Positions 1 through 64,000 of a stretch of DNA of 64,000 bases are shown piece after piece. The notes under the pieces were generated by a model that was not told the DNA's origin, did not search any database, and was given only the letters and a program-made list of their open reading frames with translations. How positions within the stretch are numbered: the first letter of the stretch is position 1; each line of letters opens with the position of its first letter. Position numbers and translations under genes: made by a program. The DNA lies in the NCBI GenBank assembly GCA_946699065.1, contig CAMPDV010001332.1, forward strand, positions 60,868 to 124,867, written 5' to 3'. This DNA is from Loxodes magnus. Its lineage: Eukaryota; Ciliophora; Karyorelictea; Loxodida; Loxodidae.

Positions 1-265
1 ATTTTTAAAGTTTATAAAATTCCTTGCTGAAGTCTTCCACAGTGCTAACATTCCCTTGTGAGTTTATTATAGGGCCGCTATCGGAATGCTTCTCTAAGAC
101 CTTAGTATCTGGCTATTTCATCATTAATACTACTTGATGCCTCTACGATCTTATCTTCTCTTCTCTTGGCTCCTAACAAGATTTTTGATTGGTTCTTCAC
201 CTATGGATACTTCCTGGTACCAGAGTTCAAGTTAGTTTGAGTTGGAGGATTGGTGCGTATTGATT
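1..265. repeat. SINE-like interspersed element, copy 1 (cut by window edge)
   Basis: This is the end of a ~290-bp repeat whose other copies lie at 11035-11340, 29815-30105, 39945-40240 and 48472-49130. Shared blocks in order are GCTGAAGT-TTCACAGTGCTA, a segment around TCATCATTAA, a segment around CAAGATTCTTGAT, and a terminal CAGTTGGAGGATT. It is clearly richer in G+C than its surroundings. No reading frame is preserved between copies, so I treat it as non-coding. Except for the copy at 39945 it always lies upstream of a RING-kelch gene, inside the duplicated module. Confidence 0.6.
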
Positions 266-269
266 TATA

Positions 270-1360
270 CATAATAGTTTGAAAATATAAAAGTAATAAG
301 TAGTAAGGATTATTATTTGGCTTAATTATAATATATAATTTGATTAATATTTTAGAATTATATTTTGATAAAGCGAAAGATTTAATAAAGAAATATTAAA
401 ATTAATTATTTTTGTATCATTAAATTAAATGATTGTAAAAAATTAAAAATGTTACATTTTAACATAAATTTATTAAATTTTATAAATAATTTACAAAATG
501 GATTGTGTGGTAAATTTGATTTGAACTGAATAATATCTTAATTTTGGATTATTTATTGTTATCCTTAACTTATTTAGTTTGATATTAGATTTTTAGGATT
601 TTATTGATTAGCATAGTTTTAATTTAACATCTTTAATTTATTTTCTGTATCTTATTCTATTTAAATAACAGTTTAAATTTGATAAAAGTTTTTACAATGA
701 AGATACATTTCCTTTAATTAGATTAAAATATACAATTAATTTATTTAAATTATTAATCTTTCCTATTTTATTATTGTAGATCAACATTCATAGATTATTC
801 TCATAGTTATAAAGAATATTTACCAAAAAGAGAATATTAAATAAAAAAATATGTAAATAGTTTTAATATATAAAAACTAAATTTTGCTAATTAAATATCT
901 CAAATTATTATTTAAATTAAATAATATTATCAAAATTAAATCACTATTTACATTACAAAATAACTAGTTCAACTAACACTATTATACACTAGATTATCAA
1001 CATATCAATAACATATCAAATATCCAAATTACTAATTCCAAAAATACTATAAACATTTAATATACTATCTATATATACTTAAACTTATTTTACATCTATT
1101 TACTTTATTTTAAATATTCTAATATTAATTATCAAATTGAATATATTATATTTTAATTTAATTAGTTAATATATTTCAATTCTTAAATTATTTACATAAT
1201 TCATTTACTTTTATATATTTTTAGTGATTAAATAAGTTATATAAGCATATTAATTTTGTCCTTAATATCAGTTCAATAATACTCACTTATTTCTAATAAT
1301 TAATTTTTTTATTAAGTTATCAATAAACTCTTTATAATTTCTATTTAATATTAGTTATAT
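270..1360. other. AT-rich intergenic, diverged module C remnant
   Basis: No gene is recognised. Parts (about 650-1080) resemble, with many changes, the end of module C (about 10530-10990), for example the run around AAAAAGAGAATATTAAAT. The last part (1200-1360) matches the pre-gene segment of the other RING-kelch copies. Confidence 0.5.
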
Positions 1361-1553
1361 ATAAAATAGATAAAAAGAGAATATAAGGTAATAGATGATA
1401 ATATTTAAAGTAAGTAATAAATTATAAATAGATTAGTTACATTAGTATTAGAGGTAATATTAATAAGCTAGTTTATCATAGTAATAGTAATAATCTAATC
1501 TAAACTGTTATATTTACACTTTTAGCTTTTACATTTATTAACTTTATAATAAA
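1361..1553 (+). promoter_or_regulatory. Conserved leader of the RING-kelch genes
   Basis: The ~190 bp before the ATG are almost identical in copies 1, 4, 5 and 6. The same segment precedes copy 2, where a retroposon interrupts it at 11774-12611. In copy 3 homology begins only at about 22742, 80 bp before the ATG. Such identity in non-coding DNA suggests that promoter and 5'UTR moved with the gene, or gene conversion. No defined promoter motif can be assigned beyond general TATA-like runs. Equivalent segments lie at 12618-12773, 22742-22822, 30880-31074, 49510-49704 and 56050-56246. Confidence 0.45.
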
Positions 1554-2918
1554 ATGTAAGTCATCTACCTATGCTAATACTGCTCTTATCCTTTTAACCT
1601 AACTAACGCTATTCCTACTGTCTTACCTTGTTCTCATACTTTCTGTAGCTTATGCTTAAAGACTTAGTACTATTTATAGAATCAAATCAGCTGCTGCATT
1701 TGTTATAAGGTATTTCACTTTAGATTTGAAGATTTACCTATAAATGATGAATGGGTAGAGATATTACAATAATAATAGGAGTAGATTAATATTAGAAAGT
1801 AATGCTAATAGAAATTAAATTAAATTAAGAAGTAAATAGATTAGAAGTAAAATAAAATTACTTAGATGTAACAAATAGTTAGCTACTAATATTTGAATTT
1901 AATACCTTCATAACATATTAAAATGCTATCATAATAGGAACTAAAGAATAACAAGCAATATAATATTCAACTATAATCCTTAATTTCTATCACTAAATAA
2001 TACTCCTCAAATGCAATAAAATAAATTTATTAGCAACTAAAATCTAAAATGATTGATTAAGGAAGTATTAAGTCAGATAAAGAATAAATAATTTAAGCTG
2101 AGCAGAATATAAAGGAAAGCAAATATATTCATTGATTTTAATGGAATTAATAATAACTTTGATTATTTAATATAGAAACAGAATAAATTAAAAAAGTTTA
2201 AATAAATATAAAAGTTCCTTATTTAAATAGAAGTATTGAATATAGAAATAAATTATATTTAGTTGGAGGAGAAATAAATAAATAAGGAATAAAAGATACT
2301 TGATAATTTGACTTTTAAGGAAATAGTAGAAAACTATCTAGTCTTAACTAAGGAAGATGTTAATTTGGAATAGCAGCAGCTTAAGATTATATATATGTAG
2401 TAGGAGGAATGTTTGATTCAAGTAAAACTTTAAGAACAGTGGAAAAATTAAAGATAGGAAATTAAAATAAATGATAATACTGTTCTTAGTTTCCTTTTGG
2501 AATAGTAAATTAGACATTAGCAGCAGATAAAAGTGAATAAAATATTTATTCTTTTGGAGGAGTAAACTAAAATGGATAAATTTTAAATGACATTTGAAAA
2601 TATAATATATAGAACGATATATGAATTAAATATCATTTAAATCTTCCTGAAGCTGTTTGTAATCCTTTAGCATTACTTGAGCCTCTAATTATAGTTGGAG
2701 GAATAAAAAATCCTTATAAAAAAGAATATTGTAGAAAGATATATAAAAGAAGCAATCAATAATGATAAAAAATAGAATTCAAACATAACTCTCTTTATTT
2801 ATCAGCATTTAAAACAAGAGATAGATTTGCTTATAATTTTATAGTTGATTCACCTAATCTTTTATTGTTGAGAGTTGACGTAGTAAACTTGAGTTACAAG
2901 ACCATAAGAATAGTGTGA
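1554..2918 (+). CDS. RING-finger kelch protein, copy 1 (intact)
   Basis: A 454-aa protein read with TAA/TAG as Gln and TGA as Trp. Residues 7-50 form a C3HC4 RING finger (C7, C10, C26, H28, C31, C34, C47, C50) with the typical core TVLPCSHTFCSLC. A Gln/Lys-rich, probably coiled-coil stretch follows (about 65-200). Kelch blades follow, with Gly-Gly pairs at 238, 284, 335 and 382 and Trp encoded by TGA in DTW and NDIW. RING-kelch architecture suggests an E3 ubiquitin ligase whose kelch propeller binds substrate; this is inferred from the domains. The start is the ATG before TAAGTC, shared by all six paralogues. The end is TGATGA (2916-2921). Flank A follows. Confidence 0.9.
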
Positions 2919-2924
2919 TGAATG

Positions 2925-5090
2925 AAGTTAAATAAAATATAATAAATTTAAAGTATTTTTTAATAATAAATATTATATTATAGTATTTTATAAGTTTTAA
3001 TGATTTAGGTATAATAAGAAGTAATGATTATGTAGTTATATTTTTAGAATGTTATATATTGTAAGTTGATTTAATGTTAGTCTGATAGTTAGACAGTGAT
3101 GGTGTTGATTGTAAGGGTTGATATAAATATATTTGATATAATTAAATATTGTGTAATTAGTAGAGACATATTAATATTAAGTAATGATGCACATAATGAT
3201 GTGCATAATGAATTTGAAAGTATGTTTTAATTTAGTATAAAATAAAAATATTTGAGTTTTAAAGTTGATGCTATCTACTTATGATTTAGTTATTATATTA
3301 TAGTTTAAAAGAATTATTTAAATAATAAAAATTTATAAAAAAGTGATCTAATAAACAGTTAGCTAAATTATTATCTTAAAAAGTTTATTATCTAAATAAT
3401 ACTAAAAATAAGCAAAAAGAATCTAATAATACATATAGATATAAATATTTATAGCTATTATATTACTTTAATAATTAAAGGTAAAAGTAAGTTTTAGTGA
3501 TAAAATAATTCTTTATTGGATTAACAAAGATTAAAGTTAGAAAATATTTTATCTAAAACATATTAAATGTTGCTTTTGTCTAAATAGCTATTTAAATTCA
3601 TTTTACTTATATCTTTTTTACTTAAGAAAAAGTAAAGACGAGTATTTTAAAAAGAGCATGAACAATGAAGTTATATAAATGCTCACAAAAAAGAAAATTT
3701 ATAAGTGAAAATATTATGATTACTACTATATTGAGTGCTCTAAAGTTATATAATATATTATTAAGAAGCTTCTTTTTTAATAGATAGATAAACTTCTTGA
3801 TAGTTTAATGAATTTCTTGGTGGATATTACGATAATTTAATTATAATTTAAATATCATTGATATGAAGTGTTATTAGCAATAATATTTCCTAAGCAGTAT
3901 ATAAAATTGTTTATAATTTCCCTAAAATAAAAGTTATTACGTGCACATAAAGATTCTATATTGATTACAATAAAGATTAAAATTAGCTCTGTTTTATAGT
4001 TAGAAAGAAATTAGTTGATAAGAAATTTGAATATGTTGATAAACATAAATGGTAACATTAAGCTATCTATTTATACATTAATATAAAGTAATTTTGTTGA
4101 TGCTAATTGTATTATCTGAATATGATTAGATTTTTTGATAATAATAGGTTTATTTGAATATAAAAGGAATTAAAAAATAAACTAATTTAAATTAGTTAAA
4201 ATATTTAATTTCTTAATTTATATCTAATTAAATAAATTAAACCATTATATACTCTTAAGTTTAAAACTTATATAATTATAAATTTTGGTTACAGATAAGT
4301 TTTATTTAAATTATATAATATTATTTCTATTTATAGAGTATAAATTGAAGTAAGTAAAAAGGAACAATATTATTGATATTTAAATATATTTTAAATTAGA
4401 ATAAATGATTAAACTTTTAATTAAATAAATATAAATATCAGATATTTACAACACTATATCAAATTAATTATTTTAAGTAAATATACTATTTTAACTTATA
4501 TCTACTATTTTTTAATCAATCCAAATAATCATATAATAATAATCAAATTATCAAATTATAATATACTCAAATTATATCCAAATTACATATTTCTAATTCA
4601 TCATTATTCAAATATATTATTACACTTAAATCAAACCATTTATTTTATACATTTTTTCCATATCAAATAGTCATCAATTCTAAAAAACATACTAATTTCA
4701 AATATTATATCAACTCATTTTATTAATACCTCCAAATTATAATCATAGATCAAATTATAACCAAATTAATGCTTCATTATTTTAATATTAGAACCTACTT
4801 TTAAATATCATTCTTATACATATATAAATATAGTTATTATTTTTATTTAAATATGTATAGTTACATTTAATTTTAATAACAATACTAATTTATTCTTTAG
4901 TTTAAATATTTTTAATTTATATCATCTATTTTATTTATGCTTTTACTAAAAGTTTTTTAATTTAATTAGTTTATATTTCTTTAAATTACACTTACAGTTA
5001 TTTATATATATATTTTAATTAAAATTTATTCTTTTTAGTAATTTAAAATTAAATAGTATCATTTCTATATTATTATTTTAGATATTTATA
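2925..5090. repeat. Flank module A, copy 1
   Basis: A ~2.1-kb, very A+T-rich segment that follows RING-kelch copies 1, 4 (32445-34615) and 5 (51078-53245) with only scattered differences and short indels. No conserved protein motif was found in any frame. It contains a short inverted repeat around TGCACATAATGATGTGCA (near 3188). It ends where retroposon G1 begins in this copy. It probably marks the unit of segmental duplication. Confidence 0.75.
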
Positions 5091-5123
5091 AAGTTATAAA
5101 GTTAATAAACGTTAGAAAGGTTT

Positions 5124-5998
5124 TCAATTAGAACTCGAACTGACTTTTTTACATCCTATCTACTTTTGGATGGGTTTATCAAACTGGTTTTCCTTCCAGC
5201 TTTGCAACTAGGGACATTTGTTGCCTTGAGGGTAGTTTCATGGGTTTTAAACCTTAACTTTATATACATAACCATTCGGGTTACAATACATTTTGTTTAA
5301 CTTTGCTTTTTAAAATCTTGTTTTAGCCCTTTACTCTGCTAGGTAGTTCTGCTGAAGCCAATACTATTTCTTCAATATTAATGTTGAACCTACCTAAACT
5401 TATTGTATTAGCGATATAAATATCAAATGCTACCACATTGAAAGCATTTCCTTACATGTTTTTCCTTGGTCTAACTCGGAAAATTTTAGCTGAAAGGTTA
5501 AACTGATTCTATTTCCATCGTAACTGGCCTAACAGCTAATAGAGGATCATTTAAAATTTTTGCCATAGAAACTGCTTTTAAAATATCGTCAATCTTACCA
5601 TTGGTCGTAGTCTATAGACGGGACTGCTCTTATGTCATGTTCCACATTGCTTGCAGTTCTCGTTCAGAGTTAACAGCTCTCTAATCAGATAGTTAAGCTT
5701 CCGTTTCAGCTTACACCCTGAGCTATTAAATTTCCTATTTCAATTTCGCAACCTCTTTGACTGAGCTTAAAGCCAATTACTTATAGTCTATTTCTTCCTC
5801 CTATTCTATTAGGACTTTTTCAACAGGGATTTATCTGACTTAAGTTTCCTGTTATTATCTAGGTTGCTCTTGAATGACTGGAGTTCTAAGTGAGTGCTAG
5901 ATTCTTTTGCCAGATTGAACTGATGCAGTTTGCTAGCCACTCTTCTGCTCCTCTTTACTCGCAGGAAAAAAACCTTTTCTGAAACCAAATTACAACAT
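5124..5998 (-). pseudogene. Gag/ORF1-like retroposon protein G1 (one frameshift)
   Basis: Read from the ATG at 5998 downwards. The N-terminus MLQFGFRKGFFP carries the family's GF-x-P patch. An E/Q-rich coiled-coil-like region follows, then an MEIE patch, then a degenerate zinc knuckle at about residue 185 in which the His and last Cys are Tyr. About 30 codons later the family C-terminal box appears in another frame (MYCNPNGYVYKVKV), so one frameshift separates it from the knuckle. That frame ends at a TGA at 5124-5126. It lies between flank A and module C. The degenerate knuckle and the shift suggest a decayed copy. Confidence 0.6.
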
Positions 5999-6001
5999 CT
6001 T

Positions 6002-9000
6002 TTTTTTTAAAATTATAATATATTTAGTTTAATTTTAATTAATTCTCTTAATTTTAAGTATTGTTTTTTAAAACTTTAATTAAGTTTTTTATTGCTTTTT
6101 TAATAAGAATATTTAGTATATCTTTATAATTGTCTTCAATTATTAAAAACTTTTTATTTTTTAAATAAATCCTTAAACATTTCCTTTAAATTAATAACAG
6201 TAGTATTATGAACTTTAAACAATACTCATTTAACTATATTTTTATATCACTTTAAAAAATTAGTTTAGTTTATTAAATCGAATGGCATATGCTATATTTT
6301 ATTTAGCATGCATATGTATCTTTAAAGAAGTTTTATTATTTGCTAATAAAATATTTAATTAATAGCATTAAATCTATAAATTTAAATTATTTATTAATAA
6401 TAAATATAAATCTTTATTTTTTAAATTAATTAATTTTGAAATATTTAAAATTTATATTATAAATTATTTATCATTTTATTTTAGATTTAGACTATTTAAT
6501 AGAGTTTTTACTACTTTATTCTTTTTTCTTAATGTAATTTTTTATTATTTGTATTTCGTTTATTTGAAACCATTAATTTAAAAGCATAGTCCCATTTTTA
6601 CTTATATAATAAATTAATCTCCTATGTCTTAATTTATATTTTTATTTCTTTTAGTAATTTAGCCTTAACTGTTTTTTCTATGAAGATTTATTTATTTCTC
6701 TTAATTTTAACTAAACTATTTCATAAATCTATAAAACATTTTACTCTTATTTTAGGAATTACTTATCTGAAATAATTGTCAATTACATTTTTACTAATTT
6801 AAATCTACTTTCTTCTTATTTATTAATTATATCAATTTGAAAAAATATCCTATTTATTGCTTTCTACTAAAATAAATTATTTTAAAACTTTCTTAAACAA
6901 AACTAAATTTATTAATAAAATATCAATATTTTTCAATTAAATTATTGCATCTAATTCTTCAAAAAAAGAGCAATTAAATAAGATAAAAATAATATTTATT
7001 AATACTTGATTTTAAGATAAATTTTCGAAATATATAATAAAATTATGATTATTAAAATAGTATTAAAATATTTCAGTTTTAAATAATTATTTATATTAAA
7101 TTAAGAAATAATATTAAATACAATTATTTTATAAGATAGTTTTAAAATCTTATTAATTCTATAATATTTATAAAATATTATACAGAAACTATAAAAAGAA
7201 CTTCTAAATTTAAATTATTTAAACTTAATTAATAGATATTTTTATATATACAAATAAAAAAGTTGAATTAAGTTTAAAAGGATATAAGTTATGAAGTTTA
7301 GTCAAATTAATTCAATAAATAAATAAATAATTAATTGTATAATTTAAATTACTCAAATATTAAAATTTTAGCTATAAAACAATTTTTAAATTATATTATT
7401 ATACTTCATATTTATACTTTCTTAGCTAAATCTAAGATATTTTATATGCCAGATAATAAATTTTATAACTTGTATAAATTTTAGTATAATTTTAGTATAA
7501 TTTTAGAAATTCATCGAAATTACAATTTTAATTTTTTTGCTTATGCTAGATATAGAAATAAAAAGTTTAAAATCTAAAAATAGTATTGATGATCAAATAA
7601 ACTAGTACCTTAAATAAGCAAAATGTTATAAAAATAGATTATAAGATGATAAAAGTAAAACTTTAACTAATAATCTTTAAAAATTAAGTAAGATTTAAAT
7701 AAATCCTTTTAAAGTAAAAATAATAAAAAATAATAAAGTTTAATATTAGATTTAGCGTTTAAATATAATTTATTATTTATTATTTTTTAAAAAGATACTA
7801 ATGTTTAAAAAGATAAAATTATTGCTTAGATTTTTTTATTTATTACTTTAATTTAAAAGCTAAAAATTAATCTAAATAGTTTATAAAAATTTATAGGAGA
7901 AAAAATAAAAAACAATATCTCTTTATAAAAATAAAAAAGTTAATAAAATTATAAAATTAGAAAGTTTAAAAATTAAAAAAAATATATCGATATATTTTAG
8001 AAAATAAAAGAAACCTTAAAAATAAAAATTATATAGAAGATCATTCTATTTTTTAAAATTAAGCTGGCAAAAAACTCTCAAATTAGTTTGATAAAATGAA
8101 GAAATTAATTTAAAAGTATGAAGAAATAATTAATAATTAAAAATAAGATCAGAAAACTAATGAACAACTTCGAAGATTAAGATAATGATTTATTCAACTT
8201 TGTTTTTAGCTAATCTAAAATAACTTAGTAACAGAATAGTAACTATATAAAAAATCCTAGTCAATATTTAAAATAGAATAAAACAATATTATAAAAAATA
8301 AAAATGAAAAAGTTAAATTAGTTTATCAAAAATAAAAGAAAATTAGATGACTGACTTAAATTTACAAAAGACAATAAAATTACTAAAAAAATTAAAGAAA
8401 AAGATAAAAGAAAATAGATCAAAAGCTGTAAGTACTGCAATTCAATTTACCACATCATATTAAAATGTTGAGCCTGAAAAAACTTAAGATAAGAGAACAA
8501 AAAAGAACATGAAGGATGATGAATAAACATAAGATCACTGAAAGTTGAATTTATAAATAAAAAATTTTATCAAGAACGGTATATTATTGATATTAGTATC
8601 CTGCCAAATATTTAAAAAAATTATGATACTCATCCAAGTAAAATAAATGGCATAGTTGTCAAGTTGAAAGTCCAGGTGAAACTAAAACTTCAACTTTGAG
8701 TATATTATTATTATTACTATTTAATTTTAAAATAAAATTAGATTTATTCTTTAGTTTAAAATTTCTTCCAGTTTAAATTATTTTAGTTTTTTTCTTTTTC
8801 ATAAATTATTAAGAAATTTTATGTCTTTAAGAAATTAAATTTAATTACTTAGTTATAAATTTATACCAAATTAAATTTATGTTTATTAAAATTATCCACC
8901 AAGTATTTTTCTAAATGATAGTAATTTAATTAAATTAAACTATTTTTAAATATTTTTATCAATTTTACATAAGTTGTCTTAAAATTGTAATTTTCCTGAA

Positions 9001-11035
9001 GCTCTTCAGCTAATTTATCTATTCCTTAAAGCATATTAAGTTTAGTTAATTTTTATATTATATAAAATATAGTTATTAATTTAATACTTCTATTTTACTT
9101 GATTTATAATAGATCTTATTTTCTAATTTTTTAATCTTTGCTGCAAATTCATAGAATTTAATTGTTTTTTACATATTTAGATCTATAAAAATAATAATTT
9201 AACTTTAAATATTTTAAACTAATTGCAACATAATTTTTGGTTTAAATAAGATTTTTCTTATATTTACTATTTATAAAAAAGCAAATTTAAATGCTTAAAA
9301 CATAATTTTTATTCTTTTTAATATTAAATAATGCATCTTTTTAATTACTTTACTTTTAACTTTTTTATTTTTAAATACATTTTTCATTCTAATTTTAACT
9401 ATATTTTCAAACATAAGAAAATAAATGCTTTTTGTCAAACTTAAGATAAAATTCAAATTTTTTAATTAAATTTTAGAAAGAAAAAAAATTATAAATTTGC
9501 TTTTGTAAAAGAAAAAATTAATGAAAACTAAATAATTTAAAAAATATTAAATGAAGAAGTTGAGATTGAGTTTCGTAAATAATTTAACACTTATCTTTTA
9601 ATATTATTTATCTATATCTGCTAATTCTAGTATTTTCTCTTTTAAAATCCTTAATAACTATTTTTTTATTATAAGCTATATTCTCTTTAATTTAATAATT
9701 ATAATAATATAAAATATTAAAATCTAAAAATTAAAATTTAGTAATAATATAGTAAAGATAAATTTTAAATAAAGTATAAGTAATTTAATTAAATATATGA
9801 ATTGATAATTAAATGAATAGATTACACTTTAATGTTTGATATATAATCTAAATAATAATAGACAATTATTAAATATTTGATTAAATCTATTTAAGTTTTT
9901 AAAAGTATTTTAGTTGATATATCTTTAATTTCACATAAAGTAATTTTTTATTACTATTTAAGCTAAAATTTATAGTTATTAATTATATAATTTTGATAAT
10001 ATTTAGGTTAATATTATCTGCTTATATTATTTTTACTTATTATTTATATTAGAAAAAAGGTTTATCTAGCTAGGAACTAACACAACTGTATTTGTAAAGA
10101 ATTGAATTATATAATTAATAATGGTTATAAAGTAGTAAAGATAAGTATACAATTGATAAAAAATGGGAGTTACTATTTAGTAAGCAGCATTATTAGATTA
10201 ATCTATATTATTTAAGTTATTTAATAAAGATATTTAATATTTCTATTTAAAGAAAATTGTATAATTTGATAATAAATTTAAGATTTATTATTTTAGTTTT
10301 TTAAAATATAAGTAAAATAATTAGAAAATAGTAAATTTTAATTCTAAGTATTTTTATAAAATAAAGCTTTATAAAATCATTTATAAAAATATTTTAAATT
10401 TTTATTTTTACTGTCATAATATTTAAATTTTTAATTATTTAAATTATTTATCCTTTAATTATTTAGTTTTATATTTGCTACTAATTTTAGGGAAAAATAT
10501 ATCTATAAGCATAATTTTGTTTATAATAAAATCTTTAATGTTTCTTCTGTAATTTTATTAAAACTTGTTCTATTTAAATAATAGATTAAATTTAATATCT
10601 ACTCTTTACTATAAGATACATTTATTTAAACTATTTATTTAAATATTAAATCTTTAATATTCTAGATTTTCAATCTTCAAAAATTTATCAATATTTCTTT
10701 AAAAACAATATCAAAAAGAGAATATTAAATCAATATTTAAATACATCAAAATAAATCTACCTAATTCAATATAAACATTTACTTCTTACATTATAATCAA
10801 TTCAATATCATTACTAAATCCAATTATATACATCAAACTAATCAAATGTAGTTAATACATCAAAATACATCAACTAATTATTTAATATTATTTAGACTAC
10901 CAGATACAAGTAAACACTTTTATAATTAAACTAACTTAAAACTATTCAAATTCATATCTTCTATTTTTGTATTATTATCAATAACTAAATTATAAATATT
11001 TTATTACTAATTTTATATATCAAAACTAAATATTA
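6002..11035. repeat. Module C, copy 1 (fullest)
   Basis: A ~5-kb repeat also present at 25575-29815 and 45112-48472. Copy 2 lacks segments equivalent to about 6740-7255 and 8012-8285; copy 3 starts at a point equivalent to about 7687. It carries a Gag-like fragment (8427-8699) followed by an (ATT)n run. The distal part (about 9540-11000) is nearly identical between copies and shows no recognisable gene. It ends in the SINE-like element and lies upstream of RING-kelch copies 2, 4 and 5. Confidence 0.75.
8427..8699 (+). pseudogene. Gag-like zinc-knuckle fragment in module C, copy 1
   Basis: An intact CX2CX4HX4C knuckle (C-KY-C-NSIY-H-IILK-C) opens a 90-codon frame ending at TGA (8697-8699). 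An (ATT)n run follows. The distance from knuckle to TGA is exactly 270 nt in all three module C copies. Upstream, basic residues (KEKDKRKQIKS) precede the knuckle as in the other family members, but the N-terminal part is frame-disrupted here. A TGATGA inside the frame could instead be the real terminator, leaving a short tail after the knuckle. Confidence 0.5.
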
Positions 11036-11340
11036 TAAAACACGTAGCACATCAATGGCGCACATTTATTTAATAAAGTTTTTTAAGTTAAAAAAATTAT
11101 TTGCTGAAGTATTTCACAGTGCTATCATTCCTTGATTAACTTTGTCTTCTATATGACTGTGAATGGAATGTAACTGAGAGACCTTAGTTTCTGATTCTTT
11201 TCATCATTAATAATATTTGATTTTCTTCAGTTTTGTTTTTTCTTGGCTTCTACCTAGATTCTAATTCAGCTCTTCGTCATGAAGTATTCTATGTTATTGA
11301 AGTTTAATTCAATCTCAGTTGGAGGTTTATTTTTACCTAT
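11035..11340. repeat. SINE-like interspersed element, copy 2
   Basis: This copy begins near CACGTAGCACATCAATGGCG and ends near CAGTTGGAGG. It matches the copies at 29815, 39945 and 48472. It sits at the end of module C, about 430 bp upstream of retroposon G2. Confidence 0.55.
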
Positions 11341-11773
11341 TTAAATCAATTATATATATAATAAATTTTACTTATATGCTTTTAATCTAAAATCTATATT
11401 TTGTAGTTAAAATTTATTAAAAATATATAGATTGTTCAATTTATTGATACTTTATTTAGTTTGCTTTTAAATATTCTAAATTAATAATATAATCAAATAT
11501 TATATCCTGAAAATATAATTAATAACGAAATTCCATTTCAATTCTTAAATTATTGACATAATTCATTTACTTTTATATATTTTTAGTGATTAAATGAATT
11601 ATCTACAAATATTAATTTTGTCTTTAATATCAGCTGAATAATACTTACTTATTTTTAATAATTTTTAATAATTAGTTTTTATATAAGTTATCAATTAACT
11701 CTTTATAATTTCTATTTAATATTAGTTATATATTAAATAGATAAAAAGAGAATATAAGCTAATAGATTATAAT

Positions 11774-12611
11774 TTAATAATAATAATAATAATGTAAACT
11801 AAGAATTTTAAATCTTTTGCTTTCCCTGGGCTTTCAACCAGGTACATACTGACATTTTTTTATACGTGGATGTATACCACGACCTTTTGTGTATGTGGAT
11901 GGTTACCACAGAGAATTTCCATCTTTTCTAACGATCGATTTTTACCTATATACTCCAGTCTATGTTATAAATAGTTGATTAAAGGCCCTTCATGTTCTCT
12001 ATTCTTCTTTTAGTTTAAGTTATTTTCATTCTAGGCATTGTCGTAGTAAGTGAAATTTAGAGTTTCAATACCAGCAAGGTTTATACTATTTCTAAGATTA
12101 TTTAAGAAAAACTTTTTTTTCTAGTTTATCAATTCTCTTCAACAAAGTTAAGTCGACAATTTCATATTGTTTTTCTTGATCTTACTTTTAAGGAGATAAG
12201 TTTTCTATAATCATATTTTATTCTTGCTTGAAGTTCGATTGAGATTATTCATAGAGTTATTATTCAGTGACTAGGTTATTCTTGATTAGTTGACGTCTAA
12301 GTATCGTTAATTCATTATTTTGATCATCTATGTTATTCATGAGTTCTCTAATTTTTTCCCCTTGATTAAAGATTGTTTCTTCATACCTTGAAATGAGAGC
12401 TTTCATAGATTCAAGTTAAATTTGAATATTTGGATTGCTTTCGGTTTTAGATTCGTTCATCTCTACTAATCCAACCATTATTTTTCCTTCAGATGAAGAA
12501 CTTGATTTTTAATCTTATTGCTGCTTTTTCATGAGTTCCTTCATCGCTTTCTTCTTAGCATTTTTTAACTAACTCCTTGAAAGGCGAACAGAATGCTCCA
12601 TTTTTTTCTAT
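11774..12611 (-). mobile_element. ORF1-only retroposon G2 with 11-bp target duplication
   Basis: The insertion splits the conserved RING-kelch leader. TAGATTATAAT is found at both ends (11763-11773 and 12612-12622), while uninterrupted copies carry a single equivalent site. The 3' end on the coding strand has an (ATT)n tail just inside the duplication. A target-site duplication plus a simple-repeat tail indicates target-primed reverse transcription. Only one ORF is present and no reverse transcriptase, so it would depend on an enzyme supplied elsewhere. Confidence 0.65.
11834..12601 (-). CDS. Gag/ORF1-like protein G2
   Basis: A single open frame of 255 codons from the ATG at 12601 to a TGA at 11834-11836. 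The N-terminus is basic, then comes a long E/Q/N-rich coiled-coil-like region (about 50-165). The knuckle at 176-189 reads C-WY-W-NSKF-H-LLRQ-C: the second Cys position is a TGA codon, giving Trp under this code, so the knuckle is probably defective. A C-terminal box LFITQTGVYRQ corresponds to YxTQxGKIYR of other members. Nucleic-acid binding for retroposition is inferred. The TGA could be read through; the frame stays open into the (ATT)n tail. Confidence 0.6.
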
Positions 12612-12773
12612 TAGATTATAATATTTAAAGTAAGTAATAAATTATAAATAGATTAGTTACATTAGTATTAGAGGTAATATTAATAAGCTAGTTTATCATA
12701 GTAATAGTAATAATCTAATCTAAACTGTTATATTTACACTTTTAGCTTTTACATTTATTAACTTTATAATAAA

Positions 12774-14138
12774 ATGTAAGTCATCTACCTATGCTAATAC
12801 TGCTCTTATCCTTTTAACCTAACTAACGCTATTCCTACTGTCTTACCTTGTTCTCATACTTTCTGTAGCTTATGCTTAAAGACTTAGTACTATTTATAGA
12901 ATCAAATCAGCTGCTGCATTTGTTATAAGGTATTTCACTTTAGATTTGAAGATTTACCTATAAATGATGAATGGGTAGAGATATTACTATAATAATAGGA
13001 GTAGATTAATATTAGAAAGTAATGCTAATAGAAATTAAATTAAATGAAGAAGTAAATAGATTAGAAGTAAAATAAAATTACTTAGATGTAACAAATCATT
13101 AGCTATTAGTTTATAAATTGCATACCCTCATAACATATTACATTATTAAAATAATAGGAACTAAAGAATAATAAGCAATATAATAATCAACTATAATCCT
13201 TCGTTTCTGTCACTAAATAATATTCCTCAAATACAATCAAATAAATTTATTACCAACTAAAATCTAAGCTGATTGATTAAGGAAGTATTAAGCCAGATAT
13301 AGAATAAATAATTGTAATTGAATAGAATATAAAGGAAAGCAAATATATTCATTTCTTTGATTGGGGTATTTAAATTCTTTGATTATTTAATATAGAAACA
13401 GAATAAATAAAAAAATTTTAATTAAATACTTAAGTTCCTAGATTTAGTAGAAGTATTGAATATAGAAATAAATTATATTTAGTTGGAGGAGAAATAAATA
13501 AACAAGGAGTATAAGATACTTGATAATTTGACTTTTAAGGAAATAGTAGAAAACTATCTAGTCTTAACTAAGGAAGATCTTTATTTGGAATAGCAGCAGC
13601 TTAAGATTATATATATGTAGTAGGAGGAACTTTTGATAATAGTAAATTTTTAAGAACAGTAGAAAAAGTAAAGATAGGAAGTTAAAGTAAATGATAATAT
13701 TATTCTTAGTTTCCTTTTGGAATAGTAAATTAGACATTAGTAGCAGATAAAAATGAACAAAATGTTTATTCGTTTGGAGGAATGAACTAAAATGCATAAA
13801 TTTTAAATGACATTTGAAAATATAATATATAGAGCGATATATGAAATAAATGTCATTTAAATCTTCCTGAAGCTGTTTAATTTCCTTTAGTATTACTTGA
13901 ACCTCTAATTATAGTTGGAGGAGTAATAAATCATTATAAAATTGAATATTTAAGAAAGATATATAAAAGAAGCAATCAATAATGATAATAAATAGAATTT
14001 AAACATAATTCTTATAATTTAACAGCATTTAAAACAAGAGATAGATTTACTTATACTTTTATTCCTGATAAACCTAACCTTTTATTGTTGAGAGTTGACG
14101 TAGTAAACTTGGGTTACAAGACCATAAGAATAGTGTGA
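12774..14138 (+). CDS. RING-finger kelch protein, copy 2 (intact)
   Basis: 454 aa, collinear with copy 1 with no indel. RING Cys/His are at the same positions (7-50) and kelch Gly-Gly pairs at 238, 284, 335 and 382. It differs from copy 1 mainly in the central coiled coil (residues about 105-200) and in kelch loops, for example GGTFDNSK against GGMFDSSK, and NHYKIEY against NPYKKEY. Stop TGATGA at 14136-14141. The leader is interrupted by retroposon G2 ~160 bp upstream, which could affect expression. Flank B follows, not flank A. Confidence 0.9.
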
Positions 14139-14144
14139 TGAATG

Positions 14145-17100
14145 AAGTTAAATAAAATATAATTAATTTAAAATATTTTAAAATAATAAATATTATATTA
14201 TAGTATTTTATAAGTTTTAAGCTATAACTATAAATGAAAGATGATTTAGTTTTGGTATAATAAGGAGTAATTATTATGTAGTTATATTTTATTGCTAACA
14301 AATGCATAGTATCTACTCCTAATCAATATGTCTTTCTGAGAGATCAGCTCTAAAAAATATTAATTGCGTTCTTAGTCTATAAATTAATTTTTATTCTTTT
14401 ATTAATTCTTTGTTTGTTGTTATATAAGTATCTTTTTTAAATTTAGTCTCATTTTTATATTGTCTATAAATTATTTCGGCTGTTTTCATATCTTATATTC
14501 TCTATATTGTTTCCTTGAAAAATTTTTTTTGCATTTTTTTTAGATTTCTTTAGTATAATTGTTTATGTTAAGATCTTTTATTTATTCATTGTTTATTTCA
14601 TAGTATTTTTCAATTTTTTTAATGCTTTTTTTATATTTTGAGTTCTATTTTTAACTCTGTTTGAAAAGTTATTAGAATTTTGTATCTTATCTACTTTTTC
14701 TTGATCATTTCTGAATTAATCTTATAACTTTTTGTAGAATTTTAAAAATCTTTATGCTGTTGAATCTTCAAATTTACATCAGTTTAAATCTATATACTAT
14801 ATTTATTTAAATGATGCTTGTGGAATTTTCAAGTATTTTCTTAGGATTTATCTTTGTGCTATTTAGATTTTATTTTTTCATTTTGTTATTCCTAATTGAA
14901 TACTATATGGGATTAATTCCTAGCAGTATTCTAATTTTGGCATTATAAATAGTCTTAATAAGTTCTTAAACAACTTTCATCATATAAATAAAAGTATCTT
15001 AAGTCTGAGAAAAATTGTATAAAAAAGGATAGAGATAAAGATGCTAAATATTTCTTACTATTTGCAAAATTCTTATTTTTAAAACTTCTTATAGTCTATG
15101 ATGTAATCATAATAACCTTTATCCTAAGTATTAAGAATTACCAAAAATTCTGTCTAGAAACTTCTCGCTTTAATATTTTGAGATTGCTTTAGTCTATAAT
15201 TATCTTAAAATAAAAGCTTTCCTAATAATATAAGTGTCATAGGAAGAAGCAGATCTTCATTATTACAAAAAATACAGCAAATAGTAGTTTGTAAGGTAAA
15301 AAGGATTTTAATCAACGGAGAAAGAAGTTAATTTATTAATGTTTGAGCCATTTTTTAATTTAGCAGAGGTTCTCCTAAGTTATTTCACCAAACTATGCTT
15401 TTTAAATAATCAAACTTTTCTTTAAGTTGTAAGATTTCGAAATGGTAAGCAGCTCTCTTGTTAAACAAAATGTAGATACAATAAGAAAATAATAGAGCTA
15501 TCTAATAAATTACGTATGAAAGAATAAGTAACTTAAATTATTAATCAGTTAAACTATTGTGCAATAAAACTTTACTAGATTCTTAAAGTTTCAATCCCAT
15601 AAATCAAAATAAAATAAAAAAACATTGTTTATCTCTTTACTAAGCCTTATTATTAAAAATTATGATTAATTCTTTATCTAGATATGGTTAAGCTTTTTAA
15701 AATTAGCAGCTAAATCTAGTTAAGCAAATTGAGTTTTGCTTGATAAATAGCAAGATTTCTATCTCTTAATCTTTTGATTAGAAGGAAAATATTGAAAGAA
15801 CAATAAATTTCTTGGTAGAATCTAAAGACTAAAGATTGAATATATTGAAAAATGATTACATAGTTAGATAACTTAGTTAAAAAACCCTATTAAACATCTA
15901 GAAGCTAACTTAATAATAAAAGCTTCTCATTGATAAATAATAGATTAATCAAGAATATTGTATTAAACTTAGATTTGTACCTACTTTATCAAATATAAGC
16001 TATTTAAAACTTAAACTCAGATAATTTTTACCTGCTCAAGTTACAAACTTATAAAGAAAAAGAAAAAATTCCAAGAGAAGAATAAAGAAAACATTGAGTG
16101 CGAATAATTAACTTTGAAGTAGAAGGATAAGATAATGAGATTCAATTAATAAATATCTTTATTAATTAAGAAATGTAATCTGAAAACCGGCAGGGGATTT
16201 AAAGATGTATTTAACTTAAAATATATAATGAAGCTTAAGCCTATAAGAGATATTTTCAGAATTTGAAAGAAGATTGATTAAATCAGAACTTTATTACATC
16301 GCAACTATGTTGACATCGAGGCCAGAATTAAATTTGAAATTTTCTTAAAAATTCAAAAAATACAGAAGAGATTGTATGCCATACAGACATTGAATTAGAG
16401 AATAAGAAAGAAAAATACATAAATAGAGTTGTTTTAAATTTTAGACATTTCAGAGAAGCGGTATTTTTCCAAAATAGATGGAGGTAAAATTTAATAAAAG
16501 ACAATTTGCTGATGAAGTTATACCTAAGAACTTTATTGATTATATTGATATAATTTTTGATAAGGTTCATAAATATTTTAGTTCTAATATAACTAACTTT
16601 AAGTGTAAAATTTATAAGTTTAATACTATCTTATAGAATTATTATCTAATTATTAAGTTCTATTTATTTATTATTTTACTTTATTTTAAATATTTTCCTA
16701 AATTTACCTCAAACTCTTGATTAAAAGGATTGCTGATTATTTTATAAAAAGTAAAAATTAAATTTTATAAAGAATAGGTTTAAACAATTAGTATAAGAGA
16801 ACTAAAAAATAAACACTAAATAAAATAAATATCTTCTATTAGATAAACTTTAATCTATTATTATTTAGATACCTAATATTAATTAGTTCTTATTAATTAG
16901 CTTTTAGATAGTTACTAGTAAATATCATGTTTCTTTATATTAACATCAGAAATACTTAGAGATATAAGTTTTATTTTAGATATTTTCTAATATTAAATAA
17001 GATTATTTGGCTTTAGTAGCGGATTTACTTAAAGATTCTTCTGCTGTTTCTATAAATATAGAATACCTGATTGCTTTAGATAGTATTAGATTAGTTATCT

Positions 17101-20100
17101 TTCTTAATTTTATTTATATCTGAGCCTTATTAATATGTTTTCCCTAATTTTCTTGCTTCTTTCATAAAACTTTTTTTAAGTTTTTTCGTTTTCCACTCAA
17201 AGAAAAAATGATTGATACAGTTTTCATCTCTTATTTTATTTTTCTTTAAATAACTATATCTACAATTAAAAAGTTTATTGAGCTGTTTCAAAATATTTTG
17301 CTAAAATTTTTGCTTCTACTCAAATAAAAATATAAGCTGATGATAGAATTATCTTTGAATCGTTCTTTACCATTTAGTTTTGCTTTTTAAATACTTTAGC
17401 CTAGGATAATCTCCTATATTTATATTTAATATGCTCATCAATTTTATTTTTCTTTTCAATTCAATTATTTCTAATATTTTCGATAAATCCTTGAGGGATC
17501 AAATTTTTATTTTGGTTGAATAAAGTTTGTTGTTTTTAATTTCTACCTTTATCTCTCTGATTTATCAGTTCTAAATAGATTATATTTTATCTTTTATATT
17601 ACTTGCTCTTTGTTAAGTGAAGTTACATCTGTTTCTCAGTTAACTTATGTAGAACTAAGAGGTTATTGATATTTAATCGGTACTGTTAGTTTTAATTTTT
17701 GTAATTAATAGGTAATGCTAATTAAAATAAGGTATATAAAAATAAGTAGTGACTATAGGTGTATTGTAAGTAAGTTATGAATTGATTAATGTTGTAGTAT
17801 TATATCTATGGTGTATTTTAAATAGTTATCTCTGTAATTAATCTTAAGCCTGCATTTAATTAACTCTGATTATAATATTATACAACTATGATACTTAATG
17901 TTTGGTACTTTAATTAATTGATATTAGCTGCTACTTAGCAGTCTATGATAATCTTCTAAGTAATGAGAAGATTATAAATAAGAATTTTGTTTAATAGTTT
18001 AGTTAATAAATTTAGTTATCCACTAGTTTTGCTACTACAGAGTAATCTATTTACATTACATACATAAGATATAATTTTAGTGATATATTAGTCTAGTATC
18101 TATAATGGTTCCTAAGTAATATCTAAATAATAAAGTGAGTTTTATAGGTAAAGAATAATAATAATAGGTAGCATAAAGCTAAATTAGTAAAACATACTAA
18201 AGATTAATAAACTAATTTACCATCATTTTATCTAAGCTTTATGTAGCTTATTATATACTAACATCACTAACTAGCATAACAATTAACACCTAATACATCT
18301 AAATATCTACCTTATTTATTAATATTAATCAATACTAATCAATAATAACTAAATATCTTATTATACCTAGATTTACTCAAAAAACTTTAATCATCAATAT
18401 CTTAAATACATCATATATTATCACTAACTATTAAGAGTCCCAATATTTAACTATTTACAATCATAGTCATATAACCTAACAAATAACTATATTCACTACC
18501 TTAGAATCAACTTAATATCTAAAAAACTAAATATACAGCAACCATCTAAGAAGAAAAAACTACTAAAGCATAAAAAAGTAACTGCAACAGAAACTAACTC
18601 TCCAGACTTTTGATATTTCTATATTAGCAAGTTTTGAATGCTAATGAAATAAGATAGATAATGAAATTAATCTAAAGTTAAGACAATGTCTAAGCTAAAT
18701 TTAAAGCCAAATAATAACTCTATAAGTATAACAAAAGTATCAACTAAAGATGATTAAGCTAATAAGGGAAATACTATTAAGCATTTTATATGAAATAATT
18801 TAATAGAAGCTAACAAGAACCAACATATGCTTTAGAAAAATATCTAGATTTATCATTTAACTTCGAGTATCACTATCTTATTTAGATAATTAAATAATAA
18901 ATTTGAAGATACAACTTAAAGCAAAAATAATGATATGATAAGTTGTAATTAAGGGCTTGCATTAAAAAAAGAGTTTGAATCAGAAATCCTATTTGTGTTA
19001 AAAACTCAAAATAAGTCACAAGGATTGTTTATTCCTATAAAATGTTATATCTAGCAATCAAACTACAAAAACTTTAGGTTGAATTAATTTAAGAAGATCT
19101 CATATCTTAAATTTGAGCAAGTTAATAAAGTTAATGGTAATTAGCAAGTTTCACTTAAATTTTAAGAAATAGCAGAATAGTATGATCTAATAATAAAGAG
19201 TAATCCAAAATAAATTTTTGGATAAATGCGTATTTATTAGTTATGCATAAGGATTACAAAGCATAATATTCTAATATGTATAGTTACTATTTAAATAAAT
19301 TTAGTAATAATTATTTAGCTAAAGAGATATTATTAGCAAACTAAATAATAAAGCTTAAATTTATCTATAGCTTCCAGCTATTTTAAATAATCCTAGTTTA
19401 ATACTAAATTATAGAAAGATGCTTATATTTTTATTAAATTAAGATATTTTTAGCTTCTAATCCTTTAATTTTTGAAATTCATACTGATTTTATTATTAAG
19501 CATAGTGTATAAATTTCCCGCCTTTTTATATAAATAAAATAAATTTAAAGTTTAAATGCTAATGTTAAAGTAATTAATATCTTATATCTATCAAACTGTA
19601 TAAATAATATGTAGTTACTAGAATGGTAATTTCTATTATGAAGATGCTTAAATTAATAATAACTATAATTAAATATAATACATTTAGTTTACAAAAGGCT
19701 TAGTTACTCTTATTACAATGCTATTTATTTATATCTTTATTTAAAATTTTGTTTTGAGGTTTGTTTAATTTCTAATATTTGTAGCTTTAGTGTTATTTTT
19801 ATAGTTTTCAGCGATATTTTTTATAACACCAACTTTGCTCTTTTTATTAGACTTATTTGTTAATTTTCTACTCTTAATTTATTAAGAATTTTATTTAATT
19901 AAGTAAATAATAAATTCAGCTTATCCTTTTTGATTTCCATTATAATTAAATTTTTTAATTTACTATTTAGTATTTTAGCACTAGAATTATCATTACTTAG
20001 CTTTGCATCTACTTTTAGTTAAAATTTAACTTAAGGCTTAGACTTAACAATTTATCTTTGGAAATGTTCAAAATATTTTACTTTAGCTATAGATAATTAG

Positions 20101-20150
20101 AGTCTTATTTTCAGAATAATGAGCAATATTTACTAGTGGAACTTTTGGAA
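14145..20150. repeat. Flank module B, copy 1
   Basis: A ~6-kb segment that follows RING-kelch copy 2 and again copy 6 (57620-63610), with point differences and few indels. It contains a possible reverse-transcriptase remnant on the minus strand (14310-15960). Several further long open frames are seen (for example minus strand about 17630-16990), but no motif supports any of them, and in this code open frames mean little. The part from 17700 to 20150 shows no gene that I can support. Confidence 0.7.
14310..15960 (-). pseudogene. Possible LINE reverse-transcriptase remnant, flank B copy 1
   Basis: One minus-strand frame stays open over about 500 codons. Its distal part resembles the region after the RT domain of non-LTR retrotransposons: MPKLEYCQELIPYS, then about 20 residues on QRQILRKYLKIPQ, similar to the PKLLYG...RKxLGLP pattern. 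Upstream segments at the places expected for the catalytic motifs read FNNKAQQ and CNNEDLLL, so the catalytic aspartates are not preserved. Comparison with the second copy (57800-59450) gives a mix of silent and replacement changes without strong constraint. I regard it as a decayed element at best; the match is by eye and weak. Confidence 0.3.
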
Positions 20151-20155
20151 GAATA

Positions 20156-21392
20156 AGTTGATGCAGCTTTGTAGAATAAGAGAAGAATCATATGGATGAA
20201 AAACTTGATGAAGTCTTAATTAAAAATAGAATTTTGAGGACAAGCAGGAAGCTAGTGATTTTAATATTCTTTATTTATAGGATATGAAATAATTCTGATA
20301 TCTCAGCAGCTTAAATACTTCTAAGTTAAGCTTAGTTCTTAGTTAGATTATACTTCGTAACTTTAAATCTTAGCTCATTAATGAAGATTATTCTCTTCTG
20401 AAATAGTAGTCAGAGCTAATGAAATACTTTGGATTCTTTCATGTATAAACTAAAACTTAGTCAAAGTGAAAATCCTGAGCTACTACTTCCGAGTTTATAA
20501 GAAGCCCTTTACTTATGACTTACTTTCTGGCTGATATTAAATAATTAAGATACATTTAATATAATAACCTTTACTTGTTACAAAGTTCAGATTTCAAACA
20601 ACAAATTTTTCTATTTTTAGGGATTAGCAGGCAATTCTTAGTAGAAATAATAAAAGGAGGAAGGGTTTAGGTAAAAATCTTAATGTATTTGATTTAAGCT
20701 AACAAGAGTACTTTATACTAGATCTAGATATCTTTTTGTTATTTATGAGCTAAAAGCCTCAGACGAATCTAGAAGTATTAATATATGGTAAATATAACTT
20801 AGAAAAGAGTTAGTTACTAAGAGTATTATTTATAACTAATATTAAAATACTAATAATAGCACTATATCTTTAATTAAGCTAGTTAATACCTTTATTAGCT
20901 TAATTAGCTTAATTAGCTTAATTAGCTTAATTAGCTTAATTAGCTTAATTAGCTTAATTAGCTTAATTAGCTTAATTAGCTTAATTAGCTTAATTAGCTT
21001 AATTAGCTTAATTAGCTTAATTAGCTTAATTAGCTTAATTAGCTTAATTAGCTTAATTAGCTTAATTAGCTTAATTAGCTTAATTAGCTTAATTAGCTTA
21101 ATTAGCTTAATTAGCTTAATTAGCTTAATTAGCTTAATTAGCTTAATTAGCTTAATTAGCTTAATTAGCTTAATTAGCTTAATTAGCTTAATTAGCTTAA
21201 TTAGCTTAATTAGCTTTAGATATAAAGAATCCTAATAATTATTAGTTAAGCCTTTATATTTAAAATTAAATGTATTTCATAGCTTATTTAATAAGCCAAG
21301 TTATTTTTAGTGTTATCTAAATTAATAAAACTCTGAAGATTTATAAAAAAAGCTATTTCTAATTGAACTCAGATAGATTGAAAAAACAAAGG
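20156..21392. other. 1.2-kb segment absent from the second flank B copy
   Basis: In the second copy the sequence passes directly from the equivalent of 20150 (GAACTT-TGGAAGAATAA) to the equivalent of 21393 (CGCTAAAGCATG) at about 63615. So this piece was either inserted here or deleted there. It holds the 9-bp tandem array. Frames on the + strand are open across it, including through the array, but none carries a recognisable domain. Confidence 0.6.
20895..21216. repeat. 9-bp tandem array (TTAGCTTAA)n, about 36 copies
   Basis: Nearly perfect head-to-tail repetition of TTAGCTTAA over about 320 bp. The unit is a multiple of three, so every frame is open under this genetic code: + strand frames would give LAQ, SLI or QLN repeats. 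It lies in the 1.2-kb segment that is missing from the other flank B copy. It could be a coding repeat or a plain minisatellite. Confidence 0.95.
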
Positions 21393-21395
21393 CAC

Positions 21396-22741
21396 GCTAA
21401 AGCATGGAATAAGTTTAGCAATACTGAAATAAATACTAGAAAGGACAAAAAGACTCATTAAAGTATTATAAGATTTAAAAAATAAGAGATACAATTGTAA
21501 TCATCTACTTGGAATGCTTTAGGGACGCTAAGATCTCATCTTGCTTGTTTTAAATAACCTCTTAGTGGGCGTTACTTGGAAACTAGGAGATCGTTTTCTT
21601 TAAAGTACTGACAATCATGTGTAGCGAGCAAATAATTGATACTCATAAATTTAAAGTTCTTACAAAAGCAGGATAATTATCAGGATGCTTTCCGTCAAGA
21701 TCTTGAATTTAACTAAAGACCTCTTTAAGCTTAGGAGGTATTATATGATATTCAAAGTCTTGCTCTTTCTATTCTTTGATTATAAAAATATACAGAGAGA
21801 AATGGAACCTCACTGAAGATCGAAGTTAAAGGTTTAAGATAAAAAAGCTTTTGTCATAAAGGAGAGCTAATTCCGATGATAGAATAGCTAAGATATGCTT
21901 CTAAATTTTTTACCAAATAGTCAGAAATTATATCTAGAAAAGTTAAGATTTTCACTTCAAAGCAGTTAGCATTAATTCTTTCGAACTATATTAAGTTACG
22001 ATAAAGAAATTTGATGAAGTCTTAACTTTAAATATTTACTAAGTTGACTCTTATATTTGAAAAGGAATTAAGAAATAGTGTATTGCTTTAATAGATAGAA
22101 GGTCTCAAGTCCCTTTTTTCAATGCTTTTAGATAAAAGGATTTATTTTTAAAAAAAATGGAAAAATCATAAAAAACTATATATCATTATAGAAAGCGATG
22201 AGATTAATCTTGAACTATAGTACTTATTACAATAAAATATTTATCTAAGAAGTTTTAAAGGAAAATAATAAGCAATATATGATAATGAAGTTTAAGAGAA
22301 AAGCTCTAAAGATTATTACAAGTACTTCAATAAAGCTCTTTGCTTATTGGTTTAAAATAACAATAATATATGAAGAATCACTTTGGCTCAGATTAAGAAT
22401 TGAGTACAAGCACTTATTTTAAAGATTTTAGCATAAAACTAGATCTTTAAATAATGTTTGATTAAAGACAAATCTTTAATAATATATTCTTTTATAAAAT
22501 TTTATTAATTAGATTATTTTATTAATTTAAAGCTTAATTGTAATAATAATAAAGTATATAGATAGTTATTATTTTACGCTCTTTATTAATTCACTATAAT
22601 TATAAATTATGCTTTCATGGTAAGACTTAAATAAAGGTTCTAAAAAATGTAACCAATATAATGATTATTTAATTCTATATCTAAATAAGGCTTTATAAAG
22701 TATAATAATCTTAATTATTATATAATTTAGCTGTTCTTTTT
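21396..22741. other. Segment before RING-kelch copy 3, no supported gene
   Basis: The first ~375 bp recur at 63617-64000 (end of window). One + strand frame reaches a TGATGA near 22011, the terminator pattern of the genuine genes here. A second frame is also long and open, so I cannot choose between them and call no gene. The join with the RING-kelch leader is at about 22742. Confidence 0.4.
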
Positions 22742-22822
22742 CTATCATAGTAATAGTAATAATCTAATCTAAACTGTTATATTTACACTTTTAGCTTTTA
22801 CATTTATTAACTTTATAATAAA

Positions 22823-24190
22823 ATGTAAGTCATCTACCTATGCTAATACTGCTCTTATCCTTTTAACCTAACTAACGCTATTCCTACTGTCTTACCTTGT
22901 TCTCATACTTTCTGTAGCTTATGCTTAAAGACTTAGTACTATTTATAGAATCAAATCAGCTGCTGCATTTGTTATAAGGTATTTCACTTTAGATTTGAAG
23001 ATTTACCTATAAATGATGAATGGGTAGAGATATTACTATAATAATAGGAGTAGATTAATATTAGAAAGTAATGCTAATAGAAATTAAATTAAATGAAGAA
23101 GTAAATAGATTAGAAGCAAAATAAAATTACTTAGATTCAATAAATAGTTAGCTACTAATATTTGAATTTAATACCTTCATAACATATTACAATGCTATCG
23201 TAATAGGAACTAAAGAATAACAATCGATATAATATTCAACTATAATCCTTAATTTCTATCACCTAAAAATGTTCCTCAAATACAATACAATAAATATATT
23301 AATAGATAAAATCTAAAATGACTTATTAGGGAAGTATTAAGCCAGTTATAAAATAAATAAGTTTAGCTGAGTAGAGAATAAAGGAAAGTAAATATATTCA
23401 TTTCTTTGATTGGAGTACTTAAATTCTTCGATTATTTAATATAGAAACAGAATAAATTTAAAATGTTTAATTAAATACTTAAGTTCCTAGTTTTAGTAGA
23501 AGTATTGAATATAGAAATAAATTATATTTAGTTGGAGGAGAAATAAATGGATAAGGATTAAAAGATACTTGATAATTTGAATTTTAAGGAAATAGTAGAA
23601 AACTATCTAGTCTTAACTAAGGAAGATATTGATTTGGATTAACAGCAGCTTATGATTATATATATGTAGTAGGAGGAACTTTTGATTAAAGACAAATATT
23701 AAAAACAGTAGAGAAATTAAAAGTAGGAAGTTAAAGTAAATGATAATATTGTTCTTAGTTCCCTTTTGGAATAGCATATTAGACATTAGTAGCAGATAAA
23801 AATGAATAAAATATTTATTCGTTCGGAGGGGTAAACTAAAATGGATAAATTTTAAATGACATTTGAAAATATAATATATAGAGCGATATATGAAATAAAT
23901 GTCATTTAAATCTTCCTGAAGCTGTTTATTAACCTTTAGTATTACTTGAGCCTCTAATTATAGTTGGAGGAGTAAAAAATCCAATAAACATATAATATTG
24001 TAGAAAGATATATAAAAGAAGCAATCAATAATGATAATAAATAGAATTTAAACATAATTCAATTAATTTATCAGCATTTAAAACAAGAGATAGATTTGCT
24101 TATTCTTTCATTCCTGATAAACCTAACTTTTTATTGTTGAGAGTCGATATAGTGAACTTGGGTTACAAGACTATAAGAATAGTTAGATGA
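22823..24190 (+). CDS. RING-finger kelch protein, copy 3 (intact)
   Basis: 455 aa. The RING finger is as in copy 1 and the first kelch Gly-Gly pair is again at 238. The first TGA of the usual TGATGA is AGA here, so the protein is one residue longer and ends at the second TGA (24188-24190), which shows that the doubled stop can act as a backup. Variable positions include NPINIQY after the fourth Gly-Gly and SFIPDKPNF near the C-terminus. Its leader is only ~80 bp of the shared sequence and its 3' flank matches neither A nor B, so this copy moved with less surrounding DNA. Confidence 0.9.
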
Positions 24191-24199
24191 ATGAAGTTA

Positions 24200-25575
24200 A
24201 ATAAAATATAATAAATTTAAAGTATTTTTAAAAATAAATATTAAATTATATTTTAAATATGAATTATTTAATAATTTAGTAATTTAGTATTTTGGAAGTT
24301 AGTAATTTGAACAATTAATAATATCTTATATTATAAGTTCTATTTCATATATTTGCAAAGAATAAAATAATAATTTCTTATTAAAAATAAATTTTTAAGC
24401 TACATTAAAAAGGAAATTTTATCTTTAAACTTTATACTAAGTATCCAGATTTTGGTTGATTGCATTGTAAAGTAAAGAGTTAGGAAAATAAGAAATTATC
24501 TATATGAAATATAAAATTGTTGATATTTTTGAATTATTTAAGCAACTTAAAAAGTAAGAAATTATAACAATTATAATCTAAGTGAATTCTCTTTAAAAAG
24601 GTCATTATGGTTTTTACCAATTAAGTTAACGTCAAAACATCCATTATAAGATTCTAATTATATAGTTTAAAATTATAATTAAATAACTTCTTCAGAATCT
24701 TCTTCCATAAGATCTACTATCTACTAAATTTGAGTATATTTATCCTAAAATGTCCTCTTGCAATAATTGAAAAGTGAATTTATTATTTCTATGAGTCTTC
24801 ATCCATCTTTTTATTTTCAATATTTATGTATACCCTTTATATGTAGATTTATTGAAGTTATATTGTAAAAGTAATAGCTTTGCCTTAACTTTTTTTTATT
24901 TTGAAATAAATAGATGAAAAGAAGAAAGTAGAAACTGTAGAATTTCTATTTAAATATTCTTTTATATCTAAAAATTAAATAATTGTCCTTTATCTCATTA
25001 AAGGTTAAATATAAGAAATATAGGCTTAATAAATGAACTTAGAAATCTTTAAAATTAATTTAATTTCTAAATATCAATAATTATAAATTATATTTTTAAT
25101 CTACTTTTAAATATTTTCCCAGAATTATTGATAAATGCAATTTTTATCATATTATTATATAAATAACTTATGAACTTAAAAATAATAATAAACTTAATTA
25201 TATTTCAAATAAGTATAAATTGCTTTATGAATTATTATTAAATACATTTATTAAGAAAATCATGTAAATAAAAAGATTTAAATTGATCAATTTCTAGATT
25301 AAAGTTTCTTTAGTTTAGATTTACGTTATAAATTTTCTAATGATAATCAAATTATGATAAATTACCTAGATTTATTTCAGAAATATTTGAACAATTGTTT
25401 AAATTTATCTTAATTTATCTTTGTTTAAAAGTTGAAAGTGATATATTTAAAGAAGAAAAAAGCTTTTAAATTTATAGATTTTAATTATCTTAGAAATTAA
25501 ATATCTTTTTCAATATAATAAGTATACATAATAGGTTTCGTGTATTAATTAAATTTTTATCACAATCTATTTTAA
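24200..25575. other. Flank of RING-kelch copy 3, no gene seen
   Basis: About 1.4 kb of A+T-rich DNA not repeated elsewhere in the window. I find no conserved motif in any frame. It ends where module C copy 2 begins (near ATATATTTAGTTTAATTT). Confidence 0.5.
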
Positions 25576-28500
25576 TTATAATTCCCATATTATGATATAT
25601 TTAGTTTAATTTTAATTAATTCTCTTAATTTTAAGTATTGTTTTTTAAAACTTTAATTAAGTTTTTTATTTGCTTTTTTAATAAGAATATTTAGTATATC
25701 TTTATAATTGTCTTCAATTATTAAAAACTTTTTATTTTTTAAATAAATCCTTAAACATTTCCTTTAAATTAATAACAGTAGTATTATGAACTTTAAACAA
25801 TACTCATTTAACTATATTTTTATATCACTTTAAAAAATTAGTTTAGTTTATTAAATCGAATGTCATATGCTATATTTTATTAGCATGTATATGTATCTTT
25901 AAAGAAGTTTTATTATTTGCTAATAAAATATTTAATTAATAGCATTAAATCTATAAATTTAAATTATTTATTAATAATAAATATAAATCTTTATTTTTTA
26001 AATTAATTAATTTTGAAATATTTAAAATTTATATTATAAATTATTTATCATTTCATTTTAGATTTAGACTATTTAATAGAGTTTTTACTACTTTATTCTT
26101 TTTTCTTAATGTAATTTTTTATTATTTGTATTTCGTTTATTTGAAACCATTAATTTAAAAGCATAGTCCCATTTTTACTTATATAATAAATTAATCTCCT
26201 ATGTCTTAATTTATATTTTTATTTCTTTTAGTAATTTAGCCTTAACTGTTTTTTCTATGAAGATTTATTTATTCCTCTTAATTTTAACTAAACTATTTCA
26301 TAAATCTATAAAACTTTTTTGAATTAAGTTTAAAAGGATATAATTTATGAAGTTTAGTTAAATTAATTCAATAAATAAATAATTAATTGTAGAATTTAAA
26401 TTACTCAAATACTAAAATTTTAGCTATAAAACAATTTTTAAATTATATTATTATACTTCATATTTATACTTTCTTAGCTAAATCTAAGATATTTTATATG
26501 CCAGATAACAAATTTTATAACTTGTATAAATTTTAAATAATTTTAGTATAATTTTAGAAATTCATCGAAATTACAATTTTAACTTTTTTGCTTATGCTAG
26601 ATATAGAAATGAAAAGTTTAAAATCTAAAAATAGTATTGCTGATCAAATAAACTAGTACCTTAAATAAGCAAAATGTTATAAAAATAGATTATAAGATGA
26701 TAAAAGTAAAACTTTAACTAATAATCTTTAAAAATTAAGTAAGATATAAATAAATCCTTTTAAAGTAAAAATAATAAAAAATAATTAAGTTTAATATTAG
26801 ATTTAGCGTTTAAATCTAATTTATTATTTATTATTTTTTAAAAAGATACTATAATGTTTAAAAAGATAAAATAATTGCTTAGATTTTTTTATTTATTACT
26901 TTAATTTAAAAGCTAAAAATTAATCTAAATAGTTTATAAAAATTTATAGGAGAAAAAATAAAAAAAAATATCTCTTTATAAAAATAAAAAAGTTAATTAA
27001 ATTATAAAATTAGAAAGTTTAAAAATTAAAAAAAATATATCGATATATTTTAGAAAATAAAAATGAAAAAGTTAAATTAGTTTATCAAAAATTAAAAAAA
27101 AATGAGATGACTGGCTTAAATTTACAAAAGATAATAAAATTATTAAAATTTTAAGAAAAAGATAAAAGAAAATAGATCAAAAGCTGTAACTACTGCAATT
27201 CAATTTACCACATCATATTAAAATGTTGAGCCTGAAAAAACTAAAGATAAGAGAACTTCAAAGAACATGAAGGATGATGAATAAACATAAGATCACTGAA
27301 ATTTGAATTTATAAATAAAAAATTTTATCAAGAACGGTATATTATTGATATTAGTATCCTGCCAAATATTTAAAAAAATTATGATACTCATCCAAGTAAA
27401 ATAAATGGCATAGTTGTCAAGTTGAAAGTCCAGGTGAAACTAAAACTTAAACTTTGAGTATATTATTATTATTACTATTTAATTTTAAAATAAAATTAGA
27501 TTTATTCTTTAGTTTAAAATTTTTTCCAGTTTAAATTATTTTAGTTTTTTTCTTTTTCAAAAATTATTAAGAAATTTTATGTCTTTAAGAAATTAAATTT
27601 AATTACTTAGTTATAAATTTATACCAAATTAAATTTATGTTTATTAAAATTATCCACCAAGTATTTTTCTAAATGATAGTAATTTAATTAAATTAAACTA
27701 TTTTTAAATATTTTTATCAATTTTACATAAGCTGTTTTAAAATTGTAATTTTCCTGAAGCTCTTCAGCTAATTTATCTATTCCTTAAAGTATATTAAGTT
27801 TAGTTAATTTTTATATTATATAAAATATAGTTATTAATTTAATGCTTCTATTTTATTTGTTTTATAATAGATCTTATTTTCTAATTTTTTAATCTTTGCT
27901 GCAAATTCATAGAATTTCATTGTTTTTTTACGTATTTTGATCTATAAAAATAATAATTTAACTTTAAATATTTTAAACTAATTGCAACATAATTTTTGGT
28001 TTAAATAAGATTTTTCTTATATTTACTATTTATAAAAAAGCAAATTTAAATGCTTAAAACATAATTTTTATTCTTTTTAATATTAAATAATGCATCTTTT
28101 TAATTACTTTACTTTTAACTTGTTTTTAAATAAATTTTTCATTCTAATTTAAACTATATTTTCAAGCATAAGAAAATAAATGCTTTTTATCAAACTTAAG
28201 ATAAAATTCAAATTTTTTAAATACTTGAAAGATTTTTAATTAAATTTTAGAAAGAAAAAAATTATAAATTTGCTTTCGTAAAAGAAAAAATTAATGAAAA
28301 CTAAATAATTTAAAAAATATTAAATGAAGAAGTTGAGATTGAGTTTCATAAATAATTCAACACTTATCTTTTAATATTATTTATCTATATCTGCTAATTT
28401 TATCTTCTCTAGTATTTTCTCTTTTACAAATCCTTAATAACGATTTTTTTATTACAAGCTTTATTCTCTTTAATTTAATAATTATAATAATATAAAATAT

Positions 28501-29815
28501 TAAAATCTAAAAATAAAAATTTAGTAATAATATAGTAAAGATAGATTTTAAATAAAGTATAAGTAATTTAATTAAATATATGAATTGATAATTAAATGAA
28601 TAGATTACACTTTAATGTTTGATATATAATCTAAATAATAATAGACAATTATTAAATATTTGATTAAATCTATTTAAGTTTTTAAAAGTATTTTAGTTGA
28701 TATATCTTTAATTTCACATAAAGTAATTTTTTATTACTATTTAAGCTAAAATTTATAGTTATTAATTATATAATTTTGATAATATTTAGGTTAATATTAT
28801 CTGCTTATATTATTTTTACTTATTATTTATATTAGAAAAAAGGTTTATCTAGCTAGGAACTAACACAACTGTATTTGTAAAGAATTGAATTATATAATTA
28901 ATAATGGTTATAAAGTAGTAAAGATAAGTATACAATTGATAAAAAATGGGAGTTACTATTTAGTAAGCAGCATTATTAGATTAATCTATATTATTTAAGT
29001 TATTTAATAAAGATATTTAATATTTCTATTTAAAGAAAATTGTATAATTTGATAATAAATTTAAGATTTATTATTTTAGTTTTTTAAAATATAAGTAAAA
29101 TAATTAGAAAATAGTAAATTTTAATTCTAAGTATTTTTATAAAATAAAGCTTTATAAAATCATTTATAAAAATATTTTAAATTTTTATTTTTACTGTCAT
29201 AATATTTAAATTTTTAATTATTTAAATTATTTATCCTTTAATTATTTAGTTTTATATTTGCTACTAATTTTAGGGAAAAATATATCTATAAGCATAATTT
29301 TGTTTATAATAAAATCTTTAATGTTTCTTCTGTAATTTTATTAAAACTTGTTCTATTTAAATAATAGATTAAATTTAATATCTACTCTTTACTATAAGAT
29401 ACATTTATTTAAACTATTTATTTAAATATTAAATCTTTAATATTCTAGATTTTCAATCTTCAAAAATTTATCAATATTTCTTTAAAAACAATATCAAAAA
29501 GAGAATATTAAATCAATATTTAAATACATCAAAATAAATCTACCTAATTCAATATAAACATTTACTTCTTACATTATAATCAATTCAATATCATTACTAA
29601 ATCCAATTATATACATCAAACTAATCAAATGTAGTTAATACATCAAAATACATCAACTAATTATTTAATATTATTTAGACTACCAGATACAAGTAAACAC
29701 TTTTATAATTAAACTAACTTAAAACTATTCAAATTCATATCTTCTATTTTTGTATTATCAATAACTAAATTATAAATATTTTATTACTAATTTTATATAT
29801 CAAAACTAAATATTA
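25575..29815. repeat. Module C, copy 2 (two internal deletions)
   Basis: Matches 6002-11035, lacking about 515 bp (equivalent of 6740-7255) and about 275 bp (equivalent of 8012-8285). The second deletion has AAAATAAAA at both ends, suggesting deletion between short direct repeats. It leads into the SINE-like element and RING-kelch copy 4. Confidence 0.75.
27185..27457 (+). pseudogene. Gag-like zinc-knuckle fragment in module C, copy 2
   Basis: The knuckle C-NY-C-NSIY-H-IILK-C is followed by the same 90-codon frame as the other two copies, with TGA at 27455-27457 and an (ATT)n run after it. The N-terminal half is missing because of the ~275-bp deletion just upstream. Confidence 0.5.
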
Positions 29816-30105
29816 TAAAACGCCTACCACTTCAATGGCACACATTTATTTAATAAAGTTTTTTTAAGTTAAAAAAATTATTTGACGAAATCTTTCACAG
29901 TACTAACATTCCTTGGTTAGCTTTTTCTCCAATAGTCTGTGGTCGGAATTCTACACTTAGAAACCTTGGCACCTTTCATCATTAACGCTACCCGATAACT
30001 CTTCATTCTTGTATCTTTTGATTCTTACCAAGATTCTTGATCGACGAAGTACTTCCTGATAAGAAAGTAAAAATTAATATCAGTTGGAGGATTATTTTTT
30101 CCTAT
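29815..30105. repeat. SINE-like interspersed element, copy 3
   Basis: Begins near CGCCTACCACTTCAATGGC and ends at CAGTTGGAGGATTATTTTTT. Closest to the copy at 48472-49130. It lies between module C and the pre-kelch segment. Confidence 0.6.
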
Positions 30106-30331
30106 TTAAAATTAATTATATATATAATAAATTTTATTTATGCTTTTAATCTAAAATCCATATCTTGTAGTTAAAATTTATTAAAAATAAATAGATTGCT
30201 CTATTTCTTGAGATTTTATTTAGTTTACTTTCAAAAATTAGAAAAATTTATTAATATTAATTTTTGTTAAAATAAAATAAATAAGTTATAAAAATTTATC
30301 ATGTTCTAAAATTAATAATATAATCAAATAT

Positions 30332-30647
30332 TTAATTTTTAATTTTAAACTAAAAGAGTTTTTGGACTGCAACTTCTTGCAGTTTAACGACCCCAACACT
30401 CCCTTCATGGGATAACGGGGATATCCTGTTGCTTTCGAAAATCAGCTGCCAAGGAGCTCCATCGCTATGGGCAGCCAGGCTTTAAGCCCCTACCAGGAGT
30501 GGATAATCAAGAGGAAAGTGTTCCCTTGAAAAGGTTGATTTTGACCAGGGACTTTCTCAGCGACAGGAAAGGAATTTGTTCCTAGCCATAAAACCAGAAA
30601 GTATGATTCAGAAGGTCAATCTCAGCTCCCACCATCTTTTTAATTAT
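30332..30647 (+). mobile_element. GC-richer coding-like element E1 with 13-bp target duplication
   Basis: A ~315-bp insertion bounded by TATAATCAAATAT on both sides (30319-30331 and 30648-30660); the other copies of this pre-kelch segment (for example near 11485) have one such site. A reverse-oriented relative lies at 53440-53700. Both share, with mostly codon-respecting differences, PVxFxxQLPxSSIAM, SQAxSPYxE and DQxLSQxQERN. In this copy one frameshift separates the second and third blocks. So it descends from a protein-coding sequence; the function is unknown. Confidence 0.6.
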
Positions 30648-31074
30648 TATAATCAAATATTATATCCTGAAAATATAATTCGTAACGAAATTCCATTTAA
30701 TTTCTTAAATTATTGACATAATTCATTAACTTAATTCTATTTTTACAATTAAATGAATTATCTACAAATATTAATTTAGTCTTTAATATCAGCTAAATAA
30801 TACTCACTTATTTCTAATAATTTATCTTTTTATTAAGTTATCTTAAGACTCTTTATAATTTCTATTTAATATTAGTTATATATAAAATAGATAAAAAGAG
30901 AATATAAGGTAATAGATGATAATATTTAAAGTAAGTAATAAATTATAAATAGATTAGTTACATTAGTATTAGAGGTAATATTAATAAGCTAGTTTATCAT
31001 AGTAATAGTAATAATCTAATCTAAACTGTTATATTTACACTTTTAGCTTTTACATTTATTAACTTTATAATAAA

Positions 31075-32436
31075 ATGTAAGTCATCTACCTATGCTAATA
31101 CTGCTCTTATCCTTTTAACCTAACTAACGCTATTCCTACTGTCTTACCTTGTTCTCATACTTTCTGTAGCTTATGCTTAAAGACTTAGTACTATTTATAG
31201 AATCAAATCAGCTGCTGCATTTGTTATAAGGTATTTCACTTTAGATTTGAAGATTTACCTATAAATGATGAATGGGTAGAGATATTACAATAATAATAGG
31301 AGTAGATTAATATTAAAAAGTAATGCTAATAGAAATTAAATTAAATGAAGAAGTAAATAGATTAGAAGCAAAATAAAATAACTTAGATGTAACAAATAGT
31401 TAGCTACTAGTTTTTAAATTGCATACCTTCATAACTTATTACATTACTAAAATAGTAGGAACTAAAGAATAATAAGCAATATAATCTCCATCTATAAGCC
31501 TTCGTTTCTATCACCTAAAAATATTCCTCAAATACAATCAAATAAATATATTAACAGATAAAATCTAAGCTGCATGATTAAAGAAGTATTATGTCAAGCA
31601 TAAAATAAATAACTGTAACTGAGTAGAATATAAAGGAAAGTAAATATATTCATTTATTTTATTTTGGTACTTAAATTCTTCGATTATTTAATATAGAAAC
31701 AGAATAAATTTAAAAAGTTTAAATAAATATAAAAGTTCCTAATTGAAGTAGAAGTATTGAATATAGAAATAAATTATATTTAGTTGGAGGAGAAATAAAT
31801 GAATAAGGATTAAAAGATACTTGATAATTTGACTTTTAAGGAAATAGTAGAAAACTATCTAGTCTTAACTAAGGAAGATCTTTATTTGGATTAGCTGCAG
31901 CTTAAGATTATATATATGTAGTAGGAGGAACTTTTGATTATAGTAAACCTTTAAGAACAATAGAAAAATTAAAGATAGGAAGTTAAAGTACATGATAATA
32001 TTGTTCTTAGTTTCCTTTTGGAATATTATATTAGATATTAGTAGTAGATAAAAGTGAATAAAATATTTATTCGTTTGGAGGAATAAACTAAAACGAATAA
32101 ATTTTAAATGACATTTGAAAATATAATATATAGAGCGATATATGAAATAAATGTAATTTAAATCTTCCTGAAGCTGTTTAATTGCCATTAGTATTACTTG
32201 AGCCTCTAATTATAGTTGGAGGAGTAAAAAATCATTATAAAGAATTTTAAAGAAAGATATATAAAAGAAGCAATCAATAATGATAATAAATAGAATTTAA
32301 ACATAATTCAATTAATTTATCAGCATTTAAAACAAGAGATAGATTTGCTTATACTTTTATTCCTGATTAAGGTAAGCTTTTATTGTTGAGAGTTGACGTA
32401 GTAAATTTGAGTTACAAGACCATAAGAATAGAGTGA
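31075..32436 (+). CDS. RING-finger kelch protein, copy 4 (intact)
   Basis: 453 aa, one codon shorter than copy 1 just after the fourth Gly-Gly pair (NHYKEF). RING Cys/His positions are unchanged and the first kelch pair is at 238. Loop differences from the paralogues cluster after each Gly-Gly (DYSKP, NHYKEF) and near the C-terminus (IPDQGKL). Stop TGATGA at 32434-32439. Flank A follows, as for copies 1 and 5. Element E1 lies ~430 bp upstream of the ATG. Confidence 0.9.
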
Positions 32437-32444
32437 TGAATGAA

Positions 32445-34615
32445 GTTAAATAAAATATAATAAATTTAAAGTATTTTTTTAATAATAAATATTATATTAT
32501 AGTATTTTATAAATTTTAATGATTTAGGTATAATAAGAAGTAATGATTATGTAGTTATATTTTTAGAATGTTATATATTGTAAGTTGATTTAATGTTAGT
32601 CTGATAGTTAGACAGTGATGGTGTTGATTGTAAGGGTTGATATAAATATATTTGATATAATTAAATATTGTGTAATTAGTAGAGACATATTAATATTAAG
32701 TAATGATGCACATAATGATGTGCATAATGAATTTGAAAGTATGTTTTAATTTAGTATAAAATAAAAATATTTGAGTTTTAAAGTTGATGCTATCTACTTA
32801 TGATTTAGTTATTATATTATAGTTTAAAAGAATTATTTAAATAATAAAAATTTATAAAAAAGTGATCTAATAAACAGTTAGCTAAATTATTATCTTAAAA
32901 AGTTTATTATCTAAATAATACTAAAAATAAGCAAAAAGAATCTAATAATACATATAGATATAAATATTTATAGCTATTATATTACTTTAATAATTAAAGG
33001 TAAAAGTAAGTTTTAGTGATAAAATAATTCTTTATTGGATTAACAAAGATTAAAGTTAGAAAATATTTTATCTAAAACATATTAAATGTTGCTTTTGTCT
33101 AAATAGCTATTTAAATTCATTTTACTTATATCTTTTTTACTTAAGAAAAAGTAAAGACGAGTATTTTAAAAAGAGCATGAACAATGAAGTTATATAAATG
33201 CTCACAAAAAAGAAAATTTATAAGTGAAAATATTATGATTACTACTATATTGAGTGCTCTAAAGTTATATAATATATTATTAAGAAGCTTCTTTTTTAAT
33301 AGATAGATAAACTTCTTGATAGTTTAATGAATTTCTTGGTGGATATTACCATAATTTAATTATAATTTAAATATCATTGATATGAAGTGTTATTAGCAAT
33401 AATATTTCCTAAGCAGTATATAAAATTGTTTATAATTTCCCTAAAATAAAAGTTATTACGTGCACATAAAGATTCTATATTGATTACAATAAAGATTAAA
33501 ATTAGCTCTGTTTTATAGTTAGAAAGAAATTAGTTGATAAGAAATTTGAATATGTTGATAAACATAAATGGTAACATTAAGCTATCTATTTATACATTAA
33601 TATAAAGTAATTTTGTTGATGCTAATTGTATTATCTGAATATGATTAGATTTTTTGATAATAATAGGTTTATTTGAATATAAAAGGAATTAAAAAATAAA
33701 CTAATTTAAATTAGTTAAAATATTTAATTTCTTAATTTATATCTAATTAAATAAATTAAACCATTATATACTCTTAAGTTTAAAACTTATATAATTATAA
33801 ATTTTGGTTACAGATAAGTTTTATTTAAATTATATAATATTATTTCTATTTATAGAGTATAAATTGAAGTAAGTAAAAAGGAACAATATTATTGATATTT
33901 AAATATATTTTAAATTAGAATAAATGATTAAACTTTTAATTAAATAAATATAAATATCAGATATTTACAACACTATATCAAATTAATTATTTTAAGTAAA
34001 TATACTATTTTAACTTATATCTACTATTTTTTAATCAATCCAAATAATCATATAATAATAATCAAATTATCAAATTATAATATACTCAAATTATATCCAA
34101 ATTACATATAATTCATCATTATTCAAATATATTATTACACTTAAATCAAACCATTTATTTTATACATTTTTTCCATATCAAATAGTCATCAATTCTAAAA
34201 AACATACTAATTTCAAATATTATATCAACTCATTTTATTAATACCTCCAAATTATAATCATAGATCAAATTATAACCAAATTAATGCTTCATTATTTTAA
34301 TATTAGAACCTACTTTTAAATATCATTCTTATACATATATAAATATAGTTATTATTTTTATTTAAATATGTATAGTTACATTTAATTTTAATAACAATAC
34401 TAATTTATTTTTTAGTTTAAATATTTTTAATTTATATCATCTATTTTATTTATGCTTTTTATAATAGTTTTTTTATTTAATTTTAGTTGATATATTTCTT
34501 TAAATTACACTTACAGTTATTTATATATATCTTAATTAAAATTTATTCTTTTTAGTAATTTAAAATTAAATAGTATCATTTTTATATTATTATTTTAGAT
34601 ATTTAAAGTTAATAT
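32445..34615. repeat. Flank module A, copy 2
   Basis: Nearly identical to 2925-5090 over its whole length, with a few short indels near the end (about 34110 and 34455). No gene is recognised. Confidence 0.75.
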
Positions 34616-36580
34616 TATCTAATTTTTTAAAGGAAAAAAGCATAGTTTTTGAAGTGTTTTGAAGTGAGAGTACGAAATTTTAATATCAGAGTCATTAAAT
34701 TGGTAAGTTTAGAGTGTTGAATTCGATGAAATTTCATTATCTTGTTAAAACTAATGCTTTTAGTAAATTAGATTGCATACCCTGGTATGCTTCGATTGAA
34801 AAAACGATTTAAGGAAAAGATGTTTTAGTTTTTTAGATTTGCTTGCGGAAAATTCTAATGAGAATTATTTTTAAGTGAAAGAAGAATCATATTCTTGCTG
34901 TTGTCTAAATTAAAATTTTCTTAGGAAGCACGTTAAGGCAGATTTAGTGTTTCATTAATAAAGTTTGCCATTTTATTTTATTAGTTAGTAAAGAATTTTT
35001 AAATTAAAGAAAGCTTTAAGCCATAGGTAATTAAATGTAAATAGCTTGATAAAATTAAGCGAAAGTAATCATAGCGAATTCTTTTCAATTTTCAGGATAC
35101 CTCTATATTCTACTCTTATGTAATAAAGATAAAATCTGACCATTACAATTTTAAGTTAATTATCTGGAAAAGCAATTTATAGATAATTTTATGATATCTT
35201 TGAACTTTCGTATTTATAGATTAGTTAATTTTTTTATAATCTAAATAAGGATAAATTAAATAATAATATGAATTAGCTTTATAATTTTAATTATTTTTAA
35301 AGATATTAGCAAACAATTTCAATCAGATAGAAGCTTTATATTAAAATAAAACTTCTTTTTAATTATTATATCATAATTTTCTATCAAATAACTATTTATA
35401 AATAAAAGTTAGTCTATGAAGAAATTAATAAAAGCTACTAGTAATAAAACTTAAATTACTAGATCTAAGGAAACTAAATTTAGATATTCTTAAGATTAGA
35501 TAAAATAAAAATTTTGTTTATTAAAATTTAGCTCCTTAAAGAGTATAATAATCTATTGAATTATTTTTAGAAAGTTAAATTTTAAATAGATAGAAATATT
35601 AGGAATTAAAAATTAATAATAGTAATTATATAATAATAAATTAACCTCTTTTATATACTTCATCGATTAGATAAAAATAATAAAAACCTAAAAGTTAAGA
35701 ATAACAATTTCTATTTATAGAAAACATAATATTAAAGATTTTCCTAATTTTAGAGCTTCGTTATCCTTAAAAGAAAGTTTAGAAATTATACTGTAAATTT
35801 AATTTTGGTTTAGTTATAAAATATTTATTCTTACAAGCAAACTAAAGTTAAAAAACTTTAAGTCTCTTAAGCAAATAAAAGTCATATTTAAAGATTTCGA
35901 ATTATCAAAAATTTCAGATTTCTTCAAGCTCAGTAAAAGAAAGAATATTTAGCAATAAAATTTTCTAATGTTATTAGATAAATACCTGAGTTTACTCAAA
36001 TTGAAGCTTGATAAAGTCAAAATAATAAAGTATTTTAATTTAAATTTGAATAAGCTATTTAAAAAAGTTCAAAATAATACACTAAAAGTAGATTAAGACT
36101 TAAGCTTGAGAAAAATTATGAGCTTACAACTAAATACTTAATTCAATTAAATATTCTTTTTTTAAATAAGAAATTTCAAAGTACAACACCAATATTAAAT
36201 TTTGAAAATAGAGCTTGTAAGAATTAAAGCTATATTAAAATTTAAAATAAGCAATTTAAAAATATTTTAAAACAGAATTTATATTAAATGAATTTTGAGA
36301 TTGATAACACATTCATCTCCTTTTAAAAGGTTTTAAATGTATTTTAATTTGTGCAAAATAAATAAAAGATATGACTTTAATGAAAACTAAAAATAGAAAA
36401 ATAGAAAAATCTAAGCAATGAATTAATAATAATCATTATATAGGTATAAAAAATATTGCTTTTTTTAAATCTGAAGTTTTTATCTTTTCTCTTTATATTT
36501 TAAGGCATAAGTAACAGCGAATCCAATTATTTTATATGGTTTTAGATTTAATTATAAATTTAATAATTATTTAACATTTA
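34616..36580. other. Single-copy AT-rich region, no gene assigned
   Basis: The first ~450 bp (34640-35090) are less A+T-rich than the rest and could hold part of a gene or an RNA, but no motif supports a call. From 35100 to the tRNA I see nothing beyond long open frames, which are uninformative in this code. Confidence 0.35.
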
Positions 36581-36582
36581 AT

Positions 36583-36587
36583 AAAAA
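36583..36587 (-). terminator. Pol III terminator of tRNA-Pro(CGG)
   Basis: Five T residues on the minus strand directly after the discriminator base of the tRNA. Confidence 0.85.
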
Positions 36588-36659
36588 GGGCTGCTACGGG
36601 AATTGAACCCGTGACCTCTCGCACCCGAAGCGAGAATCATACTACTAGACCAAGCAGCC
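36588..36659 (-). tRNA. tRNA-Pro (anticodon CGG)
   Basis: A 72-nt tRNA on the minus strand. The acceptor stem GGCTGCT/AGCAGCC is followed by discriminator C, as in eukaryotic tRNA-Pro. The anticodon stem CTCGC/GCGAG encloses loop TTCGGGT, anticodon CGG, reading CCG. The T arm ACGGG-TTCAATT-CCCGT contains a good B box (GGTTCAATTCC). No CCA is encoded and no intron is seen. It faces away from an almost identical tRNA-Pro(UGG) gene ~1.1 kb downstream; the two are on opposite strands. Confidence 0.95.
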
Positions 36660-36661
36660 TT

Positions 36662-37770
36662 GCTATAATAATTATTAAAAGCTCATTAAATACTAATTTA
36701 ATATATTAACTTTACTTGAAATTTTTCCTTCAAAAAGAAAATTTATAAATATAAGCTAAAATAAATCTCTTTTATGCTTAAAAAAGTTATTTAGATTAAG
36801 AGAAAAGATATTAAGTTAATTCTGCTTTTTAGAAAATTAAGTGGTATTAAAAAGCATAAAAATAAAGAAAAAAGCATAATTAGATTTTTTATTATGTACA
36901 AATAGCTCTGTATTCTAATAATGGAAAAAAGCTCTTAATATTTTTAATAATTATAATGTTTAGAGAAAAATGTTTTGTATGTTACTATTTATTATAAACA
37001 TTTTGTTTTCATCTTTTGTAAGAAAAAATTATTTTGTAATTATTTCAAAAATGATATGGCTCTTATACTTCTAAGATAAATGATTAACAAAATCTATTTG
37101 AAACAATATTCATAATATTTTTATAAATATAGATTACTTAGAGTTTTTTGTCTTTTCTTTAGAAATATAAATTTTAAATAAATTTAAAATGATATATCAA
37201 TAATTATGAAATGCTTAATTTTTCAAATTTATTTAGAAATAATAGGTAATTTTTATATGATTTTAACGTAAAAAATCATAAACATTTTTGTATTATGCTT
37301 ATCAATTAAAAATTTGATTCTAAAAAGAAATGAAAAAAGCATATTACAAAAGTGAAAGAAAATAAATTGGCCTTTTGGAAGGATAAAGGATAATTTAGAT
37401 TTTTTTGTTATGCTTTACACTCTGAATGAATATTCTTAATATAAGTATTTTTCAAACTCTTAATGCAAATAAACAATCTAAAAGATTCAATAAATTATAT
37501 TGAAATAAGTTAATTAGCTTATTGTAAAAGAGTAGATGGTTATGTTTTATTTATTTGAATTTTTAAGTATTATTTTCGCAAAATTTTATTAAAAGACTGA
37601 CATAACTAAATCATTTTTATTATATTTCAGATACACTTTGCTTAAACTTAATTAGATCAATTTTTTCAAATAATACAACTATAAAAATAAATTTCTTAAT
37701 TTTTGTTTAATTCTAAGAATAAATTATAGAATATTTAAAGTATATAAGATAAGGGAAACAAGAGTAATAT
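36662..37770. other. Spacer between divergent tRNA genes
   Basis: 1.1 kb of A+T-rich DNA between the 5' ends of two oppositely oriented tRNA-Pro genes. No gene or repeat recognised. Confidence 0.5.
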
Positions 37771-37773
37771 AGA

Positions 37774-37845
37774 GGCTGCTTGGTCTAGTGGTATGATTCT
37801 CGCTTTGGGTGCGAGAGGTCACGGGTTCAATTCCCGTAGCAGCCC
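37774..37845 (+). tRNA. tRNA-Pro (anticodon UGG)
   Basis: 72 nt on the plus strand, acceptor GGCTGCT/AGCAGCC plus discriminator C. The anticodon loop TTTGGGT gives anticodon TGG, reading CCA (and other CCN by wobble). It is almost identical to the CGG gene at 36588-36659, differing at the wobble base (T against C) and at one D-loop base. The B box GGTTCAATTCC and a T5 terminator are present. The pair is probably an inverted duplication. Confidence 0.95.
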
Positions 37846-37850
37846 TTTTT
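37846..37850 (+). terminator. Pol III terminator of tRNA-Pro(UGG)
   Basis: Five T residues directly after the tRNA discriminator base. Confidence 0.85.
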
Positions 37851-37859
37851 ATTTTTTAA

Positions 37860-38526
37860 TTAAATAGGAATTTATATAACTTTTAATTTTTTATTTAAGT
37901 TTTATTTATAAAAAGATAACTCAAGCTTCTTTATTCAAATACGACTCTTCATTTATCAAATTATTAGATTCATTCTTTATTCTTCCTTATAGACCAACCA
38001 AGATCTCATTTAAAGACTTTTTTCTATTTCTGTACTTGTTTTTAATTTCTGCTACAAAATTCCTTAATATATGAATATGTATCAAACAAGAAATTCTAAA
38101 ACTTTATTTAGAAAGTTAAATTTCTTGAATCCATTCATTACTTGTATAGATAAATTTTACTAACACTCAAGATCTTTTTTCTTAATTTTAGCTTTACTTA
38201 ATTATACCTGCTAGTTAAATTGCTAGTCTAATGATATCAGAGAAGTAAATAATAATCTTAAAAAATGGAATTCATTTCCTCTTTTAAAATATAAAAATCG
38301 CTTCTTATAATTCTAGTGAGATGTTGGAAATCACTTGAGTATAAATTTTTAGAAGTTTGCTTAAGATTTGAAATGTTATTATAGGGAAAATATTGTAGGC
38401 AACCAAAATAAAATAATACAGAATGAATTTATTGCTATTAATAATTAAATCTTACACTCATCATCTAATCAGCTTCATATAGATTCTTTAATACTTATAT
38501 AGGAAGAATTCAAATAAAAAAATTAA
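37860..38526. other. Intergenic between tRNA and retroposon G3
   Basis: Moderately A+T-rich DNA without a recognised gene. It may contain the 5' untranslated part of the following Gag-like element. Confidence 0.4.
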
Positions 38527-39324
38527 ATGGAATCTTAAAATCTTGTTCCCGGCTTTTTCTTGAGCAAAGAAAATAAAAAAGCTCTAGAAAAAAAACCAGT
38601 CATAAAAAAAGTATCAAGAGTCTTCAACTCCCCACTTACAAAACTAATAAAGAACCTAATAACTATAATAAAAATCTCCTAAAGTAATAAAAAGAAAGGA
38701 ATCTAATATAATAACAGGAAAAGAGCTTCCATCAAAGATAATTAAAAAGGAAATCAATATTTAACAGTTAGTATTTAAAATATCCAATCTCTAGGAAGAG
38801 ATTAAAGTCTTAAGTAAGAAAATTAAGAACTAAGAAACTTATTATCGCTTGGATAAGATAACTTAGAGATTAGAATTATTAACTAAGAAAGGGAACTCCA
38901 AAGCATATTGTAACATTTAAACTGAACATAGATAAGAAACAGCAAGGCTTGGAAATATCGTATAAAAACAAGAGTTGGAGTTTATTAAGCAAAAGAATAT
39001 TAGCACAAACATAACTAATTAGACAAATTAGATGGAGATAGAATAAAAAGAGGTTATAAATCGAAAACCAATCAGATAAGTAAAGAAGAAATGCTACTAC
39101 TGTAAGAGTAAGTGACATTTGTACAAGAATTGCTAAAAATTTTAAGAATTTCAAGAAAAAATTTTGGCATAAAGAATAAGAAAAATACTAGAGGCTCTAT
39201 TGCAACTAGCATGGAGATATTTGCAGAAGAAAATGATGTGAAGTACCTTTTGAAATAATAAGAACAAGAAATCAAAGAAACTGAGAAGACCTTAGTGAAG
39301 ATAATTTCATTAGATCAAGAATGA
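38527..39324 (+). pseudogene. Gag/ORF1-like protein G3 (two compensating frameshifts)
   Basis: The ATG at 38527 opens MESQNLVPGFFLSKE with the family GFF patch. Near 38680-38700 the meaningful frame moves by +1 into a coiled-coil-like region, an MEIE patch (39032) and a perfect knuckle C-YY-C-KSKW-H-LYKN-C (39092-39133), in which TGA supplies the Trp before His. After the knuckle the frame returns to that of the ATG and ends in a doubled stop TGATGA (39322-39327), as in the intact member G4. Two opposite shifts could be decay, short introns or frameshifting; I favour decay. A T-rich tail with ATT runs follows near 39455. Confidence 0.6.
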
Positions 39325-39329
39325 TGAGA

Positions 39330-39944
39330 AGTGTTGCTGATAAAACAACTTATTTTAAACGGTGTCCAGATTGGCATTGTTGAACATTTTTATTTCATTA
39401 TATAGGAAGAATTCTTAATATTATAAAGGAAAACTTAATAAAAGATTTTTATTATTTATTTTAAATTATTTACAGTCTTAAGAAAAGTTTTTTAATCACA
39501 AGTGTCAATACAGAATACTCAATGATAAAGAAATCTCAAAAAATAAAGATTTTTTTCATCGAGCGACGGGAAGAACTGAAGGAAGAAAAAAGAATTACAA
39601 GTAGGAGAAGAAGAAATTCTTAGAGAAAGGAGAATTTTCAAGATATATAAACTTTTAAAATTTCTAGTCTAATGGTAAATTATATTTGAATTAAATGTTT
39701 TTAATTAATTTTTTGATTATAAAATAAACTAAAAATAAATAATAAATGCTAATATTACTTATATTTATTTTTAATTATTTATTTTGTCTAAATCTAATTT
39801 GTTTTTAATATTTTTAGCATTTAAGTTAATAATAGATTTAATAGTATATAATAACTTCTTTATAAAATTAAATATTTAAATTTAATAAATGATTAAATCA
39901 ATCTTTTTATCATTTTATATAGATATGAATAAATAAACTTTATT
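39330..39944. other. 3' tail of G3 and AT-rich spacer
   Basis: Contains the presumed G3 3' untranslated region with ATT-rich runs, then A+T-rich sequence up to the SINE-like element. Nothing else recognised. Confidence 0.35.
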
Positions 39945-40240
39945 ATAGATTGCGTAGCACTCTCGATGGTGCGGAGATATTTAAATTAATTTTATTTAAA
40001 GTGATTAAATTTCTCTTTGTAAGTTTCCTCAAGTGCTTCACATCTTTAGGAGATCTGACTTCAGGATATAGTCGGTGTGATGCACCAAGAGACCTAATCG
40101 TCTGGCATCTTTCAGTAACCTTTATTCAATGCCTCCAGTTCTTTCGTCTTGGCTCCTGCAAGATTCTTGTTCAGTTGGTTGCTCCTGAAGTACTTCTCTG
40201 TGAGTTAAGTTAATCTCAGCTGGAGGATTGTTGCTCCCTA
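39945..40240. repeat. SINE-like interspersed element, copy 4 (isolated)
   Basis: The only copy in single-copy DNA, so it helps to define the element's ends: it starts near GCGTAGCACTCTCGATGGTG and ends near CAGCTGGAGGATTG. It has diverged well from the kelch-linked copies. An 87-codon standard-code ORF on the plus strand is fortuitous, since its frame is not conserved in the other copies. Weak resemblances to pol III A and B boxes (TAGCAC...TGG, GGTCGGAATTC in other copies) are too poor to call a tRNA-derived SINE. Confidence 0.55.
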
Positions 40241-40244
40241 TTTA

Positions 40245-41965
40245 AAATATAGATAATAAATTTTAAATAATGCTAAAAATAATTTAAAATTAAAGAAACT
40301 AAAAGAGTTAATAGTTATGCTACTATAAAGCTATAAAATTAGATTTATTGATATAGATTAATTTTAATTTTGCTTATATTTGATTTTAATATTTAGAACT
40401 TTCAAAAAATATTAGTTGATAAATATCAAAAATTTTTATTAATAGTTTTATTATTATAATATTTGATTTAAAAGATGGTGATTAGTTTTGCTAAAGATAA
40501 TTATAAATAAGTTGAAAAACTAGAATGATATTGAAATAATGTATTATTAAAGATATTTAACTATAGTATTCTTATATTTTAGCTTTATTTTTAGAAATAT
40601 CCATTTCTTTATTGTTATTTCATCACTATTTTAAAAATAATTAAATAGCAATTTTAGTATTTTAAGCTGAACTAGAAAGCATTTTAATCGTAATATTATA
40701 GCTTATTTTAATATGATTTAAATTTATAAGATCTAAAGCTAAAATTAGAAAATTAACTATAAATTTTAAATAAATAGAGATAAGATAGTATAGAATTATA
40801 TACTTAATATAATAATTAAAATCTATATAAAATAAGTAAAAAATAATACTTTACTCATAAATAAAATAAAAGAGTTTCAATATTTAGAAATATTGGGACA
40901 TACTTGTAATACTTATAACCTAGGCTATAAATATTGCAAATATTTTAAATATAAAAGTTTTATATTTGTCTATCAATTTTCTCTCTCTTTCTCTTGCTCT
41001 GATTTTATCAAATTTCTATTTTTCCAGCCTTTTTCTTGATTTTTATAAATATGATTAAAGTCGTTGGTTTCTTTAAGTACATCATTTTGTTCTTAAAACA
41101 TTTCAACTCGCTTCTTTTACATTTTGTAATGAAATATTTTGATTAACTTGTCAATAATTTACTCATTAAATAAAATATAATATTATGAATGTATATTTCA
41201 ATTAACATTTATTTAAAAGTTTAAATTTACTATTAATTATCTAAAATATTTAGCTGATTAAGAGAAACATTTAGTTTGTGTAATTAATTTTTAAATAATT
41301 TACAATAAAATAAAAAATAATCTTATGTTACTGAAAATTTAAATAATTAGAAGTTATTATTTTGCAAATTTTAAATTGCTATTAAAACAAGTTATTTTTG
41401 TAATTTATTATAATTTTTTATTTTCTGGATATCATATTATAAACTTTATAATTAGTATAATTATCGTTTTTACTCCTTTTTTATCAAAGTTATAATTATT
41501 TACATTTATCTTTATACTTACTATATTTTGATGGTTTAATAAAAATTATTATTCTATTATATTAACACTAAACTTTTCTAATTATAAAAATTTCTAATAA
41601 CTTACTTAAAAGAATTATATTAATGTTTTTAAGAGTAATTATCTTTATCTTTATTTTTTATTTATTAAGATAATTTCATCTTTAAATCGATTTTAAGACA
41701 TTTTATTTTATTTAATTATCAATAATCACTTACCTCAAAGGTTAATTTTCTACTAATCAGATTTTTTAGTTATGGAATTATTATAATTTTCATTTTTTCA
41801 TATAGATCTAAAACTTTTATGCGTGAAATAGTTAATTTATGCTTTTAAAGATTTTTATCATTTTATCTATAAAATTTCTTTCTAAAGAAATAACTTTATT
41901 TAATTTAATTTTTAAATTAATCCTTTTTATTTAAATTTAGTTTTAATAAAAAAACTTTTTACTTA
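40245..41965. other. AT-rich region, no gene seen
   Basis: About 1.7 kb of very A+T-rich DNA with no motif, repeat or RNA that I can recognise. Confidence 0.4.
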
Positions 41966-42250
41966 AAAGCCTAAAAATAAGGACATGTTCATGCACTAAT
42001 TGTCATACAGATGGTAATCACAGTTAACTCTGTTGAAGGATTAATCTTCACTGCCCAATCCCATGAACAACAAATCCAGTGATACTCTGTAGTTTAATAC
42101 AGGCCGAGTATGGATTAAGCTTCGATCATCCTTATCAAAGTCTATACCGACAAAAAATTAAATACTTCACTCCAGGTAAGGTTATCATACTATTAACCAA
42201 TGAACCTAAATTTCGAAGAACACTTGAATCCTATCAGCTCCATATTTATT
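41966..42250. other. G+C-richer island, unknown
   Basis: A ~280-bp island of distinctly higher G+C inside A+T-rich DNA, similar in size to the mobile elements of the window. Both strands are open. It shares no obvious sequence with E1 or with the SINE-like element, and no clear target-site duplication was found. It could be another mobile element or an exon. Confidence 0.4.
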
Positions 42251-42566
42251 AATTAATCCTTTTGATAACTATAAATTTTTATTCTTTATATTTAATTTAT
42301 AAAAAAGGTAAAATAAATAAATTAAATTCACTATTTTTCTGAATTATTTTTAAGATTAAATTATTTATTTATCTTATTTGATAAATTAGCTCCAAACTTC
42401 CTAGAAGATAAATTTAAAATATTTATTTCTTTTATTCTTAATTTTGAAGGATTATTTCAACAACAATTAGTTTTTTTTTGAAATTTTGCTTTTTTCATAT
42501 CACTTATTAACATAACTATTTCTAAAAATAAAATAATTCTCACTTAATGTCATTTTTTCAATCTTT

Positions 42567-43847
42567 ATGGCTTAGGAAATTTGCAAGATAGAAGATTCAA
42601 AGCAATAAATTTCAGTTAATTTTCAAATATTTCTCATTTAGAAGTAAAATAGGATAAATTTTTCTAAATTAAATAAATTGTATCAAATGAAAGCAAATAA
42701 AATCAGATGCTATTTTCGCATTATGATTTCAGATGATTAAAGAAATATTGAAAAATATAAAAAATTACTGATTTAATGCAAAATTATCTAATTTGCTAGA
42801 AAAAGATTCTATGCTTTTGAAATAAAAATTTACATCCCTTTGATCGATTATAAACTAGGATTCTTTAAGGAATAAAATATAATGAATACAAGATTTTGAA
42901 ATTAAATGAAACAAATATAGGAAAAAAAGGTTCGATATACTTCAGGGCTTCATGATCGATGATATTATATTGAGAAAAAATAAACAAAAGATGAAATTAA
43001 TTTCAAATAAGATGATTTAAGACTCTCACCTATGAGAGAAATTTTGAAAATAGGTTAAAAGTATGAAGCACTAAAAGATTTCTGATTGCAACTCATAGCA
43101 GTTAATAAGCTATGATTGGCTGAATAAAGAGGTGGTTGGCCTCCAGTAAGATGTTTAAAGCTGAAAAAAATATAACAGGAAATTAATGGAAAAACTTGAA
43201 ATAGAATAGAAACTCATGATCTATGAAAGAAACCTTAGCACCTTCTAAAATATTTCAAAAAAATCCAGAATAGCTATTTACAAAAAAAAAAATAGAAAAG
43301 AAAGAACTAAGATGTAGGATAGAAAAAATAGAAGAAAATAATTAAAAAATTTAGCATTAAATGGAACAAAGTGAGTAATTAAGTAGTTCACAGATTTTAT
43401 GAAGAAGAAGAATAAATATTAGATTTAATGCTAAATATAAATGCAAAGATATTACTCTGCAACTTTCTAACGCCTTTATGAATAAGAGCTAGAAATTTCA
43501 CAACTTAAATAAAAGTTTTTGAAATTATTAGAAGAAATAGGAGAATAAAAAGGAGAGAAAACATCAACTAAAACTAAAAAGAAAAAGAAAAAAAATTTTA
43601 TTGCAACTAATTATGAAATATTTAAAAGAAAAAATAAATTCCTATCTAGGCAATCAAATGAATCAAGAACCAAGTGATTAGCAAGAAGATAAGTTGTAGA
43701 GACTTACAAACTTTTTATTTAGTCGCTAGATTAATCTAGAGATTTGCTGGAGGGGATGAAATACCTCAAATACACGTCAGCATTAAAATTATCGTGTCTT
43801 GTCAAATAAATTTCGAATAAATTATAAAAATAAATTATACTTTATGA
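42567..43847 (+). other. Long open region, possible gene of unknown function
   Basis: From the ATG at 42567 one frame runs 426 codons to TGA at 43845-43847 under the reassigned code. However, the two other forward frames are also largely open and look equally protein-like over the same stretch (Lys/Gln-rich, coiled-coil-like). No zinc knuckle, RING, kelch or other motif is visible in any frame. I report it as a candidate gene only; frame and function are not established. Confidence 0.25.
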
Positions 43848-43849
43848 CA

Positions 43850-44270
43850 ATTTTATTTTTGATTTAGTAAAATTAAAATTTTAATAAAGTAAGACAAATA
43901 GTTAAAGAAAGTATAAAATTTATTAAACTAAAAGTTTAAAAAAATCACAGAAATTTTAAAAAAAAATTTTGAGGAGCTAATAAAATAATAATTTATATGA
44001 TATTTCAAAAGTAAAACACTAAAAGTGAAAATGAAGAAAAAATTTAATTTTTATAAAATTTTTTCTCTTATAAATAATAAATTATAATTTTATCTTTAAT
44101 CATATTTTTAAATATAAAAACAAAAAAAATTTTAATTAAAAATTAAAAAAAATTAACAATAAATTGGACTTTATTTCCGAAGCTTGAAACAATTATTAAT
44201 AAATACTTTTATAATCAAAGGTTAAAAAATTTTATAGTTGTAAAAAAAAAAAGTTAAAGTTAAAAAGCTT
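43850..44270. other. AT-rich spacer
   Basis: Extremely A+T-rich sequence between the candidate ORF and the G6 element; nothing recognised. Confidence 0.4.
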
Positions 44271-44370
44271 TGTTAAAGCCTTAGTAGTCAGCCATCTGAC
44301 CTATTCTATCAGCTTGTCTCTATTAGTTTGTTTTGAATTCCTACTAGACTTAGTTAGGCAGTGTAACACT

Positions 44371-45106
44371 TCATTAGTGCACCATCCTTTAATATTCGGA
44401 ATAGTTTTGGTCTTGCACTTAGCGTTCCTAATTATTTCTCCAAGGATTAAGATTTGAATTAAAGATTTTTTTTCTATAAATTTTTCCGCTTTATGTTGGA
44501 TATATCCTAAATAGTTTTCTAAAATTATCTTATTTATTCTTTCTTTAAATTTCGCTTAGTTAGTAGCAGTATTTTCATTGGTGTTATTTATTACACACGT
44601 AGCATTTTATTCTTCTTTTAAACTATTATTCCTGTAACACTTACTTAATTTAAATTTACTACTTATTTTAAATAAACGTTTACTGTTTATTTTAATTTGA
44701 GGCTTCATTTTCTATTTCCATAGGATCTGATTAATTCTGTTAAATCGAAAAGGGCGTAACCTGAATTTATTATTAAATTTAAAGAATTCTTTGTTCCATT
44801 TTGTTTTCTATTTCTTATGATTATTAATATTGTTTCTCAAGTAAAGACGTTATAGTTTTTCTAATTTTTCTACTTTATCAGTGAGGTATCTATTTTTAAA
44901 CATAAACTCTTTTAATGACTTAGATAATATTTCTATTTGAGTTTTTGTCGGAAGTTTTTTAGTTCTGGATTTCCAAGTGGTTAATGTTCGTTATATCAAT
45001 CATATTTCTCACTTTCACTCATTGTAATTATTTCGCTTTTTTATTTTTTAGAGAATTTTCCTGTTTAAATATTTTGTTCAAAGTTCTGTTATTTCTTAGA
45101 AGCCAT
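44371..45106 (-). pseudogene. Gag/ORF1-like protein G6 (N-terminal frameshifts)
   Basis: The ATG at 45106 (MASKKQQN) starts a frame lost after ~65 codons. The downstream frame carries a PMEIE patch, a knuckle C-YV-C-NKQ-H-QWKY-C (one residue short between Cys and His) starting at 44604, then the best example of the C-terminal box, IYPTQSGKIYRKKI. It ends at a TGA (44371-44373) 77 codons after the first knuckle Cys. The box matches LYVTQEGKIYRLKI of intact G4, which fixes the frame. It lies against module C copy 3 and on its other side reaches an A-rich spacer. Probably a decayed copy. Confidence 0.65.
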
Positions 45107-45111
45107 TTTAT

Positions 45112-48100
45112 ATAAGTAAGATATAAATAAATCCTTTTAAAGTAAAAATAATAAAAAATAATTAAGTTTAATATTAGATTTAGCGTTTAAATCTAATTTA
45201 TTATTTATTATTTTTTAAAAAGATACTATATGTTTAAAAAGATAAAATAATTGCTTAGATTTTTTTATTTATTACTTTAATTTAAAAGCTAAAAATTAAT
45301 CTAAATAGTTTATAAAAATTTATAGGAGAAAAAATAAAAACAATATCTCTTTATAAAAATAAAAAAGTTAATAAAATTATAAAATTAGAAAGTTTAAAAA
45401 TTAAAAAAAATATATCGATATATTTTAGAAAATAAAAGAAACCTTAAAAATTAAAATTATATAGAAGATCATTCTATTTTTAAAAATTAAGCTGATCAAA
45501 AACTCTCAAATTAGTTGATAAAATGAAGAAATTAATTTAAAAGTATGAAGAAACAATTAATAATTAAAAATAAGATCAGAAAACTAATGAACAACTTCGA
45601 AGATTAAGATAATGATTTATTAAACTTTGTTTTTAGCTAATCTAAAATAACTTAGTAACAGAATATGTAACTATATAAAAAATCCTAGTCAATATTTAAA
45701 ATAGAATAAAACAATATTATAGAAAATAAAAATGAAAAAGTTAAATTAGTTTATCAAAAATAAAAGAAAATGAGATGACTGAACTTAAATTCACAAAAGA
45801 CAATAAAATTACTAAAAAAATTTAAGAAAAAGATAAAAGAAAATAGATCAAAAGCTGTAACTACTGCAATTCAATTTACCACATCATATTAAAATGTTGA
45901 GCCTGAGAAAACTAAAGATAAGAGAGCAACAAAGAACATGAAGGATGATGAATAAACATAAGATCACTGAAATTTGAATTTATAAATAAAAAATTTTATC
46001 AAGAACGGTATATTATTGATATTTGTATCCTGCCAAATATTAAAAAAAATTATGATACTCATCCAAGTAAAATAAATGGCATAGTTGTCAAGTTGAAAGT
46101 CCAGGTGAAACTAAAACTTCAACTTTGAGTATATTATTATTATTACTATTTAATTTTAAAATAAAATTAGATTTATTCTTTAGTTTAAAATTTATTCCAG
46201 TTTAAATTATTTTAGTTTTTTCTTTTTCATAAATTATTAAGAAATTTTATGTCTTTAAGAAATTAAATTTAATTACTTAGTTATAAATTTATACCAAATT
46301 AAATTTATGTTTATTAAAATTATCCACTAAGTATTTTTCTAAATGATAGTAATTTAATTAATTTAAACTATTTTTAAATATTTTTATCAATTTTACATAA
46401 GCTGTTTTAAAATTGTAATTTTCCTGAAGCTCTTCAGCTAATTTATCTATTCCTTAAAGCATATTAAGTTTAGTTAATTTTTATATTATATAAAATATAG
46501 TTATTAGTTTAATGCTTCTATTTTACTTGTTTTATAATAGATCTTATTTTCTAATTTTTTAATCTTTGCTGCAAATTCATAGAATTTAATTGTTTTTTTT
46601 ACATATTTTGATCTATAAAAATAATGATTTAACTTTAAATATTTTAAACTAATTGCAACGTAATTTTTGGTTTAAATAAGATTTTTCTTATATTTACTAT
46701 TTATAAAAAAGCAAATTTAAATGCTTAAAACATAATTTTTATTCTTTTTAATATTAAATAATGCATCTTTTTAATTACTTTACTTTTAACTTATTTTTAA
46801 ATACATTTTTCATTCTAATTTTAACTATATTTTCAAACATAAGAAAATAAATGCTTTTTATCAAACTTAAGATAAAATTCAAATTTTTTAAATACTTGCA
46901 AGATTTTTAATTAAATTTTAGAAAGAAAATAATTATAAATTTGCTTTTGTAAAAGAAAAAATTAATGAAAACTAAATAATTTAAAAAATATTAAATGAAG
47001 AAGTTGAGATTGAGTTTCGTAAATAATTTAACACTTATCTTTTAATATTATTTATCTATATCTGCTAATTCTAGTATTTTCTCTTTTACAAATCCTTAAT
47101 AACTATTTTTTTATTATAAATTTTATTCTATTTAATTTAATAATTATAATAATATAAAATAATATAAAATATTAAAATCTAAAAATTAAAATTTAGTAAT
47201 AATATAGTAAAGATAAATTTTAAATAAAGTATAAGTAATTTAATTAAATATATGAATTGATAATTAAATGAATAGATTACACTTTAATGTTTGATATATA
47301 ATCTAAATAATAATAGACAATTATTAAATATTTGATTAAATCTATTTAAGTTTTTAAAGTATTTTAGTTGATATATCTTTAATTTCACATAAAGTAATTT
47401 TTTATTACTATTTAAGCTAAAATTTATAGTTATTAATTATATAATTTTGATAATATTTAGGTTAATATTATCTGCTTATATTATTTTTACTTATTATTTA
47501 TATTAGAAAAAAGGTTTATCTAGCTAGGAACTAACACAACTGTATTTGTAAAGAATTGAATTATATAATTAATAATGGTTATAAAGTAGTAAAGATAAGT
47601 ATACAATTGATAAAAAATGGGAGTTACTATTTAGTAAGCAGCATTATTAGATTAATCTATATTATTTAAGTTATTTAATAAAGATATTTAATATTTCTAT
47701 TTAAAGAAAATTGTATAATTTGATAATAAATTTAAGATTTATTATTTTAGTTTTTTAAAATATAAGTAAAATAATTAGAAAATAGTAAATTTTAATTCTA
47801 AGTATTTTTATAAATAAAGCTTTATAAAATCATTTATAAAAATATTTTAAATTTTTATTTTTACTGTCATAATATTTAAATTTTTAATTATTTAAATTAT
47901 TTATCCTTTAATTATTTAGTTTTATATTTGCTACTAATTTTAGGGAAAAAATATATCTATAAGCATAATTTTGTTTATAATAAAATCTTTAATGTTTCTT
48001 CTGTAATTTTATTAAAACTTGTTCTATTTAAATAATAGATTAAATTTAATATCTACTCTTTACTATAAGATACATTTATTTAAACTATTTATTTAAATAT

Positions 48101-48472
48101 TAAATCTTTAATATTCTAGATTTTCAATCTTCAAAAATTTATCAATATTTCTTTAAAAACAATATCAAAAAGAGAATATTAAATCAATATTTAAATACAT
48201 CAAAATAAATCTACCTAATTCAATATAAACATTTACTTCTTACATTATAATCAATTCAATATCATTACTAAATCCAATTATATAGATCAAACTAATCAAA
48301 TGTAGTTAATACATCAAAATACATCAACTAATTATTTAATATTATTTAGACTACCAGATACAAGTAAACACTTTTATAATTAAACATATCTTCTATTTTT
48401 GTATTATTATCAATAACTAAATTAGAAATATTTTATTACTAATTTTATATATCAAAACTAAATATTATAAAA
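45112..48472. repeat. Module C, copy 3 (5'-shortened)
   Basis: Begins directly next to the G6 ATG, at a point equivalent to about 7687 in copy 1, then is collinear to its end. It leads into the SINE-like element and RING-kelch copy 5. Confidence 0.75.
45775..46128 (+). pseudogene. Gag-like zinc-knuckle fragment in module C, copy 3 (best preserved)
   Basis: One frame of 117 codons from an ATG at 45775 to TGA at 46126-46128. It contains a basic stretch (KEKDKRKQ-like), the knuckle C-NY-C-NSIY-H-IILK-C starting at 45856, and a tail with KFYQERYIIDI that loosely resembles the C-terminal box of the family. An (ATT)n run follows directly. A TGATGA occurs in frame near 45944. The larger N-terminal half (45480-45770) is present, but its frame is uncertain. 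Confidence 0.5.
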
Positions 48473-48546
48473 CGCCTACCACTTCAATGGCGCGAAGTTA
48501 TTTAATTAATTTTTTTAAGTTAAAAAAATTTATTGCTGAAGTATTT

Positions 48547-48887
48547 AAAAAATCAAGATTCAATGATAATAGATGAACAACCCATGACTTAAGAAAAATA
48601 CTTCAAAAAAAAGTGCTACATATGTGGCAGTCAATATCATCTTTGAAGAAGATGCTAGGGAAATAAGGAAATAAGAAAAAAGATTTGAAATGAATTGACC
48701 ATGTTTTATCCTTCCTCGGATGGTTAATTATGACGTAAGAAGATAACTCCAAGACGGTTCGGAAAGCTCGGAAGTGAACTTGGGTGGAGACACCGGGGAA
48801 TCCGAGACCCTGTAAAAGGTAATACAGGGGTTATGGATCTTTTAAGGGAACACTCCATTAACCTTAAAATTTTTAATTTAATTTAAA
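48547..48887 (+). mobile_element. 5'-truncated retroposon G7 with 15-bp target duplication
   Basis: A 341-bp insertion flanked by perfect ATTGCTGAAGTATTT repeats (48532-48546 and 48888-48902); undisturbed copies of the SINE-like element have this site once. Only the 3' part of a Gag-like element is present. Short 5'-truncated copies with target-site duplications are typical of LINE-type insertion. Confidence 0.8.
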
Positions 48888-48895
48888 ATTGCTGA
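48563..48895 (+). pseudogene. Gag/ORF1-like C-terminal fragment G7
   Basis: 110 codons open in one frame. In order: a PMTQE patch equivalent to PMDIE, a perfect knuckle C-YI-C-GSQY-H-LWRR-C (TGA as Trp), and a box MFYPSSDGQLWRKKIT equivalent to YxTQxGKIYRxKIT. A basic, relatively G+C-rich tail follows. The first in-frame TGA (48893-48895) lies in the duplicated target site, so the element brought no stop of its own in this frame. A hairpin formed by CCCTGTAAAAGGTAATACAGGG lies inside the frame. Confidence 0.65.
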
Positions 48896-49704
48896 AGTAT
48901 TTCACAGTGCTAGCATTCCTTGGTTAGCTTTATCTCCAATAGTCTGTGGTCGGAATTCTACACTTAGAAACGTTGGCACCTTTCATCATTAACGCTACTC
49001 GATAAATCTTCATTCTTGTATTATTTTGATTCCTATCAAGATTCTTGATCGGTTTCTTCTCCGACAAAGTACTTCCTGATATTAAAGTTTAATTCAATAT
49101 CAGTTGTAGGATTATTTTTTCCCTATTTAAAATCAATTATATATATAATAATTTTATTTATGCTCTTAATCTAAAATCCATATTTTGTAGTTAAAATTTA
49201 TTAAAATTATATAGATTGTTCTATTATTGATACTTTATTTAGTTTGCTTTTAAATATTCTAAAATGAATAATAAAATCTAATATATTATATTTTAAATTT
49301 AATTAGTAAATATATTCCATTTCAACTCTTAAATTTTTGCCATATCTTATTAGCTTATTTCTATTTTCATGATTAAATAAGTTATCTAAGGATTTTAATT
49401 TTGTCTTTAATATCAGCTGAATAATACTCACTTATTTTAATAATTTTTAATTTATCTTTTTATTAATTTATGAATAAACTCTTTATAATTTCTATTTAAT
49501 ATTAGTTATATATAAAATAGATAAAAAGAGAATATAAGGTAATAGATGATAATATTTAAAGTAAGTAATAAATTATAAATAGATTAGTTACATTAGTATT
49601 AGAGGTAATATTAATAAGCTAGTTTATCATAGTAATAGTAATAATCTAATCTAAACTGTTATATTTACACTTTTAGCTTTTACATTTATTAACTTTATAA
49701 TAAA

Positions 49705-51069
49705 ATGTAAGTCATCTACCTATGCTAATACTGCTCTTATCCTTTTAACCTAACTAACGCTATTCCTACTGTCTTACCTTGTTCTCATACTTTCTGTAGC
49801 TTATGCTTAAAGACTTAGTACTATTTATAGAATCAAATCAGCTGCTGCATTTGTTATAAGGTATTTCACTTTAGATTTTAAGATTTACCTATAAATGATG
49901 AATGGGTAGAGATATTACAATAATAATAGGAGTAGATTAATATTAGAAAGTAATGCTAATAGAAATTAAATTAAATGAAGAAGTAAATAGATTAGAAGTA
50001 AAAGAAAATAACTTAGATGTAATAAATAGTTAGCTACTAGTTTATAAATTGCATACCCTCATAACATATTAAAATGCTATCATAATAGGAACTAAAGAAT
50101 GACTAGAAATATAATGTCCATCTTTAAGCCTTAATTTCTGTCACTAAATAATACTCCTCAAATGCAATAAAATAAATAAATTAGCAGATAAAACTTAAAA
50201 TGATTGATTAAGGAAGTATTAAGCCAGATATAGAATAAATAATTGTAATTGAATAGAATATAAAGGAAAGCAAATATATTCATTTCTTTGATTGGGGTAT
50301 TTAAATTCTTTGATTATTTAATATAGAAACAGAATAAATTAAATAAGTTTAATTAAATACTTAAGTTCCTAGTTTTAGTAGAAGTATTGAATATAGAAAT
50401 AAATTATATTTAGTTGGAGGATAAATAAATAAATAAGGAATAAAAGATACTTGATAATTAGACTTCTAAGGAAATAGTAGAAAACTATCTAGTCTTAACT
50501 AAGGAAGATTTGGCATTTGGATTAGCAGCAGCTTAAGATTATATATATGTAGTAGGAGGAACTTTTGATTTAAGTAAACCTTTAAGAACAGTAGAAAAAT
50601 TAAAGTTAGGAAGTTAAAGTAAATGATAATATTGTTCATAGTTTCCTTTTGGAATAGTAAATTAGACATTAGCAGCAGATAAAATTGAATAAAATATTTA
50701 TTCGTTTGGAGGAATGAACTAAATGGATAAATTTTAAATGATATGTGAAAATATAATATATAGAACGATATATGAAATAAATATCATTTAAATCTTCCTG
50801 AAACTGTTTCATTTCCTTTAGTATTACTTGAGCCTCTAATTATAGTTGGAGGAGTAAAAAATCCAAGAAATAAAGAATACTTAAGAAAGATATATAAAAG
50901 AAGCAATCAATAATGATAATAAATAGAATTTAAACATAACTCTCTTTATTTATCAGCATTTAAAACAAGAGATAGATTTGCTTATTCTTTCATTCCTGAT
51001 AACTCTAATATTTTATTGTTGAGAGTCGATATAGTGAACTTGGGTTACAAGACCATTAGAATAGTGTGA
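49705..51069 (+). pseudogene. RING-kelch copy 5 with +1/-1 frameshifted middle
   Basis: The overall length (1365 nt) equals that of copy 1 and the RING half and first kelch Gly-Gly (codon 238) are in frame. An extra base near 50510 shifts the frame, and a missing A near 50721 restores it. The ~70 codons between, covering kelch blades 2 and 3, are read out of frame; the fourth Gly-Gly (codon 382) and the TGATGA stop (51067-51072) are in frame again. The lost blades should break the propeller, so I call it a damaged gene. Sequence error at two homopolymer-like sites is the alternative. Flank A follows. Confidence 0.75.
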
Positions 51070-51077
51070 TGAATGAA

Positions 51078-53245
51078 GTTAAATAAAATATTAATAAATT
51101 TAAAGTATTTTTTAATAATAAATATTATATTATAGTATTTTATAAGTTTTAATGATTTAGGTATAATAAGAAGTAATGATTATGTAGTAATATTTTTAGA
51201 ATGTTATATATTGTAAGTTGATTTAATGTTAGTCTGATAGTTAGACAGTGATGGTGTTGAATTGTAAGGGTTGATATAAATATATTTGATATAATTAAAT
51301 ATTGTGTAATTAGTAGAGACATATTAATATTAAGTAATGATGCACATAATGATGTGCATAATGAATTTGAAAGTATGTTTTAATTTAGTATAAAATAAAA
51401 ATATTTGAGTTTTAAAGTTGATGCTATCTACTTATGATTTAGTTATTATATTATAGTTTAAAAGAATTATTTAAATAATAAAAATTTATAAAAAAGTGAT
51501 CTAATAAACAGTTAGCTAAATTATTATCTTAAAAAGTTTATTATCTAAATAATACTAAAAATAAGCAAAAAGAATCTAATAATACATATAGATATAAATA
51601 TTTATAGCTATTATATTACTTTAATAATTAAAGGTAAAAGTAAGTTTTAGTGATAAAATAATTCTTTATTGGATTAACAAAGATTAAAGTTAGAAAATAT
51701 TTTATCTAAAACATATTAAATGTTGCTTTTGTCTAAATAGCTATTTAAATTCATTTTACTTATATCTTTTTTACTTAAGAAAAAGTAAAGACGAGTATTT
51801 AAAAAGAGCATGAACAATGAAGTTATATAAATGCTCACAAAAAAGAAAATTTATAAGTGAAAATATTATGATTACTACTATATTGAGTGCTCTAAAGTTA
51901 TATAATATATTATTAAGAAGCTTCTTTTTTAATAGATAGATAAACTTCTTGATAGTTTAATGAATTTCTTGGTGGATATTACGATAATTTAATTATAATT
52001 TAAATATCATTGATATGAAGTGTTATTAGCAATAATATTTCCTAAGCAGTATATAAAATTGTTTATAATTTCCCTAAAATAAAAGTTATTACGTGCACAT
52101 AAAGATTCTATATTGATTACAATAAAGATTAAAATTAGCTCTGTTTTATAGTTAGAAAGAAATTAGTTGATAAGAAATTTGAATATGTTGATAAACATAA
52201 ATGGTAACATTAAGCTATCTATTTATACATTAATATAAAGTAATTTTTGTTGATGCTAATTGTATTATCTGAATATGATTAGATTTTTTGATAATAATAG
52301 GTTTATTTGAATATAAAAGGAATTAAAAAATAAACTAATTTAAATTAGTTAAAATATTTAATTTCTTAATTTATATCTAATTAAATAAATTAAACCATTA
52401 TATACTCTTAAGTTTAAAACTTATATAATTATAAATTTTGGTTACAGATAAGTTTTATTTAAATTATATAATATTATTTCTATTTATAGAGTATAAATTG
52501 AAGTAAGTAAAAAGGAACAATATTATTGATATTTAAATATATTTTAAATTAGAATAAATGATTAAACTTTTAATTAAATAAATATAAAATATCAGATATT
52601 TACAACACTATATCAAATTAATTATTTTAAGTAAATATACTATTTTAACTTATATCTACTATTTTTAATCAATCCAAATAATCATATAATAATAATCAAA
52701 TTATCAAATTATAATATACTCAAATTATATCCAAATTACATATAATTCATCATTATTCAAATATATTATTACACTTAAATCAAACCATTTATTTTATACA
52801 TTTTTTCCATATCAAATAGTCATCAATTCTAAAAAACATACTAATTTCAAATATTATATCAACTCATTTTATTAATACCTCCAAATTATAATCATAGATC
52901 AAATTATAACCAAATTAATGCTTCATTATTTTAATATTAGAACCTACTTTTAAAATATCATTCTTATACATATATAAATATAGTTATTATTTTTATTTAA
53001 ATATGTATAGTTACATTTAATTTTAATAACAATACTAATTTATTTTTTACTTTAAATATTTTTAATTTATATCATCTATTTTATTTATGCTTTTACTAAT
53101 AATTTTTTAATTTAATTAGTTTATATTTATTTAAATTACAAATACAGTCATTTATATATATATTAATTAAAATTTATTCTTTTTAGTAATTTAAAATTAA
53201 ATAGTATCATTATTATGTTATTTTAGATATTTAAAGTTAATATTA
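51078..53245. repeat. Flank module A, copy 3
   Basis: Collinear with 2925-5090 and 32445-34615 with only scattered changes. No gene recognised. Confidence 0.75.
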
Positions 53246-53439
53246 TCTATTTATGTTTTTTAACTTAATATATTATTAAATTAAAAATTTAGCTTACAAG
53301 GAACTAACTTAGCTCTAGCAACTTAAATAATGTTAATAATTTATTTTATTTATAGAAGATATTTTAGCTTTATAAGTAAATTAATAATATTTAAAAATAA
53401 ACCATTTAATAATTATTAAAATTATTAAACATTTAGTGG
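53246..53439. other. Short AT-rich joint
   Basis: Single-copy A+T-rich sequence between flank A and element E2; no feature seen. Confidence 0.4.
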
Positions 53440-53700
53440 AAACTCAAATTTACCTCCCTGGACTAAACTTTCTGATTTTATGTCTAGAAACTAGTTCCTT
53501 TCCTGTTGCTGAGAAAGTCTCTGGTCAGAGTCATTTTCTGAAGGGAATGTTGCTTTCGAAATTATCAGTTCTTTGTAGGGGCTTGAAGCCTGGCTGCTCA
53601 TAGCAATGGAACTCCCTGGCAGCTATGTCTGGAACATAACAGGATTCCAATATTCCTAAACATGAGAGTGTCAGTTCGTATAACTGGAAAGGAGTTGCCA
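53440..53700 (-). repeat. GC-richer coding-like element E2 (relative of E1, inverted)
   Basis: The reverse complement aligns with 30370-30640 along its length. In one frame it reads PVMFQTQLPGSSIAM, then SSQASSPYKE, then DQRLSQQQERN without a break, whereas E1 has a frameshift. Codon-respecting differences between the copies suggest past protein coding. It lies just 3' of retroposon G4 and in the same orientation; whether it belongs to that element is open. Confidence 0.55.
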
Positions 53701-53800
53701 AAATAATAAAAGTTAAAAATAGAAAAATAATAATTAAAAGTATATAATAATAATAATAATAATTAATATATAATTAAAGTGATACCACCTTTCATTAGGA
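53701..53800 (-). other. (ATT)n tail and 3' UTR of G4
   Basis: On the coding (minus) strand, ~50 nt after the doubled stop, a run of about five ATT repeats occurs (53745-53765). The same kind of tail is seen after G2 and after the module C Gag fragments. Confidence 0.55.
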
Positions 53801-53803
53801 TCA

Positions 53804-54631
53804 TCACTGATATAATGTTTATAAATGTTAAAAAAAAGTATTCTGGATATATTCTTCATAGTCTTCTTCTGTCTTATGCTTCATTATTACATATCGACTA
53901 TTACTTTTTTCTCCAGGTTTTATTATAGGGATTTGGTTAAAATCTAGTTCTTTTCCAATTATTTACTAGGATCTTAATCATATATTTTCTTCAGGACCGA
54001 TTTACTAATTTTTTACGTTTGTTATCTTAAGTCTATAAATTTTACCCTCTTGAGTAACATACAATCTGCTTAATTTATTCAGTGTTTTTTTAATTTTTTT
54101 ATTCTCTTCGTTTTGTTTATTTTAATATTTCCAGCATTGTCTTACAAAATGACCAGGTTTTCTGCAGAATCAGCATTTAGGTTTTTCCTTCATTCTATTT
54201 CTTTTTGCTGGTTGAATTGATGGCTCTATATCCATAGGATCGTTGTGAGAGAGATTTTTTAGAAACAGACTCTCAGTAATCTCAGCGAATTAGTTTAATT
54301 TTTCTTCTGTCTGCTTGATTCTCTAGTTAAATTCTAATAACTAAGGATTATTGCTGAGTTCAGTCTTGTAGTTACTATTTTCTTATCTTAGCGTGTTCAC
54401 GTTATTGATCAGGCATTAGATTTATTCTTTCAGTGAATTAAGTTGTATGGAAAGTTCGTTATTATCATTTTGCATTTTTTAGAGGTTTCCAAAAATTATT
54501 TTCTGAGGATCTAATAAATCTTAGGAAGAAGAGTGGGTTAGTTAAAGCTAAAAACGTGGTTAGAGATGATGCTTCAGGTTTTCTCTCCTACTCTGAGGAG
54601 GTGGTAAAAAACCTTTCTTGAAGCCAGCCAT
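53804..54631 (-). CDS. Gag/ORF1-like protein G4 (intact family reference)
   Basis: 275 aa in one uninterrupted frame. MAGFKKGFLPPPQ shows the N-terminal patch. Residues about 55-120 are Q/N/E/L-rich and probably coiled coil. A PMDIE patch is at 132-136. The zinc knuckle C153-WF-C156-RKPG-H161-FVRQ-C166 fits CX2CX4HX4C, with a TGA-encoded Trp154. The C-terminal box LYVTQEGKIYR is at 190-200. The frame closes with TGATGA (53806-53801). The protein is likely an RNA-binding ORF1/Gag of a non-LTR-type element (inferred from the knuckle, coiled coil and insertion features of relatives). There is no reverse transcriptase nearby. Confidence 0.75.
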
Positions 54632-54976
54632 TTTTTGTTTATATCATATATAGTTAAAGTTATTTAAAATATATAGATTATTCTATTTATTGATACTTTA
54701 TTTAGTTTGCTTTTAAATATTCTAAATTAATAATAAAATTAAATTTATTATATTTAAAATATAATTAGTAAATATATTCCATTTCAACTCTTAAATTATT
54801 GACATAATTCATTTCTTTTATATATTTTTCGTGATTAAATGAATTATCTACAAATATTAATTTAGTCTTTAATATCAGCTGAATAATACTCACTTATTTT
54901 TAATAATTTTTAATTTATATTTTTATTAAGTTATCGATAAACTCTTTATAATTTCTCTTTTATATTTTTTTATATA

Positions 54977-56034
54977 TTAAATCATTAAATCACTAAAATA
55001 ACTGTTCGCCTTCCGGTTTAATTGAAGTTTTAAATGTATAAAATCTCCTTTCCTGCATGTTCGTTCCTTATGCTCTTTTTCCTGGACTTCTCTCTTTTTA
55101 ATAGTCTGAATTAAGAATTTGTTTTTTTTTCCAGATTTTTCCCATTTCCCGATTGGAAGAATTCCGTCGCTCACCATTTCAGTTGCTAATAGTTAATATT
55201 ACTCCAAAAATTCATTCTTATTCTTTTCTATTGGGAACATTTTCCATAGATGTCAAGTGCTGTTGCAAATGTAACATCTTTTCCTTGCTCTAGGAAATTT
55301 CTTTTCTTGTTTTTCTATTTCCATTGGAATTCCTTAAGAAGGCTTCTACAGGTTTTCTTATATTAATTTGAGTCTGGAATCTAATTTTACTCGGTTTTTC
55401 TCGTCTTGCTCTTGCATTACTCAAATATCATTCTCTAAATTTTAAATTGACTCATAGACTCCGATTTTAGCTCTTCGGTCTACCATATGGACTTCGTCAT
55501 CGTCTTCATGGTTTATCAGATCCTGACTTATTGTAAACATCTCTTCCTTCTGGGAGTTTAATTTGGCTTCTAGTTTTTTTATGTTTCTAATAAGTAGATG
55601 AATCAGCTGTTTCATCTATTCAAAGTTCATTTGTTCTATTTCAATGTTGTCTAAATAAAAGGTAATAGGATCCACATTAAATTATCGTACTTTACCTTCT
55701 TCGTTTATTTTTTATTTCTTCGTTATTATTTTTATCGATTCAGTTGAGTGGTTTTTTTTTTTCAGTTTTCAATGGAGGCGTTGAGAGCTGTGTCAACTTT
55801 TCTGTTCTGAATTTTTTGTCTCAGTTCCTGCTTGTCCTTTGAAGGAAGAAATCCGCTTTATTTTAATTTGTAGGATTTAGTATTTTTTATTAGTTCTTCT
55901 AATTTATTTTGTTGTTCTAGTTATTTTTATTAAGAAGAACGTTAAGTTGAAGAAGACGTGGTGAGAATATTTGCTTCTGGTTTTTCTCTCCTGTTCTGAG
56001 GAGGTGGTAAAAAAACCCTTCTTGAAGCAACCAT
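54977..56034 (-). pseudogene. Gag/ORF1-like protein G5 (frameshift at A11 run)
   Basis: The N-terminus MVASRRVFLPPPQNRRE is very close to that of G4. The frame of the ATG is lost at a run of eleven A (coding strand, about 55751-55761). Two frames meet there and an indel of a single base would join them. The downstream frame has a long coiled-coil-like part, a PMEIE patch and a damaged knuckle C-YI-C-NSTW-H-LWKM-F (last Cys is Phe) at about 55276. It stays open to the element's end, where a TAA lies at the target-site duplication. The damaged knuckle suggests decay, but slippage on the A run is possible. Confidence 0.65.
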
Positions 56035-56038
56035 TTTA
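54978..56038 (-). mobile_element. Retroposon G5 with 17-bp target duplication
   Basis: Flanked by TATATTTTTTTATATAT on both sides (54961-54977 and 56039-56055), inserted ~200 bp upstream of the RING-kelch copy 6 ATG, within the shared leader (around TTAGTTATATATAAAATAG in undisturbed copies). Unlike G2 it has no (ATT)n tail; the coding sequence runs right up to the target duplication. Confidence 0.7.
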
Positions 56039-56246
56039 TATATTTTTTTATATATAAAATAGATAAAAAGAGAATATAAGGTAATAGATGATAATATTTA
56101 AAGTAAGTAATAAATTATAAATAGATTAGTTACATTAGTATTAGAGGTAATATTAATAAGCTAGTTTATCATAGTAATAGTAATAATCTAATCTAAACTG
56201 TTATATTTACACTTTTAGCTTTTACATTTATTAACTTTATAATAAA

Positions 56247-57613
56247 ATGTAAGTCATCTACCTATGCTAATACTGCTCTTATCCTTTTAACCTAACTAAC
56301 GCTATTCCTACTGTCTTACCTTGTTCTCATACTTTCTGTAGCTTATGCTTAAAGACTTAGTACTATTTATAGAATCAAATCAGCTGCTGCATTTGTTATA
56401 AGCTATTTCACTTTAGATTTGAAGATTTACCTATAAATGATGAATGGGTAGAGATATTACAATAATAATAGGAGTAGATGAATATTTAGAAAGTAATGCC
56501 AATAGAAATTAAATTAAATGAAGAATTAAATAGATTAGAAGTAAAATAAAATTACTTAGATGCAATAAATCATTAGCTACTAGTTTATAAGTCACATACC
56601 CTCATAACATATTAAAATGCTATCATAATAGGAACTAAAGAATTACTAGAAATATAAATTCTATCTATAATCCTTAATTTTTGTCACTAAATAATTCTCC
56701 TCAAATGCAATCAAATAAATATATTAGCAGATAAAACTTAAAATGATTGATTAGAGAAACATTAAGCCTAGCATAAAATAAATAACTGTAACTGAGTAGA
56801 ATATAAAGGAAAGCAAATATATTCATTTCTTTGATTGGGGTATTTAAATTCTTTGATTATTTAATATAGAAACAGAATAAATTAAATAAGTTTAATTAAA
56901 TACTTAAGTTCCTAGTTTTAGTAGAAGTATTGAATATAGAAATAAATTATATTTAATTGGAGGATAAATAAATAAACAAGGAGTATAAGATACTTGATAA
57001 TTTGACTTTTAAGGAAATAGTAGAAAACTATCTAGTCTTAACTAAGGAAGATCTTTATTTGGAATAGCAGCAGCTTAAGATTATATATATGTAGTAGGAG
57101 GAACTTTTGATTTAAGTAAACCTTTAAGAACAGTAGAAAAATTAAAGTTAGGAAGTTAAAGTAAATGATAATATTGTTCATAGTTTCCTTTTTGGAATAG
57201 TAAATTAGACATTAGCAGCAGATAAAATTGAATAAAATATTTATTCGTTTGGAGGAATGAACTAAAATGGATAAATTTTAAATGATATGTGAAAATATAA
57301 TATATAGAACGATATATGAAATAAATATCATTTAAATCTTCCTGAAACTGTTTCATTTCCTTTAGTATTACTTGAGCCTCTAATTATAGTTGGAGGAGTA
57401 AAAAATCCAAGAAATAAAGAATACTTAAGAAAGATATATAAAAGAAGCAATCAATAATGATAATAAATAGAATTTAAACATAATTCTTATAATTTAACAG
57501 CATTTAAAACAAGAGATAGATTTACTTATACTTTTATTCCTGATAAACCTAACCTTTTATTGTTGAGAGTTGACGTAGTAAACTTGGGTTACAAGACCAT
57601 AAGAATAGTGTGA
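56247..57613 (+). pseudogene. RING-kelch copy 6 (two +1 frameshifts)
   Basis: The RING finger is intact from the ATG, but an extra T near 56485 (about codon 80) moves the rest to another frame. A second extra T near 57191 moves it again before the third Gly-Gly pair. The length to the TGATGA (57611-57616) is 1367 nt, not a multiple of three, in agreement. Only a RING fragment plus missense sequence would be made. Kelch residues are still readable in the shifted frames, so the loss is recent. Retroposon G5 sits ~200 bp upstream. Flank B follows, as for copy 2. Confidence 0.85.
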
Positions 57614-57619
57614 TGAATG

Positions 57620-60600
57620 AAGTTAAATAAAATATAATTAATTAAAATATTTTAAAATAATAAATATTATATTATAGTATTTTATAAGTTTTAAGCTATA
57701 ACTATAAATGAAAGATGATTTAGTTTTGGTATAATAAGAAGTAATTATTATGTAGTTATATTTTATTGCTAACAAATGCATAGTATCTACTCCTAATCAA
57801 TATGTCTTTCTGAGAGATCAGCTCTAAAAAATATTAATTGCGTTCTTAGTCTATAAATTAATTTTTATTCTTTTATTAATTCTTTATTTGTTGTTATATA
57901 AGTATCTTTTTTAAATTTAGTCTCATTTTTATATTGTCTATAAATTATTTCGGCTGTTTTCATATCTTATATTCTCTATATTGTTTCCTTGAAAAATTTT
58001 TTTTGCATTTTTTTTAGATTTCTTTAGTATAATTGTTTATGTTAAGATCTTTTATTTATTCATTGTTTATTTCATAGTATTTTTCAATTTTTTTAATACT
58101 TTTTTTATATTTTGAGTTCTATTTTTAATTCTGTTTGAAAAGTTATTAGAATTTTGTATCTTATCTACTTTTTTCTTTTTCTTGATCATTTCTGAATTAA
58201 TCTTATAACTTTTTGTAGAATTTTAAAAATCTTTATGCTGTTGAATCTTCAAATTTACATCAGTTTAAATCTATATACTATATTTATTTAAATGATGCTT
58301 GTGGAATTTTCAAGTATTTTCTTAGGATTTATCTTTGTGCTATTTAGATTTTATTTTTTCATTTTGTTATTCCTAATTGAATACTATATGGGATTAATTC
58401 CTAGCAGTATTCTAATTTTGGCATTATAAATAATCTGAATAAGTTCTTAAACAACTTTCACCATATAAATAAAAGTATCTTAAGTCTGAGAAAAATTGTA
58501 TAAAAAAGGATAGAGATAAAGATGCTAAATATTTCCTACTATTTGCAAAATTCTTATTTTTAAAACTTCTTATAGTCTATGATGTAATCATAAGAACCTT
58601 TATCCTAAGTATTAAGAATTACCAAAAATTCTGTCTAGAAACTTCTCGCTTTAATGTTTTGAGATTGCTTTAGTCTATAATTATCTTAAAATAAAAGCTT
58701 TCCTAATAATATAAGTGTCATAGGAAGAAGCAGATCTTCATTATTACAAAAAATACAGCAAATAGTAGTTTGTAAGGTAAAAAGGATTTTAACCAACGGA
58801 GAAAAAAGTTAATTTATTAATGTTTGAACCATTTTTTAATTTAGCAGAGGTTCTCCTAAGTTATTTCAGCAAACTATGCTTTTCAAATAATCAAACTTTT
58901 CTTTAAGTTGTAAGATTTTGGAATGGTAAGCAGCTCTCTTGTTAAACAAAACGTAGATAGAATAAGAAAATAATAGAGCTATCTAATAAATTACGTATGA
59001 AAGAATAAGTAACTTAAATTATTAATCAGTTAAACTAGTGTGTAATAAAACTTTACTAGATTCTTAAAGTTTCAATCCCATAAATCAAAATAAAATAAAA
59101 AAACATTGTTTATCTCTTTACTAAGCCTTATTATTAAAAATTATGATAAATTCTTTATCTAGATATGGTTAAGCTTTTTAAAATTAACAGCTAAATCTAG
59201 TTAAGCAAATTGAGTTTTGCTTGATAAATAGCAGGAATTCTATCTCTTAATCTTTTGATTAGAAGGAAAATATTTAAAGAATAATAAATTTCTTGGTAGA
59301 ATCTAAAGACTAAAGATTGAATATATTGAAAAATGATTACTTAGTTAGATAACTTAGTTAAAAAACCCTATTAAACATCTAGAAGCTAACTTAATAATAA
59401 AAGCTTCTCATTGATAAATAATAGATTAATCAAGAATATTGTATTAAACTTAGATTTGTACCTACTTTATCAAATATAAGCTATTTAAAACTTAAACTCA
59501 GATAATTTTTACCTGCTCAAGTTACAAACTTATAAAGAAAAAGAAAAAATTCCAAGAGAAGAATAAAGAAAACATTGAGTGCGAATAATAAACTTTGAAG
59601 TAGAAGGATAAGATAATGAGATTCAATTAATAAATATCTTTATTAATTAAGAAATGTAATCTGAAAACCGGCAGGGGATTTAAAGATGTATTTAACTTAA
59701 AATATATAATGAAGCTTAAGCCTATAAGAGATATTTTCAGAATTTGAAAGAAGATTGATTAAATCAGAACTTTATTACATCGCAACTATGTTGACATCGA
59801 GGCCAGAATTAAATTTGAAATTTTCTTAAAAATTCAAAAAATACAGAAGAGATTGTATGCCATACAGACATTGAATTAGAGAATAAGAAAGAAAAATACA
59901 TAAATAGAGTTGTTTTAAATTTTAGACAGTTCAGAGAAGCGGTATTTTTCCAAAATAGATGGAGGTAAAATTTAATAAAAGACAATTTGCTGATGAAGTT
60001 ATACCTAAGAACTTTATTGATTATATTGATATAATTTTTGATAAGGTTCATAAATATTTTAGTTCTAATATAACTAACTTTAAGTGTAAAATTTATAAGT
60101 TTAATACTATCTTATAGAATTATTATCTAATTATTAAGTTCTATTTATTTATTATTTTACTTTATTTTAAATATTTTCCTAAATTTACCCTCAAACTCTT
60201 GATTAAAAGGATTGCTGATTATTTTATAAAAAGTAAAAATTAAATTTTATAAAGAATAGGTTTAAACAATTAGTATAAGATAACTGAAAAATAAACACTA
60301 AATAAAATAAATATCTTCTATTAGATAAACTTTAGTCTATTATTATTTAGATACCTAATATTAATCAGTTCTTATTAATTAGCTTTTAGATAGTTACTAG
60401 TAAATATCATGTTTCTTTATATTAACATCAGAAATACTTAGAGATATAAGTTTTATTTTAGATATTTTCTAATATTAAATAAGATTATTTGGCTTTAGTA
60501 GCGGATTTACTTAAAGATTCTTCGCCTGTATCTATAAATATAGAATACCTGATTGCTTTAGATAGTATTAGATTAGTTATCTTCTTAATTTTATTTATAT

Positions 60601-63600
60601 CTGAGCCTTATTAATATGTTTTCCCTAATTTTCTTGCTTCTTTCATAAAACTTTTTTTAAGTTTTTTCGTTTTCCACTCAAAGAAAAAATGATTGATACA
60701 GTTTTCATCTCTTATTTGATTTTTCTTTAAATAACTATATCTACAATTAAAAAGTTTATTGAGCTGTTTCAAAATATTTTGCTAAAATTTTTGCTTCTAC
60801 TCAAATAAAAATATAAGCTGATGATAGAATTATCTTTGAATCGTTCTTTACCATTTAGTTTTGCTTTTTAAATACTTTAGCCTAGGATAATCTCCTATAT
60901 TTATATTAAATATGCTCATCAATTTTATTTTTCTTTTCAATTCAATTATTTCTAATATTTTCGATAAATCCTTGAGGGATCAAATTTTTATTTTGGTTGA
61001 ATAAAGTTTGTTGTTTTTAATTTCTACCTTTATTGCTCTGATTTATCAGTTCTAAATAGATTATATTTTATCTTTTATATTACTTGCTCTTTGTTAAGTG
61101 AAGTTACATCTGTTCTCAGTTAACTTATAACTAAGAGGTTATTGATATTTAATCGGTACTGTTAGTTTTAATTTTTGTAATTAATAGGTAATGCTAATTA
61201 AAATAAGGTATATAAAAATAAGTAGTGACTATAGGTGTATTGTAAGTAAGTTATGAATTGATTAATGTTGTAGTATTATATCTATGGTGTATTTTAAATA
61301 GTTATCTCTGTAATTAATCTTAAGCCTGCATTTAATTAACTCTGATTATAATATTATACAACTATGATACTTAATGTTTGGTACTTTAATTAATTGATAT
61401 TAGCTGCTACTTAGCAGTCTATGATAATCTTCTAAGTAATGAGAAGATTATAAATAAGAATTTTGTTTAATAGTTTAGTTAATAAATTTAGTTATCCACT
61501 AGTTTTGCTACTACAGAGTAATCTATTTACATTACATACATAAGATATAATTTTAGTGATATATTAGTCTAGTATCTATAATGGTTCCTAAGTAATATCT
61601 AAATAATAAAGTGAGTTTTATAGGTAAAGAATAATAATAATAGGTAGCATAAAGCTAAATTAGTAAAACATACTAAAGATTAATAAACTAATTTACCATC
61701 ATTTTATCTAAGCTTTATGTAGCTTATTATATACTAACATCACTAACTAGCATAACAATTAACACCTAATACATCTAAATATCTACCTTATTTATTAATA
61801 TTAATCAATACTAATCAATAATAACTAAATATCTTATTATACCTAGATTTACTCAAAAAACTTTAATCATCAATATCTTAAATACATCATATATTATCAC
61901 TAACTATTAAGAGTCCCCAATATTTAACTACTAATTTACAATCATAGTCATATAACCTAACAAATAACTATATTCACTACCTTAGAATCAACTTAATATC
62001 TAAAAAACTAAATATATAGCAACCATCTAAGAAGAAAAAACTACTAAAACTATAAAAAAGTAACTGCAACAGAAACTAACTCTCCAGGCTTTTGATATTT
62101 CTATATTAGAAGTTTTGAATATTAATGAATTAAGATAGATAATGAAATTAATCTAAGGTTAAGACAATACCTAAGCTAAATTTAAAACATAATAATAATT
62201 TTATAAGTATAACAAAAGTATCAACTAAAGATGACTAAGTTAATAAGGGAAATACTAATGAACATTTTAAATTAAATTAATTTAATAGAAGCTAACAAGA
62301 ATCAACACATGCTTAAGAAAAACTTTTAGATTTATCATTTAACTTCGAGTATCACTATCTTATTTAGATAATTAAATAATAAATTTGAAGATACAACTTA
62401 AAGCAAAAATAATGATATGATAAGTTGAAATTAAAGGTTTGCATTAAAAAAGGAGTTTGAATCAGAAATCCTATTTGCATTAAAACTCAAAATAAGTCAC
62501 AAGGGTTATTTATTCCTATAAAATGTTATATCTAGCAATCAAACTACAAAAAACTTTAGGTTGAAATAATTAAGAAGATCTCATATCTTAAATTTGAGCA
62601 AGTTAAGAAAATTAATGGTAATTAGCAAGTTTCACTTAAATTTTAAGAAATAGCAGAATAGTATGATCAAATAATAAAGAGTAAACCAAAATAAATTTCG
62701 TATTTATTAGCTATACATAATGATTACAAAGCATAATATTCTAATATGTATAGTTACTCTTTAAATAAATTTAGTAATAATTATTTAGCTAAAGAGATAT
62801 TATTAGCAAACTTAAATAATAAAGCTTAAATTTATCTATAGCTTCCAGTTATTTTAAATAATCCTAGTTTAATACTAAATTATAGAAAGATGCTTATATT
62901 TTTATTAAATTAAGATATTTTTAGCTTCTAATCCTTTAATTTTTGAAATTCATACTGATTTTATTATTAAGCATAGTGTATAAATTTCCCGCCTTTTTAT
63001 ATAAATAAAATAAATTTAAAGTATAAATGTTAATGTTAAAGTAATAAATATCTTATATCTATCAAACTGTATAAATAATATGTAGTTGCTAGAATATTAA
63101 TTTCTATTATGAAGATGCTTAAATTAATAATAACTATAATTAAATATAATAGATTTAGTTTACAAAAGGCTTAGTTACTCTTATTACAATGCTATTTATT
63201 TATATCTTTATTTAAATTTTGTTTTGAGGTTTGTTTAATTTCTAATATTTATAGCTATAGTGTTATAGCTTTCAGCGATATTTTTTATAACACGGACTTT
63301 TCTCTTTTTATTAGATTAATTTGTTAATTCTACTCTTAATTTATTAAGAATTTTATTTAATTAAGCAAATAATAAATTTAGCTTATCCTTTTTGATTTCC
63401 ATTATAATTAAATTTTTTAATTTACTATTTAGTAACTTAGCACTAGAATTATCATTACTTAGCTTTGCATCTACTTTTAGTTAAAATTTAACTTAAGACT
63501 TAGACTTAACAATTTATCTTTGGAAATGTTCAAAATATTTTACTTTAGCTATAGATAATTAGAATCTAATTTCCAGAATAATAAGCAATATTTACTAGTG

Positions 63601-63610
63601 GAACTTATGG
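57620..63610. repeat. Flank module B, copy 2
   Basis: Collinear with 14145-20150, with point differences and small indels (for example seven extra bases near 58171). It joins at about 63612 to sequence equivalent to 21393 onwards, without the 1.2-kb segment and 9-bp array found in copy 1. Confidence 0.75.
57800..59450 (-). pseudogene. Possible LINE reverse-transcriptase remnant, flank B copy 2
   Basis: Second copy of the frame described at 14310-15960. A seven-base insertion near 58171 breaks the frame in this copy. Several differences between copies are silent (for example a TGA/TGG Trp pair and a TAA/TAG Gln pair) and others are replacements, so there is no clear sign of selection. Confidence 0.25.
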
Positions 63611-64000
63611 AAGAATAAAACGCTAAAGCATGAAATAAGTTTAGCAATACTGAAATAAATACTAGAAATGGAAAAAAGAATCATTAAAGTATTATAAGAT
63701 TTAAAAAATAAGAGATACAATTGTAATCATTTACTTGGAATGCTTTAGGGACGCTAAATTCTCATCTTGCTTGTTTTAAATAACCTCTTAGTGGGCATTA
63801 CTTGGAAATTAGGAGATAGTTTTCTGTAAAGTACTGACAATCATGTGTAGCGAGCAAATAATTTATATTCATAAATTTAAAGTTCCTACAAAAGCAGGAT
63901 AATTATCTGGATGCTTTCCGTCAAGATCTTGAATTTAACTAGAGACCTCTTTAAGCTTAAGAGGTATTATATGATATTCATAGTCTTACTCTTTCTATTC
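63611..64000. repeat. Duplicate of 21390-21775, cut by window end
   Basis: About 93% similar by eye to the segment after the 9-bp array. Presumably continues beyond the window, possibly to another RING-kelch copy as at 22823. Confidence 0.6.

Follow-up and report, generated by a model that had tools for sequence, protein, structure and literature searches.

The Gag-coding units that we describe from a 64,000-nucleotide stretch of Loxodes magnus DNA (the window, C1332:60868-124867) are probably non-autonomous non-LTR retroposons of this karyorelict ciliate that are mobilised in trans by LINEs, and one of them, g54, appears to have mosaic ends. The units follow a plan of ~0.8–1.1 kb in which an ATG stands no more than a few bases from the start and is followed by one Gag-like ORF, a hairpin and an A/T-rich repeat tail; the Gag-like protein is laid out as a coiled coil, a CCHC knuckle and a C-terminal box. 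As judged from sequence, what makes them unusual is that a Gag gene not found in the sampled LINEs is enclosed by a mosaic of ends. The question that this raises is why an element would keep a Gag gene but no polymerase, and the presence of several such families, one with the ends of two LINEs, makes testable both a cis action of Gag on its own RNA and the choice of a LINE by the hairpin. Gag-only families could also explain part of the many unclassified repeats of L. magnus, for which the consulted parts of PMC11441545 describe a MAC assembly of 706 Mbp, translation table 27, thousands of RVT_1 copies and interspersed repeats that are mostly unclassified. Our genome searches covered 705,730,643 bases in 7,843 contigs.

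Gag-coding units in the window

The original prediction of about ten loci with related proteins is borne out by ten named coiled-coil/zinc-knuckle loci, mostly decayed (g5, g8, g12, g27, g39, g44, g45, g48, g54 and g55; Table 1). Within the window, phmmer paired g12 with g8 (1e-14), g39 with g48 (3e-7), g44 with g48 (1e-6) and g54 with g44 (2e-5), with weaker pairs such as g5-g48 (0.008) and g54-g39 (1.6); six queries against 20 order-2 Markov windows gave seven chance hits below 0.01, one below 0.001 and none below 1e-4, and the relatedness therefore beats chance. Patterns for the knuckle, a loosened box and PM[DE]xE, all built from the window's own copies, matched 6, 4 and 3 times in the window, respectively, and 0 times in the 20 Markov windows.

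The signature of these proteins is, on our reading of the sequences, looser than first stated, and part of it is the start of a LINE ORF1. All copies had been said to share five parts in order, namely a GF-[LF]-P patch, a coiled coil, PM[DE]xE, a knuckle and a YxTQxGKIYRxKI box; only g54 shows all five by reading (its coiled coil was called by eye), and its GFLP is a frameshift. The patch was a misreading, as 11 of the 12 fully printed g54-family ORFs, which were picked by protein score, carry M(A/S)G(F/C)KKG(F/L)FTTSSEQERK, thus FFTTSSEQERK or LFTTSS, with L052 then reading EQERKLE. The "FLPPP" string arises from a local frameshift, since FLPPPQSRREN occurs only in L015, which is the window copy itself, through compensated indels; neither g12 nor g44 has the GF patch. 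The box does exist, but it can be made out clearly in no more than four window copies (g54, g44, g48 and g12), being out of frame in g5 and not seen in g55 or g39. Knuckle residues are lost in g5 and g55, one C is replaced by W in g12, and the g44 knuckle is CX2CX3HX4C. Among the window copies, a frame that opens at the 5′ ATG and runs through to the end is retained only by g12 and, via compensated indels, by g54.

Table 1. Features of the window; positions count from its first nucleotide
Feature	Position	Strand	Details
g54 retroposon	53753..54644	-	~892-bp unit; ATG at 54631; in-context TGA stop at 53806-53804
g54 ORF	53804..54631	-	275 aa; LINE-like N-terminus (locally frameshifted), coiled coil, PMDIE, knuckle, box
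g54 ORF parts	PMDIE 54224-54238; knuckle 54134-54175; box 54023-54061	-	
g54 3′ hairpin	53778..53808	-	AGUGAU...AUCACU, then (TTA)n; similar to LINE-b 3′ hairpin
g54 5′ end	54526..54662	-	resembles LINE-a 5′ end; 83% over 141 columns to L010:1623-1762
g55 retroposon	54978..56038	-	1,061 bp with several frameshifts; contains PMEIE and a degenerate knuckle
g55 TSD	54961..54977 and 56039-56055		17 bp; both copies identical
g12 retroposon	11774..12608	-	835 bp; ATG at 12601; hairpin CCUGG...CCAGG; (TTA)n tail
g12 TSD	11760..11773 and 12609-12622		14 bp (13/14 identical); flanks TAATAGATTATAAT/TATTAGATTATAAT
g12 empty sites (four)	1389-1402, 30910-30923, 49540-49553, 56082-56095		
g48 retroposon copy	48547..48888	+	342 bp; knuckle and box present
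g48 TSD	48533..48546 and 48889-48902		14 bp; both copies identical; empty site 11101-11114
g44 retroposon	44228..45110	-	~0.9 kb; box YPTQSGKIYRKK
g5 gag copy	5097..6000 (approximate limits)	-	ATG 5998; degenerate knuckle; box in another frame
g39 gag copy	38527..39200 (approximate limits)	+	knuckle CYYCKSKWHLYKNC; frame broken
g8, old g12-like copy	8105..8905	+	in duplicated host unit C; also about 27045-27619, 45514-46311
RING-Kelch gene region, six copies	1400-3100, 12600-14300, 22743-24279, 30900-32560, 49520-51200, 56048-57764	+	
tRNA-Pro genes (CGG, TGG)	36588-36659 / 37774-37845	- / +	opposite orientation, ~1.1 kb apart

The limits of g54 are approximately where DNA homology to copies in unrelated flanks stops, and alignments of such copies span 881–920 columns filled by the 275-aa ORF; L017, L018 and partly L036 have the window's flanks in common with g54, so that homology there runs on. 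The window copy is among the thirty loci found via the g54 protein, as are several segmental duplicates. Genome-wide, the g54 3′ hairpin occurs 329 times (at most 2 mismatches), the g12 hairpin has 414 exact matches and the g44 3′ end, taken as 24 nt, has 2,504 (at most 1 mismatch), each match being a 3′ end that does not imply a verified element; the reversed patterns of the three 3′ ends gave 0 matches each across the genome. The 10,285 g54 candidates of a first look are no copy number, the whole-count pattern search giving 329. Twelve g54 copies picked by their hairpin, a sampling in which 3′ loss could not be seen, comprised nine of full length and three that lack the 5′ part. Loss of the 5′ part with the 3′ end kept is also the state of g48, which is without the 5′ part of the ORF and begins just before PMTQE. 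Beyond the window, g44 has a 94.7% identical copy at L009:2572-3470, and g55 a 72% identical one at L014:427-1408.

The window consists of arrayed, duplicated host units carrying RING-Kelch genes (called by Pfam in the first two copies and by DNA identity in the other four), into which gag units have been inserted in both orientations; empty sites survive because the duplicated units are alike. A precise insertion with a target-site duplication (TSD) and an empty site was found for g12, g48 and g55, all of them internal. The best TSD candidates for g54, g44 and g5 were no better than the AT-rich background and were rejected. No direct or inverted repeats of at least 20 nt were detected at the ends of g54, g12, g55 or g44, so these units have no LTR. 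The absence of a reverse transcriptase (RT) beside any copy, as first proposed, holds where tested: a six-frame Pfam scan of 3.0–22.6 kb and 34.6–44.6 kb on both strands (E up to 0.05) detected none, the remainder of the window, which for the most part repeats the scanned regions, having been scanned in part, and the 275-aa ORF of g54 gave no RT match. Together, TSDs with empty sites, A/T-repeat tails, sharply bounded dispersed copies of ~0.9 kb and units in which no RT was found support the proposal of a Gag-only retroposon.

Two other origins share some of these properties. Retrocopies (processed pseudogenes) of a host CCHC gene would also present a single ORF, TSDs and no RT, yet the tails consist of (TTA)n or another A/T repeat instead of poly(A), the ends of g54 are common to LINEs, and the families number 329, 414 and 2,504 3′ ends; we consider this origin, already disfavoured, very improbable. 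Still less credible is that the units are Gag remnants of LTR retrotransposons or a provirus. Weak PDB similarities of coil and knuckle in open g54-family ORFs, to a Copia VLP protein (E 0.02) and retroviral nucleocapsid knuckles (E 0.19–0.5), could be read in that way, alongside a Mediator subunit (0.11) and RBBP6 (0.33); however, terminal repeats are absent, as is RT in the scanned stretches, the TSDs are 14–17 bp, copies stop at the same points, and the 3′ hairpin with its repeat tail is LINE-like. In Pfam, the same ORFs gave a sub-threshold zf-CCHC match (E 0.0014, 19.1 bits versus 20.8) and coiled-coil-like noise. The box matched no family in Pfam or PDB, and a search of viral contigs with the window g54 protein recovered no relative.

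The two ends of g54 and the LINEs

A search for autonomous partners with the same 3′ end had been suggested as a check; LINE-b is the likely partner of g54, to judge by the resemblance of the two 3′ ends, but none was found for g12, g44, g48 or g55. The 3′ end of g54 against LINE-b (L011) gave a local score of 53, compared with 21.2 ± 3.2 for 1,000 dinucleotide shuffles, none of which was as good; because the LINE-b end in L011 was first spotted by its likeness to g54 within ~3 kb, this shuffle count is post hoc and overstates the case. LINE-a and LINE-c were rejected as owners of this end, since 144 and 226 of 1,000 shuffles, respectively, did as well. With three LINE families and six gag copies, the test comprises 18 uncorrected comparisons, after which the next-best pairs are unconvincing (g5/LINE-b, 8 of 1,000 shuffles as good; g48/LINE-a, 35; g55/LINE-b, 41); against LINE-a, -b and -c, the 3′ ends of g44, g12, g48 and g55 show nothing beyond chance (35–841 of 1,000).

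The hairpins themselves are CGUGGUGAUCC..GGUGGUACCACG in LINE-b and AGUGAUGAUCC..GGUGGUAUCACU in g54, and all six outer stem pairs compared form in both, two of them differing on both sides and thus compensated. The LINE-b hairpin occurs 103 times in the genome. In 9 of 9 LINE-b-type RVT_1 hits, which are all those that match profile positions 1–204 among the 150 hits scored, it lies 1,464–1,471 bp downstream of the RT match, a fixed distance that provides support independent of the post hoc shuffle test. The putative LINE-b 3′ terminus is read from a single copy, L011; EN (3.5e-12) and RT (3e-33) lie in different frames in this copy, which is thus broken. Five further stretches downstream of RT hits, searched for partners of g12, g44, g48 and g55, yielded the LINE-a end in four cases and no end in L090. 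A fourth family, LINE-d, has a FADDL-type RT (L013 minus strand, and L071) and hairpins like those of LINE-a, -b and -c were not seen in it; its 3′ end in L013 was rejected as a partner of g12, no hairpin being visible by eye. Elsewhere, in C20:2028-7877 and C5131:5395-26349, RT matches repeat every 2,532 bp (some 2,501–2,504 bp), and a piece of LINE RT seems to have turned into a tandem array.

At its other end g54 resembles a different family. LINE-a is a 5.5-kb LINE in which, at L010, EN (1.3e-12) and RT (2.5e-34) share one frame, and the 5′ end of g54 matches it there (Table 1) and at two other loci (81% over 135 columns in L009, 75% over 110 in L014). The LINE-a ORF1 in L010, which is broken near the knuckle, starts MVSFKKGFYTTSSEQERKPE. 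Residues 1–40 from an open g54-family ORF scored 118 against the first 60 of this ORF1 (shuffles 22.7 ± 4.2, 0 of 300 as good), versus 66 for the protein past residue 40 (shuffles 56.1 ± 9.5, 49 of 300 as good). When six window gag proteins were compared by phmmer with six LINE loci at an E cut-off of 0.05, only g54 residues 5–30 matched LINE proteins (L009 and L010), the other strong matches at these loci being separate gag copies beside the LINEs. The N-terminus thus matches LINE-a and the body does not, which identifies the GF-[LF]-P patch as a LINE ORF1 start that had been partly misread. As to whether the protein is a known retrotransposon ORF1, the likeness holds for the first 40 residues and the accompanying DNA but stops at the body, which, as far as can be told, would not come from the ORF1s of LINE-a or LINE-b.

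These data bear directly on a strict half-LINE origin, in which the units would be internal deletion derivatives of LINEs that have this Gag as their ORF1 and whose parent went unsampled. This account overlaps our own, and we consider it unlikely. It draws on the ORF1 start and 5′ end common to LINE-a and g54, on the slightly high score of the g54 body against one LINE-b frame (65 versus 50.1 ± 7.1, 3 of 100 shuffles as good) among six frames of the LINE-a and LINE-b ORF1 regions, and on HAL1 of mammals, which is described in the consulted portion of PMC5753468 as a non-autonomous LINE relative that encodes only ORF1p and arose several times. Among the sampled LINE families, however, derivation of the ORF from a partner's ORF1 is seen for the first 40 residues of g54 and no further, no window gag query reaches E 0.05 against LINE-a, -b or -c proteins outside g54 residues 5–30, and the 3′ end of g54 resembles LINE-b, not LINE-a, so that one deletion is not enough for g54.

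Mobilisation in trans by LINEs, the reading we prefer, would proceed as follows. Transcription would begin from the LINE-like 5′ end, which in g54 may be a LINE promoter or leader gained by template switching or recombination, and Gag would be translated from the ATG next to it. The protein might then coat its own RNA, forming an RNP through knuckle and coiled coil, and the ORF2 protein of LINE-b would bind the hairpin of g54 RNA, which would be inserted by target-primed reverse transcription (TPRT) into an A/T-rich target. Recognition of a 3′ tail stem-loop by the LINE's own ORF2 protein is described for a zebrafish LINE in the consulted part of PMC4176376.

Insertion behind older elements looks enriched. 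Among 3,731 exact LINE-a 3′ ends, 129 are followed within 30 nt by AAATGG, versus 34 by the opposite-strand CCATTT, counts in which element starts are presumed and segmental duplicates occur on both sides; in four cases, direct reading showed gag units immediately after the tail of a LINE or of another gag unit and oriented the same way (L009:2572-3470; L012, minus strand, after a LINE-c tail; L029; the L016 group). We therefore entertain, tentatively and as somewhat less than an even prospect, a guild of Gag-coding LINE parasites in Loxodes whose members swap 5′ modules, Gag bodies and 3′ hairpins, where each family provides its own protein for packaging RNA and hijacks the LINE RT that its hairpin imitates, and where newcomers often land directly behind older elements.

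Possible selection on the Gag-like protein

The box had been taken to be under constraint; for the protein, constraint is suggested between families, by an uneven synonymous excess, but is not seen among copies of one family. Within the g54 family, the 12 hairpin-picked copies gave N/S of 2.33 against 2.47 expected (p 0.83), hence no purifying selection, and 11 of the 12 carry indels, which together indicate that inserted copies decay. Between families, synonymous and non-synonymous single-change codons numbered 23 and 12 for the g54 family versus g44, 34 and 23 for g12 versus L013, 12 and 12 for g44 versus g48, 8 and 9 for the g54 family versus g48, 22 and 28 for g44 versus the L012 gag, and 18 and 27 for the g54 family versus the L012 gag, each in the best-scoring frame pair of alignments chosen by protein score and without a formal dN/dS test. 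For g12 versus L013, N was above S in seven of nine frame pairs, the other two being the best-scoring pairs and the ones that read g12 in its own frame; all nine frame pairs of g55 versus L014 had N above S. Two estimates from copies chosen by protein score, N/S of 50 copies (0.85 of expectation, p 0.24) and pairwise N/S of 35 of them (1.80 versus 3.1), are biased by that choice and were set aside. The pattern suggests that source elements need the protein and inserted copies may do without it.

The same results can be turned towards passive, SINE-like parasites whose RNA ends do the work and whose ORF is a passenger. Neutral drift within the family with indels in 11 of 12 copies, a 3′ hairpin that alone could explain mobilisation, and the unevenness of the between-family excess would all suit such elements; against them, the knuckle and the box both reappear across families whose identity is 21–25% over the whole alignment and 34–40% in local ones, and synonymous changes are in excess for the g54 family versus g44 and for g12 versus L013. 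We regard passengers as rather unlikely. The broken frame of the LINE-b copy, the post hoc recognition of its end and the uneven selection signal between families nevertheless temper our confidence in LINE mobilisation and add a little to that in the passive account.

Related systems and genomic setting

HAL1 and HeT-A are known examples of elements that keep Gag without a polymerase. The conceptual likeness to HAL1 drawn in the original prediction stands insofar as a gag unit encodes an ORF1p-like protein only, with no RT; it fails in that HAL1 is an L1 derivative, whereas in g54 the N-terminus and not the body matches a sampled LINE ORF1, and the two ends match two different LINE families. 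HeT-A of Drosophila telomeres is similarly an abundant Gag-coding non-LTR element without RT, but it is telomeric and forms head-to-tail arrays at chromosome ends, whereas g12, g48 and g55 are internal with TSDs, and the gag units here carry a hairpin and repeat tail. LINE-tailed SINEs, in the consulted portion of PMC3747384, are non-autonomous RNAs with the 3′ end of a partner LINE, and the homology of the g54 3′ end to LINE-b of the same genome is of this kind, the other window copies showing it weakly or not at all; the 3′ stem-loop likewise recalls stringent-type LINEs such as zebrafish ZfL2, in which it is recognised by the LINE protein (PMC4176376, same part). Gag units differ from LINE-tailed SINEs in that they have a protein-coding ORF and begin at an ATG, and an Rfam scan of the window for a SINE-type head returned only the two tRNA-Pro genes, outside gag units. 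A literature search by titles and abstract openings returned nothing on Gag-only elements in ciliates, and the consulted parts of PMC11441545 make no mention of them; LINE-a and LINE-b are probably of the same kind as the families published there for L. magnus.

The window has a GC content of ~20%. In-frame TGA stands at W positions of gag knuckles (C-TGA-FC; x-TGA-HL), which fits table 27, and also at W positions of the host-gene Kelch repeats (read by eye); genuine coding sequence is readable here only if TAA and TAG stand for Q and TGA for W. A random sample of 10 x 5 kb of the genome contained two LINE-d pieces and no gag copy at E < 1e-3, which indicates that the window is richer than average. 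Two of the RING-Kelch units lie 18.6 kb apart. One copy of host unit E has a very AT-rich segment of 520 bp (6743-7262) that is absent from the other (26319); it has no clear TSD and could reflect a deletion in the other copy. One minus-strand frame of 12600-22588 gave a weak Plasmodium_HRP match in Pfam, which fell below the cut-off (E 2.6e-7) and probably reflects low complexity. Finally, positions 20890-21216 hold a 9-bp tandem repeat (CTTAATTAG) in 36 copies with 99% matches.
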